Shown here one piece after another: positions 1-64,000 of a DNA stretch of 64,000 nt. Numbering within the stretch: position 1 is the first letter of the stretch; each line of letters opens with the position of its first letter. The position numbers and the translations under genes were made by a program. Below the pieces are notes generated by a model, which saw nothing but the letters and a program-made list of their open reading frames with translations, had not been told where the DNA came from and searched no databases. The stretch lies in NCBI GenBank assembly GCA_013334225.1, contig JAAXXY010000015.1:1-64000 (forward strand), written 5' to 3'. The DNA is from Chlorobiaceae bacterium (lineage in GTDB: Bacteria > Bacteroidota > Chlorobiia > Chlorobiales > Chlorobiaceae).

Positions 1-856
1 TCAGCCGCATCTGCTGCTCGATCTGGTTGTAAGGCTCGTTGTAAAGGTCCGAAACCCTCGTGTGCACGCGCACGACGGTCTGAATCGCCTGAAGCGAGTA
101 CTCCCTTGGCTTGTTCGAGTAATCGACGTAGGTTTCGGGGATTTCAACATCTTCGTCAAACCCGGCCACGAGATCGATATGTTTTTCACCGTGTTTGTTG
201 ACTGTCGAGCGGATTTTCAGATACTCTTCCACCGCTTTTCCGAACGATTCCCTGAGCGAGGGGGATTCCCTGAACAGCTTGTCGATATCGGTGCTGGAAA
301 GAGAGAAGAATGATACCGGCGTTATGGTGCGGATGGTGACCGTTGAAGGTTTCTGGGAAACGAGTTCCTCTTCGCCGAAAAACTCTCCTTCCGAGAGCAG
401 TGCAATGCGCAGTTCCTCTCCGTGCAGCCCCTTGCTGAGGATTTCCACCTGTCCGTGAGCGATGATGAAGAGCTTGTGCCTCTCTTCGCCTTCGAGGATC
501 AGTGTGTTGCCGAGATCCGACTCTTCGAGGACGAATTTTTTAGCCAGGCCGGTAATGATCTCGTCGTTGAACGAAGCGAACAAAGGAATGCTTTTGAGGG
601 CATCAGGCTTGAACGCAGGAGTTCCTTCATGAAAGTCGATACCGATGCGGTCGGGTTTCTGCAGTTCGATTTTCGTACGGTTGACACGGTAGGTGCCCGA
701 TGAGACATGAACCCACGGGAGAAGCTTGAGGAGCCATCTCGGGGTGATGGACATCATCTGAGGCGGGGTCTTGGTCGTATTGGCAAGATTTCTCGCTACC
801 TTGGTGGTGACGCTTCGCTGCAGAAGGCTGTTTGGTTCCCGGTTTGTGTTTGACAT
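1..856 (-). CDS. Family 2B encapsulin shell protein (3' end beyond window)
   Basis: Shell protein of an HK97-fold nanocompartment, missing its C-terminal part because the gene runs off the left edge; 285 codons are visible without a stop. Residues 16-60 carry the family 2 N-terminal signature (AARNLA-like stretch, then a PRWLL..LPWV.V..GTYRVNR run). Residues about 85-200 form an inserted cyclic-nucleotide-binding-like domain with a GEFFGEEEL cassette, which marks subfamily 2B; the arginine that normally binds the cyclic phosphate seems absent (KPSTVT instead of RSA/RTA). Shell sequence resumes after about residue 205. It lies 55 bp downstream of epsC on the same strand. In related genomes such shells package a cysteine desulfurase; that cargo gene would have to lie left of the window. 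Fairly sure of family, function inferred. Confidence 0.85.
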
Positions 857-911
857 TGATGATTCGGTTTTTTTATGGTGGTCGTTTGTACTTGTTTAAC
901 AGTTTGAATCG

Positions 912-1823
912 TCAGATTCCGAGACCGTCGGTGAAACTGCTCTCGATCGCTTTCTGCTGCAGCATCCTCGAATTTGAAGGGACACTTCGTGTAATCCAGA
1001 CGCTGCCTCCGATAACGGAATTTTTTCCGATAGTGATTCTTCCCAGGATATTGGCGTTCGAGTAGATCACCACATTGTCCTCGATGATCGGGTGGCGAGG
1101 TATGTTTTTTGCCGGGTTACCGTCCTTGTCGATCTCGAATTTTTTTGCTCCGAGCGTGACTCCCTGGTAGATACGCACATTGTTTCCGATGATGCATGTT
1201 TCGCCGATCACGACGCCGGTACCGTGATCGATGCAGAAATATTCTCCGATGCTCGCTCCGGGATGGATATCGATGCCGGTTTCGGAATGGGACATTTCAC
1301 TGATGATCCTCGGTATGAGCGGAACTCCGAGCTTTAAAAGGGAATGTGCCGCACGATGGTTGATCATCGCCCTGATGGACGGGTAGCAGAAGACGATCTC
1401 GCCATGGCTTTTGGCTGCGGGATCGCCGTTGAAGATGGCTTCGACATCGGTCAGCAGGATTCTTCTCAAATCCGGCAGGGTTTCGATGAAACGGCGGGTG
1501 GTTTCTTCCGCGCTTTCATGCAATTTGCCGTTTCCGTTTTCAGCCGAGTTGAGATGAAGGACGCTTTGTATCTGTTCGACGAGGATCCCGTAGAGTTTTT
1601 CCACCCTCACTCCCAGAAAATAGGGCAGGGATGAATGGGCTGAAACGGGTTCACCGAAATATCCCGGAAAGATGATGGAGCGGAGTATATCCACGGCTTC
1701 CCTTAGCCTTTTGATTGACGGGAGCCGGTTTTCCTCGTGAAAAAGAAGCTGATTTTCATCATTATCGATGCTTGACAAAAGCCTAATGGTCTCCTCTATA
1801 AAGCTTTCGCTTTTCGTTTCCAT
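912..1823 (-). CDS. epsC: Serine O-acetyltransferase, EpsC/SrpH type
   Basis: Transfers an acetyl group from acetyl-CoA to L-serine, giving the O-acetylserine used by CysK. The N-terminal half is helical; the C-terminal half is a left-handed beta-helix of hexapeptide repeats (GIDIHPGASIGEYFCIDHGTG, then GVVIGETCIIGNNV) with the catalytic His/Asp pairs of the SAT family (HPGA and DHGTG). An in-frame ATG lies 26 codons upstream, but the ATG at 1823 has an AGGAG eight bases ahead, so it is preferred; the protein is then 303 residues. It lies between cysK and the encapsulin gene. The EpsC/SrpH form, rather than classical CysE, is the one often found beside family 2 encapsulins. Confidence 0.9.
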   Translation of the reverse strand: METKSESFIEETIRLLSSIDNDENQLLFHEENRLPSIKRLREAVDILRSIIFPGYFGEPVSAHSSLPYFLGVRVEKLYGILVEQIQSVLHLNSAENGNGKLHESAEETTRRFIETLPDLRRILLTDVEAIFNGDPAAKSHGEIVFCYPSIRAMINHRAAHSLLKLGVPLIPRIISEMSHSETGIDIHPGASIGEYFCIDHGTGVVIGETCIIGNNVRIYQGVTLGAKKFEIDKDGNPAKNIPRHPIIEDNVVIYSNANILGRITIGKNSVIGGSVWITRSVPSNSRMLQQKAIESSFTDGLGI

Positions 1824-1917
1824 GATTGGTACTCCTGTATGACGGGATTTCTGGTCGATGACGGGTTGTCTGCATGCAGCAGGGCGGGCCTTACGGCCCA
1901 TGCCCCGGCACGTATGT

Positions 1918-2871
1918 TCAGATGTTGACCTGATCCGGTTCGAACTGGTAGAGGAGGGTTGAAAGGTACCTTTCTCCGGTATCGGGAAGAATCACGACGA
2001 TTCTTTTACCTCTGTTTTCTTCACGCAGAGCGAGCTGCAGTGCAGCGTAAGCGGCGGCACCTGAAGAGATGCCGATGATGAGCCCCTCGGTGCGGGCCAG
2101 CTGCCTTCCGGTCTGCAGGGCATCCTCGTTTTTCACGGTGATGATTTCATCGATGACCTCCTTGTTCAGGATATCGGGAACGAACCCTGCGCCGATACCC
2201 TGGATTTTATGAGGACCAGGTTTGCCGCCTGAAAGGACGGGAGAGTCTGCAGGTTCCACGGCGACGATCTTTACACCGGGCTTGCGTGCTTTCAATACTT
2301 CGCCTACACCGGTTATCGTGCCGCCGGTACCTACACCGCTCACGAAAATATCGACTTCGCCGTCCGTGTCGTTCCAGATCTCTTCTGCGGTTGTCCTGCG
2401 GTGGATTTCCGGATTTGCAAGATTTCTGAACTGCTGCGGGACGAAAGAACCGGGATAGGTGCTATGCAGTTCGTCAGCCTTCCTGATGGCTCCACCCATG
2501 CCTTCAGGACCTGGTGTGAGCACCAGCTCGGCTCCAAGGGCTTTGAGGAGGTTGCGGCGCTCGATGCTCATGGTCTCGGGCATGGTGAGGATAAGGCGGT
2601 AACCCTTCGCCGCTGCGATGAATGCCAGGGCGATTCCTGTATTGCCGCTTGTGGGCTCGATGATGACGGTATCCTTGTTGAGAAGACCTTTCTTTTCGGC
2701 ATCCTCGATCATCGAGTAACCGATACGGTCCTTGACACTTCCGCCGGGGTTGAAGTATTCGAGTTTCGCGGTAATTTTTCCGAGTGCATTGTGCTCCCGG
2801 TTGAAGTTTTCAAGTTCGAGAAGGGGGGTATTCCCGATAAGGTCGGTGAGTTTCCTTGCGATGCGTGCCAT
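1918..2871 (-). CDS. cysK: Cysteine synthase A (O-acetylserine sulfhydrylase)
   Basis: PLP enzyme that makes cysteine from O-acetylserine and sulfide in the cytoplasm; 317 residues, normal family length. The Schiff-base lysine lies in PGGSVKDR near residue 46, and the substrate-binding loop is the TSGNTG motif near residue 75. The glycine-rich GTGGT phosphate-binding loop and the C-terminal SSGAAAYAA segment are also present. The C-terminus ends in Ile (QVNI), the residue type that lets CysK dock into serine acetyltransferase active sites, which fits the neighbouring epsC. About 100 bp separate it from the response-regulator gene upstream; a 9-bp inverted repeat sits in that gap. Confidence 0.95.
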
Positions 2872-2956
2872 GTGCGTTCATTGGTTAAATTTTGTAATCT
2901 GTTGTAATATTGTCAATAAGGCTTTCAGTCGAAATCCCGCATATCCGGCATCTTTC

Positions 2957-2988
2957 ATACCATATTTGCGGTATGTCATATATGGTAT
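2957..2988. repeat. 9-bp inverted repeat between response regulator and cysK
   Basis: Arms ATACCATAT (2957-2965) and ATATGGTAT (2980-2988) are perfect complements separated by 14 bases. The right arm covers the last codons of the response-regulator gene, and cysK starts about 85 bp further on. No T-run follows, so it is more likely an operator or processing hairpin than a terminator. This is the only sizeable gap inside the downstream half of the operon, so a second promoter here is possible. Confidence 0.45.
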
Positions 2989-3629
2989 TCGATATTGTCG
3001 ATCACTCCCGCCTTTATGGCATACATCAGCAGTTCCGAACTGCTCGATACGCCGAGTTTCCGGAAAATGTTCTTCCGGTGGGTCATCACCGTATGGAAGC
3101 TGATATACTTTTTCGCGGCGATTTCCTTGGTCGACAATCCCGCCGCTATCATACGGACGATTTCTATTTCCGACGAGGTCAGGATGGATGCGTCTTCAAG
3201 TGGCCCTTCCTTCTGCAACAGTATGTCGAGTACATCACCGGAATAGTATTTTTTCCCTTTCAGGGCCGAATCGATGGCATGAAACAGTTCATCGCGGTCA
3301 TCGGTTTTCAGTACGATGTTTCTGATCCCGTTGTCGTTCAGCTCCTTTATTTTGGGCAGCGTGATCGAGTTGCAGAGAATGACGGTTCCCATACCCGGTT
3401 GCTGTTTCAACAATGTTCCGAGCTCTTCGATGGAACCGTAATCAAACTGCTCATGATCGGTTATGAGCAGCGATGCGCTCTCTTTCTGCAGATGCTGCAG
3501 CAGGCCGGATTTTGTCGTGATGGTCCGGTAGTTCGGATAGATAGGGGAGAGCAGAGCGTGAAGAGCGGTATTGGTGAGAAACTGGGTATCGGCCACCACT
3601 ACCGATATATCCCGCAGGGTTTTGCTCAT
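2976..3629 (-). CDS. LuxR/NarL-type response regulator, degenerate receiver
   Basis: Predicted DNA-binding regulator of 217 residues. Residues 1-125 have the receiver fold (VVVADTQ at strand 1, LLITDHE at strand 3, a lysine in IVLKTDD at strand 5). The usual acidic pair at strand 1 is reduced to a single Asp, so phosphorylation by a normal kinase is uncertain. Residues about 145-210 are a LuxR-type helix-turn-helix (LTSSEIEIVRMIAAGLSTKEIA, then HTVMTHRKNIFRKLGV). It starts two bases after the HPr-like gene stops, so translation is probably coupled. No kinase gene is adjacent. Its place inside a cysteine/homocysteine operon suggests a local regulator of sulfur metabolism, but the target is unknown. 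Confidence 0.85.
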   Translation of the reverse strand: MSKTLRDISVVVADTQFLTNTALHALLSPIYPNYRTITTKSGLLQHLQKESASLLITDHEQFDYGSIEELGTLLKQQPGMGTVILCNSITLPKIKELNDNGIRNIVLKTDDRDELFHAIDSALKGKKYYSGDVLDILLQKEGPLEDASILTSSEIEIVRMIAAGLSTKEIAAKKYISFHTVMTHRKNIFRKLGVSSSSELLMYAIKAGVIDNIEYHI

Positions 3630-3631
3630 GG

Positions 3632-3898
3632 TCAGATCCCTGCTCCGTTTTCAAAAACTTCTTCGATCATTGCAAGTGTCCTGTTTGCATTGCCCCCCCT
3701 GATCGTAATCTGGAGCGGCGTTCCCGATACCGCTCCAGGAGAAAGCATCTCGATCAGTGACTCCGAAGCGGCTTTTTCACCTCTTTCGTTCTGAAGGACA
3801 ACCGCACATACCTGCTGCAGGGAGATCCGGCGGATTTTTGCAGCGGCACGTATATGCAGGCCTTCAGGGTTCCTGATGGTGAGATGCTTTCTGATCAT
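3632..3898 (-). CDS. HPr-like phosphocarrier protein
   Basis: Small protein of 88 residues with the HPr fold signature: GLHIRAAAKI, with the candidate phospho-His at about residue 15, and a later S-x(3)-ML-x(4)-G stretch like the second HPr signature around regulatory Ser46. It is sandwiched between metY and the response regulator, two bases upstream of the latter. No other PTS component is visible in the window. Green sulfur bacteria use few sugars, so a regulatory rather than transport role is likely, possibly signalling to the neighbouring regulator. Family assignment is good; function is inferred from context only. Confidence 0.8.
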   Translation of the reverse strand: MIRKHLTIRNPEGLHIRAAAKIRRISLQQVCAVVLQNERGEKAASESLIEMLSPGAVSGTPLQITIRGGNANRTLAMIEEVFENGAGI

Positions 3899-3932
3899 GG
3901 CTTCCTTGCAGTTTATTCAATAAAGAGTGAGT

Positions 3933-5222
3933 TCAGACTCCCCTGAGCGCATCATCGAGCGCTTCGATCAAGTCATCGGGATGTTCGAGACCGATAGATA
4001 GGCGGATAAGGTCGGGTGAAAGACCGCCTTCGAGCTGCTGTTCCTTCGTCAACTGGCTGTGCGAGGTGCTTGCCGGGTGAAGGATGAGGCTTTTCGCATC
4101 ACCGACGTTTGCAAGGTGAGAGAAGAGCCTGATCGAATCGATGATTTTTACCGCTGCATCGTACCCGCCCTTCACTCCGAACACCACCATTCCGCCGAAG
4201 CCGTTTTTCAGGTCCCTTGATGCGGCGGGATAGGATGGATCGTTTTTAAGTCCCGGATAGCGAACCCATGAAACCTCCGAGTGTCCGGAGAGGTATTCTG
4301 CAACCTTGAGGGCATTTTCCGAATGGCGGGCCATTCTGACCGGAAGAGTTTCGATACCCTGAAGTAATATCCAGGAATTGTCCGGAGAGATGCAGGCACC
4401 GAGGTTCCTGAGCGGAACGGTACGCACGCGAAGCGCGAAGGCGATCGGTGCGAGCGGTTCCGGAAGGTCGATGCCCCAGCGGAGGCCGTGGTAGTTGCTG
4501 TCGGGTTCGGTGAAGAGGGGGTGTTTTCCTCCTTTCCAGTTGAAGCGACCTGCGTCGGTAATGATGCCGCCTATAGCGGAACCGTGTCCGCCGAGCCATT
4601 TAGTCAGAGAATTAACCACGATATCGGCGCCGAGATCAATGGTCCTGAGCAGGTAAGGTGTCGTGAAGGTGGCATCGACGATGAGGGGGAGCCCGTTACG
4701 GTGTGCGACATCGGCGATAGCCTTGACATCGACGTAATCGAGCACCGGGTTACCGATGGTTTCAATATAGAGTGCCCTCGTTTTTTCAGTTATGGCCTTT
4801 TCGAAGTTGGCCGGATCTTTCGGATCGACAAATTTTACGTTGATACCGAGTTTTGGAAGAATGGCATCGAACTGGGTGTAAGTGCCCCCGTAAAGGTTGT
4901 TTGCCGAAACGATTTCGTCGCCGGCTTCAGCAAGGGTGATGATGGTATAAAATATGGCTGCTGTCCCGGACGCGAGCGCGACAGATGCAGCACCGCCCTC
5001 GAGATGGGTGACCCGCTGCTCGAGGATATCGGTGGTGGGGTTCATCAGCCTCGTGTAAATATTGCCAAGCTCTTTCAGGGCAAACAGGTTGGCTGCATGT
5101 TCCGTACTTTTGAACAGGTAGGAACTGGTACGGTACACCGGCACTCCACGTGACTGGGTTGCATCGACAGGCTGGCCTGCATGAAGGGCATGTGTTTCAA
5201 AACGGTAATTTTGTGAACTCAT
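3933..5222 (-). CDS. metY: O-acetylhomoserine sulfhydrylase (aminocarboxypropyltransferase)
   Basis: PLP enzyme that makes homocysteine from O-acetylhomoserine and sulfide, feeding methionine synthesis. At 429 residues it has the length of the MetY branch of the Cys/Met metabolism PLP family. The PLP lysine is in the motif SLTKWLGGHG near residue 205, the YTRLMNPT motif lies near residue 56, and the YGGTY aromatic loop follows. The C-terminal HPASTSHSQL motif is typical. It is preceded by a tRNA-Cys-like element on the same strand and followed by the HPr-like gene at 34 bp. A good ribosome binding site (AGGAG) lies before the ATG. Confidence 0.94.
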   Translation of the reverse strand: MSSQNYRFETHALHAGQPVDATQSRGVPVYRTSSYLFKSTEHAANLFALKELGNIYTRLMNPTTDILEQRVTHLEGGAASVALASGTAAIFYTIITLAEAGDEIVSANNLYGGTYTQFDAILPKLGINVKFVDPKDPANFEKAITEKTRALYIETIGNPVLDYVDVKAIADVAHRNGLPLIVDATFTTPYLLRTIDLGADIVVNSLTKWLGGHGSAIGGIITDAGRFNWKGGKHPLFTEPDSNYHGLRWGIDLPEPLAPIAFALRVRTVPLRNLGACISPDNSWILLQGIETLPVRMARHSENALKVAEYLSGHSEVSWVRYPGLKNDPSYPAASRDLKNGFGGMVVFGVKGGYDAAVKIIDSIRLFSHLANVGDAKSLILHPASTSHSQLTKEQQLEGGLSPDLIRLSIGLEHPDDLIEALDDALRGV

Positions 5223-5281
5223 CCGGATCTCTCCTTTGTTTATTTTTAAAAAGTTATGTGCAAATACATTTCTTCAGCGGC

Positions 5282-5355
5282 GGCGACGGCAAGATTAGAA
5301 CTTGCGATGAAAAAGGTTTTGCAGACCCTGGTTTTAACCACTCACCCAAGTCGCC
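5282..5355 (-). tRNA. tRNA-Cys(GCA)-like element, structurally irregular
   Basis: Read on the minus strand the segment has the parts of a tRNA. The acceptor arms GGCGAC and GTCGCC pair. A D-loop contains GTGGTTAA. The anticodon stem AGGGT/ACCTT encloses the loop CTGCAAA with anticodon GCA (Cys), and the T-stem GCAAG/CTTGC encloses TTCTAAT. Departures from a normal tRNA-Cys are: the seventh acceptor pair is T-C, the D-stem has three pairs, the variable region is about seven bases, T-loop position 57 is T instead of a purine, the discriminator would be G instead of U, and CCA is not encoded. It is either a minor or degenerate tRNA-Cys or a tRNA-mimic in the metY leader. It sits between the DUF4395 gene and metY on their strand. 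Confidence 0.6.
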
Positions 5356-5402
5356 ATATTCTCCTGCATTACTATTCCTGAGAATTCATACCTGATTGCT
5401 GG

Positions 5403-5876
5403 TCAACAATCGGTTACATTATCTCCCCGTTTTCCAAAGAATCTGTAACGCTGAATGTTGAACTGGTAAAAAAGGAAACAGCCAAGGCAGAACCCGCCGA
5501 GAGCGACAGCTGTAGCGACACCGAGCATGCCGGAAAAGATCCAGCCGGCAAGGGGTACGTGGAGAATAAAAGCTATCTGTGCAAAACCGAGCAGCAGGGT
5601 GGCGATAGTGTTGTTGAATCGGATCAGACGGGGATCATCGGTCGGAGCGTTTCTGTTCTTTTCTGCAAAAAGCCGTGATCCGACAAAGAAGAAGAGGCTT
5701 CCTTTCTTTCCGAAAAGAACGGCTCCGAGCGTTATGAAAAACAGTACGGTCGTGAAGAGGGGCTGCTGGAATACAATTCCTGCAATGACCCCTGCCAGAA
5801 GTACTGACTGGTTCAATTTGACGATCGGCTGCGGTATTCCGCCTGGGATAGCCGGTGATGAAGCTGGTGATGCCAT
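5403..5876 (-). CDS. DUF4395 family membrane protein
   Basis: Hydrophobic protein of 157 residues with about four membrane segments (roughly 24-45, 45-65, 85-107 and 110-137) and a polar middle (AEKNRNAPTDDPRLIRFNNT) that matches the conserved centre of the DUF4395 family, whose biochemical role is not known. It is the first full gene downstream of a strong terminator and a Cys-rich short frame, and its stop lies 48 bp before the tRNA-Cys-like element and about 180 bp before metY. The position suggests a sulfur-related membrane function, for example transport, but nothing in the sequence proves that. Confidence 0.7.
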   Translation of the reverse strand: MASPASSPAIPGGIPQPIVKLNQSVLLAGVIAGIVFQQPLFTTVLFFITLGAVLFGKKGSLFFFVGSRLFAEKNRNAPTDDPRLIRFNNTIATLLLGFAQIAFILHVPLAGWIFSGMLGVATAVALGGFCLGCFLFYQFNIQRYRFFGKRGDNVTDC

Positions 5877-5912
5877 ATTATATTGTTGTTTTTTTGGTTT
5901 TTTAAAAACAAA

Positions 5913-5943
5913 AAAGCCGGTTCTGACACGCAGGACCGGCTTT
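5913..5943 (-). terminator. Intrinsic terminator or attenuator ahead of the DUF4395-metY operon
   Basis: A 13-bp stem (AAAGCCGGT..CTG / CAG..ACCGGCTTT, one wobble pair) with a five-base loop is followed on the minus strand by a T-rich tract. It lies about 40 bp upstream of the DUF4395 start codon, so it would stop transcription entering the sulfur operon. The only thing it could regulate or insulate is this operon. Two small mutually exclusive hairpins (5947-5963 and 5959-5972) precede it, right after the Cys-rich short frame. Confidence 0.75.
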
Positions 5944-5971
5944 GAATGAACGTAAGGCGTTCAGCAATGAA

Positions 5972-6064
5972 CTACGATACTCTCCCGGAATCCCTTGTGT
6001 CGGAACATTTGATGCCGCAACACATGCACTGCATCTTCGAGTATGCCGGGATCGTGAATTTCAT
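5972..6064 (-). CDS. Candidate Cys-rich leader peptide (30 aa)
   Basis: Minus-strand reading frame of 30 codons, ATG at 6064 and TAG at 5974. It encodes a peptide whose middle is CMCCGIKC, four cysteine codons within eight. It stops just before two alternative hairpins and the terminator at 5913-5943, the layout expected of a transcription attenuator sensing charged tRNA-Cys upstream of cysteine genes. There is no clear Shine-Dalgarno; a TATTAC sequence six bases upstream could be a -10 element, which would make the message nearly leaderless. A different, overlapping 80-codon frame covers the same bases and looks like a shadow. Inference from position and codon content. Confidence 0.4.
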   Translation of the reverse strand: MKFTIPAYSKMQCMCCGIKCSDTRDSGRVS

Positions 6065-6202
6065 AGGTAATACAATTTCGTTTTCTTTCACAATTGTTAA
6101 TGATTTTTTCCGACTTTTCCAAATAAAATTGCTTTCCGAATATTTGTCGTGAAATGTTAAACGGAAGAAATTTTAAGAGAAATGATATCAAAAGCATTTG
6201 CA

Positions 6203-6241
6203 CAGCCAGCGAAGGGCCTTGTTACGGCGCTTTACTGGCTG
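6203..6241 (-). terminator. Stem-loop just downstream of modE
   Basis: A 7-bp perfect stem (CAGCCAG 6203-6209 / CTGGCTG 6235-6241) lies 16 bp past the modE stop codon. No strong T-run follows on the minus strand, so it is a weak terminator or an mRNA-end hairpin. Confidence 0.4.
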
Positions 6242-6256
6242 GCTGCTTTCAATTTG

Positions 6257-7066
6257 TCAACTGACTCCCAGAATAACACTCGAAGCCTTGAATGCGGTAC
6301 AGGCATGTCCACCCTCTTTGAGGCCCAGCTTTTCCGAACTGCCATGGGTGATGATTGCGGAGATAATATTGCCGCCTCCGATTTCCACATCGACTTCGGT
6401 ACTGACAGGCCCTTCGATAACTTTGCTGATCGTGCCGCAGATGATGTTGCGTGTGCTGATTTTCGCACTGTGCAGGTCCTGACCGATAATGATCGAGCTT
6501 GCCTTGACGATGGCATAAGCGTTTGAGCCCTCCTTGATGCCAAGATTGTCGACCGATCCGTTGGTAATGATCGACGTGATCCGGACTCCTCCGTTAAGCA
6601 GAAGGATGACTTCTGCATTGACCGAGCCTTTGGTTATTTTTTCAACGGTGCCGGAAAAAATGTTGCGTGCACTGATTTTCATTGAGATCCTCCTCAGGAA
6701 TTGATAAAAGTTTTTCGTGTCTCCAAGCCTTTCCTCAAGGTTTTCGAGAAATTTCCGGTGTTCATCCTGTACAACCCTGAACTGCTCGATCACTTTTCTT
6801 CCTTCTTTCGTCAGGAAGGTACCCCCACCGCCTTTTCCTCCGGTAATCCGCTCAACAAGCGGTTTGTCGGAAAGGTTGTTGATCAGGTTCACAAGGTGCC
6901 ATGCGGTTTTGTAACTGATGCCCGAAGCTTTTGCAGCACTGTTGATCGAGCCGAGCTCATCGATTTTTTCAAGCAATGCGATCCTGTCTCCTCCGAGAAA
7001 AGGATGCCGATCCTTCTGGAACCAGATCGAACCGTCAAGCCCTATTTCTTCTTTTCTGAATTTCAT
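6257..7066 (-). CDS. modE: Molybdate-responsive regulator ModE
   Basis: Transcription factor of 269 residues that binds molybdate and represses uptake genes or activates Mo-enzyme genes. Residues about 20-115 form the LysR-like winged helix of ModE (INSAAKASGISYKTAWHLVNLINN, then GGKGGGGTFLT). Residues about 128-195 and 200-268 are two tandem Mop/TOBE molybdate-binding domains, each starting with SARNIFSGTV- or STRNIICGTI-like motifs. Length and domain order match full ModE. It lies downstream of modA on the same strand. Palindromes with CGTTAT/ATAACG halves upstream of nearby Mo genes are its likely targets. Confidence 0.93.
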   Translation of the reverse strand: MKFRKEEIGLDGSIWFQKDRHPFLGGDRIALLEKIDELGSINSAAKASGISYKTAWHLVNLINNLSDKPLVERITGGKGGGGTFLTKEGRKVIEQFRVVQDEHRKFLENLEERLGDTKNFYQFLRRISMKISARNIFSGTVEKITKGSVNAEVILLLNGGVRITSIITNGSVDNLGIKEGSNAYAIVKASSIIIGQDLHSAKISTRNIICGTISKVIEGPVSTEVDVEIGGGNIISAIITHGSSEKLGLKEGGHACTAFKASSVILGVS

Positions 7067-7164
7067 TTTGCCCGTCCCATGCTCAGGGGTTAAACAATAA
7101 CAGGGATCTTATGAACACCATTCTGTTTTACAGCAACGGTAAAATACGGTTTTTCGTCACATTG

Positions 7165-7274
7165 ATGAACGAAAGATAGTTCATTTGAACCTGGAAATAT
7201 TGTTGAACATACCTGGAGGGAACAACAGCTCCGCAGGTATTGCAGATCGAATATTATGATACTGCAGAGCTGTT
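7165..7274. repeat. Inverted repeats in the modA-modE gap
   Basis: Two structures are visible in the 288-bp gap. ATGAAC/GTTCAT (7165-7170 and 7179-7184) is a perfect 6-bp pair. An interrupted 12-bp pair has AACAGCTC plus GCAG (7224-7236) facing CTGC plus GAGCTGTT (7262-7274). Neither is followed by a T-run on either strand. They may be an operator and an mRNA hairpin separating modA from modE. The gap holds no gene. Confidence 0.35.
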
Positions 7275-7354
7275 TGTCAAAGATAGGTTGCAGAAGAGAG
7301 TGAAAAGCATGAGTACGATGTTTTACCTCTTTCCCCGCTGAGCCGCACGCACGT

Positions 7355-8116
7355 TTATTTCAGGAGAAAGCCATATTTGTCGAGGACAGCATTAGCCTCT
7401 TTGCCCTGGAGAAAAGCAAGAAAGTCTTTCGCTTCCCGGTTACCGGCGGATTTTGAGATCAGACCCATCGGATAGGTAACTCTCGGGTAGAGATTTTGCG
7501 GCACCGTAAAAAGCAGTTTCGCTTTTTTTGCCTGCAAGGCGTCGGTACGGTAAACGAAAGCGCCATCTACTTCTCCGAGTTCGGCATACATGAGGCATTC
7601 CCGTACATCCTTTGCCATGATGAGCTTGCCGGAAAGTTTTTCGGCGATTCCGGCCTTTTGCATTGCTGCAGTTGCGTATTCGCCTGCCGGCACGCTTTTC
7701 GGGCTGCCGATGGCTATTTTGTCAAGCATGACAAGATCGTTCATCGACGAAACTTTTTTCGTGGTTGTTCCGGCAAAGACAAGGGTATTGAAAGCGAAGT
7801 TTTTTTCACTGGCGGCGACGATGAACTTTTTTTCCTTCAGGTAATCCATCCACTGGTTGTTAGCCGCGATGAAAATGTCGGCAGGAGCACCGTTTTCTAT
7901 CTGCCCGGCAAGGGTGCCCGATCCGCCGAAATTTTTCACGAACGTTGTTGCAGGGTGTTTTGCCGTATAGGCGGCGGTAAGGTCATTGATAACCTCTTTC
8001 AGGCTTGCAGCGATCGAGAGATTGACTTCGCCGGCAAATGCCCGGATACCTGGAGCAAGCAGTACGAAGGTGAGAATAAAAAGCCGGATCAGGGCCTGGA
8101 ACATTGGTTTTTTCAT
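7355..8116 (-). CDS. modA: Molybdate ABC transporter substrate-binding protein
   Basis: Periplasmic molybdate-binding protein of 253 residues. An N-terminal signal peptide ends near AFAGEV (about residue 28). The mature protein starts with the ModA motif LSIAASLKEVINDLT and continues with FGGSGTLAGQIENGAPADIFIAA, the oxyanion-binding core. A ModE-type palindrome lies about 107 bp upstream (8223-8246). No permease or ATPase gene is adjacent; modB and modC are about 20 kb away. It is therefore a solitary first binding protein in a block with modE and a TonB receptor. Confidence 0.93.
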   Translation of the reverse strand: MKKPMFQALIRLFILTFVLLAPGIRAFAGEVNLSIAASLKEVINDLTAAYTAKHPATTFVKNFGGSGTLAGQIENGAPADIFIAANNQWMDYLKEKKFIVAASEKNFAFNTLVFAGTTTKKVSSMNDLVMLDKIAIGSPKSVPAGEYATAAMQKAGIAEKLSGKLIMAKDVRECLMYAELGEVDGAFVYRTDALQAKKAKLLFTVPQNLYPRVTYPMGLISKSAGNREAKDFLAFLQGKEANAVLDKYGFLLK

Positions 8117-8222
8117 AGTTTTTCGAGGCTTGATATGTTTAATATTTTACTGTTTACAATAAGCTTGTTGCATGAACCGCCTGTCATGGTCGTTGTGTAT
8201 GGTGGAAAATAACCATTCCTTT

Positions 8223-8246
8223 CGTTATGTCATTATGTTTATAGCG
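8223..8246. promoter_or_regulatory. ModE-type palindrome upstream of modA
   Basis: A 24-bp site with half-sites CGTTAT (8223-8228) and ATAGCG (8241-8246), which reads as CGCTAT...ATAACG on the minus strand. This matches the known ModE operator pattern of CGnTATAT-like halves in inverted orientation. It lies about 107 bp ahead of modA. The same spacing recurs in front of other Mo genes in this window. Confidence 0.65.
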
Positions 8247-8271
8247 CAGTAAGAAAATTTTTTAATAAAAT

Positions 8272-8294
8272 CCCGGCGCCGGAGAAACGCCGGG
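8272..8294 (-). terminator. GC-rich hairpin after the sulfite-oxidase-fold gene
   Basis: CCCGGCG (8272-8278) and CGCCGGG (8288-8294) form a perfect 7-bp stem with a nine-base loop. On the minus strand it is followed by an A/T-rich stretch (8251-8271). It lies about 70 bp past the stop of the gene at 8363-8929 and just upstream of the modA operator, so it probably ends that transcript. Confidence 0.5.
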
Positions 8295-8362
8295 AAGGTG
8301 CAACAAAGAAAGAACAGGTTACTGCGGAGAAAATATGTTGACATAACACAAGTTATACCGGA

Positions 8363-8929
8363 TTACTTTTTGCAGTTCACTGCCGGGTTGCCGGCATCGA
8401 CTTTTATGATATCGATATTGTTCACCCATTTGACATGGCGCAAACCGGTCAGCTTGTCATTTGAGCAGAAGACAACGAAAAGCCCGTCCTTGTCGATGGG
8501 TTTGCCGTTTTCCTCGAAGATCAGGAAAGTATTGTCTCCGGCGGAGCCATTGTACAGCTCGTTGTAGGAAAACAGCACATTGTAGTTGTCCGTAGATCGA
8601 ACGAGTACGGCAAATTCACCACGCTGATGCGGGTTTGGCATCGTTACTTTCGCTGAATCGAGAATATCACGAAGCAGAACGCCTTTGTATGTTTTCAGTG
8701 TTTTTCGCGTTTCACCCGAACCGCAGACTATCGCACTGTTTTCACGTTCAATTGTATGCATGGCTTTCACACTTGTGGGTGTGATGGTAAAGGGTTTCTC
8801 GACGAGCCCTGTTACGGTCACACTGCCTGAAACGCTGTTATTGGATTTTGCCATTGCCGGTGCGGCTGAATACAGCACGGCAAGAAGGAGCATGATTGCT
8901 TTAGCGGAGGACGATTTCATTTTTTTCAT
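8363..8929 (-). CDS. Secreted sulfite-oxidase-fold (molybdopterin-binding-like) protein
   Basis: Exported protein of 188 residues. A signal peptide (MKKMKSS... to AMAK, about residue 28) is followed by a compact domain that resembles the molybdopterin-binding half of the sulfite oxidase family: a conserved cysteine in IVCGSGETRKT near residue 69, then YKGVLLRDILDSAKV, and the closing GLRHVKWVNNIDIIKV. It is much shorter than true sulfite oxidases. It lies between a TonB receptor gene and modA. It could bind Mo, a Mo-pterin or a Mo chelate in the periplasm, or be a minimal member without activity. Fold assignment is from motif similarity only. Confidence 0.6.
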   Translation of the reverse strand: MKKMKSSSAKAIMLLLAVLYSAAPAMAKSNNSVSGSVTVTGLVEKPFTITPTSVKAMHTIERENSAIVCGSGETRKTLKTYKGVLLRDILDSAKVTMPNPHQRGEFAVLVRSTDNYNVLFSYNELYNGSAGDNTFLIFEENGKPIDKDGLFVVFCSNDKLTGLRHVKWVNNIDIIKVDAGNPAVNCKK

Positions 8930-8959
8930 GGTTATTAATCCTTTTACTGTTTGTGATCC

Positions 8960-9000
8960 TCAGCCGGAAGAGATCTTTTTTCAGGGTCTCTTCCGGCTGA
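8960..9000 (-). terminator. 14-bp hairpin between TonB receptor 1 and the next gene
   Basis: TCAGCCGGAAGAGA (8960-8973) and TCTCTTCCGGCTGA (8987-9000) are perfect complements around a 13-base loop. The stem is strong, but on the minus strand no T-run follows. It lies 17 bp past the receptor stop codon. It may be an mRNA-stability or partial-termination hairpin that separates receptor expression from the downstream gene. Confidence 0.55.
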
Positions 9001-9016
9001 AACGGTTATTGGAATT

Positions 9017-11011
9017 TTACAGGGAACAGGTTACAGAAAGAACGAACTGCCTGCCCGGTTCCGGATACCCTTCAGAAACCGCATAATTGCGGTCGAACAG
9101 GTTTTCAACAGCAAACTGTGCCGAGAATGAACCGGAAAGCGCTGCATTTGCCCTCAGGTTGACAAGACCGTACCCTCCCGCAGTGTATTTCCCGTCACTT
9201 GTGCTGTAACGCTGTGAATCGAATTCGGTTTCAACGAGTATCCAGGAGTTTCTGCTGTACAGGAACTGCAGGTAGCTGTTTACTTTATGCTTCGGCACAT
9301 CGGTGAAATAGATTCCGGGATTGCTCTTGTTTTCCCTTTCGATGTAACTGTATCCTGCAAATCCCCTGAACCATGAAGCCGGCTTCCAGTCAGCCGAGCA
9401 TTCGAAACCGCTGAAGGTGGCTATTCCGGTGTTCTGGAACTGGTATTTGGTGCCGCTGACATTATCGACGCGCTGGATGACATCTGAAACGCTGCTCTGG
9501 AACAGAGATGCCGTAAGTTTGAGTTCTTCAAGCGGTTTGACAGAATAATCCAGACCGTAGTTCCAGCTCTGTTCAGGTGCGAGGGCCGGGTTGGGTAAAG
9601 CTTTTCCGAGCCTGTAAGAATAGCGGTCCTTCAGTGTTGGAAATCTCGTGGTTCTTGCGACATAAGCGGTCAGTTCCTGGTTAGTGCCGATATGTCCGTT
9701 CAAAGCCAGCTGATAGTTTGTCGCCTCGTTGTCGTCGAGCGGGAAAGAGGTGATGACATTGCTAACCAGATCTTCAGCCTTTATGGTTTTACGGAAATCA
9801 TGCCTTGCGCCAGCGATGACCGTGAGATTTCGGGAAGCTGTCCAGGAATCCTCGATTGCAACCGAAATGGTGTTGTCTTCGAACTCCTTTGCTTTCTGGC
9901 CGACATTGTATTCCCTGTGCAAGTCGTACTTTTCATGAAGAGCGGCTTTCAGCGTGTTGTCCTTGAAGATTCCCGTTCCCAGTTCCACGGACGCCCCGTA
10001 GGTTTTGTCGTCATAAACGCTTGTGAACGATGACGATTTGAGCTGGGTTCTGTAGTTGGCGTCATCATATGCGTCCAGGACATTGTAATAGAGGTCGCTG
10101 TATGCCCTTGTTTTCAGGTATGTTTCACCTCCCAGGGAAGTTTTTCCGATATAGTAGAAGCTTGCCTTGTCCCAGTCACGGTATTTCCAGAACCTTGCAT
10201 TGGCGGCCGGATTGTTGGATCCGGTATAGACAGGAACTCCCTTGCTGGATGTAATGCCGTTGTAGGCAATGGTGTATTCGTCGGTTTCGTCAGGTGTATA
10301 ACCGATCTTGATTCCTCCGCTGACATCCTGATACTGTGAGTTGTCTCTTTTTCCGCCGTCTTCGTAGACCGTCGAAGGCGTAAATGATCCCGATAGCGGC
10401 CAGAAATCAGTGTTGATCGCTGACAGCGTGCCCTGGATATACCATTTTCCAAGATTTGAGCCGATTTTCAGACTGCCGAACTCGGTTGAAACGTCCTCGC
10501 TTCCCGTTGCGGTTCCGCTTTTCAGCGATGCTTCGAAAGGTTTTTCAGGCTTGCGGGTTATCAGGTTTATAGCGCCTCCGAGGGTATTCGGCCCGAAAAG
10601 AACCGAAGAATACCCTTTGGAAACGGTTACCTCCGAAAGATCAAAGGTGAGGAATCGGTTCGGGTCAACGTAACCGTCATAGGGCACGTATTGCGGGATA
10701 CCGTCCAGGTAGAGCGGAACCTGCCTCATGTCGAAACCTCTGACATAGATCATCCCTTCGTTTCTTCCGCCGACATTGCTGATGTTGACACCTGGAAGCA
10801 GGTTCACTGCCTGGGTGATGGTTTTTTTATCAAGCTTTTCCATATCGTCCGATGTGACTTTTTCGTTCGCATGGTTTTATTTACCTGAAACGGTAATTTC
10901 TCCGGCGGTGAAGACTTTTGCCGAGGTTTCCTGAGTATCCTGCTGAGCTGCCGCCATGGCCTGAATCTCGGGACATGCAAGGAGGAAGACAAGAAGTACT
11001 GCTTTTTTCAT
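9017..11011 (-). pseudogene. TonB-dependent receptor 1 with in-frame stop at codon 45
   Basis: Outer-membrane receptor for a TonB-energised substrate. An ATG at 11011 begins a signal peptide (MKKAVLLVFLLACPEIQAMA) and a TonB-box-like EITVSG. Codon 45 (10877-10879) is TAA. The same frame then continues without interruption to 9017 through the plug domain (LPGVNISNVGGRNEGMIYVRGFD, VLFGPNTLGGAINLITRKP) and the barrel, ending in Leu after aromatic alternation. There is no frameshift; only one base change separates it from an intact gene of about 664 codons. Restart at ATG 10843 would give a protein with no signal peptide or TonB box. Two ModE-type palindromes lie upstream. Either a recent pseudogene or a sequencing error. 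Confidence 0.85.
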
Positions 11012-11030
11012 GATCGTGTGTGTTGCGTTA

Positions 11031-11054
11031 CGTTATGTTTTTATTTATATAACG
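11031..11054. promoter_or_regulatory. ModE-type palindrome upstream of TonB receptor 1
   Basis: A 24-bp site with perfect half-sites CGTTAT (11031-11036) and ATAACG (11049-11054), 20 bp ahead of the receptor ATG at 11011. Spacing is identical to the modA site, and the position fits a repressor blocking the ribosome-proximal promoter region. Confidence 0.7.
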
Positions 11055-11174
11055 ATGGATAAAAAAATGCTTTAAATACTATATCCTGTAGTCAAATATC
11101 CTTCAGTTACGATTTGTGATTTTTTTAGATACATGTTTTCTGTTCCGATGTTTTTCTGTTGAGCCTCATGTAAT

Positions 11175-11198
11175 CGTTATATTTTAAAATACATAACG
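11175..11198. promoter_or_regulatory. Second ModE-type palindrome near TonB receptor 1
   Basis: CGTTAT (11175-11180) and ATAACG (11193-11198) with 12 bases between; the flanks extend the match to ATCGTTAT/ATAACGAT. It lies about 165 bp upstream of the receptor start and 60 bp past the ferredoxin stop, so it belongs to the receptor promoter rather than to nif. Confidence 0.65.
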
Positions 11199-11210
11199 AT
11201 ATCGCAGAAA

Positions 11211-11249
11211 AAGGGGCTTATTCATAACTTGTAACTGAAAAAACCCCTT
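11211..11249 (-). terminator. Possible terminator of the nif operon
   Basis: AAGGGG (11211-11216) and CCCCTT (11244-11249) pair across a 27-base loop; on the minus strand the stem is followed by a run of five T. It lies just past the ferredoxin stop at 11258. The long loop makes it a weak candidate. Confidence 0.4.
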
Positions 11250-11257
11250 GTGCTCTG

Positions 11258-11566
11258 TTAATTGATTATATGGTCCTCACAAGCTTCGCCTTCTTCGAGC
11301 GCATCGAGTATCTCGTCGATCTTGTCGGTGCTGTCAATTTCTCCATACCAGAAGTTCTCGGGATAGACGACCAGCACAGGGCCTTTTTCACAGAGGTTCA
11401 GGCATCCTGTGGCCGATACGGTGACGTCACTCATGCCGCGGTCGGACAGTTCGCTTTCGATATATGGAATCAGGCCAAGAGCCTCTTTTTTGTGGCACAT
11501 GCCCTGAGGTGTTCCCTGTGCCCTGAAGCTGGCGCAGACGAAGATGTGGTGTTTCGGTTTGTCCAT
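11258..11566 (-). CDS. Thioredoxin-like [2Fe-2S] ferredoxin of the nif cluster
   Basis: Protein of 102 residues with the thioredoxin-like 2Fe-2S ferredoxin fold. The four likely cluster ligands are Cys11 (FVCASF), the cysteine of GMCHKK about twelve residues later, and the pair in ATGCLNLCEKGP. The closing VVYPENFWYG motif is typical. It is the last gene of the nif operon, after nifB. Homologues at nif loci act as electron carriers or protect nitrogenase (Shethna-type); which applies here cannot be told from sequence. Confidence 0.9.
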   Translation of the reverse strand: MDKPKHHIFVCASFRAQGTPQGMCHKKEALGLIPYIESELSDRGMSDVTVSATGCLNLCEKGPVLVVYPENFWYGEIDSTDKIDEILDALEEGEACEDHIIN

Positions 11567-11617
11567 GATGGTTATTTCAAATGTTAATTACTTGTTTCCT
11601 TGCTTTGAACTTTAATT

Positions 11618-11659
11618 TACCCATTACCCATTACCCAGTACCCAGTACCCAGCACTCAG
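11618..11659. repeat. Six 7-bp tandem repeats abutting the nifB stop
   Basis: Reading the plus strand: TACCCAT twice, TACCCAG three times, then a diverged CACTCAG that overlaps the nifB stop codon (11656-11658). The array lies in the 89-bp gap between nifB and the ferredoxin gene. Heptamer arrays of this kind change length by slippage. Confidence 0.8.
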
Positions 11660-12930
11660 TCGCATCCGTTACCGGTGCCCGAGCATCCTGACTTGCAGGC
11701 ATGGATCTGGCTGCTTTTCATGAGATGTTTCAGGTTCTGCCCTGTAAACACACCATATACCGCTTCCTCGATCACGCCCTCAAGTGACAGGACATCAATA
11801 CCGCGTGCATTGAGTACCGATATCGGAGAATCACCGGCACTGTTTACGAGCAGCGCCCGGCAATCCGAGAGTGTGTGTGCGAGAGCTTCCCAACGGTCCC
11901 TTCCGCCTCCCGGAGGAGGTGCAATACGGGAATCGACAAGCGAGCAGGTGCGACTCTCCTTGTCGAGGGCATAGACGAGGAACCGGTCGGCTTCACCGAG
12001 GTGCTGGTTCACGAGAACACCCTCGATGCTTGCCACGGCGATGAACGGGCGGTTGTCTCCCGGATTTTTCGGCAGGAGCGATGCTTCAGCCATTTTTTCT
12101 GTCATTTCCGGGCTGTTGAGCTCGCCGATAATGCCGACTGCATCGGCACGGCAGCGCGCACAGTGCTTCATCTGGGGCAGGAGCTTTCCTGCTTCTTCCT
12201 GTATTTCCCTGACCATGACCGGATCGGGTTCCGCAATGTTTTCGAACACGGTTTCAGACGTGTTGTAATAAGGCAGGCAGTTGAGAATATCGGCACCCAA
12301 CGCAGATACCTGGCGGGCGACATCGATTATCTGTTCGTCGTTGATGCCCGGGATGATGATCGAATTGACCTTTGCCGTCACTCCGAGCCGCTTGAGCTTC
12401 TGAAGGGCTGCAAGCTGGTTTTCGAGCAGGAGCTGCGCCCCTTCCAGCTCACGGTACATGCGTTTCTTGTACCGGACCCACGCATAGATCTCCGCACCGA
12501 TTTTCGGGTCGACGGTATTGATCGTGAGTGTGACATGGCTCACCTGGAGCTCGGCCAGCTCATCGATATAAGGCAGAACATCAAGGCCGTTGGTTGCAAC
12601 GCAGAGGAGCATCTCCGGGTATTTTTCCCTGACGAGCCGTAACGTTTCCATGGTTTCGTCCGGATTGGCGAACGGATCTCCGGGCCCGGCGATGCCCACA
12701 ACCGCGATGTTGGGGGACAGCTGCAATGCCTGATCGAGATAGTAAAGCGCCTGCTTCGGCGAGAGCACCTTGCTGGTGACACCTGGTCTGTTTTCATTCA
12801 TGCAGTCGAACTTGCGGCTGCAGTAATTGCACTGAATGTTGCATTTCGGTGCTACGGGCAGATGAATGCGTCCGAACTTGTGCCTCGACGAATCGTTGAA
12901 ACAAGGGTGGTTTTTAATGTTGATAGTCAT
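11656..12930 (-). CDS. nifB: FeMo-cofactor biosynthesis protein NifB with NifX-like C-terminus
   Basis: Radical SAM enzyme that builds NifB-co, the Fe-S-carbide precursor of FeMo-co. The SAM cluster motif is CNIQCNYC near residue 30, followed by a further cysteine (RKFDC). Conserved GIAGPGDPFAN and VNSIIIPGIND segments fill the barrel. After about residue 290 comes a NifX/NafY-like domain (PFIAVASIEGVLVNQHLGEA) that in other genomes can be a separate cofactor carrier. The protein ends in a Cys-rich tail (CKSGCSGTGNGC). 424 residues, consistent with the fused form. It follows nifN by 12 bp. Confidence 0.96.
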   Translation of the reverse strand: MTINIKNHPCFNDSSRHKFGRIHLPVAPKCNIQCNYCSRKFDCMNENRPGVTSKVLSPKQALYYLDQALQLSPNIAVVGIAGPGDPFANPDETMETLRLVREKYPEMLLCVATNGLDVLPYIDELAELQVSHVTLTINTVDPKIGAEIYAWVRYKKRMYRELEGAQLLLENQLAALQKLKRLGVTAKVNSIIIPGINDEQIIDVARQVSALGADILNCLPYYNTSETVFENIAEPDPVMVREIQEEAGKLLPQMKHCARCRADAVGIIGELNSPEMTEKMAEASLLPKNPGDNRPFIAVASIEGVLVNQHLGEADRFLVYALDKESRTCSLVDSRIAPPPGGGRDRWEALAHTLSDCRALLVNSAGDSPISVLNARGIDVLSLEGVIEEAVYGVFTGQNLKHLMKSSQIHACKSGCSGTGNGCD

Positions 12931-12942
12931 GATGGTTCTCCC

Positions 12943-14301
12943 TTACATATAGGTGTAGCCGATTGGCGATGCGTTCTGACGTTGTTCGATGACGGTGTTG
13001 ACGATCCGGTCGAACAGTTCCTGTGTTCCACGGTAACCAAGATGGTGCAGGCGTTGTCCGCCGAACCGGTCATGGATCGGAAAACCTATCCGGACAAGCG
13101 GCAGCTGACTTTTTTTTGACATCGTGAAACCTTTGCTGTTGCCGATGAGCAGGTCAGGCTGGAGCACAGCCGATTCATTTTCGATATCCACGAAATCGAC
13201 TCCGTCACGGACGGTGATACCGTTTTCATCCATATCGGGAATCAGCTCTTCGAGCCTTTCTTTCATGAACCCGCTTTTTCCTCCGGAAGCGCACAGAACC
13301 GGTATAACACCGATTTCGTGCAGGAAGGAGGCTATCGAGATAACCAGATCTTCTTCGCCGTAAACGATCGCTTTTTTTCCGAATACATATTTATGGCCGT
13401 CCGCATAGGCATCGACAAGTCTTCTGCGTTCATCCTGATACTTCTCAGGTGTCGGCTTCTCTGTCAGCTTTTCAAGCAGGTCGAAGAAACGGTCGGTTTC
13501 CCTTATCCCGATCGGCATCGCCATTATGAGTCGGGGGACTTCGAACTGTTCTTCGAGGTATCCTGCCGCGGATTTCGAGGCCTCGAGCGTCGAGCCGAAC
13601 TCGATGCTTGCCGCAGCACTGCCGGTATAGGTTATGGCGCTTCTCGGCGTACCTCCCGGCGGTATCCGGTGGTACTCTCCCCAAGGTCCTCCGTCAAGGG
13701 TCTGTGAATAGTCGGGCAGCAGGACATAAGGAAGTTCGAAAGCTGTCAGGATTTCCTTCAGGTAACGGATATCCGCAGGAGAAATCATACCCGGGAAGAT
13801 ATTTACGAGGTGTTTTTCGGCCCCGCCTTCTGCAAACGTTTTCACAGCTGCGCGCACAGCAGCATGGAAACCGTCGATATGGCTGCCCTGATAGCTGGGT
13901 GTGGACGCGAAAATCATCTCCGGCATGGGGCCGTCGCTGCCGAAAGCTGCTTCGTACTCCCTTAGGATCATCGGTACATCCTCGCCGATCGTTTCTGAGA
14001 GGCAGGTTGTCGCGATGCCGATAACCTCAGGTTTGTACTGTTTTGTAACATTTTTAAGGCCGACCTTCAGGTTGTGGCTGCCGCCGAACACAGCGGTTTC
14101 CTCGTTGAAATTCGAGGAGGCGATATCGATCGGTTCCTTGTAGTGGCTGATCAGGTACCTCCGGATATAAGTCGCGCATCCCTGGGAGCCGTGCAGGAAG
14201 GGTACGCATTTTTCTATGCCCCTGAATGCCAGGCAGGCGCCAAGTGGGTTGCAGAGCCTGCAGGCGTTCTGCGTTGCCGTTTTTGCTGTTGCTGTCTGCA
14301 T
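12943..14301 (-). CDS. nifN: FeMo-cofactor scaffold subunit NifN
   Basis: Beta-like subunit of the NifEN scaffold on which NifB-co is matured to FeMo-co; 452 residues. Cluster-binding cysteines appear in CRLCNPLGAC and HGSQGCATY, and the ATTCLSETIGEDV stretch is the NifK/NifN family motif. An upstream in-frame ATG exists at 14337, but the ATG at 14301 is preceded by a full AGGAGG and overlaps the nifE stop (TAATG), so it is the better start and implies translational coupling with nifE. Confidence 0.95.
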   Translation of the reverse strand: MQTATAKTATQNACRLCNPLGACLAFRGIEKCVPFLHGSQGCATYIRRYLISHYKEPIDIASSNFNEETAVFGGSHNLKVGLKNVTKQYKPEVIGIATTCLSETIGEDVPMILREYEAAFGSDGPMPEMIFASTPSYQGSHIDGFHAAVRAAVKTFAEGGAEKHLVNIFPGMISPADIRYLKEILTAFELPYVLLPDYSQTLDGGPWGEYHRIPPGGTPRSAITYTGSAAASIEFGSTLEASKSAAGYLEEQFEVPRLIMAMPIGIRETDRFFDLLEKLTEKPTPEKYQDERRRLVDAYADGHKYVFGKKAIVYGEEDLVISIASFLHEIGVIPVLCASGGKSGFMKERLEELIPDMDENGITVRDGVDFVDIENESAVLQPDLLIGNSKGFTMSKKSQLPLVRIGFPIHDRFGGQRLHHLGYRGTQELFDRIVNTVIEQRQNASPIGYTYM

Positions 14302-15668
14302 TATTTTATACCTCCTTTTCTCGGAGCGAACTGCCATACGGGGCTCATCACCGATTCATAAACTTCTTTTGCGAAATTATACATACCGACAAATCCTGCG
14401 AGCGGGATTTTCCGTTCATGGTTGTGGTCGCAGAAGCCGACACCGAGCTTGAAGGCAATCGGGCGTTCCTTGACGCCCCCGATGAGGAGGTCGGCACCTT
14501 TTTCCAGGATGAACTTGGAAAGTTCAACCGGGTTGGAATCGTCAACGATTACGGTCCCTTCCTCGCACATCTCCTTCAGGCGGCGGTAGTCGTCCTTGTT
14601 GCCTGTCTGCGATCCGGCGAGGACAACCGACATACCTATGGTGCGCAATGCCTTGATAAGCGAGAATGTCTTGAAAGCCCCGCCCACATAGATCGCCGCC
14701 TTTTTGCCGGTCAGCGCTTTCTTGAATTTCTGCATCTCCGGGTAGTAGTGCCGGATCTCGTCGTGGACGATCTCCTTCGCTTTTTCCAAGATCTCCGGCT
14801 TTTCGCCGAAATACTGGGCAACGTCGTAAAGCGATTTCGACATATCCTCGAACCCGAAGTAGGAGACCCTCATGAACGGGATGCCGTATTTTTCCTCCAT
14901 CTCCTTGGCGAGGCTGGTCATCGATCCCGAGCACTGCACTACGTTCAGTGATGCGCCATGGGAACGCCTGATAGCATCGATCCGTCCGTCTCCGGTCATG
15001 GTCGCAACGACCTGGATGCCCATTTTTTCATAATATTCCCGGATGATCCAGGCTTCTCCCGCGAGGTTGAACTCGCCGAGAATGTTGATGCTGTATTTGC
15101 TGATCCCTTCGGTCGAACCGGTACCGATCAGTTTCATGAGGGCAGTGCAGGCGGCTTTGTAGCCGTCTTTCTTGGTCCCCTTGAAACCTTCGGAATGGAC
15201 CGGCATGACCGGGATTCCTTTTTCTTTTTCCACTTTTCTGCAGACCGCATCGATATCGTCGCCGATCAGGCCGATGATGCAGGTCGAATAAATGAATGCC
15301 GCATTGGGTTTGTACTGGTCGATCAGTTCGATGAGCGAACGGTACAGTTTCTTTTCACCGCCGAAAATCACGTCCATTTCCCCGAGGTCGGTTGAGAAGC
15401 TCAACCTGTGGAGTTCAGGGCCTGAAGAGACCGCACCACGGATATCCCAGGTATAAGCCGCGCACCCGATCGGGCCGTGAACGATGTGAATGGCGTCAGC
15501 TACAGGGTAGAGAACCACCCGTGAACCGCAGAAGACGCAGGCCCGCTGGCTTACTGAACCTGAAAGGCTCGTTGTATCGCACGCGATATCGACCTCTGTC
15601 TGGCCGCTTTTCTTTTCGTAAACCTGTTTTTCCCTGCCCTCGAGAAGGCTGATTTTCTGCGTGTCCAT
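14301..15668 (-). CDS. nifE: FeMo-cofactor scaffold subunit NifE
   Basis: Alpha-like subunit of the NifEN scaffold; 455 residues. Motifs parallel NifD: RACVFCGSR, HGPIGCAAYTWD and IYSTCIIGLIGDD, with the FGGEKKLY stretch between. It ends at a TAATG overlap with nifN. About 136 bp separate it from nifK upstream, with a hairpin in that gap. Confidence 0.95.
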   Translation of the reverse strand: MDTQKISLLEGREKQVYEKKSGQTEVDIACDTTSLSGSVSQRACVFCGSRVVLYPVADAIHIVHGPIGCAAYTWDIRGAVSSGPELHRLSFSTDLGEMDVIFGGEKKLYRSLIELIDQYKPNAAFIYSTCIIGLIGDDIDAVCRKVEKEKGIPVMPVHSEGFKGTKKDGYKAACTALMKLIGTGSTEGISKYSINILGEFNLAGEAWIIREYYEKMGIQVVATMTGDGRIDAIRRSHGASLNVVQCSGSMTSLAKEMEEKYGIPFMRVSYFGFEDMSKSLYDVAQYFGEKPEILEKAKEIVHDEIRHYYPEMQKFKKALTGKKAAIYVGGAFKTFSLIKALRTIGMSVVLAGSQTGNKDDYRRLKEMCEEGTVIVDDSNPVELSKFILEKGADLLIGGVKERPIAFKLGVGFCDHNHERKIPLAGFVGMYNFAKEVYESVMSPVWQFAPRKGGIK

Positions 15669-15751
15669 AGCTTTTTACCTCTTAGCGGGCACTTATGACG
15701 ACTGGTGCGCAATTCAGCTGCTACTCAGTACGATTTTCTGTGTGCCCTTTT

Positions 15752-15787
15752 TTAATGCCTGCCCCCCGGATGAGGAGGCAGGTGTTG
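15752..15787. repeat. Hairpin in the nifK-nifE gap
   Basis: TGCCTGCC and GGCAGG arms close an imperfect stem around CCCCGGATGAGG-like sequence, about 20 bp past the nifK stop. No T-run follows on the minus strand. It probably protects the 3' end of nifHDK mRNA or lowers read-through into nifENB, as intercistronic hairpins do in other nif operons. Confidence 0.4.
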
Positions 15788-15804
15788 AAAAAAATTCTTG
15801 CTAC

Positions 15805-17184
15805 TTACATGACCAGTTCGAATTTTTCTTCCGGTGCATCGCGGTCCTGCCGGTCCAGCAGAGCTCCGAGGATCTTTTCGACCAGCCTGAGACCGCCACT
15901 GTACCCGACACTCGGGAAATAGCTGTGGCCGATACGGTCGAGGATCGGGAACCCGAACCTGATGAACGGGATATCCTCGTCGCGGGCGATGTACTTGCCA
16001 TACGTGTTGCCGATGAGCAGATCGACCGGTTCGTTCTTGATCCACTGGTGGAGAAGGAACATGTCGGCGTTCAGGCCGTTTTTGAAATTCGCATACGGTG
16101 CTCTTTCGAGAACTTCCTTCATACGTTTTTCGAACCGCTGTCCCGGTGTGCCGCTGACGATGTGCATCGGCTTCATGTTCAGGTCGAGCAGGAACTCGAC
16201 GAGCGGGATCAGCTGATCCGGATCGCCGAACAGCGCGACCTTCTTTCCATGGAGATACTGCTCCATGTCTGCAATGACGTCCACAAGGCGGCCGCGCTCG
16301 CTGGTGATTTCAGCAGGTACCTTTACGCCTGCAGCCTTGCTGAGCGACATGATGAAGCGGTCGGTAGCACTGAGGCCGATCGGCATGTCGAGAGTTTCGA
16401 ACGGCACCTTGAACTTCTTGTCGAGCGCGATTGCGGCCGGTTCTGCGCTTATGCAGCCGAGGGCCAGTGAAAACTTGCTGTCGCCAGTGCTTTTCAGCTC
16501 TTCAGCAGTTGTGCCTCCCTTCGGATAAAACTCATGCTTGCCGGTCTGGGGTGCATCGAGCACGTCCGATGTGTCCGGGAACAGCACGATATTGGCCCCG
16601 AGATCTTTTGCATATCGCTTGATCTCGCGCATATCCGAAGGTTCCATCCAGCCCGCAATGACGTTGACCTGGTTCTTTTTCTCGCCGGTCGATACGGCAA
16701 ACTGTTCAGCCATGCCGGTCACCATGTTCGCATATCCGGTGATGTGCGAGCCGACAAAGCTCGGGGTGCTTGCATAGATCACTCGCTTTCCCACAGGGAT
16801 CTTTCCGTCGTCACTGGCTTTTTTGGTGATCTGCTGCAAGTCGTCCCCGATGGTTTCCGACAGGCAGGTCGAGTGTACGGCGATGATTTCCGGATCGTAG
16901 ACCGCGAAAATCGTTTCGATAGCCTGGAGCAGGTTGGCCTGGCCTCCGAACACCGAAGCCCCTTCGGTGAACGAACTGGTGGCGGACATGACAGGCTCCT
17001 TGTAGTGCCTGGTCAGGGTGCTGCGGTGGTATGAGCAGCATCCCTGTGAACCATGGCTGTGAGGCAGGCATCCGTGGATGCCGAGCGCTGCGTACATTGC
17101 TCCGATCGGTTGGCAGGTTTTCGCCGGATTGATCGTCAGCCCTTCGCGCTCTTTAACTTCTTTTGTAGTGTGTCTTAATAACAT
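15805..17184 (-). CDS. nifK: Nitrogenase MoFe protein beta subunit
   Basis: Beta subunit that shares the P-cluster with NifD; 459 residues, the short NifK form lacking the long N-terminal extension of proteobacterial NifK. P-cluster cysteines lie in CQPIGA, HGSQGCCSYHR and HSTCLSETIGDD. The SFTEGASVFGG segment and C-terminal LDRIGHSYFPSVGYSGG are family hallmarks. It follows nifD by 21 bp. Confidence 0.97.
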   Translation of the reverse strand: MLLRHTTKEVKEREGLTINPAKTCQPIGAMYAALGIHGCLPHSHGSQGCCSYHRSTLTRHYKEPVMSATSSFTEGASVFGGQANLLQAIETIFAVYDPEIIAVHSTCLSETIGDDLQQITKKASDDGKIPVGKRVIYASTPSFVGSHITGYANMVTGMAEQFAVSTGEKKNQVNVIAGWMEPSDMREIKRYAKDLGANIVLFPDTSDVLDAPQTGKHEFYPKGGTTAEELKSTGDSKFSLALGCISAEPAAIALDKKFKVPFETLDMPIGLSATDRFIMSLSKAAGVKVPAEITSERGRLVDVIADMEQYLHGKKVALFGDPDQLIPLVEFLLDLNMKPMHIVSGTPGQRFEKRMKEVLERAPYANFKNGLNADMFLLHQWIKNEPVDLLIGNTYGKYIARDEDIPFIRFGFPILDRIGHSYFPSVGYSGGLRLVEKILGALLDRQDRDAPEEKFELVM

Positions 17185-17205
17185 GATACTGTAATCTCCT
17201 TATCG

Positions 17206-18837
17206 TTACTGAGTGACGTAGCTGGCTTCCAGCGATTCTGTTTCCGCTTTTTCCCATGGAGCCTTGATGAGCTTCCATACCGGATTGTTGACCATACGAT
17301 CGATATCCTTGTAGAAATTCACCGCACCTTCAAAGCCTGTATAGGGGCCTCCGTAGTCATAGCTGTGAAGCTGCTTGAGTGGCACGCCCATTTTCTGAAC
17401 TACATATTTCTCCTTGATGCCTGCACAGAAGATGTCCGGTTTGTAGAGTTCGATCAGCTTTTCGGACTCGTAGTGGCTGACGTCGTCAATTACCAGTGAT
17501 TTCCTTTGCATCTGTTTCATCATCCCCTCGTAACCGTTGATTTCGAGACCCTTCTCCTGAAGCGCCTGAAGCTCGGCTTCGCTTTTTCTCGGGCTGTAAA
17601 GTTCCGGGTCGGCCGTTACCTTGAGCTCCTCGATATTCTTGCTGTCGGCATCGATCTTGATGCTCGGCAGTACATGCCTTCCTTCATAGTCGTCGCGGTG
17701 AGCGAACTCGTAACCGGCCGCGATCGTCGTCATACCAAGTTCGTTGAAGAGATCCTGGTAGTGGTGGGCACGTGAGCCGCCGACAAACAGCATGGCAGTC
17801 TTTCCCTCGGTCCTCGGACGGATCTCGTCGATGACAGCCTGCACTTTCGGCATCTCCTCGGCGATAACCTCTTCGATGCGGGCCCTGAGGTCTGCATCAT
17901 CGAAGTATTCGGCGATCTTGCGCAGGGATTTCGCGCTGGATTCTGCACCTACGAAATTGACCTTCATCCACGGGATTCCGAATTTCGTTTCCATCATGTC
18001 GCCCATATAATTGATCGACCGGTGGCACAGGATGACGTTGAGGTCAGCCATATGGGCATTCTCGATCTGTCCGACGGTCGAGTTGCCGCTGAACGAGGCG
18101 ACCAGCGTAAGGCCGCATTTCTCGAAGATGCGCTCTATTTCGAAAGCGTCACCGCCGATGTTGTATTCGCCGAGGAGGTTGATCTTGAATTTTCCTTCTG
18201 CCGGCGTGCTGTTACGTCCCACCATGTGCTTGAACACACCGTTGTTGGCGATATGGTGACCGGCCGACTGGCTTACGCCGCGATAGCCTTCACAGCTGAA
18301 CCCGAACACGTTGCAGTCCCCGAGTTTCTCCTTCATCTCCTTTGCTGCGGCATGGACGTCGTCTCCGATAAGTCCGACAGGGCAGGTCGAGAAGATTGCG
18401 ATAGCTTTCGGGTGGAAGAGGTCATATGCTTCCTGGATCGCCACTTTCAGCTTTTTCTCACCACCGAACACCACGTTCTCTTCCTGCATGTCGGTCGAGA
18501 AACAGTAGGTGATGAAGTTTTCATGTTCGGGACTTTCCGGCCTGGTCTGGTTACGCCTGGTCAGCCAGCTGTAGAAGCTGCAGCCGATCGGGCCGTGCGT
18601 TATATTGACGATATCGCGGGTAGGCCCGAGGACCACACCCTTGCACCCTGCATAGGAGCAGCCGCGCTGTGTGATGATGCCCGGAACGGTACGCACGTTC
18701 GCCTGAACTTCCGGAATGGTGTCCGGGTCGTTGATCACGATCGATTTGCTGCGTTTTTTGGCAACCTTGGCCGGGTATTTGTTTATCAGCTCCTCCTTGA
18801 TATGGGCAGGATCTGGAAAATGTATGTTCGCCTCCAT
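17206..18837 (-). CDS. nifD: Nitrogenase MoFe protein alpha subunit
   Basis: Alpha subunit carrying FeMo-co; 543 residues. P-cluster cysteines are in RGCSYAGCKG, HGPIGCSFY and FSTCPVGLIGDD. FeMo-co ligands are the cysteine of LNVILCHRSINY and the histidine of LHSYDYGGPYTGFEG. An extra segment of about 50 residues around 380-440 (DADSKNIEELKVTADPELYSP region) is typical of the green-sulfur/clostridial/archaeal lineage and absent from the Azotobacter type. It lies 37 bp downstream of nifI2. Confidence 0.97.
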   Translation of the reverse strand: MEANIHFPDPAHIKEELINKYPAKVAKKRSKSIVINDPDTIPEVQANVRTVPGIITQRGCSYAGCKGVVLGPTRDIVNITHGPIGCSFYSWLTRRNQTRPESPEHENFITYCFSTDMQEENVVFGGEKKLKVAIQEAYDLFHPKAIAIFSTCPVGLIGDDVHAAAKEMKEKLGDCNVFGFSCEGYRGVSQSAGHHIANNGVFKHMVGRNSTPAEGKFKINLLGEYNIGGDAFEIERIFEKCGLTLVASFSGNSTVGQIENAHMADLNVILCHRSINYMGDMMETKFGIPWMKVNFVGAESSAKSLRKIAEYFDDADLRARIEEVIAEEMPKVQAVIDEIRPRTEGKTAMLFVGGSRAHHYQDLFNELGMTTIAAGYEFAHRDDYEGRHVLPSIKIDADSKNIEELKVTADPELYSPRKSEAELQALQEKGLEINGYEGMMKQMQRKSLVIDDVSHYESEKLIELYKPDIFCAGIKEKYVVQKMGVPLKQLHSYDYGGPYTGFEGAVNFYKDIDRMVNNPVWKLIKAPWEKAETESLEASYVTQ

Positions 18838-18874
18838 GTAACTCTCTCCGTTTACACCTTGAAAATTGTTTTTG

Positions 18875-19252
18875 TTAGTTCAGCGCGGCCTCTGCCTGTT
18901 CTCCTGTTCTCACCCTTATGGTTTCCAGGATCGGCGTTACAAAGATCTTGCCATCACCGGGCTTGCCTGTCTGGTTAGTCTTGATGATGATGTCAATTGC
19001 TGTTTTGCACAGATCGTCAGGGACTACCACGGTCAAAATTCTCTTCGCCACAAGCCTCGGTGCGTTGCCAAGCTGGGCGATCGCTTCGGGATGGCCAGCT
19101 TCCGCGCCTCTGAGAATGTCATAGTGAACCTGTCCCTTACCACGCCCCATAACTCTCCCGGTGGCTGTGAATGCCGGGATGCCTGCATCGACGAGAGCCT
19201 TTTTCGTTTCGTTCACCTTGTTGATCCTGATAACTGAAATGATCTCTTTCAT
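18875..19252 (-). CDS. nifI2: PII-like nitrogenase regulator NifI2
   Basis: GlnB-family protein of 125 residues. The T-loop region (GRGKGQVHYDILRGAE) is longer and different from housekeeping GlnB, and VPDDLCKTAIDIIIKTNQTGKPGDGKIFV is the conserved B-loop and C-terminal core. In methanogens NifI1 and NifI2 form a complex that inhibits dinitrogenase when nitrogen is plentiful and is relieved by 2-oxoglutarate; the same gene order here argues for the same control. It begins directly after nifI1. Confidence 0.93.
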   Translation of the reverse strand: MKEIISVIRINKVNETKKALVDAGIPAFTATGRVMGRGKGQVHYDILRGAEAGHPEAIAQLGNAPRLVAKRILTVVVPDDLCKTAIDIIIKTNQTGKPGDGKIFVTPILETIRVRTGEQAEAALN

Positions 19253-19609
19253 TCAGGCCTCCTTCGATGCTGCAAGCAGCGGTTCGGTTTCCAGTTCACC
19301 CGTGCTGATGGTATAAACCTCTTCAACTGCTGAAACAAAGATCTTGCCGTCACCGAATTTGCCGTCAGGGCCGGACTTGGCATTCTCGAGGATTGCGCGT
19401 ATAACGAAATCCTTGTCGGTATCCGGCACAACGACAATCAGCATCTCCTTGGGGATTTCATCATACACCACATCTCCGACCCGGAGTCCGCGCTGCTTGC
19501 CGCGACCGACAACAGGAATTTTCGTTACTGCCGGATAGCCTGCATCGAGCAGCCCCTGCATGACTTCATATACTTTTTCCGGCCTGACGATTGTTCTGAT
19601 CATTAACAT
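19253..19609 (-). CDS. nifI1: PII-like nitrogenase regulator NifI1
   Basis: GlnB-family protein of 118 residues beginning LMIRTIVRPEKVYEV, with GRGKQRGLRVGDVVYDEIPKEMLIVVVPD for the T-loop region and GDGKIFVSAVEEVYTISTGE for the C-terminal signature. It is the partner of nifI2 and lies between nifH and nifD. The ATG at 19609 has GGAG nine bases ahead; a second ATG two codons later is less well placed. Confidence 0.93.
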   Translation of the reverse strand: MLMIRTIVRPEKVYEVMQGLLDAGYPAVTKIPVVGRGKQRGLRVGDVVYDEIPKEMLIVVVPDTDKDFVIRAILENAKSGPDGKFGDGKIFVSAVEEVYTISTGELETEPLLAASKEA

Positions 19610-19629
19610 GTTTGTGTGCTCCGTTTTTT

Positions 19630-20466
<837 letters not shown>

Positions 20467-20541
20467 TTAGGTTATCATTATTGTTGTTATAAAATATTCA
20501 GGCAAAAATTTTGAATTTCCTGAATAGTTATGCTTTTAATC

Positions 20542-20557
20542 AGCAAGATGCGTGCCA
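20542..20557 (-). promoter_or_regulatory. Sigma-54 promoter of the nif operon
   Basis: On the minus strand the sequence is TGGCAC-N5-TTGCT, a perfect -24/-12 element. Transcription would start near 20530, about 75 bases before nifH. No canonical NifA upstream site (TGT-N10-ACA) was seen in the next 200 bases. Consistent with control by the sigma-54 activator NifA encoded at 56170. Confidence 0.88.
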
Positions 20558-20853
20558 GACAGCACTGCTTTACAGGAAAAAATTGGCCTGATAAACATGG
20601 AAGGTGAGAGAACCCCATGAATAAAGGATTTACGGTTTCATACAAGGTTTATTTTTTCAGAGGGGAGGGAGAAGTTGATCGTTCATATGAGGTGAAAAAG
20701 GGCCTGAAAGGATACATTAATGTAGGAAAGGTCTTGCGGTTACATTTATGTGGGAAATATTGCATCTTTACAGGGCCGGGACTTTTCTTTTCAAGGCATT
20801 ATCGGTAATCTGATGCTGACATCGATCTAACCATTATTATCGTAAAGCCAGTC
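20558..20853. other. Divergent intergenic region, nifH to methyltransferase
   Basis: About 300 bp between the nif promoter and the plus-strand methyltransferase. A 63-codon plus-strand frame at 20617-20808 has a passable ribosome site (AAGGTGAG), but its product matches nothing I recognise and shows no protein-like composition, so it is not called as a gene. Nothing else stands out. Confidence 0.3.
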
Positions 20854-21534
20854 ATGCATGAAGAGTCGGTAAAGGAGCTGTTTGACCGTTCGGTTGAGAG
20901 ATATGACCAGAACCGGCGGCGGCTTATTCCCTGTTTTGAAGATTTTTACCGGACAACTGCAGAACTTGTTTCCTTCCCGGCGGATCAGGCTTTCAGCGTG
21001 CTTGACCTTGGAGCGGGCACCGGGCTCCTGTCGATGCTGATCTCCGAACGATTTCCCCGTGCATGTTTCACCCTGGTGGACATTTCGGGCGACATGCTCC
21101 TGAAAGCCCGTGAACGCTTTGCCGGGCAATCCAGCCGTTTTTCTTTCCTTGTACAGGATTATGCAGCGGATCTGCAGGGTTCATTCGATCTTGTCGTTTC
21201 TGCACTTTCGATTCATCATCTCGAAGATGAACGGAAAGAGGAACTCTTCAGGTCAGTTTACAGGGTTCTCGGTCCGGAAGGGATGTTCATCAATGCCGAT
21301 CAGGTAAAAGGAGCGACTGAACCGATCGACCTTATCTACCGTGAGACCTGGGCCAGGCAGGTGCAGGAAAGCGGGATCAGCGAAGCTGATTTTGCAGCCG
21401 CGAAAGAAAGGATGAAAGCCGACAGGATGGGTACTCTCGAAGATCAGCTCGGATATTTGCGTTCAGCCGGTTTCAGGGAGGTGAACTGCTGGTACCAGAA
21501 CTACAGTTTCGCGGTCTGTTCCGGCCGGAAGTAG
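20854..21534 (+). CDS. Class I SAM-dependent methyltransferase
   Basis: Cytoplasmic methyltransferase of 226 residues. Motif I is VLDLGAGTGLLS near residue 50, motif II ends in FTLVDISGDML, and post-motif VVSALSIHHLEDE is typical of the Methyltransf_25/UbiE-like group. The substrate cannot be told. It is divergent from nifH and stands alone, facing the convergent mscL. Confidence 0.8.
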   Translation: MHEESVKELFDRSVERYDQNRRRLIPCFEDFYRTTAELVSFPADQAFSVLDLGAGTGLLSMLISERFPRACFTLVDISGDMLLKARERFAGQSSRFSFLVQDYAADLQGSFDLVVSALSIHHLEDERKEELFRSVYRVLGPEGMFINADQVKGATEPIDLIYRETWARQVQESGISEADFAAAKERMKADRMGTLEDQLGYLRSAGFREVNCWYQNYSFAVCSGRK

Positions 21535-21754
21535 GTTGCTAATTATATGTTTTGCTGTCTTTCAGAGATTATTTATACAAAAATGTAGAAAAAAACCCTG
21601 AAGGAGATGTGTCGTATTATCCATGGTGCGGGAATGCCCGAAATGGAATTTTTATACCCGTTTAATTTCCTTCAGAGGTTTTCAGTCGCAGGACTTTATC
21701 CCAGGAAACCCCCACTGCTTTCCCTGATTCCGCAAATGAACCTCTTGCAAAGCG

Positions 21755-22210
21755 CTAATTCCTGATTTCCGATGTACATGCCGGGCACCGGGTGGCTTTG
21801 AGCGGTACACTGGTAAAGCAGTAGGGGCACTCTCTGGTTGTCGGAGAGGGCGGAGGTGCCGGTTTTTCCCTTCGCAGAGTATTGATGCCTTTGACAAGAA
21901 GGAATACGGCGAAAGCCATGATCAGGAAGCTGATGAGGGAGTTGAGAAAAAGCCCGTAGCCGATCGTTACCGCGCCGGCGGCATGGGCATCGGCGAGTGA
22001 GGAGTAAGGGCCCGGAGTTTTTGCTCCATCCCGCAGGAGGATATAGAGGTTCGAAAAATCTATCCCGCCGATCAGGGCTCCAAGGGGAGGCATCATGACC
22101 TGGGAAACCAGAGTGTTCACAACCGATCCGAAAGCGCCGCCGATGATGATGCCGACGGCCATGTCGATCACGTTGCCTTTCATGGCGAATTCTTTGAATT
22201 CCTTGAGCAT
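21755..22210 (-). CDS. mscL: Large-conductance mechanosensitive channel MscL with zinc ribbon
   Basis: Inner-membrane channel that opens under osmotic downshock; 151 residues. The N-terminal FKEFAMKGNVIDMAVGIIIGGAFG is the MscL pore-lining signature, followed by the periplasmic loop (about 45-75) and a second membrane segment (about 80-105). After the usual cytoplasmic helix it carries a C-terminal CPYC...CPAC zinc-ribbon-like tail (about residues 127-147), which many MscL lack. Confidence 0.93.
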   Translation of the reverse strand: MLKEFKEFAMKGNVIDMAVGIIIGGAFGSVVNTLVSQVMMPPLGALIGGIDFSNLYILLRDGAKTPGPYSSLADAHAAGAVTIGYGLFLNSLISFLIMAFAVFLLVKGINTLRREKPAPPPSPTTRECPYCFTSVPLKATRCPACTSEIRN

Positions 22211-22592
22211 AATCCGGCTCCTGTTAAAAGGTTGACTGATAGGATCCTTGAATTCTTTTTCAGATACACCCGGGCGATTAGGGATTTTGCCGTTATATCA
22301 TCTCAATGTAAGCCCGTCTGCACAGAATTGACGCTGATTCTGAACGGCTATGCGCTTATCTGTGCGATGGAATCAATTTAGTAAAAAAAGGCGATTGCTA
22401 TCCTGGTTTTACGTGGGGAATATGCTGCAGGAAGCAGATATGAAGAGATTTATGGGCACTCTACTTATTTGTTCCGAATTCGATTGCTGCGTTGTTCCGA
22501 CACGTCGGGATCGATATCCTCATCCCGAAAGCTTTCAGGACACCGTCCACCTTGCACTCGGGCTTCTCATTACAATAAAAAAGAGGCTACCC
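22211..22592. other. Intergenic region without a recognisable gene
   Basis: About 380 bp between mscL and the end of the FhlA-like regulator. A plus-strand frame from 22350 runs into the regulator gene and looks like an antisense shadow. No repeat, RNA or operator was recognised except the terminator at its right end. Confidence 0.4.
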
Positions 22593-22607
22593 TTATGGCA
22601 GGTAGTG
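22572..22607 (-). terminator. Terminator overlapping the stop of the FhlA-like regulator
   Basis: On the minus strand CTACC (22605-22601) pairs with GGTAG (22591-22587), and the stem is followed by CCTCTTTTTTATT. The regulator's TAA codon lies in the loop. A compact, plausible intrinsic terminator. Confidence 0.6.
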
Positions 22608-24704
22608 TTTTTTTATTCCGAGCGCATCGATACGGGAAAAGAGCGTTTTCGGGTTTATGTCGAGAATTTCAGCCGCGCCTTTTTTGCCGCTTACCTTTCC
22701 TTTCGTATGATCGAGCGCAGTGAGTATGATTTCAAGCTCTCTCTGTTTCTGTTCCTTCTCGAGTTCCGGCAGCGTTATCAGTCTGCCCTGAGCGGAGTGC
22801 ATCTCCCTGGCCGGAGCTTTCGAGGTCAGGATGCCGGAAAAGTCGAGCGTCTCTCCTTCCGACATGATCACTGCCTGTTCGATGCAATGAGCCAGCTCCC
22901 TGATATTTCCCTTCCACTGCCTTGAGCAAAGTTCCCTCATGTCCGATTCCCGGATCGAAGGCATCGGGCGTCCGAACTCGCGCGCATATTTTCCGGCAAA
23001 ATGGATGGCGAGCAGGGGAATGTCGCTGCGCCTTTCCCTCAGCGGGGGAAGGAACAGGGGAAAGACATTGAGCCTGAAAAAAAGGTCTTCGCGGAACCGT
23101 CCCTCGGCAACTTCTGTTTCGAGTTTTCTGTTTGTCGCTGCGATTACCCTGACGTTGACCGGTATCTCCTTTCGCCCGCCGATACGTTCAAGTTCCCGTT
23201 CCTGCAGAACTCTCAGCAGTTTTGCCTGCATTTCGAGCGGCAATTCGCCGATTTCATCGAGAAAAATGGTCCCGCCGTCCGCGAGTTCGAATTTGCCGAT
23301 CCTGCGATCGACAGCCCCGGTAAAACTTCCTTTTTCATGGCCGAACAGTTCTGATTCGATGAGCGATGCCGGCAGAGCGGCGCAATTCACTTTGACAAGA
23401 ACCCTCTCTTTCCTTGGTGAAAGGTTATGGATAGCCCGTGCAATGAGCTCCTTGCCTGTTCCTGTTTCGCTCTGCATGAGAACGGTAGCATCGGTCGGGG
23501 CGACAAGCCGGACTTTCTGCAGGACGGATACGAGCGCTTCGCTGTTGCCGATGATCTCTTCAAAATTGTGCGTTGCACGGATTTCTTCGATCAGGTATGT
23601 TTTTTCACCTTCGAGTTTCCTGCGAAGTGAATCGATCTCTTCGAACGCCAGGCAGTTCTGCAGCGCCAGTGAGAGCTGGGGCACGATGAGCTTGATTGTT
23701 TCCATATCCTCCAGTTCGAACGCCCGGTCTGTTGCCGCGAGGAACAATCCGGCCTTGCTGCCGTAATGATTCCAGAGCGGTATCGAGATCAGGGAACAGA
23801 TCCGGTACCTTTCCTTTACCAGTTCGATGATTTTATACTCTTTCGACAGGTTGTCGAACTGGTCAGAAGAGTACATACCGGATTTCGAAATCAGTTCATA
23901 ACCTTCCACACCGAAATACTTGCTTTCAAACTCGGTGTCGAGATATTCGAGAGGTGAAAAATGCATGAAACGGCTGCCTGAATCGCACTTGTAGTTGTCG
24001 GATACAAGATATGTTCCGTTATGGCCGATCACCCGGATTGCCATGAAGGTGTACGAAAAAAGCTTTGCAATCTGTTCGCAGACAGCCAGCATCATGCTGT
24101 GCCTGTCCTTGATGGTCAGAAGGAGGTTGTTTATTGCAAGCTGCAGGGATGTTTCGACTTCCTTCAGCCTCAGTTCCTCATAGGCGAGCGCATAGCTGAC
24201 TGACATGGCAATCGGGAGGGAAATATCCGCAAGCAGGTCTTTTCTTGTCTGTGTCCATTCCCTCTGGTCTCTTGAAATGAACGTCAGAAAACCGATAAGT
24301 CTTCCACCCGGTCTCAAAGGTGAAAGAATGATCTGACGAATTCCGTGTTCCTGGAAAACCTGCAGGACCCTGCGGCTGTTTTCACTTGCCCCGTAAGGGG
24401 GATATTCCATGCTCAGCGCCTGTACCTCCTGATTCTCGAGATTGTTTTCAATCAGTGCTTCAGCGATAAGCTCTTTCTGATCCTGCAGCCATTGAGGAAG
24501 CTCGATCCTCGATGTGTCGAAAAAGATTTCGAGGTTCCTTCCTTCCGTGTTCAGGGTGATGATTGCTGCGGAATCGAAATAGAACATCAGGCGCAGCCGG
24601 TTGATAACGGTTCTGAAGAGCTCTCCAGGATCCCGGATGGTTCCTATGGCATCGCTGATGTATTTCAGCAGCTGGCGCGATTCTGAAAGCTTGTATTTGT
24701 GCAT
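22593..24704 (-). CDS. Sigma-54-dependent activator with two GAF domains (FhlA-like)
   Basis: Transcription activator of 703 residues. Residues about 15-175 and 190-360 are two GAF-type sensor domains; about 385-620 is the AAA+ domain with Walker A SETGTGKE, the sigma-54 contact loop and Walker B GGTIFLDEIGE; the last 60 residues hold a Fis-type helix-turn-helix (AAEILDINPKTLFSRIDALGI). The contact loop reads GSFTGA instead of the usual GAFTGA. It resembles FhlA/NifA-type formate or fixation regulators; true NifA is at 56170. Palindromic TCAGAA-type sites lie just upstream. Confidence 0.88.
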   Translation of the reverse strand: MHKYKLSESRQLLKYISDAIGTIRDPGELFRTVINRLRLMFYFDSAAIITLNTEGRNLEIFFDTSRIELPQWLQDQKELIAEALIENNLENQEVQALSMEYPPYGASENSRRVLQVFQEHGIRQIILSPLRPGGRLIGFLTFISRDQREWTQTRKDLLADISLPIAMSVSYALAYEELRLKEVETSLQLAINNLLLTIKDRHSMMLAVCEQIAKLFSYTFMAIRVIGHNGTYLVSDNYKCDSGSRFMHFSPLEYLDTEFESKYFGVEGYELISKSGMYSSDQFDNLSKEYKIIELVKERYRICSLISIPLWNHYGSKAGLFLAATDRAFELEDMETIKLIVPQLSLALQNCLAFEEIDSLRRKLEGEKTYLIEEIRATHNFEEIIGNSEALVSVLQKVRLVAPTDATVLMQSETGTGKELIARAIHNLSPRKERVLVKVNCAALPASLIESELFGHEKGSFTGAVDRRIGKFELADGGTIFLDEIGELPLEMQAKLLRVLQERELERIGGRKEIPVNVRVIAATNRKLETEVAEGRFREDLFFRLNVFPLFLPPLRERRSDIPLLAIHFAGKYAREFGRPMPSIRESDMRELCSRQWKGNIRELAHCIEQAVIMSEGETLDFSGILTSKAPAREMHSAQGRLITLPELEKEQKQRELEIILTALDHTKGKVSGKKGAAEILDINPKTLFSRIDALGIKKHYLP

Positions 24705-24770
24705 GATAGAATTCTGATTTTTCAGAAGATAATATTACAGAAATATCTGAATATTCAGAAATATTTAACA
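24705..24770. promoter_or_regulatory. Palindromic operator cluster upstream of the FhlA-like regulator
   Basis: The 14-bp perfect palindrome TCTGAATATTCAGA (24746-24759) is flanked by further TTCTGA/TTCAGAA and ACAGAAAT copies between 24710 and 24765. The cluster begins just past the regulator's start codon and would suit autoregulation. The remaining 300 bp to the UspA gene show no gene. Confidence 0.45.
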
Positions 24771-25073
24771 CATCAGGCATTGTTTGCGGTTTATTAAATG
24801 GTTTTAAAGCTGACTGTTATAGCTTTTTTTAAATTTTTTTGTGTTTTGGCATGATTTTTGATTTATGGATGTCAAACAGACACAGACATGAAATCAGGAA
24901 AATTTCCATCATTCGGCTTCTGTTACCGGTTTTTCTTTTTTCCGGAACAGCTTGATTGCAGTCTCTCCACCCGTATCGACTCTCGTTATCAAGCCCGGAG
25001 ATGCGATGCATTTGTCTTGAGACATGCAGCAGGTGATATACTGGATCAATAACAATTAAAAATCTCTTATGTT

Positions 25074-25580
25074 ATGGAAAAGAAAGATTCACAAGTGCGG
25101 AAAATCATCCTTTGTCCCGTCGATTTTTCAGGTCCATCCGAGATGACCCTGAAGCATATCGGCCGGTATTATTCAAAAGATGCCGAGTTGCTGCTTGTTA
25201 ACGTTTGTAACCGTAATCCGGCGGATTGCGATGATTCAGGGAAAAAAAATCTGTACAGGCTTTTTTCGAGATATATACAAATACTGAACAGCTTTGACTG
25301 TAATTACCATCTCGATATTCAGGGGCTCGACGGATATAATTCGCCTGCCGATGCCATCATTGCATTTGCGAAAAGCAGCAAGGCCGATACGATAGCGATA
25401 GGGTCGCATGGCGAGACCGGCATACCCTATCTGCTTATGGGCAGTACCGCGGAAACAGTGCTGCGGCATGCTGATTGTCCTGTTCTGCTCATAAAGACGC
25501 TTCATGAGGAAGCGGCAGACAATGATGAAACGGACGGACAGCCGGAAGAGAGCCGGACGGAGGACATGTTCTGGTTTTAG
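25074..25580 (+). CDS. Universal stress protein, UspA family
   Basis: Small alpha/beta protein of 168 residues. It begins IILCPVDFSGPSEMTL and has the ATP-binding pattern G-x2-G-x9-G-S/T in GSHGETGIPYLLMGST near residue 103, ending CPVLLIK, so it is a nucleotide-binding type. A Glu/Asp-rich tail follows. No operon partner is evident. It is divergent from the FhlA-like regulator. Confidence 0.9.
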   Translation: MEKKDSQVRKIILCPVDFSGPSEMTLKHIGRYYSKDAELLLVNVCNRNPADCDDSGKKNLYRLFSRYIQILNSFDCNYHLDIQGLDGYNSPADAIIAFAKSSKADTIAIGSHGETGIPYLLMGSTAETVLRHADCPVLLIKTLHEEAADNDETDGQPEESRTEDMFWF

Positions 25581-25715
25581 GACGGGAAGTGACCGTCAGA
25601 TCAATTTGCATATCTTTTTTTTACCGTGCAGAATATAAAAGGAGTGAGTAACGATGCATCGACATGCAGTCTGGAGAGAGAAAATCAAAACCGTGGATAG
25701 AAGGAGTGGATGAAC

Positions 25716-25838
25716 ATGAATATGAAAAATGCCCTGATAACATTGGTATCAACAATCTTTATGCTGTTTGGATGCGGTCTGATCGTTTTGCTTCGCACAC
25801 CTGAAAAACAAAAAGAACCGGTCCGGATCGAATATTGA
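25716..25838 (+). CDS. Small single-span membrane protein (40 aa)
   Basis: Short gene with a good AAGGAG nine bases before ATG 25716; two other in-frame ATGs lie six bases either side. The product has one hydrophobic segment (about residues 5-25, ITLVSTIFMLFGCGLIVLL) and a charged tail (RTPEKQKEPVRIEY). The single cysteine sits in LFGC, which is not a convincing lipobox. It resembles no family I know. Confidence 0.55.
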   Translation: MNMKNALITLVSTIFMLFGCGLIVLLRTPEKQKEPVRIEY

Positions 25839-26059
25839 CACTTTCGAACAACTCGACCGGACAACCCGAAGCTCCTTTCAGGCGGCATAAAAAAGGGTTA
25901 TGGATTCTTTTTCTGACTGCATCGGCCTCGGAATTACGATATGTGCCAAACCGGACTGATAACTTTGATCGCCTGAGTAATAAAAGCCGGAAGTATGTTC
26001 AGCAGTTTATTTATAATCATATCAATAAAATCATGAACACTTTCGGCAAGGATGTCGAT

Positions 26060-26812
26060 ATGGACCGTTCATTCAAGGATTATTTTTCACGTGTTTCAAA
26101 ATCGTACAGGGATTACAGGCCTGTTTATCCTCGGGAGCTTTTCGAATGGCTTGCCGGGATTGCTCCGAAGCACGATGTTGCTCTCGATTGCGGTTGCGGT
26201 ACGGGTCAGGCTTCGACCGGATTGGCAGCGCATTTTAAAAGAGTATACGCCGTCGATCCGAGCAAAACACAGATAGCAAGTGCCGTCAGGGATCCAAAAG
26301 TGACCTATAAAGTATCGGCAGCTGAAGAAACGGGGCTTTATGGCGACAGCGTTGATCTCATCGTTGCCGCCCAGTCACTGCACTGGTTTGACCTCGCTCG
26401 ATTCTATCCGGAAGTCAGGCGTGTAGCAACGCAGGATGCTGTATTTGCTGCAATTTTTTACGGGTTCGTGACGGTTGATGAAAAGGTCGATGAACTGCTG
26501 CTGCATCTCTATTGCGATATTCTTGTCCCATACTGGCCTCGTGAACGCAGGCATGTCGATGACGGTTACCGTTCCCTCTCTTTTCCTTTCAGGGAGATAG
26601 CCGTTCCGGAATTCAGGATGAAAGCGAACTGGGAGCTGGATCGTTTTCTCGGTTACCTGTCAACTTGGTCGGCAATCGGTCAGATGCGCTCCAAGACCGG
26701 TATCGATATTCTTGCTATGATGGATGCGGAACTCAGGCAAGCCTGGGGAAACCCGAAGGAAGTCAAAACCGTTTCATGGCCTCTGAACCTGAGGGCGGGA
26801 ATCGTGGAATAA
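26060..26812 (+). CDS. Class I SAM-dependent methyltransferase
   Basis: Methyltransferase of about 250 residues. Motif I is ALDCGCGTGQAS near residue 40 and motif II VYAVDPSKTQI, then VDLIVAAQSLHWFD, which places it in the trans-aconitate-methyltransferase-like group often annotated as DUF-type methyltransferases. The open frame extends 75 codons further upstream, but only from residue FKDYFSRVSKSYRDYRP is there family similarity. ATG 26060 has AAGGA seven bases ahead, so it is preferred. It is convergent with modC. Confidence 0.8.
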   Translation: MDRSFKDYFSRVSKSYRDYRPVYPRELFEWLAGIAPKHDVALDCGCGTGQASTGLAAHFKRVYAVDPSKTQIASAVRDPKVTYKVSAAEETGLYGDSVDLIVAAQSLHWFDLARFYPEVRRVATQDAVFAAIFYGFVTVDEKVDELLLHLYCDILVPYWPRERRHVDDGYRSLSFPFREIAVPEFRMKANWELDRFLGYLSTWSAIGQMRSKTGIDILAMMDAELRQAWGNPKEVKTVSWPLNLRAGIVE

Positions 26813-26835
26813 GATTATGGCGGATTATCAAGTGA

Positions 26836-27705
26836 TCAGAGTTTCATGACAACAGGATTGAATGCTTTGGATGCGACAAGTACTTCATCTCCGACTTTGA
26901 GGTCATCCATGTCATTTTCTGTTAAAACGATCTCGAACAGTTCATTGCCTGAGCCTATGACTGCGAGATAGATGCAGTCGACTTTTCTGATGCTCAGAAT
27001 GGTGCTTGCAAATGAAAATTTGTTCGATGTGTTCCGGTTGAGAAATACCTCTGGAGCTGTGCCGTTCCGGACCACTTGTCCCATTTCGAGAATGGTCACT
27101 TTGTCGGAAAGCTTGAAAACCTCCTGTTTGTCATGGGAAACCAGCAGGGTTGTCAGGTTGAACTGCTTGTGAAAATTCAGAATTTCATCCTGCAGATTTG
27201 TCCGGGTTTTCTGATCGAGTGCAGAAAGCGGTTCGTCGAGAAGCAGTATTTCCGGTTCACGGAGAACGGCGCGAGCCAGGGCGACACGCTGTTGCTGTCC
27301 TCCCGAAATTGAAGATGGAAAGCGGTCCTTGAGAGCAAGAAGGCCTGTCAGTTCAAGCAGTTCACGGACTTTTCCGTCGTTTCTTTTTTCCTGCGCGAAC
27401 AGCAGGTTTTCCCATACTGTCATAGTCGGAAAAAGCGAATAGTCCTGAAAAACGAACCCGATTTTCCGTTTCTGTGGAGGCAGGTTGATCCTGGCATCGC
27501 TGTCGAACCAGACCTTTCCGTTGACCTCGATATATCCTCTTTCAGGTTTGACAAGCCCGGCAAGGATACGGAGCAGGGTAGTTTTTCCGCTTCCGGATTT
27601 TCCGTAAATGGTTTGCAGCGTACCAGGCAAAATGCTGAGATTGAGCGACAGGTCGAAATACCCTTCTGAACCGGAAAGTTTCTTTGTCACTTCGAGACGG
27701 ATCAT
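26836..27705 (-). CDS. modC: Molybdate ABC transporter ATP-binding protein
   Basis: ATPase of a ModABC importer; 289 residues. Walker A is YGKSGSGKTT near residue 35, the signature is SISGGQQQR, Walker B EILLLDEPLSALD, and the H-loop LLVSHD. The last 65 residues form a single TOBE-like domain. It overlaps the molbindin-like gene by four bases and is divergent from TonB receptor 2; modB lies about 4 kb away on the other strand. Confidence 0.9.
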   Translation of the reverse strand: MIRLEVTKKLSGSEGYFDLSLNLSILPGTLQTIYGKSGSGKTTLLRILAGLVKPERGYIEVNGKVWFDSDARINLPPQKRKIGFVFQDYSLFPTMTVWENLLFAQEKRNDGKVRELLELTGLLALKDRFPSSISGGQQQRVALARAVLREPEILLLDEPLSALDQKTRTNLQDEILNFHKQFNLTTLLVSHDKQEVFKLSDKVTILEMGQVVRNGTAPEVFLNRNTSNKFSFASTILSIRKVDCIYLAVIGSGNELFEIVLTENDMDDLKVGDEVLVASKAFNPVVMKL

Positions 27706-28118
27706 GATCTGCGGCGATCTTTTTGCGGGTTTGCGTCAAGCGAAAGCTGGCTCGCTTTTATCATTATCGTGACAGATTCATTTTCAAGCAATTGCATGCG
27801 TTCAAGAGCTTTCATGGTAATGATGCTGGTAACGGTTCCTGCGGGGCATTCCAGCCGTATATCGGCAAGTATACTACCTTGCCTGATTTCTTTTATGAGG
27901 GCGGAAAAACAGTTCAAGATACTTGTTTCACCGGAAAAATTTTTAACAAGGGAAACTTCGGTTTCCTTGAAAAGGACGGTAACATGGCATCCGGCAGAAA
28001 ATGAAGCATCGAGATCGAAAAGCAGCATGCCAAGTACAATACCTGATGCTTCGAGTTCGAGGAAACAGAGAGTTTCCTGCCGGTCAATACATTTGATGAT
28101 AGCCTGAATGTGATTCAT
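27702..28118 (-). CDS. Tandem Mop/TOBE molbindin-like protein
   Basis: Small protein of 138 residues from ATG 28118. Two consecutive TOBE/Mop-like repeats are visible, the second ending PAGTVTSIITMKALERMQLLENESVTIMIKASQLSL, the pattern of molybdate-binding molbindins and ModE/ModC tails. The open frame continues 16 codons upstream to 28166, but the family similarity starts at MNHIQAIIK. It overlaps modC and probably stores or delivers molybdate to it. Confidence 0.75.
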   Translation of the reverse strand: MNHIQAIIKCIDRQETLCFLELEASGIVLGMLLFDLDASFSAGCHVTVLFKETEVSLVKNFSGETSILNCFSALIKEIRQGSILADIRLECPAGTVTSIITMKALERMQLLENESVTIMIKASQLSLDANPQKDRRRS

Positions 28119-28278
28119 GGTTTTGAATACCTGCTGACCGAAAGAGATTCCTTTTGGTGAAAGCATCCGGAAGCCGGTTCGTTTATTTATATTTGATTAT
28201 CAATTTGCAGAGCCTTTGTTGATATTAAATTTTTTAGCCTTCATAAAAAAATATCGAATATTTATTAGGCTTAACAAT

Positions 28279-28302
28279 CGTTATTCTTTGAATATTAAAT
28301 TT
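28279..28302. promoter_or_regulatory. Degenerate ModE-type half-site
   Basis: CGTTATTCTT on the left matches the left half of the site at 28357, but the right half (ATTAAATTT) is not ATAACG. It lies about 160 bp upstream of the molbindin-modC pair and may be a weak site in the shared divergent promoter. Confidence 0.35.
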
Positions 28303-28356
28303 ATTTTCTGATATTGTTCCTGAGAATCATGTTGGTTCTTCTATGATGCAGTGTGT

Positions 28357-28379
28357 CGTTATTCTTGAAGAATATAACG
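28357..28379. promoter_or_regulatory. ModE-type palindrome, distal site of TonB receptor 2
   Basis: CGTTAT (28357-28362) and ATAACG (28374-28379), 23 bp overall, also internally symmetric (TTCTTGAAGAA). It lies midway between divergent modC/molbindin and TonB receptor 2 and could serve both. Confidence 0.65.
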
Positions 28380-28483
28380 TTCTGTTAAACGATTTTTTAC
28401 TGATAATGTTATGTTTGGGTGGGAGGGTGTTCTTTCTTAATTCAGTATACAGGGAAATCGGATTTCCCGTTTTTTTTAACAAG

Positions 28484-28506
28484 CGTTATTTCTTCAGGAT
28501 ATAACG
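28484..28506. promoter_or_regulatory. ModE-type palindrome at the start of TonB receptor 2
   Basis: CGTTAT (28484-28489) and ATAACG (28501-28506), 23 bp overall, ending 17 bp before the receptor ATG at 28524. The position would block the promoter or ribosome site. Confidence 0.7.
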
Positions 28507-28523
28507 AAAGTGTTCATTCTGTC

Positions 28524-30752
28524 ATGAAAAAAATTTTTCTGCTTGTTTTACTTCTTGCTGTATCTGAAACCGCTTTCGGCAGCGGAACAGCATCTGATGT
28601 ACAACTGATTGCCGCAAACAATTTCACCGCTGAGGAGATTGTTGTAAACGGTAAAAAAGGTGATGTTCTTCAACGTGTGACCGGCAGGGAATCAGAAGTG
28701 CTGAATCCTTCACAGATGTCGGTTTACAAGGCGATCAATCTCATGCCTTCATTGAGCCAGCAGAGTGTTGACCCATATGGCCTTGCAGATATTGTTAATT
28801 ATCACGAATCATTTCGTTTCAGGGGGGTCGAAGCAACTGCAGGAGGTGTACCCGCTACGACGGTGAACGTAGAGGGGCTTCCGGTAACCGGCCGGCCAGG
28901 GGGTGGTGCGACCATCTACGATCTCGAAAATTTCAGCAATATCAGTATCTATTCCGGTGTCATGCCAGCCTATGCCGGGCTCGGTATGGCTGATGTCGGC
29001 GGAAAAATCAATATGGATATCCGTCGTCCTGAAGACAAATTCGACCTGCAACTTAAAGAGGGTGTCGGCAGCCATGATTTCCGTCGCACGTTTGTAAGAA
29101 TCGATACCGGATTGCTGCCGGGCGACATCAAAGGTTTCGTGTCCTTTTCCGATGCTTCAGCCGACAAATGGAAAGGGGAGGGTGACAGCAAAAGGAAAAA
29201 CGTGATGGGTGGTGTGACGAAGCAGTTCGGGGACAATGTGAAACTCGAAACCTTCGTTACCTACAGTAAAGGGACGATCCATGCTTACATGCCGTTCACC
29301 TATTCACAAATCAGCAACCTTGATTACGTCTATTCGGCCGATTATGGTACCGATCCGAAGAAATACAATTATTATGATTACAACAAAAACGAGTTCGAAG
29401 ACTGGATGGTGATGGCAAACCTCGAGATTAAAACCGGGGAACATTCGGCTCTTTCCATCAAGCCCTATTACTGGAGCGATAATGGTTACTATATGGAGAC
29501 CATAACGCTTGCCAACAGCCAGAACCGGATCAGAAGATGGGATATAGACCACGATCTGAAAGGAATTCTCGCCGAATACAAGACTACTGCAGCCTCGACT
29601 GACCTTGATATGGGATATCTCTACCATACACAGTCACGTCCTGGTCCGCCGAGTTCCTGGAAGAACTATAAAGTCGATTCGAACGGCAACCTTGTTTTTG
29701 ATCAATGGACACTTCTGTCGAACGATTCGAGCCATGAACTGCAGACTCTATTCATCGAGGGGAAACATCGTTTCGGGGATTTTCAGATCGAGGGAGGCCT
29801 GAAGTATGTCATCTATTCACTGCCGTCGGTCATAACGTATAATACAGCCGGTATTGGCAATGTCAGCTATTATGATGCGCTTGCGACCAACCCTGCTGTA
29901 GTCGCAGCATCGAGTGCTCCGGATGCGAAAACTTTCAGGCGCCTTTTTCCGGATATCACTCTGTCGAGGATCCTGAACGACAATGTTACCTTTTTTGCCT
30001 CTTACGGTGAAAACTATGTCACCCATGTCGATATCTATCCCTATTACATACAGCAGCTGAGCTATTTCACCAGCAAAGGGATTACATTCCAGCAGCTCTG
30101 GGATAAAAAAGTGATGGAAATTTCGAAGAATTTCGAGATTGGCGTAAAAGCGAAAGGAAATAACTGGAGCATCATTCCGATATTCTATTATACAAAGCAC
30201 GACAACAAGCAGGCGGTTCTTTACGATGATGCGCTGGGTGCATACTATCCCATGAACAATGCAGAAGCTGACGGGTACGGGTTCGAAGTGGAGGGAGAGT
30301 ACAAGCCGCTCAAAAACCTCAAATGCTACGGTTCCTTTTCCTGGAACAAGTTCTGTTTCTCGCAGGATATCAACTCTGACGCATCAGGAAACAGCGTTAT
30401 CAGAGTCAAGGGAACCCAGGTTCCGGATGCACCTGAATTCCTTGCAAAAGGTATGATCAGTTATACAATCGGAGATTTTACCATAACACCGATTGTGCGG
30501 TATACTTCCGTACGTTATGGAGATGTTTTACATCAGGAAAAGGTTGATGGTGCAACACTTTTTGATCTTGATTTTACCTGGAGCAGGTCGATGTTCGGAT
30601 TTAAAAATGTCGATTGTTCACTGTCTTTTCTCAACATATTTGACAAAAAGTATATCAGCCTTATCAGTACTTCCGATTACAAAACTTTGAAGACATCATA
30701 TCTGCCAGGAGTTCCTTTCACTGTTATGGCGACAGTTGCTTTCCATTACTGA
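28524..30752 (+). CDS. TonB-dependent receptor 2
   Basis: Outer-membrane receptor of about 742 residues. The open frame extends 35 codons upstream, but ATG 28524 begins a clear signal peptide (KKIFLLVLLLAVSETAFG) and lies after the operator, so it is the start. A TonB-box-like EEIVVNG lies near residue 35. The plug domain includes YDLENFSNISIYSGVMPAYAGLGMADVGGKINMDIRRP. The barrel ends in an aromatic Tyr. Substrate unknown; ModE-type sites upstream and modAB downstream argue for a molybdate or Mo-chelate substrate. Confidence 0.88.
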   Translation: MKKIFLLVLLLAVSETAFGSGTASDVQLIAANNFTAEEIVVNGKKGDVLQRVTGRESEVLNPSQMSVYKAINLMPSLSQQSVDPYGLADIVNYHESFRFRGVEATAGGVPATTVNVEGLPVTGRPGGGATIYDLENFSNISIYSGVMPAYAGLGMADVGGKINMDIRRPEDKFDLQLKEGVGSHDFRRTFVRIDTGLLPGDIKGFVSFSDASADKWKGEGDSKRKNVMGGVTKQFGDNVKLETFVTYSKGTIHAYMPFTYSQISNLDYVYSADYGTDPKKYNYYDYNKNEFEDWMVMANLEIKTGEHSALSIKPYYWSDNGYYMETITLANSQNRIRRWDIDHDLKGILAEYKTTAASTDLDMGYLYHTQSRPGPPSSWKNYKVDSNGNLVFDQWTLLSNDSSHELQTLFIEGKHRFGDFQIEGGLKYVIYSLPSVITYNTAGIGNVSYYDALATNPAVVAASSAPDAKTFRRLFPDITLSRILNDNVTFFASYGENYVTHVDIYPYYIQQLSYFTSKGITFQQLWDKKVMEISKNFEIGVKAKGNNWSIIPIFYYTKHDNKQAVLYDDALGAYYPMNNAEADGYGFEVEGEYKPLKNLKCYGSFSWNKFCFSQDINSDASGNSVIRVKGTQVPDAPEFLAKGMISYTIGDFTITPIVRYTSVRYGDVLHQEKVDGATLFDLDFTWSRSMFGFKNVDCSLSFLNIFDKKYISLISTSDYKTLKTSYLPGVPFTVMATVAFHY

Positions 30753-30849
30753 GTTTTTTCTCTCTCTACGCTCTTTCTCGTTTCCCGACTTCCGGTATAT
30801 CTCCGGTGCCGGAAGTTTTTTTAAATGCCGTTTGATTCTGATTACAACC

Positions 30850-31575
30850 ATGCAAAAGAAACCATTTTTATTCCTGTTCGCTTTTTTGCTGCTCGTATCT
30901 CCGGTGCTTCAGGCAGAGAACATAACAGTTGCCGCAGGCGGAGGATATAAAAGACCTCTGATGGAGATTGCCGAAAGATTCGAGAAGAAGACCGGATATC
31001 ATATCGATGCTGTTTTCGGGCATATGCAGCAGATATTTTCCCAGGCACAGATGACCGGGCAGATATCGGTACTTTTCGGTGAAAGAAGTTTTTTTGAGCA
31101 GTCAGGAATCACCTTTGCATCCCATTACCCTCTGGGTCAGGGAAAACTCGTTCTTGCATGGCGTAAAGGATTGCTGATAAAGAAAATAAGTGATATAAAG
31201 GGAAGCTCTGTCACAAAGGTGGCCATGCCGGATGACAAAAAGGCTGTCTATGGCAAAGCTGCCGGCGAGTATCTGCAGAAGTCAGGACTTGGCAGCGATA
31301 TAAGCGGCAAACTGCTTGTCGTTTCCACGGTACCACAGGTTTCCTCATATCTTGTAACGGGTGAAGTCGATGCCGGTTTCATCAATGTTACCGATGCCAT
31401 CGGTGTTCAGGACAATATAGGCGGCTATCTTCCTGCCGAGCAATCGTACTACACACCGATTTTTATCCAGGCAGGTGTTGTCAAAGGATTCGAGAATCAG
31501 GCAGGTGTTGTCGCCCTGATGAAATTCCTCAGGGAAAAAGAGGCTATTGCCATCCTGAAACATTATGGTCTCTGA
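30850..31575 (+). CDS. Second ModA-like substrate-binding protein
   Basis: Periplasmic binding protein of 241 residues. A signal peptide (KKPFLFLFAFLLLVSPVLQA) is followed by the ModA-like opening ITVAAGGGYKRPLMEIAERFEKKTGYHI. It lacks the ASL motif of classical ModA, so it could bind molybdate, tungstate or a related oxyanion. The annotated open frame continues upstream to 30736, but ATG 30850 is the one with the signal peptide. Its stop overlaps the permease start (TGATG), so the pair is co-translated. Confidence 0.82.
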   Translation: MQKKPFLFLFAFLLLVSPVLQAENITVAAGGGYKRPLMEIAERFEKKTGYHIDAVFGHMQQIFSQAQMTGQISVLFGERSFFEQSGITFASHYPLGQGKLVLAWRKGLLIKKISDIKGSSVTKVAMPDDKKAVYGKAAGEYLQKSGLGSDISGKLLVVSTVPQVSSYLVTGEVDAGFINVTDAIGVQDNIGGYLPAEQSYYTPIFIQAGVVKGFENQAGVVALMKFLREKEAIAILKHYGL

Positions 31576-32255
31576 TGAAGCACTACCTCGATATTGTTTC
31601 AAGCAGAGGGATGGCAGATATCCTCATCCTGACCGCTGAAACGTCGCTTGTAACCCTCGTGCTTCATTGTATCTCCGGAGTGGTTTCAGGATATTTTTTT
31701 ACCCGCAAAAGAAGCGTATTCACTTTTCTTGCAGATGCCCTGATCACCATTCCCCTTGTTTTTCCTCCAATCGCTACAGGTTTCCTGCTGCTTCTCCTGC
31801 TTGGAAGAAACGGGCTGATAGGAAAGGCTTTACTGTCCTCGGGTTCCGGGATTATTTTCAGTAAAACCGGCGTTTTCATTGCCTCCTTTATAGCGGGTCT
31901 GCCCCTTGTTGTCAAATCGGTCCAGGCTGCCGTCGAAGGGGTTGACCCATCCCTGTGCGAGGCGGCATGGACACTGGGCAAAAACAGTTTTCAGACATAC
32001 CGTTTTGTTGTACTGCCTGCAATCAGGAATGCACTGTTGTGCGGTCTTGTCCTTTCACTGGGCAGGTCGCTTGGTGAAGTCGGTATAACGCTCATGCTCG
32101 GAGGCAATATCATCGGCAAAACCGAGACCGTATCGCTTGCAGTCTACAACGCCGTTTTTGAAGGAAATTTCGAAAAAGCGGCAGTGCTTTCCGTTTTGCT
32201 TGGCGGAGTGTCGATCGTTCTGTTCTATGTATTGCAGAAATTCGGTAAACCATAA
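31575..32255 (+). CDS. modB: Molybdate-type ABC transporter permease
   Basis: Integral-membrane permease of 226 residues with about five or six spans. The cytoplasmic EAA loop (EAAWTLGKNSFQTYRFVVLPAIRNALLCGLVLSLGRSLGEVGITLMLGGN) near residue 135 is the ModB/CysT signature. It overlaps the upstream binding-protein gene. Its ATPase is probably the ModC at 26836. Confidence 0.9.
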   Translation: MKHYLDIVSSRGMADILILTAETSLVTLVLHCISGVVSGYFFTRKRSVFTFLADALITIPLVFPPIATGFLLLLLLGRNGLIGKALLSSGSGIIFSKTGVFIASFIAGLPLVVKSVQAAVEGVDPSLCEAAWTLGKNSFQTYRFVVLPAIRNALLCGLVLSLGRSLGEVGITLMLGGNIIGKTETVSLAVYNAVFEGNFEKAAVLSVLLGGVSIVLFYVLQKFGKP

Positions 32256-32366
32256 CGATACTGGATCGGGCGCGTTTATACACCCTTTTGGAAAGAAACG
32301 GTAATGCCGGTTCCGTTTTTGTTGTAAGGAGTATGGGATTGACAAAAAGAATTTTTTTACGGTTAT

Positions 32367-32390
32367 CATTATAACATTTAAACTATAACG
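32367..32390. promoter_or_regulatory. ModE-type site upstream of TonB receptor 3
   Basis: CATTAT (32367-32372, one mismatch to CGTTAT) and ATAACG (32385-32390) with 12 bases between, ending 11 bp before the receptor ATG. Confidence 0.6.
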
Positions 32391-32401
32391 CTGAGAAATA
32401 A

Positions 32402-34321
32402 ATGAAAAACAAATCAGGCAGACTGATCATGCTTCTGTCGTTACTGAGCTCTTCGGCATTTTCTGATGTACAGGCATCCGCTCAGTCAATCAATAGCGGC
32501 CAGTCGGAGGAAATTGTCGTGACAGCGACACTCAACGAAACACCGGTTTCGAAAGTCCCGGCGGCAGTCGAAGTGATCGAGAGAATGGAAATCACCGAAA
32601 GCGGTGCTGCAACACTTTCCGATGTGCTCACGGAAGCCCAGAGCATCACCCTCGAGCCGACGAACGGTCGTCTCAGCGTGGCAAGACTGCGCGGACTGAA
32701 CAGCCGGAATACGTTGGTACTTATCGACGGTATGCGTTTATACGGCGGATTCCAGGGCTATCTCGATCTGGGTGAAATACCTGCCGGGATGATCGAGAGG
32801 ATCGAGATTATCCGCGGTTCCGGATCAGCACTTTACGGCAGCGATGCGATAGGGGGTGTTATCAATGTCATTACGAAGAAGCCCTCGAAAGATCTCCATG
32901 CCGGGCTGAACATTTTTTCCGGCGAGAGCGTATATGGTGAAGCTGGTAGTATCAATACGAACGGCTATATCAGCGGCACCCAGGGAAAACTGGGATATGT
33001 CTTTTCAGGTACCTGGAACAACAGAGACAGGTATGACAGGGACAAGAGCAGTCTCATGACGGATGGAGATGACCGGAGATCTGGAGCGTATTCCACTTCA
33101 TTGAATTACCGGCTGACATCGGGAGTTAACCTTTCGTTCGGTATCAATTATGCCGATACTGAACTCGATGGCATAAGGACTCAGCTTCAGAACAAAGTCT
33201 ATGTCGATAAAAACAGGAAAGTCGAAGCTGACCGCCTGCTCGGTTATATCGGACTTGACGTCGATACCGGTACAGAATCGAAACTTACGCTTCGCGCCCT
33301 GCAATCGCATTACGACTGGCGATCAGACATGCAACCGCTTGCAGGAGGTGCTGTGGAAACAACAACTCTTGAACAGAAATCAAGGGAGTACGAGGGAAGG
33401 TGGACGATAAAATTGTCTGACAGTCACCGGATTACGACCGGAATGGAGTACAGTTCCGAAGACAGGTCCGATAACGGCATTTCATATGATGCCCATAACT
33501 TCGCGGCGTTTCTGCAGGATGAAGTGCAGCTTGCAGAACCTCTCGGATTGGTATTTGGTGCGAGATATGACGATCATTCCGATTTTGGTAACGCATTCAG
33601 TCCCAAAGTGGGCCTCTGGCTTAAGCTTGGCGAACATCTTCGACTGAGGGGATCATACGGAGAAGGGTTCCGGGCACCAACCCTCTATGAGCTTGATACA
33701 GGATCATTGACGACCAAAAACAAGATCATCTATGCCAACCCGAACCTCGATGCCGAGAAATCACGTTCCTATGAAATCGGAGCTGATGGAACGTGGGGCG
33801 CATTCTCGTGCGGTGTTACCGCTTTCCGCAACGATATGAGTGATATGATCGGTGAAGTCAGGATCGGTATGAGTGGAAGCACTCCTGTTTATGAATTGCG
33901 GAATATTTCGAGCACCATGACCCAGGGTCTTGAATTTACGGCAGGCTTCAGGCTGGCACCGGGTCTTACGCTTTCCGATGAGCTGACGCTTCTCGGAACT
34001 GAAGATAAAACAACCGGTTATGATCTGCTCTATGTTCCTGATGCAGTAAATACGGTGAAACTTTTGTTTAAAGCCGGGAGCGGTTTCAGCGGCAATATCA
34101 GGGTCGTTACGACAGGTCGGCAATGGATAGACACGGCGACCCGTACCGATCCTTATACGCTTGTGAACTGTTATCTCGGTAAAAAGATCTACGGAAATTC
34201 AGAACTGTTCATAGGTGCAGACAATATTTTCAATGTTGAAGCCAATGCGGCTTATGGCAACAGTGGCGGGCCGGCATCGACAGGTACCTGTTTCTACGGA
34301 GGAATCATTTGTGCCTTCTGA
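32402..34321 (+). CDS. TonB-dependent receptor 3 (BtuB-like)
   Basis: Outer-membrane receptor of 639 residues. A signal peptide (MKNKSGRLIMLLSLLSSSAFS) is followed by a TonB box EEIVVTAT and a plug domain with RLRGLNSRNTLVLIDGMRLYGGFQG, IERIEIIRGSGSALYGSDAIGGVINVITKKP. The barrel ends in Phe. It is close to vitamin-B12/colicin-type receptors in plug sequence, but its ModE-type operator and the preceding modAB point to a Mo substrate. Confidence 0.88.
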   Translation: MKNKSGRLIMLLSLLSSSAFSDVQASAQSINSGQSEEIVVTATLNETPVSKVPAAVEVIERMEITESGAATLSDVLTEAQSITLEPTNGRLSVARLRGLNSRNTLVLIDGMRLYGGFQGYLDLGEIPAGMIERIEIIRGSGSALYGSDAIGGVINVITKKPSKDLHAGLNIFSGESVYGEAGSINTNGYISGTQGKLGYVFSGTWNNRDRYDRDKSSLMTDGDDRRSGAYSTSLNYRLTSGVNLSFGINYADTELDGIRTQLQNKVYVDKNRKVEADRLLGYIGLDVDTGTESKLTLRALQSHYDWRSDMQPLAGGAVETTTLEQKSREYEGRWTIKLSDSHRITTGMEYSSEDRSDNGISYDAHNFAAFLQDEVQLAEPLGLVFGARYDDHSDFGNAFSPKVGLWLKLGEHLRLRGSYGEGFRAPTLYELDTGSLTTKNKIIYANPNLDAEKSRSYEIGADGTWGAFSCGVTAFRNDMSDMIGEVRIGMSGSTPVYELRNISSTMTQGLEFTAGFRLAPGLTLSDELTLLGTEDKTTGYDLLYVPDAVNTVKLLFKAGSGFSGNIRVVTTGRQWIDTATRTDPYTLVNCYLGKKIYGNSELFIGADNIFNVEANAAYGNSGGPASTGTCFYGGIICAF

Positions 34322-34368
34322 TATCTCAAAAATTGTCATCCATTTTGTAAACAATATCATCTTTATTC

Positions 34369-34770
34369 ATGAACCGATTCGGACTTGTTATTGCTTTCTG
34401 CTCTATTGTGATGTTTGCTGCCGGATATCTTCATGCTGAAACGAAATCGCCTGAAGGAAAGCAGATTTTCGATAAAAATTGCAGTTACTGTCATTCAATG
34501 ACCCCGCCGGCAAAATCAGCACCACCTATACTCGGCATTGCTCTTCACTATCATGAGGCTTTTACCGAAAAGGAAAAAGGGGTGAAACATATGGTGAAGT
34601 TCATGAAAAAACCGGACGAGAAAGATTCGAAGCTGGAAGCGAAGGCTGTAAGCCGTTTCGGCCTTATGCCAGCCTCTGCACTTTCGGAAGCGGAACTGAA
34701 AACGGCGGCTGAGTGGCTTTGGGACAGTTATGATCCGGCATTCAGATCTCCGGGAAGCTGCGGCAAGTAA
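34369..34770 (+). CDS. Monohaem c-type cytochrome
   Basis: Secreted protein of 133 residues. A signal peptide (about residues 1-23) is followed by the haem motif CSYCH near residue 38 and a methionine (FGLMPASAL) that could be the sixth ligand. It starts 48 bp after TonB receptor 3 and is likely co-transcribed. A redox step in the uptake or release of the transported metal is possible but inferred. Confidence 0.85.
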   Translation: MNRFGLVIAFCSIVMFAAGYLHAETKSPEGKQIFDKNCSYCHSMTPPAKSAPPILGIALHYHEAFTEKEKGVKHMVKFMKKPDEKDSKLEAKAVSRFGLMPASALSEAELKTAAEWLWDSYDPAFRSPGSCGK

Positions 34771-34805
34771 TTATAGCCGGGTATGGCCTGCTGTCAGTAT
34801 AGAAA

Positions 34806-34853
34806 AATCCCCTCGGCGGATAGAAACCGTTAAGGGGATCTGACAATTTTTTT
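34806..34853 (+). terminator. Intrinsic terminator after the cytochrome gene
   Basis: ATCCCCT (34807-34813) pairs with AGGGGAT (34833-34839), supported by an inner CGG/CCG pair; TTTTTTT follows at 34847-34853. It can end the plus-strand TonB-cytochrome transcript and also lies just past the minus-strand ATPase gene. Confidence 0.75.
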
Positions 34854-34865
34854 AAAACGTACAGG

Positions 34866-35864
34866 TTACTCGACCTCCTCGATCAGCTCACCGCTCCTGA
34901 GCCTTGTGCGGAGAGCCATCAGCCTGTTGTCGAGCGCCTCGAGCATTGCGAGATTGTTTTTTTCCTTTTCTGTTGTTCTGAGGACCTTGTGGATTGCTCC
35001 GTTCCTGATGACGAGCCTCCGTTCAGCCATCAGTGCAAGGATGGGGTCATGGGTCGCCATCAATACGATTTTTTCTTTTCTTACAAGCAGTGAGAGCGCT
35101 TTTTTCCTGTCGATGCCCGCATTTTCTATTTCGTCGATCAGTACAACCGGTGAGGAACTGAGAAATGCCGTATCTGCGATCATCAGGGCCCTCGATTGTC
35201 CCCCCGAAAGGGAGGTGACCGGGGTTTCCGCACAGAACTGCTCACCAGCAAGCAGGTTTGCCTGTACGATAATTTCTTCTACCACTTCCGGAGCATTGCC
35301 GATCATGCGGCTTTCTGCATGCAGGGCCACGAAATCGGCTGCCGTGATATCCATGACGAAGTTCATGTTCTGCGAAAGCTGGGCAACCAGCTTGTATTCA
35401 AGTGAAAATCGCAGGTCGGGATCCGGGATATCGCCATTCACCAGTATTGCGCGTCCTGTTGGCGTATCACCCTGTGCCATCCATTCGATGTCCGCCAGCA
35501 GGCGGCTCTTGCCTGAACCGGTCGGCCCGACGATACTGGTTACCGAACCGCGGACGAGAGTAAGCTTCACCTCTTCAGGTTTTCGGCTCTTGTCGTGACC
35601 GCCGATTATCGTGATATCGTTCACTGGCGGCAGTCTGCTGTTCAACGTTTCATTTTTCTGCAGGATAAAACCTTCGATCTGTTCCTTCAGACCGAACCGG
35701 TCGATACCCATGTCTTCATAGATTTCTTCCGGCAGGGAATCCAGATATGAGTTGAGGGACAGATCATGGTTTTCGGGTGCAAGTCCATAATCATGCAGGA
35801 TCCCGGAGATTTCGGGTACCTCGGTCATGAGATGGGCTATTTTCCGTTCGAACATCCCTGTCAT
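34866..35864 (-). CDS. ABC-type ATPase without permease, third gene of a Mo-linked triad
   Basis: Soluble ATPase of 332 residues. Residues 1-95 are a helical N-terminal domain (ISGILHDYGLAPENHDLSLNSYLDSL) that faintly resembles the ScdA/DUF1858 N-terminal fold but lacks cysteines. The ABC domain follows: Walker A GPTGSGKS near residue 120, signature TSLSGGQSRALMI, Walker B SPVVLIDEIENAGID and H-loop MATHDP. No permease lies nearby. The start ATG 35864 overlaps the GTPase stop (ATGA). A longer upstream frame exists but would overlap the GTPase extensively. Confidence 0.8.
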   Translation of the reverse strand: MTGMFERKIAHLMTEVPEISGILHDYGLAPENHDLSLNSYLDSLPEEIYEDMGIDRFGLKEQIEGFILQKNETLNSRLPPVNDITIIGGHDKSRKPEEVKLTLVRGSVTSIVGPTGSGKSRLLADIEWMAQGDTPTGRAILVNGDIPDPDLRFSLEYKLVAQLSQNMNFVMDITAADFVALHAESRMIGNAPEVVEEIIVQANLLAGEQFCAETPVTSLSGGQSRALMIADTAFLSSSPVVLIDEIENAGIDRKKALSLLVRKEKIVLMATHDPILALMAERRLVIRNGAIHKVLRTTEKEKNNLAMLEALDNRLMALRTRLRSGELIEEVE

Positions 35865-36559
35865 GATGCGTTCTCCTGCAGTTTTATCCTTTTGATGTTT
35901 CCAAGTTGGAACTCCATGCCGATCCTTGTTTCGCCAAGGCAGTAGGAGCAAAGTGCGGCAGGCATTGAAAAACGCAGTCGTTCGCCTTCGAGGTTCACGG
36001 TTTCAGGGGCCTTGACGAACTGCGAAGCAAGTTCACTCGCTCCCTGACCGGTGATTCCGTTTATATGCATGATCTTCGCTTTCGGGTTTGCCCTCCGGAC
36101 CTGGAAGGCGAATACTTCCCGTTCAGCCTGGGAGACGATGTCACCTTTCGAGATGACAACGATGTCGGCATATTTGAGCATCGGGCCGATTTTTTTCGGT
36201 GTAGTCGCCCCCATGAGATTATCGATGACGCAGACGGCGAGTACTCCCTTGATATGAGGTGCACAGCGATTGCACAAACCGGCGCTTTCGGAAAGCAGGA
36301 TGTCGAGTCCGAGATCGAAACCCCACTTCAGGCATTCCTCGATATTGCTGACGAAGTAATGATCGGGACAGAGATTTCCCGAAAGTCCTGTCTGAACAGG
36401 AATGCCGAGCGAACGGAAGCGTTCGTCGTCATCGGTTGCAAGACAGTCGTATTTCAGAGCACCCGGACGCAGACCGGAGGCTTTCAATGATTTTGTGACC
36501 CCGGACAGAACCGCGGTTTTTCCGGATGACGGAGGGCCGGATATCGTGACAAGTTTCAT
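35861..36559 (-). CDS. UreG/HypB/CobW-like GTPase
   Basis: P-loop GTPase of 232 residues. Walker A is GPPSSGKT at residues 8-15; LLSESAGLCNRCAPH parallels the ENxGxLVCP metal motif of HypB; a VISKGD stretch is the G4-type base motif. Further cysteines are in ALCSYCLGET. The family inserts metals (Ni, Co, Zn) into enzymes using GTP. It overlaps the ATPase gene by four bases, and the solute-binding-like gene lies 27 bp upstream. Confidence 0.8.
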   Translation of the reverse strand: MKLVTISGPPSSGKTAVLSGVTKSLKASGLRPGALKYDCLATDDDERFRSLGIPVQTGLSGNLCPDHYFVSNIEECLKWGFDLGLDILLSESAGLCNRCAPHIKGVLAVCVIDNLMGATTPKKIGPMLKYADIVVISKGDIVSQAEREVFAFQVRRANPKAKIMHINGITGQGASELASQFVKAPETVNLEGERLRFSMPAALCSYCLGETRIGMEFQLGNIKRIKLQENAS

Positions 36560-36586
36560 AAATGATGATCGATGGTCATAGAACGT

Positions 36587-37660
36587 TCAGGTCTGGAAAA
36601 CATCGGGGAGAAGCCCTTTTTTCAATTCGATATCGAGAGTCGCAACCAGCTCTTCGTAATCGTTGTTCAGGAGATACTCCCATGAAGGATAGCTGAACGG
36701 CTGTGACCAGTCAAATTCTTCGGCAAGACGGAAATCCCCCCTGCGCAACGCCTGCCTCATAGCCTTACTGTGCAGGAAATTGATGAGCGGACGGCATTCT
36801 TCCAACCGTGATGTCTTGACATACATCAGCATTGGCGCGAGCACAGGTCCGTCCTCGAATTCGAGGATTGCGGCCTGTTTTTTTGTCGGCATCTGAACGG
36901 TTGCCGCATTCGGCAGCAGGTTGAAGGGTGTCCGGCGAGGTTCCGTCGAATCCAGTCTCTTGAGGATCTCTGCGAAGTGCCAGACGTTTCGGATGTTTCC
37001 GGCAAAGTCCATTACGGCATTCCTGCCGAGCTTTTCCGTGAGTATGAGCAGAAGAGCCGCGATGCTTGCCTTGCCGTTATATCCGTGAACCGTTATGAGT
37101 CCTTTATAGAGCGGATCGACAAGATCGGTCCAGCGATGCGGATAAGGCACGATGGTATTGAGTGAAAGATCGCAGACAATGCTCCATTGTCCTATGCTGA
37201 AAATACCGATATTGTTTTCAGTTGCGATTTTTCTGTATGTTTCAGGCATCTGCCTGAGCGCCATTTCACTGGTGATGCCTGTGTAAATGCCTGAATCGAT
37301 GAACATTTTCTTGAAGTTTGTCGACAAAACGGTATGCAGTCCTGAAGCGATCATGATTTCCGGTATCTCCTCTTCACTTCGGGCCGACTTCAGTTCACCC
37401 TCGATACCTTTGGAATCACCGTCAAGCAGCATGGGAGAGTAGATCGGTACCTCATGCGATGCATTATAAATCTCGACAAATTCTCCTATTACCATTTTTG
37501 CCACGACTTTTAGCGGGCAGGGCATGTTCATGTAAAGATTGATTGCCCCTTTTTTGAGAAGGGGTATACCGTTTCCAGTAGATTTGCGGGTAAGCGGTGG
37601 AGAACCGCATGTTGCAAGAACGCTGCCGTCCCTGTCAATCCGGTCAAATGATTTTATCAT
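36587..37660 (-). CDS. Solute-binding-protein-like, no signal peptide
   Basis: Protein of 357 residues with the type-2 periplasmic-binding fold (resembling iron(III)/oxyanion binding proteins): MNMPCPLKVVAKMVIGEFVEIYN, later NIGIFSIGQWSIVCDL, VHGYNGKASIAALLLILTEKLG. The N-terminus (MIKSFDRIDRDGS) has no hydrophobic export signal, so it may act in the cytoplasm. It is the first gene of the three-gene operon with the GTPase and ATPase. A ModE-type palindrome lies about 75 bp upstream. A role in Mo or Mo-cofactor handling is inferred from that operator. Confidence 0.75.
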   Translation of the reverse strand: MIKSFDRIDRDGSVLATCGSPPLTRKSTGNGIPLLKKGAINLYMNMPCPLKVVAKMVIGEFVEIYNASHEVPIYSPMLLDGDSKGIEGELKSARSEEEIPEIMIASGLHTVLSTNFKKMFIDSGIYTGITSEMALRQMPETYRKIATENNIGIFSIGQWSIVCDLSLNTIVPYPHRWTDLVDPLYKGLITVHGYNGKASIAALLLILTEKLGRNAVMDFAGNIRNVWHFAEILKRLDSTEPRRTPFNLLPNAATVQMPTKKQAAILEFEDGPVLAPMLMYVKTSRLEECRPLINFLHSKAMRQALRRGDFRLAEEFDWSQPFSYPSWEYLLNNDYEELVATLDIELKKGLLPDVFQT

Positions 37661-37733
37661 GCCTCAAATGATGTTGTACAGATACCGAGTCAAGTCTTGT
37701 TTCTTTATTTCAAAAGCGGGATTCATACCGAAC

Positions 37734-37757
37734 CGTTATTTATTGTATTGCATAACG
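37734..37757. promoter_or_regulatory. ModE-type palindrome upstream of the GTPase/ATPase operon
   Basis: CGTTAT (37734-37739) and ATAACG (37752-37757) with 12 bases between, extended to CCGTTAT/ATAACGG. It lies about 75 bp ahead of the solute-binding-like gene and matches the modA and TonB sites in spacing. Confidence 0.7.
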
Positions 37758-37761
37758 GGAT

Positions 37762-37777
37762 TCAGATTATAATCTGA
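37762..37777. promoter_or_regulatory. 16-bp perfect palindrome TCAGATTATAATCTGA
   Basis: A perfect dyad four bases beyond the ModE-type site, on the far side from the operon. It has different half-sites, so a second regulator may act here. Confidence 0.5.
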
Positions 37778-37887
37778 TCTTGAGTGGAATATTGGAATAA
37801 AATCCTGATAAAACAAGGATAATGATTTGTTTTATATGAAATAAATACAAATGCCGATCATTTATCCTTATTTAGTTCGGTGATCAG

Positions 37888-39075
37888 CTAAAGCGCCGAT
37901 CGGAGCAGTTCGATAATATCCGATTCGCTCATCGGAGGACGGCCGGGAAGGCGTCCATCTTTGTCGTGGATGATATGCAGGGAATCCTGTGCATACCTTG
38001 CAAGCATTGTGTCTCCGATGTTGACTTCAGAAAGACGGGTTGGGCATCCTGTCGAGCGCAGAAAAGATTCCAGTCGATCGATTCCTTCCCGTGCGGTTTG
38101 TTCTTCTTTCCCGGAAGGGGCAGGCAGTCCGAAAATCCGCTGTGCAAATCGGGCGAAACGATCCGGACGCGTTTTTGCCGCCAAACGCATCCATGCGGGA
38201 TTGACGATTGCAAGTCCTGCACCATGCGCAATATCGTGGTGGGCGGAGAGCACATGCTCGATCATATGTACAGGATAGTTCGTGGCGGTCCCGACCTGAA
38301 CCCAGCCGTTGAGGGCTACGATCGATGCCCACTGAACCTGGGCACGCGCCTCGATATCGAGCCCGTTGGAGAGGGCTTTCGGACCCCATTCCATGGCGGT
38401 GAGAATGACACCTTCAGCGAAACGGTCCTGAATCGGTGTGCAATCGATGCCATTGAAATATGATTCGGTTACATGGGTAATGAGATCGCAGATGCCGAAT
38501 GCCGTCTGGTCCGGCGGAACACTCAGTGTAAGTTCCGGATCTACCAGGGCTACTTTCGGATACAGGCATTTAGCTCCGACAAATGACTTTACAGATGTTT
38601 TTTCATTGGTTATGACTGCAGTGCCGTTCATTTCAGAACCGGTGGCTGCCAGAGTGGGAACTGTGATGACCGGCAGGGCCTGTGTCGGGACCCTGCGGTT
38701 TTCCTGTCCGTGCATGATCATATCCCATGGGTCGCCCTGATAGCACACTGAAGCGGCGATTACCTTCGCTGCATCCATGACGCTGCCGCCGCCCAGGCCG
38801 ACAACCATGTCACAACCTTCATGACGGGCTATCCCGGTTCCGGTTATAACCGACGAAAGTTTTGGATTCGGTTCGATTCCCGGACACTCTGCGAAAGTTA
38901 TTCCATAGGCTTTCAGGCTTGAAATCGCACGGTCGAATGTTCCGTTTCTTTTCACGCTGCCGCCTCCTGTGACAAGCAGGGCATGTTTCCCGTAAGCCCG
39001 GACAGCTTCACCAAGATGTGCAAGCGTTCCTGCCCCGAATACAAGATGTGTCGGATTCTGGAATTCGAATTTCAT
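37888..39075 (-). CDS. Iron-containing alcohol dehydrogenase
   Basis: Group III dehydrogenase of 395 residues. The NAD(P)-binding GGGSVMDAAK motif is near residue 95; metal ligands are offered by D(LITHVTE) and the histidines of HMIEHVLSAHHDIAHG near residue 265. It resembles YqhD/butanol-dehydrogenase types. It lies downstream of the cache-type protein on the same strand (78 bp) and may be a separate unit. Substrate unknown. Confidence 0.88.
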   Translation of the reverse strand: MKFEFQNPTHLVFGAGTLAHLGEAVRAYGKHALLVTGGGSVKRNGTFDRAISSLKAYGITFAECPGIEPNPKLSSVITGTGIARHEGCDMVVGLGGGSVMDAAKVIAASVCYQGDPWDMIMHGQENRRVPTQALPVITVPTLAATGSEMNGTAVITNEKTSVKSFVGAKCLYPKVALVDPELTLSVPPDQTAFGICDLITHVTESYFNGIDCTPIQDRFAEGVILTAMEWGPKALSNGLDIEARAQVQWASIVALNGWVQVGTATNYPVHMIEHVLSAHHDIAHGAGLAIVNPAWMRLAAKTRPDRFARFAQRIFGLPAPSGKEEQTAREGIDRLESFLRSTGCPTRLSEVNIGDTMLARYAQDSLHIIHDKDGRLPGRPPMSESDIIELLRSAL

Positions 39076-39153
39076 GATTTACTCCATGAGAGATTTCAGG
39101 TTCGCAATAAGGCTTTCGTTTCAGGGCCGGATTGACGGGGAAATCCGTAATGT

Positions 39154-40119
39154 TCAACCCTCAGCGCTTTCTGTTCCGGTTTTATTTTTTCTCGTCAGAA
39201 AAAAGGCCATCAATATGAATACGAAGATACTCGAAATAATCTGGACCAGCATCGACTGATTTCTGCGCTGATACATCTCATCGATACCCAGAGAACCGAT
39301 AACCATGTAATCGTCATAGATCCTGTAGATGAAAAGTGATTTTTTGCCGCCGATTTTTTCAATGAACGATCCTTCGGCACCTCTGAACGCCTTGTCTGAA
39401 AACCCGAAAGCAGTTATGTTCTTTCCTATGTTGCTTCCGTCGGTACCGCTCAGTACCTTGCCGTCAAGATCAGTGACAATGATTGTTCCCGTCTGTCTTA
39501 TTCTGTAGCCATTGGCGACTTTTCCGATATCAGCAGCGGCAAGGGCCCGGTAAAGCCTTTCCGGTTTGTAACCGATCTGCACGATACCAGGTTCGTCAAG
39601 ACGGGCTACTCCGGTGTACTGAAACATCTCTCCTTTTTCAATACCCTTCGGCATCGGTTTCTGAGCAAGTTTGAAATCCTTGTAGTAGATAGCAAGCAGG
39701 AACGGTTTGGATTGCGGATCGGAAGCGTATTTGTAGCCGATGTAAGTGTGAATGGTGCTTCCGACAAGAATGCCGTTCTTGTCACTGACGTGAAGTTCGT
39801 CGACATCGAGGAGCTTGCGGATTTCTCCCAGTTTCAGTTCATCGTGTATAACGGCAGGGTTCTGCTGGATCATGAACGCGAAGGCATGGGCTTTGGCAAT
39901 GGACTGCGCATCCGATTCGAGCCTGAGGGTATAGAGGGTCTGCTCGTTCTGTCTGATTTCACTTGCGATGTGCAGCATGTTGAGGTTCACAAGCGTCCGG
40001 GTACTGTTGATTGCATGCTGGGAAAGCAGCATCCAGGATATGACGAGCGAAAGAAGCAGCACTCCGGATATGATGGAGAGAGGAATGAGGGGGAGTTTTC
40101 TTATAACCGGTTTCTTCAT
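39154..40119 (-). CDS. dCache-type sensor protein without output domain
   Basis: Membrane protein of 321 residues. One N-terminal span (about 10-32), an extracytoplasmic double-Cache-like domain (about 35-285, with ELHVSDKNGILVGSTIHTYIG and GTIIVTDLDGKVLSGTDGSNIGKNI), and a C-terminal span (about 287-308) followed by only a dozen residues. No HAMP, kinase, GGDEF or methyl-accepting part follows, so any signal must pass to another protein. It lies 52 bp downstream of the second exporter gene and may belong to the RiPP cluster. Confidence 0.75.
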   Translation of the reverse strand: MKKPVIRKLPLIPLSIISGVLLLSLVISWMLLSQHAINSTRTLVNLNMLHIASEIRQNEQTLYTLRLESDAQSIAKAHAFAFMIQQNPAVIHDELKLGEIRKLLDVDELHVSDKNGILVGSTIHTYIGYKYASDPQSKPFLLAIYYKDFKLAQKPMPKGIEKGEMFQYTGVARLDEPGIVQIGYKPERLYRALAAADIGKVANGYRIRQTGTIIVTDLDGKVLSGTDGSNIGKNITAFGFSDKAFRGAEGSFIEKIGGKKSLFIYRIYDDYMVIGSLGIDEMYQRRNQSMLVQIISSIFVFILMAFFLTRKNKTGTESAEG

Positions 40120-40171
40120 GTATTTTTTCTTTTTCCTGGTTTAACAAAGCGTTCCCTTCCGGTTGCATGCA

Positions 40172-42409
40172 TCATGCAATCTGCCGGTTGGCGAGTTCCC
40201 TGAAAAGTCCTTCCTGAGACATAAGTTCTTCATAGGTGCCCTGCTGGACGATACGACCTGCATCAAGACAGTATATCCGGTCCGCATGGCGGATGGTGCT
40301 GAGCCTGTGGGCGATAACGACCCTGGTAACCTTGAGTTCTTCCAGGCTTTTGCTGATTATCTCCTGGGTATGGTTGTCAAGAGCGCTTGTTGCTTCATCG
40401 AAAAAAATCATTCCAGGTTTTCGAACGAGTGCTCCTGCAATCAGAAGGCGTTGTTTCTGTCCTCCCGATATGGTTTCGCTTCCCTCGCTGATGATTGTAT
40501 ACATTCCCATCGGCATTTTTCGGATATCCTCGTCTATACCCGCCAATTTAGCCGCTTCCCAGGCATCTTCGACTGTCAGTGCCGAAGAGCCGACAATAGT
40601 GTTCAGGATGAAACCCGGTTGCAACTGCGCATTCTGAATAACGACGCCGATCTGACGGCGGACCGCCTGAACATTCAGGGTTGCGAGGTCGATACCATCG
40701 AAGAATACCGTACCGGTATCTGGTTTTTCGAACCCGAGAAGAAGCCTCATCATGGTTGATTTTCCCGAACCTGAGCTGCCGACTATTGCAATGAACTCTC
40801 CTGGTTCCGCATTCAGTTCAATATCGTGAAGTATCTGGGGCCCTTCTGTGGAATAACTGAAATTGACGCTTTGCAATTCGATCTGCCCTGTCAGCTTTCC
40901 AGGCTGTGTCCTGCTCCGTGTCGTTTCGGGAAGGGTATCGAGCACAGGTTTGATGCGTTCGTAGAGAGGAATGATGTCGAGGCTTGCAATGATGGTCAGC
41001 GTCGATTGCAGAAGTGCCGTCTGAAAGGTCGTATAAGCAGTCATGAAAGCGATGAACGAGCCGCAGGTGAGATGTTCTCCGGTTAAAGGGCTTCCGGCGG
41101 TAAAAATGATGAATGCCATGGTTATAACCGGAAATGAGGCTGCTGTGATGTCAAGAATGTTTCCGAGAACACCAGCCTGTAATGTCAGGTCACGTTCCTT
41201 TCTGAATTTTCCGGCCCATTGTGCAAATGCATACTTTTCCGTGCCGGTGATCCTTATTTTTGCTATTCCGGTCAGGAGATTGCCAAGCAACCCGGAGATG
41301 CTTCCCCGGGTTTCAAACAGGAGCTTTTTGAACCCCAGTTGCCTGTAACTTGTCAGAACGGTAATACCCATCAGTATACCTGTAAGGGCAGCTGCAACAA
41401 ATGCGAGCTTCCAGCTGTAAAAAAACAGCAGGAAAAAATTCAGGAAACCGAACAGCATGCCGAGAAGGGCGGATATCACCGCACTGCTCAGGGTTTCGCG
41501 AATCCTGGAAATGCCGAGGATTCGGTTCGCAAGGTCTCCTGCGGAAAAATTTCTGAAAAAGATACTGGGGAGATTGAGCAGGCGGTCGATGAATGCCGGC
41601 TGGAGTTTTATATCCATGCGGGATTGCACTCTCGTCACCATTATCTGTCTTCCAAGATCGAAACCGCAGGCAGCTGTCACACTGGCGGCAAGGATTATTG
41701 CAAAGGGAAGCAGTTGTTCTCTTGATGACTGGAGAATAATCGTATCGAAGAGAATACCGGTCATTACCGGTGTCAACAGGCCGATCAATGCTCCTGCCAA
41801 ACCGAGCAGGATAGTGCTGCCGATATCGGATCTGCTTCCGGAAATGCCGAAACGGAGGATTTCCCGAAGGTTCAGGACCCTGTCCATGAAAGGCCTGTAG
41901 AAAGCCCAGGCGGTTTCGGTATCAACTTCACTTTGCAGGCCTGCATCAACAATGAATTTTTCTCTGGTTTGAGGATCGATCATCATGTACCCTTTGCGGC
42001 CGGGAATGAGAGCGACAGGATTCCGGCCGGGACCCCGGTAGGCAAGAAGGGGCCCGTTCTCCTGTTTCCACCATGGACCGTCTTTTGAAAGATTTACTTT
42101 CCTTATCCTGATACCTGAATGCAGGCAGATCAACTGAAGGGGATCTTCGCACAAAGGGCCGCCCGTTTCCTGAGGCGGCGCGCTGATGACGATATCGGTG
42201 GCATTTCCGACCAGGACGCATGCGGCAAGGAGGGGATCGGCATATAAAGGAAAGGAACCTGTGTTGTCTTTTTCGAGGATACCTGCCAGGCCTTCGAGAG
42301 CTTTTCGGTAACTTTCCTCCTGGAAAAGAGATTTTTCGGCAAAGCGCTTTCCTGAATTTTTTCCTGCTGTCTGTTTATTCAGATGTTCTGTTCCGGTTTC
42401 CATGGGCAA
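40172..42409 (-). CDS. RiPP exporter ABC permease/ATPase (no peptidase domain)
   Basis: Membrane ATPase of 745 residues of the NHLP-type export family. Residues about 1-170 are a cytoplasmic domain of that family without the C39 cysteine; about 200-470 holds six membrane helices; about 500-740 is the ATPase with Walker A GSSGSGKST, signature ISGGQKQR and Walker B IFFDEATSALD. It starts two bases after the peptidase-containing exporter gene and probably pairs with it. Confidence 0.85.
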   Translation of the reverse strand: MPMETGTEHLNKQTAGKNSGKRFAEKSLFQEESYRKALEGLAGILEKDNTGSFPLYADPLLAACVLVGNATDIVISAPPQETGGPLCEDPLQLICLHSGIRIRKVNLSKDGPWWKQENGPLLAYRGPGRNPVALIPGRKGYMMIDPQTREKFIVDAGLQSEVDTETAWAFYRPFMDRVLNLREILRFGISGSRSDIGSTILLGLAGALIGLLTPVMTGILFDTIILQSSREQLLPFAIILAASVTAACGFDLGRQIMVTRVQSRMDIKLQPAFIDRLLNLPSIFFRNFSAGDLANRILGISRIRETLSSAVISALLGMLFGFLNFFLLFFYSWKLAFVAAALTGILMGITVLTSYRQLGFKKLLFETRGSISGLLGNLLTGIAKIRITGTEKYAFAQWAGKFRKERDLTLQAGVLGNILDITAASFPVITMAFIIFTAGSPLTGEHLTCGSFIAFMTAYTTFQTALLQSTLTIIASLDIIPLYERIKPVLDTLPETTRSRTQPGKLTGQIELQSVNFSYSTEGPQILHDIELNAEPGEFIAIVGSSGSGKSTMMRLLLGFEKPDTGTVFFDGIDLATLNVQAVRRQIGVVIQNAQLQPGFILNTIVGSSALTVEDAWEAAKLAGIDEDIRKMPMGMYTIISEGSETISGGQKQRLLIAGALVRKPGMIFFDEATSALDNHTQEIISKSLEELKVTRVVIAHRLSTIRHADRIYCLDAGRIVQQGTYEELMSQEGLFRELANRQIA

Positions 42410-42411
42410 AT

Positions 42412-44589
42412 CTATCCTTTTGCGATCAGTCCGGCATATGCACCTCCGGCTTTCATCAGAGCGGTATGGGTACCCCGTTCAATGACCTTTCCGCCTTCAA
42501 GAACGATAATTTCGTCGCAGTCACGGATTGTGCTGAGCCTGTGGGCTGCGATCAGGCAGGAACACGACCTCCTTCGAATGTTTGTATCGATGATTTTTTC
42601 CGTTGTCGGGTCCAGGGCGCTTGTCGCTTCGTCGAGGATCAGTATGGAAGGGTTATATGAGAGTGCCCGTGCAATTTCGATCCTCTGGCGCTGACCGCCG
42701 CTGAAATTCCTGCCTCCTTCGCTCAGGATCGACTGATATCCACCGGTTCTCGCAATGATCACATCATGGATTGCGGCGTCCATTGCCGCACGGGTTATCT
42801 CTTCATGCGGGAGTGTCATATCCCACATGGCGATGTTTTCAGCTATCGTTCCTTCAAAAAGAGTGATTTCCTGATCAACCATACTTATTGATGAAGCCAG
42901 CTGATTACGTGAAATATCTTTTCTACGATTATTGTCGAAGAGCACTTCACCGCTCCAGGGCTCGTAAAGTCCGGCTACAAGTTTTGCAATGGTGGATTTG
43001 CCCGAACCCGAGCTTCCCACAAGCGCAACCCGTTCTCCAGGCCTGAGCTTTAGGGAGAAATTTTCAATCAGTGGGGGTTCAAGCGGATTATAGCCGAAAG
43101 TAATGTTCCTCAACTCGATATCGCCCGTCAGTTTTTCGAACTCTGTGCAACTTTCCGTATGGTCAACCGAGAGCCCGATCTCGTTCTCCATTACATCGTC
43201 AAGCCTTTGCAGGCAGGCCTGCGTGTCCTGGAGTTTCTGGCCGAGGGATACCATCTGGTTGACCGGGGCAAGGAATGAAAGCAGGAGGCTCTGGAAGGCG
43301 ACAAGCATGCCTATGGTCAGATTTCCTTCCATGACACGAAGCCCCCCAACGGTTAGAATGGCTATGTTTCCAAGCGACTGGAGGAACGGAGGAAGAGCGA
43401 GAAGAAAAACGGTTGCGATCTGAAGCTGCTGGCGCCCGTTGACCATATTGGCGAAAAGCCCGGTCCATCTGGAGAAATAATCCTGTTCACCTCCCGATGC
43501 TTTAAGGCTTTCGATAGTCCTGATGCCGTAATAGGTCGTTCCGGTAAGCTTTCCGTTGTCATGCAGGAATTTCCGGTTGAGGGTAATGCGTTTTCTCGAT
43601 GCATAGAAAAGCGCGGCAGCATTCAGGCCGGCTATCATGACAGCTCCGGCAGTGAGGATGGCATCATACCTGAGCATAAGGAGAGCATAAAAAAAGATCA
43701 GGAGCACATTGAGGGATTTTGAAGAAAGTTCGCCTGCCAGCAGCGAAGCAATCTGATCGTTAAGCTGTACGCGGTTGGAGATTTCACCTGCCTGACGCAT
43801 GGTGAAAAAACGCATCGGCATGGCGAAGACATGGTTGAAGAATTTTGCGGACGATGCAAGCGCAAGTTTTGTTTCGGCCCTGAGGATGTAATACTGCTGC
43901 AGCCATGTCATGAAACCCTGAAACAGAGCTGTCAGAAGCATGCCCAGCAAGAGCGGTCTGATCCAGTCGGTCATTCCTTTTACAAGGACATAATCGATGA
44001 ATATTCTCAGAAATGAAGGAACTACCAGGCCGGGAAGTACAAGCAGCACTGTAGCAAGAATGATGAAGGTCAGCGCCTTTTCCATGCCCGATACCCTTTT
44101 CTGTAATGCTTTCAGGAGGCTGAATGGTTGTCCTCCCTTTTTGAAATCGGCAGTTGGCTCGAATGTAATGGCAATTCCGGAAAATGAGTCGCTGAACTCA
44201 TTCAATGTGATTTTTCTCTGGCCCGATGCAGGATCGTTGATGTAATAATATCCTTTCCTGAAGCCCTCGAACACGACGAAATGGTACATGTTCCAGAACA
44301 GGATCATGGGAAGTTTCTTTCTGTGGAGATCGTCAAGGTCAAGCCTGCATCCTTTTGCTTCGAGGCCGTATTTTCCGGCAGCTCTGATCAGGCTGCTTGC
44401 CTTGCTGCCGTCACGGTTGACTCCACAGTCGACCCGGAGCTTCTCCAGGGGGACATGACAGCCGAACCAGGCAAGAACCATTCCCAGCGAGGCGGCTCCG
44501 CACTCGACAGCTTCCATCTGGAGGATCGTAGGTGTTTTGATCCTTGCTTCATCCCAGAGTTTTTCGGAAGGAAAGAGCATGAAGCTCAT
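42412..44589 (-). CDS. Peptidase-containing RiPP ABC exporter
   Basis: Membrane protein of 725 residues. The N-terminal C39 peptidase (about 1-140) has its cysteine in MEAVECGAASLGM, histidine in MYHFVVFEGF and aspartate in INDPASG, so it can cut leader peptides after double Gly. Six membrane helices follow (about 170-450), then the ATPase with Walker A GSSGSGKST, signature FSGGQRQR and Walker B ILILDEATSALD. The Nif11-class precursor at 47567 has the required Gly-Gly. Confidence 0.9.
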   Translation of the reverse strand: MSFMLFPSEKLWDEARIKTPTILQMEAVECGAASLGMVLAWFGCHVPLEKLRVDCGVNRDGSKASSLIRAAGKYGLEAKGCRLDLDDLHRKKLPMILFWNMYHFVVFEGFRKGYYYINDPASGQRKITLNEFSDSFSGIAITFEPTADFKKGGQPFSLLKALQKRVSGMEKALTFIILATVLLVLPGLVVPSFLRIFIDYVLVKGMTDWIRPLLLGMLLTALFQGFMTWLQQYYILRAETKLALASSAKFFNHVFAMPMRFFTMRQAGEISNRVQLNDQIASLLAGELSSKSLNVLLIFFYALLMLRYDAILTAGAVMIAGLNAAALFYASRKRITLNRKFLHDNGKLTGTTYYGIRTIESLKASGGEQDYFSRWTGLFANMVNGRQQLQIATVFLLALPPFLQSLGNIAILTVGGLRVMEGNLTIGMLVAFQSLLLSFLAPVNQMVSLGQKLQDTQACLQRLDDVMENEIGLSVDHTESCTEFEKLTGDIELRNITFGYNPLEPPLIENFSLKLRPGERVALVGSSGSGKSTIAKLVAGLYEPWSGEVLFDNNRRKDISRNQLASSISMVDQEITLFEGTIAENIAMWDMTLPHEEITRAAMDAAIHDVIIARTGGYQSILSEGGRNFSGGQRQRIEIARALSYNPSILILDEATSALDPTTEKIIDTNIRRRSCSCLIAAHRLSTIRDCDEIIVLEGGKVIERGTHTALMKAGGAYAGLIAKG

Positions 44590-44701
44590 GCGTTTATTCC
44601 TCTGTCGTAACTGTTGAAAAGTATTTCAGCTGAGTTGTTCATAAGTTGTCGGCTCTTCCGTGACAAGGCAGATAAGGGAAAACTGCTGGAAATGATGTTA
44701 T

Positions 44702-45820
44702 TTACATGAAATCGGGAAACAGAATATTTTTCATCATCGGAATTATCAGTTCGATTGGAGACTGTTCTTCGACCACAATCTTTCCTGAACAGAGAATACC
44801 GGAGGAGATGGTTGTTCGGGGATCTCTGCCGGAAGTCCACCTGAAACCGCTGCTGTTGGAACGGTCCCTGAGGAGTTTGACAGTAACTTTGTAAGGGGGG
44901 CTTGAAAGGACGAATTTACGGGCAAGCTCCTCGTTTCTTATTTCTGCAGCAATGGATTGGACGGAAACAGGGTATTCGCTTATATACAGCACTTTTCCCA
45001 CGATATACCCATATTCCTCAGGTTTTACGATTGAAGGCGCAATATATGCTTCCATACCTTTCCTGATTTTTTTCGCGTTTCCCGAAGCGATGTACAGGTC
45101 GAGTTTTATGTCACCGGACTTGTTGTTTATGAAAGGTTCAACCTGAAGCAGTTCAATACCGGGGGAAACCGGTTGTCCATTTGTAACCTTGATTTCTGTC
45201 ACCATTCCGGTAACAGGAGAAATGACAGTTGAACGCCATTTATAGTTCTCCCTTGATTTTTCAAGGTTTCTTTCTGCGTCGGCAAGGTCGTTGTCAAGTT
45301 TGTAAAGGCTGTTTTTGAGCTCCATGACCGATTGTTCGGTCGAAGCCCGGGTTCTTTTATTCATCGTGGGTTTGCCGGGTTGCTCATCAACTCTTGCAGC
45401 CTTTAGCTCCAGCAGTGCAATTTGCCTTTTCAGAAATGAACGTTTCTCGGCCTGATGAGAGAGCTGAAACTCATAGGCCGAGAATGCTGAAAGAAATTCG
45501 TGCTTCAGTTCAGGCTGTTCGATGATAGCGAGAATTTCACCTTCCTGAACCGTCTGTCCATCCTTGAGATTGAAATCGGTAACGGTACCTGCTGAACGGG
45601 ATGAAATCGATTGTACGGTCTCGGCACCCATGGTAATGCCTTGACCCTCGACAGTCGTATCAATCTTGCCCCAAATGACCCATGCAGTCATCGCCAGAAT
45701 GAAAATGGCGGCTGAAAGAAGCGCTATCCAGCCACGCCGGTCTGTAACCGGGATGAGACGGTCAAGATCATCAGGGGAACTGAGCTTTTTGAGAGCTTCC
45801 TTTCTGAACTCGATGGCCAT
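44702..45820 (-). CDS. HlyD-type secretion adaptor of the RiPP exporter
   Basis: Membrane-fusion protein of about 372 residues from ATG 45820, where the family start (AIEFRKEALKKLSSPDDLDRL) begins; the frame extends 13 codons upstream. A single span lies near residues 30-50. The half-motifs of the biotinyl-like lobe are seen in GTVTDFNLKDGQTVQEGEILAII and SPVTGMVTEIKVTNGQPV, separated by a coiled coil (about 120-200). It is divergent from the radical SAM gene with 113 bp between. Confidence 0.85.
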   Translation of the reverse strand: MAIEFRKEALKKLSSPDDLDRLIPVTDRRGWIALLSAAIFILAMTAWVIWGKIDTTVEGQGITMGAETVQSISSRSAGTVTDFNLKDGQTVQEGEILAIIEQPELKHEFLSAFSAYEFQLSHQAEKRSFLKRQIALLELKAARVDEQPGKPTMNKRTRASTEQSVMELKNSLYKLDNDLADAERNLEKSRENYKWRSTVISPVTGMVTEIKVTNGQPVSPGIELLQVEPFINNKSGDIKLDLYIASGNAKKIRKGMEAYIAPSIVKPEEYGYIVGKVLYISEYPVSVQSIAAEIRNEELARKFVLSSPPYKVTVKLLRDRSNSSGFRWTSGRDPRTTISSGILCSGKIVVEEQSPIELIIPMMKNILFPDFM

Positions 45821-45933
45821 GAAGGAATATTTGAAACAGAGATTGGAAACTGTCTGCAAAAAACAGGGTTTATATGTCCCTGCTATAAAAAACGCAAGTT
45901 ATTGCAGTCCTTTTAACGTTTAATTTATTGTTA

Positions 45934-47436
45934 ATGGCTATATATTTCCAATATAAAACATATAACCTGCAGCAAATCAAACAGATGAAGCCCTGGTCCT
46001 TTTACAATACCATGTTCCATTCTGAAAAGTCAGGCTTCTTTCTTTACAATGCTCTTTCAGGTTTCATGCTCGAGCTCGACAAAGAACATTACCAAACAGC
46101 AGCCCGGCTTCGTGACGGTCTTGAAAGCTTTGAACCTCAAAAGGATTCCGAATTTCCGGCATTTCTTGAAGAACAAGGTTTCCTTGCACAGAGGGAGGAT
46201 GAACTGTTGCAATTGATGCAGCTGCAATATGACCGAAATGCCGCCTGTTTCAACACGTCAACGCTCGGGCTGACCATCTGCCCGACAATGTTCTGCAATT
46301 TCAATTGCTCTTATTGTTTTGAAGAGAACCGGAACGACGGCAGAGTGATGAGTGAAGAGACCATCGATGCGCTGGTTTCATTCATAAAAAAACACAAGGA
46401 TGCCCGGAAACTGACGGTTCTCTGGTATGGCGGCGAGCCGACACTTTCCCTCGATGTCGTTAAAAAGCTTACTTCTCTGTTTCTGGAGCTCTATCCTGGT
46501 TACGCAAATGCCGGGATGGTGACGAACGGTTACCTGCTTGACGGGAAGTGGATCGATGAACTCGGAAAACTGAAAATAACCCATATCCAGATCACGCTCG
46601 ATGGTCCGATGCATACCCATGACAGCAGGAGAATGTTGAAAGGAGGTGGCCCCACCTACTCTACAATCATGGACAACATCGATCTGCTGATGAACTCTTC
46701 ATGGCAGGGCAGGCTTTCGGTGAGAGTGAACGTTGACAGGACAAACAGTGATGAGTTTGCCTCGATCAGAAAGGAACTTCTCTATCGGCACAGCGGAAAA
46801 AAAATTTCCGTCTACCCGGGCCGTGTCAATGGTTACCCTGGTCACTCATACGATCACCGAATCGGGCTCTGCACGAAAGAATGGACGGATTTTCTTCTTG
46901 AAGGATACAAAAGCAACGGACTTGTACCCAGAGGCGGTTTTTTCCCGACAAGCGGCGCTTCCAATCTTTGTATCGCAACCTCCCGTTACGGTTATGTGAT
47001 CGGACCGGAAGGGGAAATTTACAAATGCTTTGAAGATGCCGGTAATGACAAGATGGCTGTAGGGTCCATTCATGATCCTGAACCGGTCAGCAATCGAGCA
47101 CTGGTTGTCCGTTACAGCACCGGTGCCGATCCTTTCAATGACAAGGATTGTGTGAACTGTCCGGTATTGCCCGTATGCGGCGGCGGATGTGCCTGCAAGC
47201 GTCTGCATTCGAAATATTCCGGTCAGGAGGGCAGTGAATACTGTTCTCTCCTCAGGGACTCTCTGGTTCCTGTTCTCGAAGCATATCTCGATACCCGGCA
47301 AACCATGGAAATATGCAATGCATTGCTTGGAAATGCTTCAGGGCCGGATATGCATAAAGGATATCGCTTGATACAGCCCGAAAGGAAATCCGGTACAGAC
47401 ATGAAAAACCCGCTTGAATTTCTTCAGGAACAATAG
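45934..47436 (+). CDS. Radical SAM/SPASM peptide-modifying enzyme
   Basis: Enzyme of 500 residues. The SAM [4Fe-4S] cluster is bound by CNFNCSYC near residue 107; the barrel includes LWYGGEPTLSLD and ITLDGPMHTHDSRR. The C-terminal SPASM region carries auxiliary-cluster cysteines in CIATSRYGY, EIYKCFE, CVNCPVLPVCGGGCACKR and SEYCSLL. The upstream codon at 45928 is TTG, so ATG 45934 is used. It should modify the precursor encoded convergently at 47567; the chemistry (thioether, cyclophane or other) is unknown. Confidence 0.88.
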   Translation: MAIYFQYKTYNLQQIKQMKPWSFYNTMFHSEKSGFFLYNALSGFMLELDKEHYQTAARLRDGLESFEPQKDSEFPAFLEEQGFLAQREDELLQLMQLQYDRNAACFNTSTLGLTICPTMFCNFNCSYCFEENRNDGRVMSEETIDALVSFIKKHKDARKLTVLWYGGEPTLSLDVVKKLTSLFLELYPGYANAGMVTNGYLLDGKWIDELGKLKITHIQITLDGPMHTHDSRRMLKGGGPTYSTIMDNIDLLMNSSWQGRLSVRVNVDRTNSDEFASIRKELLYRHSGKKISVYPGRVNGYPGHSYDHRIGLCTKEWTDFLLEGYKSNGLVPRGGFFPTSGASNLCIATSRYGYVIGPEGEIYKCFEDAGNDKMAVGSIHDPEPVSNRALVVRYSTGADPFNDKDCVNCPVLPVCGGGCACKRLHSKYSGQEGSEYCSLLRDSLVPVLEAYLDTRQTMEICNALLGNASGPDMHKGYRLIQPERKSGTDMKNPLEFLQEQ

Positions 47437-47566
47437 CAGGAGGTGTTCCGGCTGAAACAGGAACGCGTTATCGGAAAGGTCCTGCCGGGATGATTCAATG
47501 ATTGCCGGAAGTTATTCTGTAATCAGAGTAAAAAAAACTGTTGCATCCGGCAGGAAAGATTCCATT

Positions 47567-47794
47567 TCAGCAGATGCTCCAATAGGTATAACCCCCATCT
47601 TCTCCACCGACAACATCGTCTCCGTTTCCGATCTCTGTATTTGCCTGTTGAATTTCTTCAAGTGAGCAGGAAAATCCCGCACCCTGAATTGCCTGCAGGC
47701 GCGCATCGGAACCCTCAATCGACATGATGCGTTTCCGGAAAGCTTCATCGGATTTCAGTTTTTCAATACATGCTTTTGCGTCTGCAACAGACAT
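47567..47794 (-). CDS. Nif11-class RiPP precursor peptide
   Basis: Precursor of 75 residues. Residues 1-62 form the Nif11-like leader (MSVADAKACIEKLKSDEAFRKR, then AGFSCSLEEIQ); the double glycine is at 63-64 (VVGG) and the core would be EDGGYTYWSIC, residues 65-75. A second Gly-Gly at 67-68 would leave YTYWSIC. ATG 47794 has a strong GGAGG five bases ahead. The core has two Tyr, a Trp and a C-terminal Cys, the residues that radical SAM enzymes often cross-link. Convergent to the radical SAM gene. Confidence 0.85.
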   Translation of the reverse strand: MSVADAKACIEKLKSDEAFRKRIMSIEGSDARLQAIQGAGFSCSLEEIQQANTEIGNGDDVVGGEDGGYTYWSIC

Positions 47795-48036
47795 GATTTC
47801 CTCCAGTGTTGAAAAATTTATACACCATTTAATTGGTAAAAATAACATAAAATTTCAGATAACACATAATGTTTATATTATCAAACATAATGTGCCGGGC
47901 ATGGCACACTCGAAACCTTGAGCACGTTTCGAAGCGATCTTCATATTTCTGAATTTTATAATCTCTTCAGATAGTTTATGCTCCTTGAAGCGGTTCAACT
48001 TCATGCAGAAATGAAATGACTGGAAAGGCGGATTAT

Positions 48037-49110
48037 ATGAAGCTGCTGATTTTAGCGCTTGCCGTAGCCGGCATCAGCATGTTCCATTATTTCACGCCGC
48101 TTCATGCTTCCTATCTCCATGACATTTTTCAGCGCCTCTACTATATCCCGATCATCCTTTCCGCACTCTGGTTCGGCCTGCGAGGAGGATTGTTGTGTTC
48201 AGTCATCGTCAGTATCGTGTATGCACCTCATATTCTCTACCAGTGGGGAGGCGATTTCTCCATGGAAACAGAAAAATATCTCGAAATTCTGCTTTTCAAT
48301 ATCGTCGGAGGCCTGACCGGCTTTTTATCCCAGCTTGAAAAGGAGCGAACGGCCGAGCTGAAAAAAACCGCAGAAGGCCTTGAAACTTCCTACCGTAAAC
48401 TCAAGGCGCAGTCGGAGAGGATCATGGCTATCGAAGAACAGCTGAGAAGGGCCGAGAAACTTTCAACCATGGTCGAACTCGCTGCCGTGCTGGCCCACGA
48501 AGTGCGGAACCCGCTCGCTTCCATCAGGGGGACGGCTGAAATACTCAGGGACGATTACCCGGCGGATAACCCGAAACATGAGTTCATCGATATCCAGATC
48601 AGGGAGACCGAGCGCCTGAACCGTGTCGTCAGCGAGTTCCTGCAGATGGTTCGTCCCCGACCTTCCGACATGCAGCTCTGCAATGTCATGGAAGAGCTTG
48701 AAACCATTGCGGCCCTGCTGACAAACGACGCGAGAAATCATCATGTGGAAATAGTTCTCGAACCATCCGGTAAAACTGTTTCCATCATTGCTGACAACGA
48801 AAAGCTGCGCCAGGCTTTTCTGAACATTATCCTGAACGCACTTCAGGCGGCACCGGCGGGAAGCAGCGTTTCAATTGCTGCCGATGCCTCAGACAGCGGA
48901 TGGCTGAAAATAAGCTTTCACGACAATGGTCCCGGCATCGATCCTGGGAATGCGGACCGGCTTTTCGTACCGTTCTTCACCACGAAACAGGAAGGGACAG
49001 GTCTGGGACTTTCCATCACGAAAAAAATCATCGAAAGCCACAACGGCACCATTGCAATCGAAAGCCTGAAGGGCAACGGCACGACAGTCATCATCAGGCT
49101 TCCGGTTTAG
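48037..49110 (+). CDS. Sensor histidine kinase (NtrB/ZraS-like)
   Basis: Membrane kinase of 357 residues from ATG 48037, which has AAGG eight bases upstream; an in-frame ATG at 48016 would add seven residues. Three or four membrane spans in residues 1-100 (no extracellular loop of note), a coiled coil (about 105-140), the HisKA motif [14 protein letters not shown] near residue 160 and the ATPase boxes ([24 protein letters not shown]). It is followed by the NtrC-type regulator, so the two form a pair. Confidence 0.9.
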
Positions 49111-49133
49111 GAAAAGGCCAAAACAGTAACGGC

Positions 49134-50483
49134 ATGAAAGAAAAAATTCTTGTCATCGACGACGATCCATCGCTGCGAAGGGTCATGGAATACAATCTCC
49201 AGCAGGAAGGTTACGATGTATCGGTCGCAGCTTCGGGTGAAAAAGGCCTGGGCATGTTCGATCAACTTATGCCCGCTCTCGTGATTACCGACATGAAAAT
49301 GCCGGGTATCGACGGACTCGATGTTCTCCGGCATATAAGGCAGCTGTCCCCGGAAACACTCGTCATTATCATCACGGCATTCGGAGAGGTCGACAGAGCC
49401 GTGGAGGCAATGAAAGCCGGAGCATACGATTACATCCAGAAGCCGTTCAGCAGGGACTCCCTGAAACTGACGGTAAGAAAGGCGCTTCAGTATTCCGGTG
49501 TGATCGAGGAGAACCGTCGGCTTAAAAGCCAGCTTGATCAAAAAGCCGGTTTTCGCAACATGGTCGGGACATCGAACGAGATGCAGAAGGTTTTCGATGT
49601 GATAAACAAGGTGGCGGATACGGACGCAGCCGTGCTGATAACCGGCGAATCCGGCACAGGAAAGGAACTGGTCGCCCGCGCGATCCATGCTTTGAGCTCA
49701 CGCAGGAATGCCCCTTTTGTGGCCATCAACTGTGCGGCTATCCCCCGCGAGCTCATCGAAAGCGAACTTTTCGGATATACAAAGGGGGCTTTTACAGGGG
49801 CTCTGAAGGACAAGGCCGGAAAATTCCAGCTGGCAGAGGGTGGAACGCTTTTTCTCGACGAGATCGGCGAGCTGCTGCCCGAGCTGCAGCCAAAAATCCT
49901 CAGGGCGCTGCAGGAAAAGGAAATAGATCCGGTTGGAAGCAATAAGCCCCTGAAAATCGATGTCCGTGTGCTTTCGGCCACCAATCTCGATATCAGAAAA
50001 GCAGTCACGGCCGGATCATTCCGTGAAGACCTCTATTACCGGCTGTCGGTGATCGAGATCCATCTCCCCCCGCTCAGAGAACGCAGGGACGATATCGCGC
50101 TGCTTATCCGCCATTTCTGTGAAAAGCACTGCAGAGCCGAGGTTCAATTCAGCCGGGATGCGCTCGAAGTGATGAGGCATTACCCATGGCCGGGCAACAT
50201 TCGGGAACTTGAAAACACGGTGGAACGCATTCTGATCCTCAGGCACAGTGACAGCATCGGTGTTTCCGATCTCCCTGAGAACATGCTTCAAAGAAAGACC
50301 GGAGAGAACAATATGATCAACCTTCCCGATGAAGGGTATCCCCTGGAAGACCTCGAAAAGAAGATCATTATCCAGGCACTCGAAAAAAATTCCTGGAACC
50401 AGGCCGCCGCAGCCCGTTTTCTGAGAATTCCTCGCCACGTATTCATCTACCGGATCGAAAAATACGGCATCACTTTGCCTTAG
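49134..50483 (+). CDS. NtrC-type sigma-54 response regulator
   Basis: Activator of 449 residues. Receiver (residues 1-120) with acidic residues DDD, phospho-Asp in ITDMKMPG and Lys in IQKPF; AAA+ domain with Walker [15 protein letters not shown] loop and Walker [13 protein letters not shown]-terminal Fis-type helix-turn-helix ([23 protein letters not shown]). ATG 49134 is 23 bp past the kinase stop. The open frame extends upstream without family similarity. Followed at once by a decayed CusA-like gene, so its targets probably included that metal pump. Confidence 0.93.
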
Positions 50484-53404
50484 AATATGCGGCAAGAAAC
50501 AGGATCATCGTTCTGATGGCTTTCGGACTGGTTGTCCTCTGGGGGATCTGGGCTGTATTGCGCACACCGGTCGATGCGATACCAGACCTTTCCGACAACC
50601 AGGTGATCGTTTTCACCGATTATCCCGGGCGTTCTCCGCAGGTGGTCGAAGACCAGGTTACCTACCCGCTTTCGGTCAACCTGCAGGGACTTCCTCAGGT
50701 CAAGGCGGTGCGCGCATCATCGGCATTCGGTTTCTCGATTATCTACGTGATTTTCGATGACAAGGCTGACATATACTGGGCAAGGTCCCGTGTGCTCGAA
50801 CGTCTCAATTTCGCATCTTCGTTCCTCCCCCAGGGAGTGGTCCCGACCCTCGGCCCTGACGGAACCGGAGTCGGCCATGTCTTCTGGTAAACCATCGAAG
50901 GAAAAGGCTGCTCGCTCGAACAGCTCAGGACCCTTCAGGACTGGTTCGTGCGCTACCAGCTCAATACCGTCCACGGGGTTGCAGAGGTTGCATCGATCGG
51001 CGGCCTTGTGAGGGAATACCAGATAGACCTCGACCCTCAGAAGCTTTTTGCATTCAATATATCTACCGCCAGGGTCATGGATGCTGTGAAGGCATCGAAC
51101 AGGGATGTCGGAGGACGGCTGATCGAACAGGCTGATGCGGAATATCTTATCCGGGGACAGGGCTATGTCAAGTCCCTGGAAGACCTCGAAAACATTGTGG
51201 TCGGCAGTGATATGTGCGGTAATCCGATCTGCGTGAAAAATCTCGGGACCGTTCAGCTCGGCAGTGCAATCCGGCGAGGCTTGCTCGATCTGGACGGGAA
51301 AGGCGAAGCTGTCGGCGGTATCGTGGTCATGCGGTATGGTGAAAATGCCAAGGAGGTGATCGGCCGGGTCAAGGAAAAAATAAAGGAACTCGAAAAGGGG
51401 CTGCCCCCAGACGTTCGTCTCAGGGTTGCTTACGATCGCTCCGACCCCATATCACGGGCTATCGAAACCCTCAAGGATAACCTCCTGGAGGAATCGGTTA
51501 TCGTATCGATGGTCGTGCTGATCTTCCTGCTCCATTTCCAGAGCGCCCTGGTTATCGTGCTTACGCTTCCCATCTCGGTCCTGATTGCTTTCATCACCAT
51601 GAAACTCATGGGGGTCACCTCCAATATCATGTCGCTCGGCGGGATCGCCATTGCCATCGGTGTGCTTGTCGATGCCGGTGTCATCATGGTCGAGAACTGT
51701 TAGCGCCATCTTTCGGAACTACCACACGAAGAGCGCCAAGCGAAACGGCTCGAAGTTGTTATCTTGTCTTCGAAACAGGTAGGAAGGGCTATCTTTTTTT
51801 CTCTTGCCATCATCGTGCTTTCGTTCGTGCCGGTATTCATGCTCGAAGGGCAGGAAGGAAAACTCTTCCACCCGCTCGCATTCACGAAGACCTTTTCGAT
51901 GACCGGATCGGCCGTGATCGCCATCACGCTCGTGCCGGTTCTGATGTACTATCTCATGCGCGGCAGGATGCCCCGGGAAAGCGCCAATCCGGTTTCATCC
52001 TTTTTCGTCGGTATCTACTCGCCGGTAATAAGATGGGTGCTGAAATGGAAGAAAACCACCATCGTGCTGAACATTTTTGCACTTGCCGTGGCTGTTCCGC
52101 TTTTCATGCGCCTGGGTTCCGAAATCATCATTCTGAAATCCAAAGAACACTGGCGGCCCGGCATGACCAAAGAAGGTATCGTGGCGGAGCTCGATTCAAG
52201 GCTCCAGCAGGTCGGTGTGCGCAACGGCTGGACGCAGCCCATCATCAACCGGATCAACATGCTTTCCACTGGCGTAAGGACCGACCTGGGGGTGAAAATT
52301 TTCGGCAGCGACCTGAATGTGCTGCGGGATCTGGCAGTCAGGGCCGAGGGGATACTGAAACCGCTGAATGGCGCGGCCGATGTGGTGGCTGAACGGGTGA
52401 CCGGTGGCAATTACATCGATATCGATATCGACCGGGAAGCAGCCGCCCGATACGGCATCAAGGTCGGGGATATCCAGGATGTTATCGAAACGGCGCTTGG
52501 AGGAGAGATGATTTCAACTTCGGTAGAAGGTCGCAACCGTTTTCCGATCCGTATCCGCTACCTGCGCGACTATCGCGACAACATAACTGCAATCGGACAT
52601 ATTCTTGCAGGGGGAATGGATGGAACGCAGGTCCCTCTTTCACTGGTTACCAGGATCCGGGTATCGACCGGAGCTCCGGAGATCAACAGCGAAGGCGGTT
52701 TGTTGCGTTCGCTGGTCTACCTCAACGTTCGTGGCCGTGACATGGGCAGTTTCGTCACCGAAGCCAAAGCGCGTCTTGAAAAGGAACTGAAGCTTCCCCC
52801 CGGATACTATGTAACCTGGTCAGGTCAGTGGGAAAACCAGGTGCGCGCCAAAGAACGCCTGCAGCTGCTCATCCCGCTCGGGCTGGTCATCATTTTTATC
52901 CTGCTCTACTTCACCTTCCGCTCAGCGCTGGAAGCGTCGATGGTCATGCTCTCCGTGCCTTTCGCCCTGGTGGGAGGGGTCTATCTGGTTTCCGCTCTCG
53001 GCTACAATCTTTCCGTCGCGGTCTGGGTAGGGTTCATCGCCCTTTACGGCATCGCGGTTGAAACCGGCGTTGTCATGGTCATCTACCTGCATGAGGCCCT
53101 CGACAAAAAGCTGCTGAACGGCCCCTGCACCCGGCAGGACATTTACGATGCCGCATACGAAGGTGCTGTGCTACGCCTCAGGCCGAAACTCATGACCGTG
53201 GCGGTCGCCCTGCTCGGCCTTGTGCCGATCATGAGGTCCTCGGGAACAGGGGCGGAAGTCATGAAGCCGATAGCCGCGCCAATGATCGGGGGAATGATCT
53301 CATCGGCGGTCCATGTTCTTGTCATGACACCGGTCATTTTCGTGCTTATGAAGACGAGGGATCTGAAAAAAGGCCGCCTGCACTATTCAGGCATGAAACA
53401 TTGA
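50471..53404 (+). pseudogene. CusA-like heavy-metal RND efflux pump, two in-frame stops
   Basis: Remnant of an RND metal exporter of about 980 codons in one frame. Similarity starts at ALEYAARNR (50477), overlapping the regulator stop, with no start codon before it, so the first few residues are lost. TAA at 50888-50890 sits in VFW*TIEG and TAG at 51701-51703 in ENC*RHLSE; homologues have tyrosine at the first and an aromatic or polar residue at the second. Extra substitutions such as KGC and TVHGV replace usual Tyr and Pro. The rest, including the long membrane segments and IAIGVLVDAGVIMVEN, is in frame. Looks like recent decay. Confidence 0.85.
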
Positions 53405-53427
53405 ACAAACAAGGAGATCAGAGTATT

Positions 53428-53784
53428 ATGTGGAAAAAAAATATTGTCGCAGCGGTATTGATCATTGCTGCCTTTCATACAAGAGCGTACGGCAATCCGT
53501 CACCCGATACGCAGGAGACACTCACGACGGTTTACAGTGCCGCAGGGGATATAAATCCGAAGTCATTTACGGTTAAAACAGGACATAAAGTACATTTTCA
53601 GGTAAACCCGAAAGATACCGGTTCAGGCTGTATGAGCGATATCATGATCCCGGGGTTGTGGAACAAACCCGAACTGCTTGTGAAAGGCAAACCTGTCGTG
53701 ATGGATTTTGTAGCGCAGAAACCCGGAATCTATAAAATAACGTGTTCGATGGGAGTGAGCAGGGGAGAGGTCATTGTCAAATAA
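53428..53784 (+). CDS. Exported cupredoxin-like protein
   Basis: Secreted protein of 118 residues: a signal peptide (KKNIVAAVLIIAAFHTRAYG) and a small beta-barrel ending in KPGIYKITCSMGVSRGEVIVK, the copper-ligand Cys/Met pattern of cupredoxins. A second cysteine is in GSGCMSDIMIPGL. ATG 53428 with AAGGAG twelve bases ahead is preferred over TTG 53401. It starts 24 bp after the decayed RND pump and may be the surviving member of that metal-resistance unit. Confidence 0.8.
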   Translation: MWKKNIVAAVLIIAAFHTRAYGNPSPDTQETLTTVYSAAGDINPKSFTVKTGHKVHFQVNPKDTGSGCMSDIMIPGLWNKPELLVKGKPVVMDFVAQKPGIYKITCSMGVSRGEVIVK

Positions 53785-53789
53785 CCGGA

Positions 53790-55808
53790 TCAGGTATTGT
53801 TATTCGGGAGCCATTTTTCAAGAAGTTCCCGAAGCGATTGGATAAAGAAAGGCTTGGTGATAAAATCGTTCATTCCGGCTTTGAGGCACTTTTTTTTGTC
53901 TTCTTCAGTGGCGTTCGCCGTCATTGCAATAATCGGCACATCGGGGTTCATTATTTCATTTCCAATTCTCCGTATTTCCCTGGTCGCTTCAATACCGTCC
54001 ATGAGCGGCATCTGCAGGTCCATAACCACAAGCGCATAGGGAATTTTCTTCAAAGTCTCGATCGCTTCGATGCCGTTTGCAGCAATATCGACATTGTAAC
54101 GAAGCTTGGCGAACATCGCCAAGGCCACCTGCTGGTTTGTTATATTGTCCTCAACAAGCAGTATTTTCTCGCTCTTCGTGAGTTTCCGGGCGGCGTAATC
54201 CTTTGGTTCGGATCCTTTTGTTCTGAAAGGCGCAGAGGAAACGGAAGTGTTTGCCGTGACTTCATCCGCCGGTTTCTGAAAGGGGAGGACAAACCAGAAC
54301 TCCGATCCTTCATTTATTTTACTGTCCAGATTGAGTTTTCCTCCCATAAACTCGACAAGCTGTGTTGAAATGGCGAGGCCAAGTCCTGTGCCGCCTTCTT
54401 TTCGTGTGGCGGATGAATCGAGTTGGGTGAATCTCTGAATTATCAACTCCTTTTTTTCATCGGGGATGCCGATGCCGGTATCCCTGACAGAAAAACGAAG
54501 AGTGGCCTCATCGGCAGTTTCCGCTTCCGGTTTGACTGTTATCGTAATTTTTCCCTGGTAGGTGAATTTTATCGCATTCTGTACAAGGTTGAGGAGAACC
54601 TGCCGGAGGTAAACCGGATAACCGCAAAGGCTTTCAGGGAGTGGTTCGCTTAAGAATATCTCAAGCTGCAGGTTTTTTTTCCGGGCGTTTCCGATCAGGA
54701 GAGAAGATATTTCATTGCACAGTGTTCTGATATTGAAAGTCGTCTGTTCCTTTTCAAGCTGACCGGATTCGATTTTGCTGAAATCGAGGATGTCGCTGAT
54801 GAGCTGGTAAAGCTGTCTGGTGCTGATATGTATGGTTTCGGCAAAATGTTTCTGTTCCTCGTTCAGCGGGGTATCCAGAATGAGTTCAGTCATGCCGATC
54901 ACGGCATGCAGCGGTGTTCTTATTTCATGGGACATGTTGGCAAGAAACTCGCTTTTCGCCTTGCTTGCAGATTCCGCTTCGATTCTTGCCTTTTTCAGGT
55001 TTTCAATCAGTATCTGCTGTATCTGTTCTTTTTCCTCGACATTCTTTTTTTCTTCCGACAGTTTTTTATTCAGAATGCGTGCGTTGTTCAGCGCCTCTTC
55101 GATTTTCTGCTTCTGTTCTTTTTCGGTTTTCTGGAGTTCTCTCAGATCATTGTTAAGAAGTGAAATGATGGTGTAGAGATCGTACAAGGGATGTCCGGGT
55201 GAAACGAAACTCTGTTTCTCGTCGACGATGTAGAATTCATCGAAGAGGATATGTCCGCATGTTGCAGCGAAGTTGTCAATTTCTTCCTGGGTTATGGTTA
55301 TCGGATGGTTCGTTTCGGCAAAGCTCAGTCCTTTGCCTGAGTTTATAAGTTCGAACGCATCCTGTACAGTTTTCACGAAGATGAATTTCTGTTTCACATA
55401 GGAAGCGAAGAGCCTCAGCATGGTTTTCAGCAGGAGTGAAGCTCCGCAGATATATGTGATAACCGGTCGGCAGTGATACTCTTCGTTCAGACGGTTCAGG
55501 GAATTTGCATAAAGCATCCTCGTATTGATACTTGCTTTAGTGACGTCTGTATAGTCGGCGATCCTTATATACTCACAATTGTTGAGCACATTGCTCCTGA
55601 ACATCGTTTCAAGGATATCGATAGCCTGTTTTGCGCTGTCAAGCTGTATGTTTCCTCCGAGGAACGTTATGAAAAGCTTTCCGGGGATAACACCGTTTTT
55701 ATAGAATACCCCGGTTTTACTCTCTTCGAACTGCCATTCCGGTCTGAATTCGACCATCTTCAGTGTCAAAGGGGAGTCGGGTACATTGTTCTTCGCAGAA
55801 CTGTTCAT
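53790..55808 (-). CDS. Hybrid sensor histidine kinase/response regulator
   Basis: Protein of 672 residues with no membrane span. Residues 1-200 have no recognised domain; a coiled coil (about 215-285) leads to the HisKA motif [14 protein letters not shown] near residue 293, the ATPase domain ([27 protein letters not shown]) and a C-terminal receiver with [10 protein letters not shown] and Lys in ITKPF. No output domain, so a separate regulator or Hpt is needed. Convergent with the cupredoxin gene (6 bp apart). Confidence 0.9.
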
Positions 55809-55898
55809 AGCGTTTGTCTATGCTATTGACAATGTTTCTTTTCCTGAATTTGCGGGGAAAAATGTTACTGCCAACAATTCTCTCAATAATGAATAAAT

Positions 55899-55931
55899 CG
55901 GCATGTTCCCGTAACTCCGGGAATGTGCCGG
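55899..55931. repeat. Imperfect inverted repeat in the gap upstream of the hybrid kinase
   Basis: CGGCATGTTCCCG and CGGGAATGTGCCG face each other over six bases, with a two-base mismatch. It lies about 90 bp upstream of the hybrid kinase start. The rest of the 360-bp gap to nifA shows no gene. Confidence 0.4.
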
Positions 55932-56169
55932 AAAAGAAAGGAGATTTCCGTTTTTTCAGATGGTCTCGATCCTGTTTTTTTTGGCTGCGAATCGCTTTAA
56001 TCGGTTAAAGAGATTCATTGGATCGGGGGATATCTCTTTACATGCTTTCGGTAAACCGGGATATTTAAAGCAATGTAATGCAAAAAAATCAAAGATTATA
56101 GCATCTGTCGCCCGTTATATCCAACCGGTCCGGTTATTCTTTTTGTAATCGCAGGAGAGGAAATGACTT

Positions 56170-57798
56170 TCAGAGCCGGAACTTTCTGTAATCGATATCG
56201 AATTTTTTAACACGAAGCCCCATGATCCGGTCTGACAGCCCAAGCTGGATCGCAGCTCTCGACATGTTTCCTTTTGTCCGTTTCAGCGCTTCGATGATCA
56301 TCTCTTTCTCTATCGCATCGAGCTTCTGCTGCAATGAGCCGGTATAAGGGGTGCCGCTCGATTCGGCGGTCTGGAGCGTCGGAGGAAGATGGTATCCGTG
56401 TATGACGTTGTCTTCACTGAGAATGACCGCCCGTTCGATACAGTTCTGCAGTTCACGGACATTGCCCGGCCAGTGGTAACGCATCAGCATGTCGATGGAT
56501 GTTGTCGAGATACGCCGGACCCCTTTATGGTTCAGAGCATTGAATTTTTCGACAAAATAGTCCGCAAGCAGCAGAATGTCCGTTTTGCGCTCCCGGAGCG
56601 GCGGAACGGTGATCGGGAATATGTTGAGCCGGTAATAGAGATCCTCCCTGAATGTTCCGTTTCTGATAAGTTCTTCAAGGTTACGGTTTGTTGCCGCGAT
56701 GACACGGACGTCAGTTTTGATGGTTTTTGATCCGCCTACACGCTCGAACTCCTTTTCCTGCAGGATCCTCAGGAGTTTTGCCTGGACCGGCAGGCTGAGC
56801 TCGCCGACTTCGTCAAGGAATATCGTTCCGTTATGGGCAAGCTCGAACCTTCCCTGGCGGGTAGCGGATGCTCCGGTGAAAGCACCCTTTTCATGTCCGA
56901 AAAGTTCGCTTTCAACGATGCTTTCCGGCAGGGCGGCACAGTTGAATTTTATAAAGGGTTTTTCGGCGCGGCGGCTTTTGAAATGAATCGCACTTGCCAC
57001 CAGTTCCTTGCCAACGCCGCTTTCGCCAAGAATAAGCGCTGTTGCGCTGGTTTTGGCAATTTTATCGATCATCTTGAACAGGCCTATCATCGGTTTCGCG
57101 TTTCCGATGATATTTGCCGGCCTCACCGATTCGAGAATGTAATCCTCCTCATGTTCATCAAAACTGACTTTCTTGTTGTTCGTTTTTCCTGACGTTCCTC
57201 CGACGCCGTTTTTAGTGCTTTCCTCAAAGGCGATCTGTTTCAACCTGACAGCCTGGGAGATCATGGCCGCAATAATGGACAGCTGGTCCACATAGTGCTG
57301 CAGCAGGTCTGTTCGGGCTTCTTCGATCCTGCTTTTTTTAATTTTTCCATCCGATCGCGACTGATCGATCTGGTGGTCTGCACTTAACGTTCCGATGATT
57401 TCCGTTCCATCCTTGATCGGAATGCATATATAACAGAGGCGGTCTTTTTTCGCTTTTGAGCGTGAACGGGTACGGTCAAGGAAAAGAGGTTCGTCGCTGA
57501 TGTTCGGCACGACAACCGTTTTGCCTGTTTTCACAACCTGACCGGTAATTCCCTCGCCTAAGCGGTAGCGGCCTCGTTCTTTCTCTTCCTGTGTAAGTCC
57601 GAACGATTCATTGATCACTATTTCACCGGTTTCACGGTTCAGGATCGTGATCATTCCTCTCAGCATGTTCATATGCTCAGACATGATGAAAAGTACCAGC
57701 CTCAATACCTTGTTGATATCGTTTTCATTTGTGATGGTTCTGCTGACCTCAGCAAGAAGGCTGATACTGCTATGATCCTGTTCCCTTGTAACGAGCAT
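56170..57798 (-). CDS. nifA: Nif-specific transcriptional activator NifA
   Basis: Sigma-54 activator of 542 residues. A GAF domain (about 10-180, with RYRLGEGITGQVVKTGKTVVVPNI as in NifA), a linker, the AAA+ domain with Walker A GESGVGKE, GAFTGA loop and Walker B NGTIFLDEVGE, and a C-terminal helix-turn-helix (AAIQLGLSDRIMGLRVKKFDI) in the NifA pattern. It follows nifV by 19 bp on the same strand. It should act at the sigma-54 promoter of nifH at 20542. Confidence 0.93.
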   Translation of the reverse strand: MLVTREQDHSSISLLAEVSRTITNENDINKVLRLVLFIMSEHMNMLRGMITILNRETGEIVINESFGLTQEEKERGRYRLGEGITGQVVKTGKTVVVPNISDEPLFLDRTRSRSKAKKDRLCYICIPIKDGTEIIGTLSADHQIDQSRSDGKIKKSRIEEARTDLLQHYVDQLSIIAAMISQAVRLKQIAFEESTKNGVGGTSGKTNNKKVSFDEHEEDYILESVRPANIIGNAKPMIGLFKMIDKIAKTSATALILGESGVGKELVASAIHFKSRRAEKPFIKFNCAALPESIVESELFGHEKGAFTGASATRQGRFELAHNGTIFLDEVGELSLPVQAKLLRILQEKEFERVGGSKTIKTDVRVIAATNRNLEELIRNGTFREDLYYRLNIFPITVPPLRERKTDILLLADYFVEKFNALNHKGVRRISTTSIDMLMRYHWPGNVRELQNCIERAVILSEDNVIHGYHLPPTLQTAESSGTPYTGSLQQKLDAIEKEMIIEALKRTKGNMSRAAIQLGLSDRIMGLRVKKFDIDYRKFRL

Positions 57799-57817
57799 GA
57801 CAAATAAGATCTGATGA

Positions 57818-58975
57818 TCAGAATTTTACCGAATTTTTTCTGTAGATGAATTCAATTTCTTCAGGACTCAGTGAGCGTTTCTTTTCATTTGCTGCCGTGC
57901 GGACTTTGTCGAGCAGCCGGTTCGCTTCGCTTCTCGATATCATGATGCCCCTTGCGGAAAAAAAATGCTGCAGTGAAGCGCTTCCCGAATGCTTTCCGAT
58001 CACGAGCTCGTAATTGCCCCGTCCAACCTGCTGAGGAAGGAACGGCTGATAGGAAAGAGGGTTTTTCAGCAGTGCGGCACAATGAATTCCCGATTCATGA
58101 AGAAATGCCGATTTGCCTATGACCGGTTTCTGGTCGAAAATAATTCTTCCTGCCGCTTTGCTGACCTTTGAACAGAGAAGGGAAAGCCTTGTCGTGTCGA
58201 GACCGGTATCGTATCTGCCGGAAAGTTTCAATGCCATTGCCAGTTCTTCCAGTGCGGCATTGCCGGCCCTTTCACCAAGTCCGGTCACAGAAACACTGAC
58301 GGCTTCACATCCCGCTTCGAGCGCCATGAATGCATTTGCCGTTGCCATGCCGAGATCGTTGTGGGCATGAAACTCGAGTGAAATGCCGACTGAAGATTTC
58401 AGTGTGTGCACAAGATCCATGACGGATGTCGGCGTAGCGATCCCTACGGTGTCGGCAATTCTTGCCCTGTATGCACCGCATGCCCCGGCTTCGAGCATGA
58501 ACGTTTTCAGGAATTCTTGATCAGCCCGCGTTGCATCCTGTGCGCCGACGCTGACATAGCTGAAATATTTTTTCGCATGTGCAGTCAGTTCGTGAAGCTG
58601 TCCAAAGACCCAGGATCTGTCCTTTTCCATAAGCTGGAGGTAGAGGTCCGAAACCGGGAAGCTGATATGCACCGCTTCGGTGCCGCATCCGGCAGCATGC
58701 TCTATATCCTGCACTTTTGCCCGGGACCAGCAGGAGAGGCGCACCGGCAGGTTGAGGGCCGAAATTTCACTGATAGTTTTTCTTTCATCCGCACTGATTG
58801 CCGGATATCCGATTTCAATTTCATTGACGCCGGTTTCGGCAAGCAGACGGGCGATTTCAATTTTTTCCCTGCTGCTGAAAGCTACGCCCGGCGCCTGCTC
58901 TCCGTCTCTCAGAGTTGTGTCGATGATCCAGGGTTTTCTTTCGGAAGAAGAAGATGTTCTGCGGTTGTTGATCAT
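57818..58975 (-). CDS. nifV: Homocitrate synthase NifV
   Basis: Makes homocitrate, the organic ligand of FeMo-co, from acetyl-CoA and 2-oxoglutarate; 385 residues. Opens with DTTLRDGEQAPGVAFS; the barrel has LEFHAHNDLGMATANA and the histidines of HESGIHCAALLKNPLSYQPF, and the GKHSG motif lies near residue 330. ATG 58975 has AAGGA seven bases ahead. Upstream of nifA; no sigma-54 site was seen before it. Confidence 0.93.
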   Translation of the reverse strand: MINNRRTSSSSERKPWIIDTTLRDGEQAPGVAFSSREKIEIARLLAETGVNEIEIGYPAISADERKTISEISALNLPVRLSCWSRAKVQDIEHAAGCGTEAVHISFPVSDLYLQLMEKDRSWVFGQLHELTAHAKKYFSYVSVGAQDATRADQEFLKTFMLEAGACGAYRARIADTVGIATPTSVMDLVHTLKSSVGISLEFHAHNDLGMATANAFMALEAGCEAVSVSVTGLGERAGNAALEELAMALKLSGRYDTGLDTTRLSLLCSKVSKAAGRIIFDQKPVIGKSAFLHESGIHCAALLKNPLSYQPFLPQQVGRGNYELVIGKHSGSASLQHFFSARGIMISRSEANRLLDKVRTAANEKKRSLSPEEIEFIYRKNSVKF

Positions 58976-59177
58976 ATCCGGGTCCTTGATGTTGCTCAGT
59001 CAGCTCGATGATAAAGATAATAGTGTCGGTCTTTTGTGTTCTTATTTAAGACTATCCTTAGTGTTTCCTAAAAATATAAGGAATATATAATGAAATAAAA
59101 TACAAATTCAGACAAAAATGTATAATTTTGTTGAATGTTTTTGCTCCGATGCTTCCGTTACCCTTTAAAAGGATTTA

Positions 59178-59232
59178 TTCCGGAAACCCTCGTCGAAAAA
59201 AAATGTACATCGAGGGAAGGGGAGTATGTTCC
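59178..59232. repeat. 55-bp direct repeat, copy 1
   Basis: Matches 59903-59957 at 53 of 55 positions. Each copy holds a CCCTCG/CGAGGG inverted pair around an A-rich loop. Confidence 0.85.
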
Positions 59233-59240
59233 TGCAACAA

Positions 59241-59400
59241 TAAGTCGCAAGGAAATCCATGCAATGGGGTTGTCATTCCGCAATGAAGCGTAGCGGAATG
59301 AAGAATCCATTTTATTACTCTACAATAATTTATGGATTCTTCGCTTTGCTCAGAATGACAAAATCAGAGCTATTGTTGCTAACCAGGATTGAGAGTTTTA
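59241..59400. repeat. Palindromic dispersed repeat, copy 1
   Basis: About 160 bp, inverted relative to 62601-62770. The core has AAGAATCCA and TGGATTCTT arms; the outer arms are TGTCATTCCG-like and CAGAATGACA. Looks like a MITE or REP-type element of intergenic DNA. Confidence 0.8.
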
Positions 59401-59902
59401 ATCGCTGGAGTAATAATACGGTTTGGCGCAATTGTCATTCTGAGTTCCCCGTATCCGGTAGCGGCTTGATACAGGGAGCTCAGGATGACAGGAAGATTTG
59501 CCTGTCCAGGAGTCCCGGGGTTGTCACCCCGCTATACCGACATGCCGCTCCTTCTGAGCTGAGAAGATATAATTGGGGTTGACGCGTTGCCCTTCCCCGG
59601 CGCTCACGCATCCGGCTACCGGTATCCCGCCCCTTCGGGGCTCAAATCAAGTGAACAGCAATGAGCAATGAGTGCTTTCCCCCCTACCACCCACTCTCCG
59701 TCTTCAATCCCGTTGGGATGGCATATCGGTAGCCGAGGACGTAAGCCCCGGGGTACATGCATTATAAAATTCGGGTTTCAGCCCCGACATATTGGTTTAT
59801 TACTCCGGCGATCAAAGGTATTTATCCGGTTTGGCGCTAATTGTCAGGTGAAGTCTCATACCCATCTGCGACCTGCAGCTGCCGAGGCAATCATGGGAGT
59901 TT

Positions 59903-59957
59903 TTCCGGAAACTCTCGTCGAAAAAAAACGTACATCGAGGGAAGGGGAGTATGTTCC
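59903..59957. repeat. 55-bp direct repeat, copy 2
   Basis: Second copy of the repeat at 59178-59232, 725 bp away in the same orientation. It ends about 100 bp before the peroxiredoxin promoter. Confidence 0.85.
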
Positions 59958-60050
59958 GGCAGAAAATCCCTTTTATGTATGTTTTTCACTTGAAGAATTG
60001 AAACGCTTCTGCCATTCCCGGCGTTTTTTAGTTGCAGAGACCAAAGATAT

Positions 60051-60083
60051 GTCTTATATTGGACTAAATAAGTCTTATTTAAT
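60051..60083 (+). promoter_or_regulatory. Probable peroxiredoxin promoter with repeated GTCTTAT
   Basis: GTCTTAT occurs at 60051 and again 21 bases later at 60072, on the same face of the helix. Between them TTGGAC (60059-60064) could be a -35 box with TTTAAT (60078-60083) as -10. GACT-aaata-AGTC forms a short dyad over the spacer. Position and gene suggest peroxide-responsive control. Confidence 0.45.
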
Positions 60084-60115
60084 CTGAACATCATTAATAA
60101 CAAGGAGAACATACA

Positions 60116-60706
60116 ATGAGTGTACTGGTTGGCCGGAACGCGCCGGATTTCGATGTGGCCGCAGTTGTAAACGGATCACAGTTTGTCGATTCATGCAAGC
60201 TGTCAGATTACAAGGGCAAATATGTGGTGCTGTTTTTTTATCCGCTTGATTTCACGTTTGTCTGTCCTACGGAACTTCACGCTTTCCAGGAGAAGCTCGA
60301 TGAGTTCAAGAAGAGGAATGTCGAGCTGCTCGGTTGTTCCGTGGATTCCAAGTTTTCCCACCATGCATGGCTGCGTACGCCGAGAAACCGCGGAGGTATC
60401 GAAGGTGTTACCTACACGCTGCTTTCCGATATGAACAAAACTATTTCGAAAGACTATGATGTGCTTCTCGATGAAGCCGGCATTTCGTTGCGCGGATTGT
60501 TCCTTATCGACAAGGAAGGAGTGGTCCGTCATCAGGTTGTCAATGATCTTCCGCTTGGCCGCAATGTTGACGAAGTATTGAGAATGATCGATGCCCTGCA
60601 GTTTACCGAGCAGTTCGGCGAGGTCTGCCCAGCCAACTGGAACAAGGGTGACAAGACAATGAAACCGGATGATGAAGGATTGAAGGAATTTTTCAAGGAT
60701 GCCTGA
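60116..60706 (+). CDS. 2-Cys peroxiredoxin
   Basis: Thiol peroxidase of 196 residues that reduces H2O2 and organic peroxides. Peroxidatic Cys50 is in DFTFVCPTE and resolving Cys171 in GEVCPANW, so it is a typical 2-Cys AhpC/Prx1-type enzyme. The C-terminal tail with DEGLKEFF resembles the oxidation-sensitive type. AAGGAG lies nine bases before ATG. No AhpF or other reductase is adjacent. Confidence 0.94.
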   Translation: MSVLVGRNAPDFDVAAVVNGSQFVDSCKLSDYKGKYVVLFFYPLDFTFVCPTELHAFQEKLDEFKKRNVELLGCSVDSKFSHHAWLRTPRNRGGIEGVTYTLLSDMNKTISKDYDVLLDEAGISLRGLFLIDKEGVVRHQVVNDLPLGRNVDEVLRMIDALQFTEQFGEVCPANWNKGDKTMKPDDEGLKEFFKDA

Positions 60707-60768
60707 TTTTTCATCAGGAGTTCAATAACAGGTCCGCTCTCGTTCCTGTACTGTGGACGGGGGGTTCA

Positions 60769-60815
60769 ATTCCGGAAATTCCATTTCTTACGGGAATTTC
60801 CGGAATCAATTTTTT
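60769..60815 (+). terminator. Strong terminator after the peroxiredoxin gene
   Basis: ATTCCGGAAATTCC (60769-60782) and GGAATTTCCGGAAT (60793-60806) make a perfect 14-bp stem with a ten-base loop, followed by TTTTTT. It lies between the convergent peroxiredoxin and proS genes. Confidence 0.85.
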
Positions 60816-60824
60816 ACCGGGTTG

Positions 60825-62270
60825 TCAGTATGCTTTGGCAAAGACAGCTTTTCTTTCGGCAGGCCTTCCGGAATAAATGCAGGTGCCCGGTCTGTCGATT
60901 TCATACTTCTTGATATACTCCTCTTCTATCGGAAGCACCCTGATCGTGGCTTTCGTCTCTTCCTTGATTTTCGCTTCTGTCTCGCCGGTGCCGTCCCAGT
61001 GTGCGATGACGAACCCTTTCTCGATCTTTTCCCGGAATTCCTCGTAGCTGCTGACTTCGCAGGTGTTGTCGTTGCGGAACTGCAGCGCCTTGTCGAACAT
61101 GCTCTGCTGGATATTGTTGAGAATTTCGCTGATGTTCGTCACCAGGGTGTCGTCGAGCGAGAGCTCTGTTTTTTCAAGGGTGTCTCGACGAGCGACAATG
61201 CAGATATTTTTTTCGATATCCCTTGGCCCGAGTTCGATGCGGAGGGGGATACCCTGCAGTTCATATTCGGCGAATTTCCATCCCGGCGAGTTCTGTTCGC
61301 TGCTGTCGACAAAAGCCGGTATGCCGCTTTTTTTCAGGGAGCCGGCAATGGCTTCGGCGCGTTCGATCACAGCGGCCTTGTCGCCTTTCATGATAGGAAT
61401 GATCACGACCTGTCTCGAAGCAAGCTTCGGCGGCAGCACAAGTCCGCGGTCGTCGGAGTGTGCCATGATCAATGCGCCGATAAGCCTCGTGGATACTCCC
61501 CAGCTTGTAGCCCAGACATAATCGAGTTTTCCTTCCTTTGTCTGGAACTGGCAGTCGAAGGCTTTGGCGAAATTCTGGCCGAGGTTGTGGGACGTTCCGG
61601 CCTGGAGGGCTTTCGTATCCTGCATCATGGCTTCGATGCAGTATGTTTCAACCGCGCCGGCAAATTTTTCACTGTCGGTTTTCCTGCCCATGATCACCGG
61701 CATGGCCATGTACTCTTCGGCGAATGTCTTGTAGACGTTGATCATGCGGAGTACCTCTTCCTGCGATTCTTCAGGCGTTGCATGGGCGGTGTGGCCTTCC
61801 TGCCAGAGGAATTCCGTTGTCCTCAGGAACAGGCGTGTCCTCAATTCCCAGCGGACGACGTTGGCCCACTGGTTGATCAGGATCGGAAGGTCCCGGTATG
61901 ACTGGATCCACTTTTTGTAGGATGACCAGATAATGGTTTCGGAAGTGGGGCGCACATAGAGTTTTTCCGCGAGCTCTTCGCCGCCGCCGTGCGTGACGAC
62001 CGCGCATTCGGGAGCGAACCCTTCGATATGTTCGGCTTCCTTCGCTATGAAGCTTTCCGGGATGAAAAGGGGAAAATAGGCGTTGACATGGCCGGTTTCC
62101 TTGAACATCCGGTCAAGGGCGGCCTGCATTTTTTCCCAGATCGCATAGCCGTTCGGTCGTATGACCATGCAGCCCCTTACGTCGGAATAGTCCGCAAGTT
62201 TTGCCGAACGGACCAGGTCTATATACCATTGGGAGTAATCCTCGCTTCTTGAAGTGATCTTGTCTGCCAC
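60825..62270 (-). CDS. proS: Prolyl-tRNA synthetase, archaeal/eukaryal-type
   Basis: Class II synthetase of 481 residues, the short form without the editing insertion of bacterial ProRS. Motif 2 appears in [24 protein letters not shown], motif 3 near [19 protein letters not shown], followed by an anticodon-binding domain and the C-terminal zinc-like extension ending KAVFAKAY with [12 protein letters not shown]. Single gene, convergent with the peroxiredoxin. Confidence 0.95.
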
Positions 62271-62600
62271 GATACCGATAGATGATTATTGTTGAAAAAG
62301 AGCTGTAATGTATAATGAAATACGGGTACTCGGCTACAAAATAATCTCAGAAATCAAGAATTCCCGCCACTGAACATACAAAAAACCGGAACAGGGATGA
62401 ATACGGGCCGCATTTTTTCCTTACCCCTGCAAGGCTTCAGATAAACTTTCAGAAGATCGGTTGATTGAAAACTCATTTGAAAACGAATACGTAACTTTAG
62501 CGCTTTGTTGTAATAATAAATTAAATTTCATGTAAAGATTAAGTCTTTTTATTGCCGGCCTGGCAGGTAATGGTATATTTTAAAGTTATTATTCCGAGTT

Positions 62601-62770
62601 AAAAACTGTCAATCCTGGTTAGCAACCATAACTCCGATTTTGTCATTCTGAGGCCGATGCAGTCGGCCGAAGAATCCATAAATTATTGTTTAGTAATAAA
62701 ATGGATTCTTCTTTCCGCTACGCTTCATTGCGGAATAAGAGTCCCGTTGCATTGATATCCTCGCGACTTA
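62601..62770. repeat. Palindromic dispersed repeat, copy 2 (inverted)
   Basis: Inverted copy of 59241-59400, clear from GCGACTTA at one end to the AACCAGGATTGA-type end at the other, with the AAGAATCCA/TGGATTCTT core conserved. The pair flanks the peroxiredoxin-proS segment. Confidence 0.8.
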
Positions 62771-62812
62771 TCGATGCCGTAGCAATAAAAAAGAACTTGA
62801 TGCAGAAATCAT

Positions 62813-62926
62813 GCTCAGTACCGTATCGAAAAGCGAAAGGACGGTTTGCTTGATGAAATTGAAGCTCGTATGCGCCAGTCAGTGCAGAAAGAGAGGCTCT
62901 TCGTTGTTCGGTGGACTTTATGTTAA
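62813..62926 (+). pseudogene. C-terminal remnant of a helicase-like protein
   Basis: A 37-codon plus-strand frame, open from a stop at about 62795, encodes AQYRIEKRKDGLLDEIEAR and then QSVQKERLFVVRWTLC before TAA. The ...LLDEIEARL...E.LF.IRW... pattern is the C-terminal end of SNF2/DEAD-type helicases of defence-type gene sets. No upstream part remains. A family guess from a short motif. Confidence 0.35.
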
Positions 62927-62939
62927 CCCTTGGGGTTAA
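62923..62939. promoter_or_regulatory. Operator-like dyad upstream of higB
   Basis: TTAACCC (62923-62929) and GGGTTAA (62933-62939) are perfect complements three bases apart, 42 bp before the toxin start. Toxin-antitoxin operons are usually autorepressed by the antitoxin at such a dyad. Confidence 0.55.
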
Positions 62940-62981
62940 TAAATATTTCATTATCTTTTTCTTTTTCCGTACATTTTCCTT

Positions 62982-63317
62982 ATGAAACTCCGTTTCAGCA
63001 GTCGCAAACTGGAAAAGTCGGTTGAGAGCTTTTCTGCCATAAAAAAGCATTATGGCTCAAGGGCAAAGCAAGTCGATCAACGTCTTGACGATCTGACAGT
63101 GGTCGATTGTCTTGCAGAGATGTACGCTATACCTTCGGCGCATTGCCATGAACTTTCAGGCGGGAGAGCAGGGGAGTTTGCTGTTGCCATTTCACCAAAC
63201 CACAGGATCATTTTTATGCCTGATCACGACCCGATGCCTCGCAAGGATGATGGCGGGATCGACTTGAATTTGGTGGACAGTATTGTCATTACTGCTATCG
63301 GAGAGGATTATCATTGA
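62982..63317 (+). CDS. higB: HigB-type toxin (RelE-fold) of a toxin-antitoxin pair
   Basis: Small basic protein of 111 residues resembling plasmid-maintenance killer/HigB mRNA interferases: MKLRFSSRKLEKSVESFSAIKKHYGSRAKQVDQRLDDL, then AHCHELSGGRAGEFAVAISPNHRIIF. The first-toxin order (toxin then antitoxin) is the HigBA arrangement. The antitoxin follows at 29 bp. Confidence 0.8.
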   Translation: MKLRFSSRKLEKSVESFSAIKKHYGSRAKQVDQRLDDLTVVDCLAEMYAIPSAHCHELSGGRAGEFAVAISPNHRIIFMPDHDPMPRKDDGGIDLNLVDSIVITAIGEDYH

Positions 63318-63346
63318 AATGAGCATTTGAACGTGGAAGCAAGATC

Positions 63347-64000
63347 ATGACCATGAAGAACACATACAGAAACCGGAACGACATAGCGATAGCACGCGAA
63401 GTCATCTCATGTCCCGGCGATACGCTGGCTGAGCATCTCGAATACACAGGCATGAGCCAGGCTGAGCTGGCCGAGCGGATGGGCAGGCCGAAAAAGACGA
63501 TCAACGAAATCATTCGCGGCAAGGCGCAGATTACCCCGGAAACAGCCCTGCAGCTCGAAAGGGTCGTCGGTATTCCAGCCACGTTCTGGCTCAGGAAGGA
63601 GCAGAGCTATCGACTGAGGCTTGCAGAGATCGATGAGGCGGAAAAGTTGCTCGATGATGCTGACAGGATCAGGAGGTTTCCGCTTAAAGAAATGATAAAG
63701 AGAGGGTGGATCATTTGCGAAAAGGGGCTGGAGCATGAGAAGAATGCCCTGTTCTCATTTTTCAGGGTGGCATCACTGCAAGCGTATGAGAGCGTCTGCC
63801 ACAAGCAGCTTTATGCCGCTGCTTACCGAATGAGCGAAAAAAGCAGCAAGGACCCTTACGCCATGGCAGCATGGCTTCGTCAGGGGGAACGGCAGGCGGA
63901 GTCTTTGCAAGCGGAGCCTTTCGACAAAAAAGCGTTTGAAGAGGCTCTGCTCGATATAAAAACGAGGCTTGTCCCGAAAGACGACGGATTTCTTGATGAG
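63347..64000 (+). CDS. higA: HigA-type antitoxin with long C-terminal extension (3' end beyond window)
   Basis: 218 codons visible, no stop before the right edge. An N-terminal XRE helix-turn-helix (GDTLAEHLEYTGMSQAELAERMGRPKKTINEIIRGKAQITPETALQLERV) is followed by FWLRKEQSYRLRLAEID, the HigA family pattern. The rest (RGWIICEK..., FSFFRVASLQAY) resembles the ImmA/IrrE-associated extended antitoxins rather than short HigA. Partial gene; the metallopeptidase motif, if any, lies outside the window. Confidence 0.8.
   Translation, partial: MTMKNTYRNRNDIAIAREVISCPGDTLAEHLEYTGMSQAELAERMGRPKKTINEIIRGKAQITPETALQLERVVGIPATFWLRKEQSYRLRLAEIDEAEKLLDDADRIRRFPLKEMIKRGWIICEKGLEHEKNALFSFFRVASLQAYESVCHKQLYAAAYRMSEKSSKDPYAMAAWLRQGERQAESLQAEPFDKKAFEEALLDIKTRLVPKDDGFLDE

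Follow-up and report, generated by a model that had tools for sequence, protein, structure and literature searches.

Genes for tRNAs can be co-transcribed with genes for proteins, as in the tufB operon of Escherichia coli. The E. coli thrS leader contains a tRNA-like operator, and T-box leaders of cysteine genes tie tRNA-Cys to those genes. According to the accessible text of PMC8762117, SepRS/SepCysS operons include tRNA-Cys, and that of PMC9976931 places cysteine identity in E. coli and yeast mainly in U73 and the anticodon GCA.

Here, we describe a tRNA-Cys(GCA)-like gene that lies within a cysteine/methionine operon of a Chlorobiaceae bacterium. The window is the whole stretch of DNA that was analysed, 64,000 nt of contig JAAXXY010000015.1 (assembly GCA_013334225.1). 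We find that the element is a real gene of a conserved, sulfur-linked family, and that an ordinary tRNA gene alone does not explain it. A search of titles and abstracts, with most subscription journals outside its reach, found no paper describing these elements.

The element and its operon in the window

Open reading frames and Pfam searches give the gene order DUF4395, element, metY, LuxR-type regulator, cysK and cysE (Table 1). A first-pass annotation, made from the sequence letters, had placed a cloverleaf with anticodon GCA on the operon strand in the gap between DUF4395 and metY. This is borne out by ARAGORN, which calls a tRNA-Cys (gca) at window 5279-5355 on the minus strand, and by an Rfam scan of the window, which matches RF00005 at 5281-5355 on the same strand; the original coordinates were correct to 1-3 nt. 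The covariance score that the annotation had asked for is 40.8 bits (E 3.3e-5) against a gathering score of 29, and the element thus has both a GCA anticodon and an above-cut-off tRNA score. RF00005 is the sole Rfam family matched in the window, where no T-box family match was found. Among the 45 tRNA matches in its own genome, the element scores lowest. Single-strand folding, which did not return the cloverleaf as the top structure for any of four tRNAs tried, an ordinary one included, is not used as evidence.

Table 1. Coordinates of features in the window. Classes A and B are defined in the text; nt numbers follow tRNA numbering.
Feature	Position	Strand	Basis and remarks
cysE-like gene (hexapeptide transferase)	912..1901	-	Pfam PF00132
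cysK-like gene	1918..2871	-	ORF, named from sequence reading; neighbour in related loci
Palindrome TACC-N8-GGTA	2958..2973		Before cysK; same kind precedes class A/B elements and sir
LuxR-type regulator gene of operon	2976..3629	-	Pfam PF00196
metY-like Cys/Met PLP enzyme gene	3933..5222	-	Pfam PF01053; start codon ~58 nt past element
Class A tRNA-Cys(GCA)-like gene	5281..5355	-	nt 1-73; C74 = window 5280; ARAGORN, Rfam, conserved family
Discriminator G73	5281	-	Class trait, 25/25 class A; U73 in ordinary tRNA-Cys
T-loop nt 57 = U	5297	-	G in other 24 class A copies
Anticodon GCA in invariant hairpin GGTCTGCAAAACC	5320..5322	-	Alignment; 25/25 class A copies (hairpin text required by the search pattern, yet not by the BLAST search)
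nt 7 = U	5349	-	G in other 24 class A copies; last acceptor pair broken
DUF4395 gene, upstream of element	5403..5876	-	Pfam PF14340

The oddities reported by the annotation in the discriminator, T-loop and variable region are all real. They comprise G73, the T-loop UUCUAAU where UUCGAAU is the expected form, and an abnormal anticodon-stem/variable region, although this copy can itself pair A27-U43 and G28-U42. It also has an acceptor mismatch, U7 x C66. The main tRNA-Cys, which the annotation had proposed to look for, is present elsewhere in the same assembly as two ordinary genes, both with U73 and an encoded CCA; the assembly is flagged as 6.9% contaminated, and the two genes may be one per strain. 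We read 20 tRNA genes of this genome, with ordinary tRNA-Cys among them: all encode C74 and only 4 the full CCA. The 3' end of the window element conforms to this host rule.

A GC-rich hairpin followed by a T-run was seen by eye at window ~5905-5945 on the minus strand, ending some tens of bases short of the DUF4395 start. It may terminate the upstream gene or serve as an attenuator.

Two classes of copies in Chlorobiaceae

We searched 61 genomes of the family with the window element (BLAST) and 394 genomes of the phylum with a strict pattern. The pattern finds the tRNA-Cys-like family in 54 of the 394, all of them Chlorobiaceae and from two genera; carriers include Chlorobium ferrooxidans DSM 13031 and many Chlorobium, Chlorobaculum and Chlorobiaceae metagenome-assembled genomes (MAGs). 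Because parts of the D and anticodon arms are prescribed by the pattern, their invariance is partly built in. BLAST, which is free of the pattern, identified the same class A copies in its 61 genomes, along with others whose anticodon arm is broken. Both searches therefore answer the annotation's question about conservation in relatives in the affirmative. Ordinary tRNA-Cys was detected in 81 of 86 family genomes, and thus the tRNA-Cys-like elements are additional.

Pattern matches in Alistipes, Rikenellaceae and Mycoplasmatota (8 of 70 stretches) were removed before counting; ARAGORN calls seven of these tRNA-Cys, one of them in a cluster of 15 tRNA genes, and one is cut by a contig end. One Mycoplasmatota MAG contig (L098) has 15 tRNA genes within 3.7 kb. 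We also considered a phage or plasmid origin of the family and rejected it, as the only matches are weak and partial ones to two phage records and one plasmid record.

The 66 distinct copies that could be parsed fall into two classes, here labelled A (25 copies) and B (41 copies). Class B carries U73 in 40 of 41 copies, and its pairs 27-43 and 28-42 are standard in all 41, completing a five-pair anticodon stem. The stretch from position 41 to the T-stem is a near-constant 7 nt, and two-sided changes occur at pair 6-67 (C-G/U-A) and at the outer T-stem pair (G-C/A-U). Intact copies score 56-62 bits with the Rfam tRNA model. Having both U73 and GCA, class B possesses the features of a chargeable tRNA-Cys. 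Tandem class B copies without a GCA anticodon occur at two loci (L048 6487 and L050 2879), with pair 7-66 altered on both sides relative to intact copies.

Class A has G73-C74 in all 25 copies, that of the window included, and so departs throughout from the U73 of a functional tRNA-Cys. The acceptor and T-stems are the same in nearly all copies, with a C3 x A70 mismatch in G009 (L034) alone. The 42-48 region, in contrast, has 23 different sequences among the 25 copies, with 7-11 nt between C41 and the T-stem; ordinary tRNA-Cys has just two versions of this region among 13 distinct sequences read. Standard pairing is seen at 27-43 in 17 of the 25 copies and at 28-42 in 20, a frequency no better than that of shuffled letters, and class A as a class thus lacks the five-pair anticodon stem that class B has. 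C74 is encoded in every copy of either class (25/25 and 41/41), and the elements, like the majority of tRNA genes in the window's genome, lack an encoded full CCA. In two class A relics, one before sir (L184, in G022) and one before metY (L185, in G046), the acceptor stem is kept and the anticodon arm has been removed, by two separate deletions.

Because U73 and the two upper anticodon-stem pairs have been lost, class A probably accepts cysteine poorly and represents a specialised relative of tRNA-Cys. It is possible that the two classes share one function that tolerates poor charging, or that their functions are split. More speculatively, class A might tie up CysRS, or some other protein that binds tRNA-Cys, and deliver no cysteine. 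A second CysRS as a dedicated partner was rejected, as each of the 31 genomes searched (31/31) has one match over the cut-off.

Sulfur loci and flanking signals

Neighbourhoods were tallied for 67 placed copies, 26 of class A and 41 of class B. Class A stands directly upstream of metY in 12 of 26 cases and of sir in another 12, always on the same strand; the remainder are one copy with DUF4395 upstream in a slice that ends there and one free-standing copy. For 35 of the 41 class B copies, the gene upstream is porin-like and lies on the same strand (“porin-like” is a reading of the sequence, with no Pfam match). For 15 of the 41, sir follows at a distance of up to 3.5 kb; many slices end before sir would be visible. 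The name sir denotes a nitrite/sulfite reductase-type gene (Pfam NIR_SIR), which is followed by cysH, cysD and cysN. In two genomes (G035 and G274), class A lies between porin and sir, where other genomes have class B, and thus A and B occupy equivalent places.

This association with sir also emerges independently of the pattern: of 16 sir slices given to ARAGORN, 10 contain a tRNA, in each case a tRNA-Cys. Across 86 genomes, element and sir are both present in 43, the element only in 11, sir only in 7 and neither in 25 (Fisher P = 2.4e-7, a value that ignores shared ancestry). The table was left as computed, with contig ends affecting sir in G034 (cut), class B in G311 (cut), and G005 and G315, whose contigs end too near sir. 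The link to sulfur metabolism drawn by the annotation is therefore strongly supported, the family being found at several sulfur loci across Chlorobiaceae.

Not every such locus has the element. It is absent from 19 of 19 readable DUF4395-metY junctions among 20 genomes that were picked for lacking it, and from the region upstream of sir in G021 and G047. This indicates that its function is dispensable and that metY does not depend on it. Conversely, intact copies occur without a sulfur operon downstream. No sir match was obtained in two genomes, G008 and G016, whose class A copy is not followed by any sulfur gene; in G016, a metY lies ~1.4 kb away on the other strand. Their class A copies differ at 0 of 76 positions, as against 22 of 165 in the adjoining spacer and 110 of 1126 aligned bases in the neighbouring gene. 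The loss of sir in these genomes may be recent or separate. Class B can likewise be found at the porin gene with sir 17-29 kb off on the same contig (G039 and G027) or on another contig (G037 and G051).

In C. ferrooxidans DSM 13031 (L095), the first base of the class B tRNA-Cys lies ~440 nt before the sir reading frame. The accessible text of PMC5498476 states that photoferrotrophic Chlorobi assimilate sulfate and that tRNAs are generally lacking near their cassettes. The class B gene near sir conflicts with this latter remark, as worded in that text.

A palindrome, TACC-N8-GGTA, recurs at these loci. In the second genus (g2), all 10 class A elements that precede sir have it 96-137 nt upstream. 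It also lies at -98 relative to the free-standing class A copies of G008/G016, and at -111 to -113 relative to the class B copies of G001 and of the genome of the window (G000). Several class B loci with a spacer have it between the element and sir. A search of the 1.5 kb upstream of metY-type elements, the window included (where it does not precede DUF4395), did not find it, nor was it in the corresponding place at L104, a first-genus class A locus before sir. The palindrome may be a mark, or candidate operator, of a sulfur regulon.

Two related hairpins, CATCCGGG...CCCGGATG with a T-run behind, flank class B at L036, L040, L048, L053 and other loci. One, X, with two inner stems, closes the porin-like gene and abuts or nearly abuts the class B tRNA; the other, Y, with one inner stem, comes after the tRNA. 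A T-run lies within 12 nt before nt 1 in 35 of 41 class B copies, which leaves little room for a promoter in between. At eight scanned loci out of 14, no Rfam family besides tRNA reached its gathering score in the element flanks, and inspection by eye found no consistent match between X and the anticodon loop. The idea that X and Y are dispersed repeats was rejected, as a strict pattern for these hairpins occurs in 17 of 86 genomes and those hits that could be checked against the listed elements map to the class B/porin locus.

Proposed role and comparison with known systems

We favour, with modest confidence, the reading that the element is an extra, divergent Chlorobiaceae relative of tRNA-Cys that is sulfur-regulated, excised from its transcript and active in trans. 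A sulfur-regulated promoter would drive the operon, and the element would be co-transcribed with the sulfur-acquisition genes. RNase P, whose release of the element is plausible, would cut the tRNA-shaped part at its 5' end, and the 3' end would be trimmed and CCA-tailed like those of the host's other CCA-less tRNA genes. The released RNA would then act in trans when sulfate must be assimilated.

The annotation had also suggested a tRNA mimic that couples the operon to tRNA-Cys charging or to processing by RNase P. In its purely cis form, CysRS binding or an RNase P cut in the mRNA leader would adjust how well the sulfur genes are translated, or how stable their mRNA is, to the level of cysteine charging. 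The placement is suggestive: in most loci class A, like class B in G000 and G001, lies ~39-72 nt before the metY or sir start codon, and 24 of 26 class A loci are tied to a downstream gene start in this way. G73 would be immaterial to a mimic, and the two relics have retained the acceptor stem without the anticodon arm. This tie is broken, however, by the free-standing copies and by class B at the porin 3' end. The spacing also varies, with no conserved leader around the element, and the Shine-Dalgarno-like region is present in element-free relatives as well. Furthermore, nt 73-74 are conserved as in ordinary tRNA genes. Intact free-standing copies, porin-side class B copies far from sir and the tRNA-type C74 end together favour a trans RNA over a cis leader, and we regard the cis form as improbable. 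Far less credible still is chance placement or the footprint of a mobile element using a tRNA as its integration site. A reading frame near the G008 free-standing copy looks transposase-like, but same-strand siting at several sulfur loci in two genera, with conserved tRNA boundaries and variable flanks, argues strongly against this.

The family could instead supply an ordinary additional tRNA-Cys that raises cysteine decoding capacity during sulfur assimilation. Class B fits such a role well, in its U73, GCA, fully paired anticodon stem, near-constant variable region and high tRNA scores. Nevertheless, we consider this reading unlikely for the family, given the invariant G73 and unpaired upper anticodon stem of class A and the ordinary tRNA-Cys that these genomes already have; more tRNA-Cys under cysteine scarcity would also bring no clear benefit. 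A more serious possibility, although we lean against it, is that the window copy itself is a pseudogene in decay, whatever the role of its family. The annotation's “decayed copy” does not hold for the family, whose tRNA features are conserved in relatives, but decay may be beginning in this copy. Its G7U and G57U changes are unique among the 25 class A copies, at otherwise invariant positions, and suggest that it may be degenerating or losing function. Its lowest tRNA score in the genome, the relics and losses in relatives, and the tandem class B copies without an anticodon point the same way. Against this, between the window element and that of G001 there are substitutions at only 3 of 75 positions and a single gap, as compared with differences of 10-25% in the flanks and metY (metY, 77/600). 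U7 and U57 may also stem from an assembly error or a strain mixture.

Within the favoured reading of a sulfur-regulated RNA acting in trans, a narrower version appears doubtful, if worth stating. Class A would be an unchargeable, sulfur-regulated decoy of CysRS or of a tRNA-Cys-modifying enzyme, apportioning scarce cysteine to protein synthesis or to other uses, and class B would be a sulfur-regulated real tRNA-Cys. If the favoured reading is true, a regulon for the synthesis of an amino acid has come to include the cognate tRNA, or a version of that tRNA that cannot be charged. Some of the hosts must assimilate sulfate in sulfide-poor, iron-rich water. An ordinary tRNA-Cys, a class B and a class A gene, one each in the same cell, provide a testable system.

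The element shares features with several known systems and is distinct from each. Similar to T-box leaders of cysteine genes, it links tRNA-Cys to such genes, but it is the tRNA shape itself rather than a tRNA sensor. As in the thrS leader, a tRNA-shaped RNA precedes the start of a metabolically related gene. Here, however, it is a complete tRNA with tRNA-type ends that also occurs free-standing and at a 3' end, and the linked genes are biosynthetic and do not encode a synthetase. As in the SepRS/SepCysS operons, to the extent that the accessible text of PMC8762117 describes them, a tRNA-Cys gene lies among genes for cysteine-related enzymes; the enzymes are different ones, and a normal CysRS is present in 31/31 genomes searched here. 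Relative to bacterial tRNA-Cys (GCA) isoacceptors, the element has the same cloverleaf, GCA, C3-G70, G13 x A22, elbow motifs and encoded C74, while class A differs in G73, its open upper anticodon stem, the 7-11 nt from C41 to the T-stem and its placement in sulfur operons. Finally, as in tufB-type operons, a tRNA lies within an mRNA-producing unit, from which it is presumably freed by RNase P. Unlike in those operons, the operon makes the amino acid to which the tRNA corresponds, and the arrangement is found again at different sulfur loci.

Follow-up and report, generated by a model that had tools for sequence, protein, structure and literature searches.

The window, by which we mean the whole 64 kb stretch of DNA analysed here, is contig C39 of a 3.05 Mb Chlorobium-like genome in 101 contigs. 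An earlier note on this DNA had drawn attention to three TonB-dependent receptors (R1, R2 and R3) and stated that the second and third flank modA2-modB. The gene calls confirmed this: R2 (28524-30752) and R3 (32402-34321), both on the plus strand, bracket modA2 (30850-31575, plus strand), which encodes a divergent member of the ModA family of periplasmic binding proteins whose ligand positions are changed, and modB (31575-32255, plus strand), which encodes a molybdate-type ABC permease. ModA2 passes the model TIGR01256 with 89 bits (cut-off 62.5), and ModB scores 166.6 with TIGR02141, just under the cut-off of 182.6. Divergently from R2, on the minus strand, lie modC (26836-27705), the ATPase presumed to be the partner of ModB, and a gene for a separate TOBE/Mop-domain protein of the kind found at the ModC C-terminus (27702-28166). 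R3 is CirA/BtuB-like in sequence and scores above the Pfam cut-offs for both the plug (PF07715) and the barrel (PF00593). Next to it is a gene for a small secreted c-type cytochrome (34369-34770, plus strand), a recurring neighbour of R3 or R2, and then a three-gene unit on the minus strand (34866-37660) that encodes an SBP_bac_6-like protein without an evident signal peptide, a HypB/CobW-type GTPase and an ABC ATPase.

The first receptor had been placed beside modA and modE, and this also held, with an addition. R1 (9017-11012), which has the Pfam plug and barrel, shares the minus strand with modA1 (7355-8116), a canonical modA, and with modE (6257-7066), whose product is a regulator with an HTH and two Mop domains; between them lies a gene for a small secreted protein with the PF00174 molybdopterin-binding fold (8363-8929, minus strand), a conserved partner of R1. 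In the window assembly R1 itself is interrupted by an in-frame TAA that falls after the TonB box and before the plug. The R1 ortholog of genome G034 is 97% identical and open throughout, and therefore the TAA is a sequence error or else a nonsense mutation that arose recently.

R2 belongs to a Chlorobiales-specific family related to R1. The family is strongly conserved (57-79% identity), its N-terminal region is nearly invariant, and an EEIVV-like putative TonB box is kept across it. The Pfam Plug and TonB_dep_Rec models did not match R2 even at E values as high as 0.1; the only match was an unrelated, weak one. BLASTP among the receptors of the genome matched R2 with R1 only, and the R2 N-terminus aligned with R1, which has the Pfam Plug domain, at 34% over about 218 aa. 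AlphaFold predicted a barrel for R2 at residues of about 173-700 with pLDDT mostly 70-90, and Foldseek matched this barrel to PqqU/YncD, Fiu, FecA and OprC with E values from 1e-22 to 1e-17. These matches make R2, on its predicted fold and its homology to R1 (the two grounds of its class membership), a TonB-type transporter despite being missed by the Pfam models. The earlier note had proposed structure prediction of both barrel and plug; the barrel took the TonB-transporter fold, but the plug was not confidently modelled, and we claim no binding site. TonB and ExbD are encoded elsewhere in the genome (C41:178554-180415).

The note had further claimed ModE-type operators at the second and third receptors. 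E. coli ModE recognises ATCGNTATATA-N6-TATATANCGAT (PMC545781). This sequence contains CGNTAT-N12-ATANCG, and CGTTAT-N12-ATAACG is present once, without mismatch, in the E. coli modA region. In the window, R2 is preceded by two exact palindromes with a spacing of 11 (28357-28379 and 28484-28506), the second of which ends 17 bp before the ATG, and R3 by one palindrome with a single mismatch (32367-32390), as had been claimed. Two exact palindromes stand upstream of R1 (11031-11054 and 11175-11198), one exact palindrome upstream of the three-gene unit (37734-37757), and one with a single mismatch upstream of modA1 (8223-8246). The exact form CGTTATN{11,12}ATAACG occurs five times in the 3.05 Mb genome, and all five copies are inside the 64 kb window, a pair each upstream of R1 and R2 and a single copy upstream of the three-gene unit. 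When one mismatch is allowed, the 12-spaced form occurs five times in the window, where dinucleotide shuffles gave an expectation of 0.08. The other three TonB receptors of the genome (contigs C41, C54 and C88) have no ModE-type site.

Related genomes were scored for sites in the 250 bp upstream of each gene. Sites with at most one mismatch were found in 23 of 26 R2 upstream regions (25 of 26 with at most two mismatches), in 17 of 27 for R1 and in 7 of 9 for R3. The same criterion found sites upstream of 6 of 295 unrelated genes and in 3 of 960 shuffles (0.3%), and upstream of none of 84 nifH, nifD, nifK, nifE and nifN genes from the same neighbourhoods. Because the receptor sequences are related to one another, these upstream counts are not independent, and genome-wide counts are the stronger test. 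The 2.15 Mb genome G141 has eight sites with at most one mismatch, and every one of them stands at a locus related to molybdenum: modABC is preceded by two, a second Mod-type ABC system by one, and another lies between modE and modA1; a molybdopterin oxidoreductase gene, R1, R3 and the R1-operon methylase gene have one each in front of them. R2 of this genome has two-mismatch sites only. In genome G116, four of six sites fall in a cytochrome-R3-R2-modA2-modE locus, and the reversed control pattern gave none.

The linkage of the receptors to mod genes is conserved as well. A scan of the whole collection with an R2 alignment gave 24 loci, all of them in green sulfur bacteria, and no R2 ortholog outside the Chlorobiales. 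The loci include those of isolates (Chlorobium phaeovibrioides, Chlorobaculum thiosulfatiphilum, Chlorobium sp. N1 and Chlorobaculum sp. 24CR). A mod gene (modA2, modB, modE, modA1 or modC) lies near R2 in 22 of the 24 named loci, and of the two loci with no recognisable mod gene, one is on a contig that ends just past R2. These R2-mod loci often come directly after nifHDKENB. R2 is upstream of modA2 and modE in G116, upstream of modE and modA1 in G141, and 3 kb from modE in the Chloroherpeton-like genome G038. R2 is missing from many Chlorobium genomes and is therefore not essential. For R3, an exact ModE-type site is followed by R3 and then cytochrome c in G038, and in Chlorobaculum R3 adjoins the SBP-GTPase-ATPase unit. 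R3 is tied to mod genes in fewer genomes.

Relatives of R1 extend beyond the Chlorobiales. Three non-Chlorobial genomes from two other families of Bacteroidota (G228, G066 and G101) have R1 relatives that adjoin a short modE and a PF00174 gene, and in G228 this locus is followed by modA, TOBE, modB and modC. A search for the nitrogenase alpha chain gave no match in these three genomes and, in the same search, detected Mo-nitrogenase in Chlorobiales genomes. In Chlorobaculum and G038, R1 is part of an operon whose gene order is tetrapyrrole methylase, R1, FecCD-type permease, ATPase, binding protein (whose separate gene was not called in every copy) and lastly the SBP-GTPase-ATPase unit; the Chlorobaculum counterpart of the three-gene unit in the window thus sits downstream of an R1-MolBCA-type operon. 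ModE-type sites are found upstream of both the methylase gene and R1 in these operons. The best PDB match of the Chlorobaculum permease was MolB (HI1471) with 222 bits, the next match having 173, and MolA (HI_1472) was third among the PDB matches of the binding protein. The tetrapyrrole-methylase-like gene of the Chlorobaculum operon could point to another ligand.

We also aligned ModA2 to solved ModA proteins. At the N-terminal ligand positions of A. vinelandii ModA, ModA2 has Gly, Gly and Met, and it keeps the Tyr134 and Val161 positions of the ligand set. We take the aligned Ser, Thr and Asn positions of ModA to be the side-chain ligands that hold the oxyanion, molybdate. Judged from this alignment, ModA2 is without the usual oxyanion-binding side chains, so that bare molybdate would not be its obvious ligand. 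The ModA2 subfamily was found only in Chlorobiales in our sample of the phylum. Its structure was poorly predicted (mean pLDDT 63), and we therefore propose no ligand from the model.

Taken together, the operator sites, the operon structure and the conservation leave us in little doubt that R1, R2 and R3 are linked to molybdenum in regulation and in genome organization. The receptors are likely to form the outer-membrane arm of a ModE-controlled molybdenum acquisition system, and they probably import a molybdenum species. From the positions of the genes and sites we infer the following sequence of events. At high cellular molybdate, ModE would bind the palindromes and repress R1, R2-modA2-modB, R3-cytochrome c, modA1 and the three-gene unit; when molybdenum is scarce, these receptor and uptake genes would be expressed. 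The receptors would then bind a rare extracellular molybdenum species, and ExbB-ExbD-TonB would drive its entry into the periplasm. There, cargo of R2 may be handed to ModA2, and cargo of R1 to the PF00174 protein or to MolA-type proteins. The inward step would be carried out by ModB-ModC or, in Chlorobaculum, by a MolBC-type importer.

The earlier note had proposed energised molybdenum uptake for nitrogen fixation. The sites, operons and conservation strongly support its link of the receptors to molybdenum, but the limit to nitrogen fixation is too narrow, because R1 relatives adjoin modE in three genomes with no nitrogenase match and because one genome has the same site before a molybdopterin oxidoreductase gene.

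As to what the receptors carry, an organic chelate or, in sulfidic water, thiomolybdate appears from the altered ModA2 side chains at least as plausible as bare molybdate, and we favour such a molybdenum complex as the ligand. The narrower proposal that the TonB receptors and the altered ModA2-ModB import thiomolybdate or another sulfur-rich molybdenum species of the sulfidic habitat is speculative, and we hold it only as a tentative idea. According to a 2012 review, very little was known at that time about the availability of thiomolybdate, which is expected in sulfidic water, and mechanisms as yet unknown were suggested for obtaining molybdenum from sulfidic porewaters (PMC3440940).

A special case of the molybdenum reading is that the receptors move plain molybdate or tungstate, that is, that the bare oxyanion is taken up with energy. 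Mod and Mol systems handle molybdate and tungstate oxyanions, and TonB transporters for nearly bare metal ions have been reported, for example for copper (OprC) and for manganese (MnoT) (PMC8602904). However, porins let small anions through, a putative porin gene of one relative is preceded by a ModE-type site, and ModA2 is without the usual oxyanion side chains. We consider this case unlikely.

Less likely still is that the cargo of the receptors is an iron (or vanadium) chelate required under molybdenum shortage, for example to make the Fe-only nitrogenase, and that the ModE control has this as its reason. The window genome does encode AnfD and AnfK and has ModE-type sites upstream of the nifH-type gene and the nifA-like regulator of its anf cluster, and in two relatives R1 and the PF00174 gene are directly beside anf genes. 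Nevertheless, AnfD was found in just 3 of 16 R2-bearing genomes examined, R2 either forms an operon with modA2-modB or has modE and modA as neighbours, and some genomes without a nitrogenase match have R1 relatives next to modE. Since AnfD is absent from most R2 genomes, we dropped the idea that iron supply for the Fe-only nitrogenase is the only reason.

That R1 and R3 carry a corrinoid or another tetrapyrrole, with molybdenum control being secondary, is the least probable reading and a poor candidate, for although R3 resembles BtuB/CirA and the Chlorobaculum R1 operon combines a tetrapyrrole methylase with a BtuCD-like importer, the permease of that operon comes nearer, among solved structures, to MolB than to BtuC, the operon is preceded by ModE-type sites, Rfam found no cobalamin riboswitch in the window (nor at the other three receptors of the genome, so that its absence gives no contrast), and we know of no reason for molybdenum to control corrinoid uptake.

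We return to the reading that we prefer, the import of a molybdenum species under ModE control. The usual assumption is that molybdate passes the outer membrane by way of porins. The mod-gene linkage and the ModE-type sites suggest that a molybdenum compound has its own path across this membrane, a kind of path that is not yet established. If this is true, ModE-controlled, energised receptors would make the passage of molybdenum through the outer membrane a controlled step, and R1, R2 and R3 would be candidate receptors for chelated or thiolated molybdenum. It would also bear on the molybdenum supply of nitrogen fixers in sulfidic water. Orthologs exist in cultured green sulfur bacteria. In the open-access literature we found no TonB receptor for molybdenum and no receptor controlled by ModE; the search covered open-access papers and few subscription papers, so that it is weak evidence of novelty.

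Several known systems resemble parts of the proposed one. Azotobacter molybdophores take up chelated molybdenum under limitation, and no receptor for them is named, as far as the consulted part of the review goes (PMC3440940). Chelated uptake is proposed here as well, and we identified no genes for chelator biosynthesis. Pseudomonas aeruginosa has a dedicated outer-membrane route for molybdate through IcmP and a type VI-secreted ModA (PMC8602904), which is like our proposal in giving molybdate an outer-membrane step of its own. MolBC-A of Haemophilus influenzae is a low-affinity importer of molybdate, and molybdate represses molB (PMC4031551). MolB is the nearest solved relative of the Chlorobaculum R1-operon permease, and MolA is among the matches of the binding protein, but in Chlorobaculum a TonB receptor and ModE-type sites are part of the importer's operon; a natural ligand of the chelate type would be in keeping with the low affinity for bare molybdate. 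In H. influenzae, too, a TonB receptor may lie near molABC. The classical ModABC-ModE system has the same regulator and palindrome, and modA2-modB stand beside R2, whereas here TonB receptors join the predicted regulon, the ligand positions of ModA2 are altered, and the TOBE domain is encoded by a gene of its own, separate from modC. Among TonB-dependent transporters (PqqU/YncD, Fiu, FecA, OprC, BtuB and CirA), the likeness lies in the predicted barrel fold of R2, in the plug and barrel models matched by R1 and R3, and in the signal peptide and TonB box visible in receptor sequence. The R2 family differs from them in falling below Pfam thresholds and in being confined to the Chlorobiales as found, and the receptors described here are accompanied by mod genes and ModE-type sites instead of iron, cobalamin or copper genes.

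The reading frame of R1, one of three TonB-dependent receptors near the molybdenum-uptake genes (window 9017-11012), carries an in-frame TAA between the TonB box and the plug, and an R1 ortholog that is 97% identical lacks this codon. R1 is adjoined by a gene for a small secreted protein of the PF00174 family (window 8363-8929). The Cys of its CxS/TGE-type motif is retained in 12 of 13 relatives, some of them outside the Chlorobiales, and the protein could be a periplasmic partner of R1. We also observed, in a non-Chlorobial mod cluster, an MbnH/MauG-like di-heme enzyme (L149, 7970-9073) with R1 on one side and the PF00174 gene on the other. The receptors R3 or R2 have small c-type cytochromes as neighbours in Chlorobiales.

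ModE-type sites, the predicted operators of the molybdenum regulator, were seen at other genes as well. At three loci (L157, L159 and L164) two such sites flank a tetrapyrrole-methylase-like gene immediately 5' of R1; we know of no reason for molybdenum control of this gene. At L173 (7351-8537), a site lies upstream of a putative porin (Porin_5), which could be a molybdate porin route sharing the predicted control.

On another contig of the window's genome (C99), an Fe-only nitrogenase cluster (L067, 1977-11683), with anfD and anfK over the cut-off, also contains a nifH-type gene, a second nifB and a nifA-like regulator. One-mismatch ModE-type sites were found upstream of the nifH-type gene and of the nifA-like regulator.

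A ModE-type site also stands in front of a three-gene unit (window 34866-37660) that encodes an SBP_bac_6-like protein together with an ABC ATPase and a GTPase of the HypB/CobW type. No signal peptide was evident in the SBP-like protein, and a search for its solved relatives found none. The unit is 85-93% conserved in G034, a relative with an intact R1 ortholog, and in Chlorobaculum its counterpart is placed downstream of the R1 operon.

Follow-up and report, generated by a model that had tools for sequence, protein, structure and literature searches.

Organization of the Locus

The window analyzed here is a 64,000-nucleotide stretch of contig C39 in a 3.05 Mb Chlorobiaceae genome (labeled G000). 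Three of its genes, which we call the triad, encode a protein resembling a solute-binding protein (SBP), a GTPase, and an ABC ATPase, and a ModE-type operator lies in front of them:

36587-37660, minus strand: SBP-like gene, 357 aa, FbpA fold, Pfam SBP_bac_6
35861-36559, minus strand: GTPase gene, 232 aa, G3E-type, HypB/UreG class
34866-35864, minus strand: ABC ATPase gene, 332 aa, soluble, Pfam ABC_tran
37734-37757, no strand: ModE-type operator CGTTAT-N12-ATAACG, perfect dyad, 74-97 bp 5' of the SBP start

An open reading frame check of the window found the three genes where the initial annotation had placed them. The SBP stop is followed after 27 bp by the GTPase start, and the GTPase stop overlaps the ATG of the ABC gene (ATGA), so the triad is organized as an operon. 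No permease gene adjoins its ATPase in the window. Also next to the triad, positions 40172-47436 hold a C39-peptidase ABC exporter, a second ABC exporter, and HlyD-like and radical SAM proteins, a possible cluster for RiPP biosynthesis and export.

ModE-Type Operators and Molybdenum Genes

The operator dyad in front of the triad (37734-37757) reads CGTTATGCAATACAATAAATAACG. Perfect copies of CGTTAT-N12-ATAACG number three in the 3.05 Mb genome, where ∼0.19 would be expected from base composition, and all three (at 11031, 11175, and 37734) fall in the window beside Mo genes; with up to two mismatches allowed, the window holds 8 sites against 1.5 expected. The Mo and nitrogenase genes of the window are the following:

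6257-7066, minus strand: ModE regulator, HTH_1 and two TOBE domains
7355-8116, minus strand: ModA-type binding protein (SBP_bac_11), with a 1-mismatch operator upstream at 8223-8246
9017-10843, minus strand: TonB-dependent receptor, with two perfect operators in front at 11031-11054 and 11175-11198
11656-20454, minus strand: Mo-nitrogenase nifH, D, K, E, N, and B, with a perfect sigma-54 promoter at 20543
26836-28166, minus strand: ModC-type ATPase and Mop/TOBE-domain protein
28419-30752, plus strand: TonB receptor
30736-31575, plus strand: ModA-like protein
31575-32255, plus strand: ModB
32402-34321, plus strand: TonB receptor, with a 1-mismatch operator at 32367-32390

The operators at 11031 and 11175 are upstream of a TonB receptor gene which itself precedes the genes for ModA and ModE, and 1-mismatch operators precede ModA (8223) and another TonB receptor (32367). 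The ModE protein (6257-7066) is the presumed reader of these sites. On contig C99, whose origin from the same organism is putative given an assembly contamination of 6.9%, a 1-mismatch site (L142:4903) stands before anfH (4976) of an Fe-only nitrogenase cluster, and another precedes an AnfA-like activator gene. The genes for the ModA-like protein and ModB are sandwiched by two TonB receptor genes, with those for ModC and the Mop-domain protein divergent, and this arrangement (28419-32255 and 26836-28166) resembles a locus for TonB-fed uptake of molybdate or a molybdophore.

The initial annotation had tied the triad to molybdenum through its ModE-type site. That link holds, in that the triad has a perfect dyad upstream, the genome encodes ModE, and mod and Mop genes are neighbors; a link to nitrogenase can be added. 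The operators before the triad, the Mo uptake genes, and anfH make it plausible that the triad, Mo uptake, and alternative nitrogenase form one Mo-starvation regulon. A consensus scan found no sigma-54 promoter close upstream of the triad. Only the window and its closest relative (L021, 1 mismatch) have an operator immediately in front of the SBP gene; in most other Chlorobi, the ModE-type sites lead a larger operon or flank the triad, and none is directly before the SBP gene. One such site adjoins a gene for a TP_methylase (tetrapyrrole methylase; L023:2126-2929), and similar-sized genes lie beside ModE-type sites in L025, L027, L028, and L036.

Features of the Three Proteins

The SBP-like protein matches Pfam SBP_bac_6 (E 9e-57), and the best PDB matches of its AlphaFold2 model (pLDDT 90.6) are ferric-binding FbpA proteins (Foldseek E 7e-12). 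Within its first 45 residues, the most hydrophobic 12-residue stretch has a hydropathy of 0.82; the 45 family members range from 0.12 to 2.06, against 2.7-3.5 for true ModA and FecB, and no hydrophobic N-terminus is present in the window protein or in 44 relatives. On this measure, an ordinary signal peptide is excluded, as the initial annotation had claimed. Few columns are invariant across the 43-45 SBPs compared, and one of them is Cys48 in the first-strand loop (MNMPCPLK), which is retained in all of them, down to 14% identity; the loop around it is near-invariant, and H228 is nearly so. In the model, Cys48 sits where the first helix begins, and given the FbpA fold we infer that it may lie in the ligand cleft. 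The fold and two-lobe architecture are common to the periplasmic proteins of the FbpA/AfuA type, and Cys48, judging from the first-strand loop, would stand near the place of FbpA His9; unlike those proteins, however, the triad SBP has no signal peptide and often carries an N-terminal DUF1858 domain, which is found in many family members.

The GTPase matches Pfam cobW (E 2e-10, 40.8 bits versus a cut-off of 20.7), and its nearest solved proteins are HypB and UreG, whose cargo is nickel, not Mo. It combines the P-loop, Walker-B glutamate, and profile match of the G3E family, with the Walker-B E91 invariant and aligned with ESGG of UreG. Among 50 sequences, the motifs C64-P-D-H67, C96-N-R-C99, C110, and C204-x-Y-C207 are near-invariant, and C96, C99, C204, and C207 are invariant. 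The first of these motifs aligns (HMMER) with the Cys-Pro-His nickel site of UreG, so that the protein has a predicted metal site of the Cys/His kind present in G3E metallochaperones. This retained Cys-Pro-x-His position agrees with the earlier assignment of the protein to the metal-insertion class. The triad GTPase is nevertheless not HypB or UreG proper, as it scores far below both NCBIfam equivalog cut-offs (47.2 of 121.2 bits for HypB and 24.8 of 204.2 bits for UreG). Nor is it the hydrogenase HypB, since a distinct, His-rich HypB-like protein is encoded in the genome near HypF-like genes; RecA matches in the comparison were P-loop repeat artifacts. Fold, P-loop, Walker-B glutamate, and Cys-Pro metal position are shared with UreG and HypB, whereas the extra CNRC and CSYC pairs, a G4 motif of [ST]KGD in place of NKxD, and the partnership with an SBP and an ABC ATPase set the triad protein apart. 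Taken with the near-invariant Cys48 loop of the SBP, the CPDH, CNRC, and CSYC motifs point to metal handling, which on these sequence features is the most likely role of the triad.

The ABC ATPase (Pfam ABC_tran, E 1.5e-12) is made up of an N-terminal domain of 4-5 helices (approximately residues 1-75), a nucleotide-binding domain with intact Walker A, signature, and H-loop motifs, and a C-terminal helix. Its N-terminal helical domain has no significant Pfam match, and the fold search returned nothing more specific than an ABC ATPase, with SmsC among the best matches. Like SufC/SmsC, it has a nucleotide-binding domain without a membrane partner, but it differs in having its own N-terminal helical domain and a Walker-B region LIDEIENAG, and in having no SufB/D-like partner.

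Distribution and Association with Import Operons

A GTPase scan of the genome collection, together with six-frame profile searches, gave 81 loci. Within 3.5 kb of the GTPase gene and on the same strand, an SBP gene is found in 75 of these, an ABC ATPase gene in 77, and both in 72; the three-gene set is thus conserved, far more often than chance would give, and the triad is a cytosolic operon that forms a real unit. Six Clostridium loci encode the GTPase and ABC ATPase fused in one ORF. A seventh such ORF, in the Chlorobi locus L037 (G052), is a truncated copy and, with a decayed triad in another Chlorobi genome (G201, L038), suggests ongoing loss of the triad in Chlorobiaceae. The carriers belong to Chlorobiota, Bacteroidota, Bacillota, Thermodesulfobacteriota, Deferribacterota, Pseudomonadota (L056, L058, and L060), and Spirochaetota, plus one Actinomycetota MAG; a further search added Fusobacteriota, for a total of about nine phyla. 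A distant 37% match in Burkholderiales (L147/L148) was left out of the triad members. The plasmid search for the triad returned a Fusobacterium record alone.

In most Chlorobi relatives, the triad sits in a larger operon with the order FecCD-FecE-TonB receptor-class I methyltransferase-FecB-SBP-GTPase-ABC-TonB protein. ModE-type sites lie in front of this import operon, and anfH is divergent from it in G161. The complete co-operonic TonB/FecBCD importer and the methyltransferase suggest that the triad probably works just after uptake of a metal or metallophore. FecCD accompanies the triad in 14 of 17 Chlorobiales loci and in 18 of the 63 other loci, and near the triad in those 63 we also find FecB (22), methyltransferase (14), ModA (12), Mop (9), an HTH/PBP regulator (7), and DUF364 "heavy-metal chelation" proteins (2). 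The initial view that the ATPase lacks a membrane partner is therefore correct for the window, where none adjoins it, but holds only in part for the family, since a permease goes with the set in many relatives. In the annotated operons this FecCD has its own FecB and FecE, and so its presence does not make the triad an importer.

An ordinary importer can be set aside, as the initial annotation had proposed, because the SBP is unexported and the set has no permease of its own. An unorthodox one, with the ABC ATPase powering a FecCD or ModB permease nearby or elsewhere, would fit the FecCD counts above and the 2.6 kb distance between the window triad and ModB; we nonetheless consider it very unlikely, as the nearby permeases have partners of their own in FecB/FecE or ModA/ModC, the one clear FecCD in the window genome neighbors cobalamin genes at the edge of contig C7, and neither an unexported SBP nor an ATPase bearing a soluble N-terminal helical domain suits such a role.

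The main rival to the delivery model developed below is metallophore processing, in which the trio would strip Mo, V, or Fe from a chelate imported through TonB/FecBCD and recycle or destroy the chelator, with no delivery to a client. The Chlorobi operon order, the FecB, FecCD, methyltransferase, and DUF364 genes at the other loci, and an SBP fold closest to ferric-binding proteins all argue for it. Against this, ModAB and TonB receptors, not FecBCD, adjoin the window triad, most Clostridium and Geobacter loci likewise have no adjoining FecBCD, and a HypB/UreG-type GTPase is typical of insertion rather than of chelate breakdown. We regard this reading as rather unlikely, though less so than the importer.

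Association with Nitrogen Fixation

Among 50 non-Chlorobi carrier genomes, picked without regard to nif, 47 encode NifB and three do not. In the genus Clostridium, the set and NifB occur together in 13 species and are both missing from 47, 4 species carry the set without NifB, and 4 carry NifB without the set (Fisher p = 1.4e-7, a value that ignores shared ancestry). These counts show that the set co-occurs with nif. The Clostridium gene order is Mop-[GTPase-ABC]-SBP-HTH/PBP-AnfO-nifH-nifI1-nifI2-nifD-nifK, with moaA/moaC and modA beside it; in L138, the triad directly precedes nifH-nifI1-nifI2-nifD-nifK and follows moaA, moaC, and modA, with an AnfO homologue in between. AnfO homologues also stand upstream of nifH in Clostridium genomes without AnfG (L102 and L103; G335 and G336), and AnfO-like proteins may thus also serve Mo-nitrogenase. 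Always between AnfO and nifH in the Clostridium loci is a family of ∼310 aa with a weak MORN_2 match and no Pfam hit above the cut-off (L102:8025-8966). At another Clostridium locus (L136:791-2405, G402), the triad adjoins a second copy of the ABC gene as well as NifV/homocitrate-synthase-like genes.

The association has exceptions in both directions. The triad is absent from approximately 47 of 65 Chlorobiaceae and from 4 of 17 NifB-positive Clostridium; so many diazotrophs without it indicate that it is not essential for Mo-nitrogenase. An obligate tie to Fe-only or V nitrogenase was rejected, because AnfG is found in just 18 of the 50 non-Chlorobi carriers and the AnfG-triad link within Chlorobiaceae is not significant (5/18 versus 4/47, p = 0.10, ancestry ignored). 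A strict replacement of NifQ was rejected as well: although 51 of 54 carriers have no NifQ, the remaining three, all Pseudomonadota, possess both. Three of the four NifB-less Clostridium carriers (L131, L132, and L133) share one gene type, and L131 groups with the Fusobacterium copy at full support in the GTPase tree, so that the nif-less carriers include one sublineage. The Fusobacterium copy adjoins Zn/Mn-type importers in a species, F. vincentii, that presumably has no nif, and the cargo of the triad may therefore not be nitrogenase-specific.

This copy, and the nickel GTPases that are the nearest relatives of the triad GTPase, would favor insertion of nickel, zinc, or iron into a client common to anaerobes, the Mo link being indirect. 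With the separate His-rich HypB of the window genome, and with mod, Mop, moa, nif, and anf genes as the neighbors in the main lineage, we judge this improbable.

Relation to the Azotobacter vinelandii Operon

The initial annotation knew of no described system with this composition. That statement has to be withdrawn, since Appia-Ayme et al. 2022 already placed one in the VnfA1 regulon of A. vinelandii. The operon comprises an SBP (Avin_02430), a "nickel binding GTPase" (Avin_02420), and an ABC ATP-binding protein (Avin_02410), followed by a nitroreductase (Avin_02400) and a glutamate-cysteine ligase (Avin_02390); it is activated by VnfA1, is sigma54-dependent, and is on without Mo, and all but its last gene are kept in Proteobacteria with V-nitrogenase (PMC9542535). 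No further paper in the literature searched names the Avin_02430-02390 loci. By the published description, Avin_02430-02410 match the window triad in components and order, are expressed without Mo, and are linked to alternative nitrogenase, and orthology is likely. The operons differ in that the A. vinelandii one is under VnfA1/sigma54 control and continues into the nitroreductase and glutamate-cysteine ligase genes, and in that it was described only in V-nitrogenase Proteobacteria, whereas the triad occurs in about nine phyla, mostly without AnfG/VnfG. The two downstream genes count in favor of metallophore processing. For one lineage, then, this composition had already been reported; new here are the spread across phyla and the nif co-occurrence beyond V-nitrogenase, along with the cysteine signature, the importer link, and the predicted ModE-type control.

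The same study describes VnfZ, an unexported VodA paralogue and cytosolic SBP that controls VnfA3 according to vanadium (PMC9542535). Like the triad SBP, it is a cytosolic SBP in a Mo/V-responsive nitrogenase regulon, but its partner is an enhancer-binding protein, whereas the triad SBP is partnered by two NTPases. A cytosolic metal sensor on the VnfZ pattern, in which the SBP reports metal status to regulators and the NTPases are effectors, could also account for the HTH/PBP regulator near 7 of the 63 loci. No regulator is constantly linked to the triad, however, and two NTPases that have retained their catalytic motifs and cysteine sites from phylum to phylum fit turnover better than signaling; we hold a sensor to be quite unlikely.

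Proposed Role

The reading that we prefer, and to which we give about an even chance, is that the triad is a cytosolic, NTP-driven module for metal capture and delivery, used when Mo is scarce. The unexported SBP would close around incoming Mo, V, or W, either free or as an imported chelate, with Cys48 holding the metal. The Cys/His site of the G3E GTPase would then receive it, with GTP hydrolysis gating release, while the soluble ABC ATPase, acting by way of its own helical N-terminal domain and not a permease, would power SBP opening or the formation of the transfer complex. The metal would be passed to nitrogenase cofactor assembly and probably to other Mo/W users. In this delivery model, we infer the bound metal, the order of transfer, and the acceptor.

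What is known of the Mo (or V) route to cofactor assembly comes mainly from Proteobacteria that have NifQ. More tentatively, and as a possibility that we would not call probable, the triad may be an importer turned inward, which moves heterometal between cytosolic proteins and not across a membrane and so forms the path by which Mo/V reaches nitrogenase cofactor assembly in metal-limited anaerobes that lack NifQ. The set, deeply conserved and following nitrogenase through about nine phyla, offers specific cysteine sites to mutate. Tractable hosts are Clostridium, where the triad lies in the nif cluster, and A. vinelandii, going by the published composition of its operon. Should the triad deliver metal, NTP-driven metallochaperones would gain a new class, and the engineering of nitrogen fixation a candidate part.
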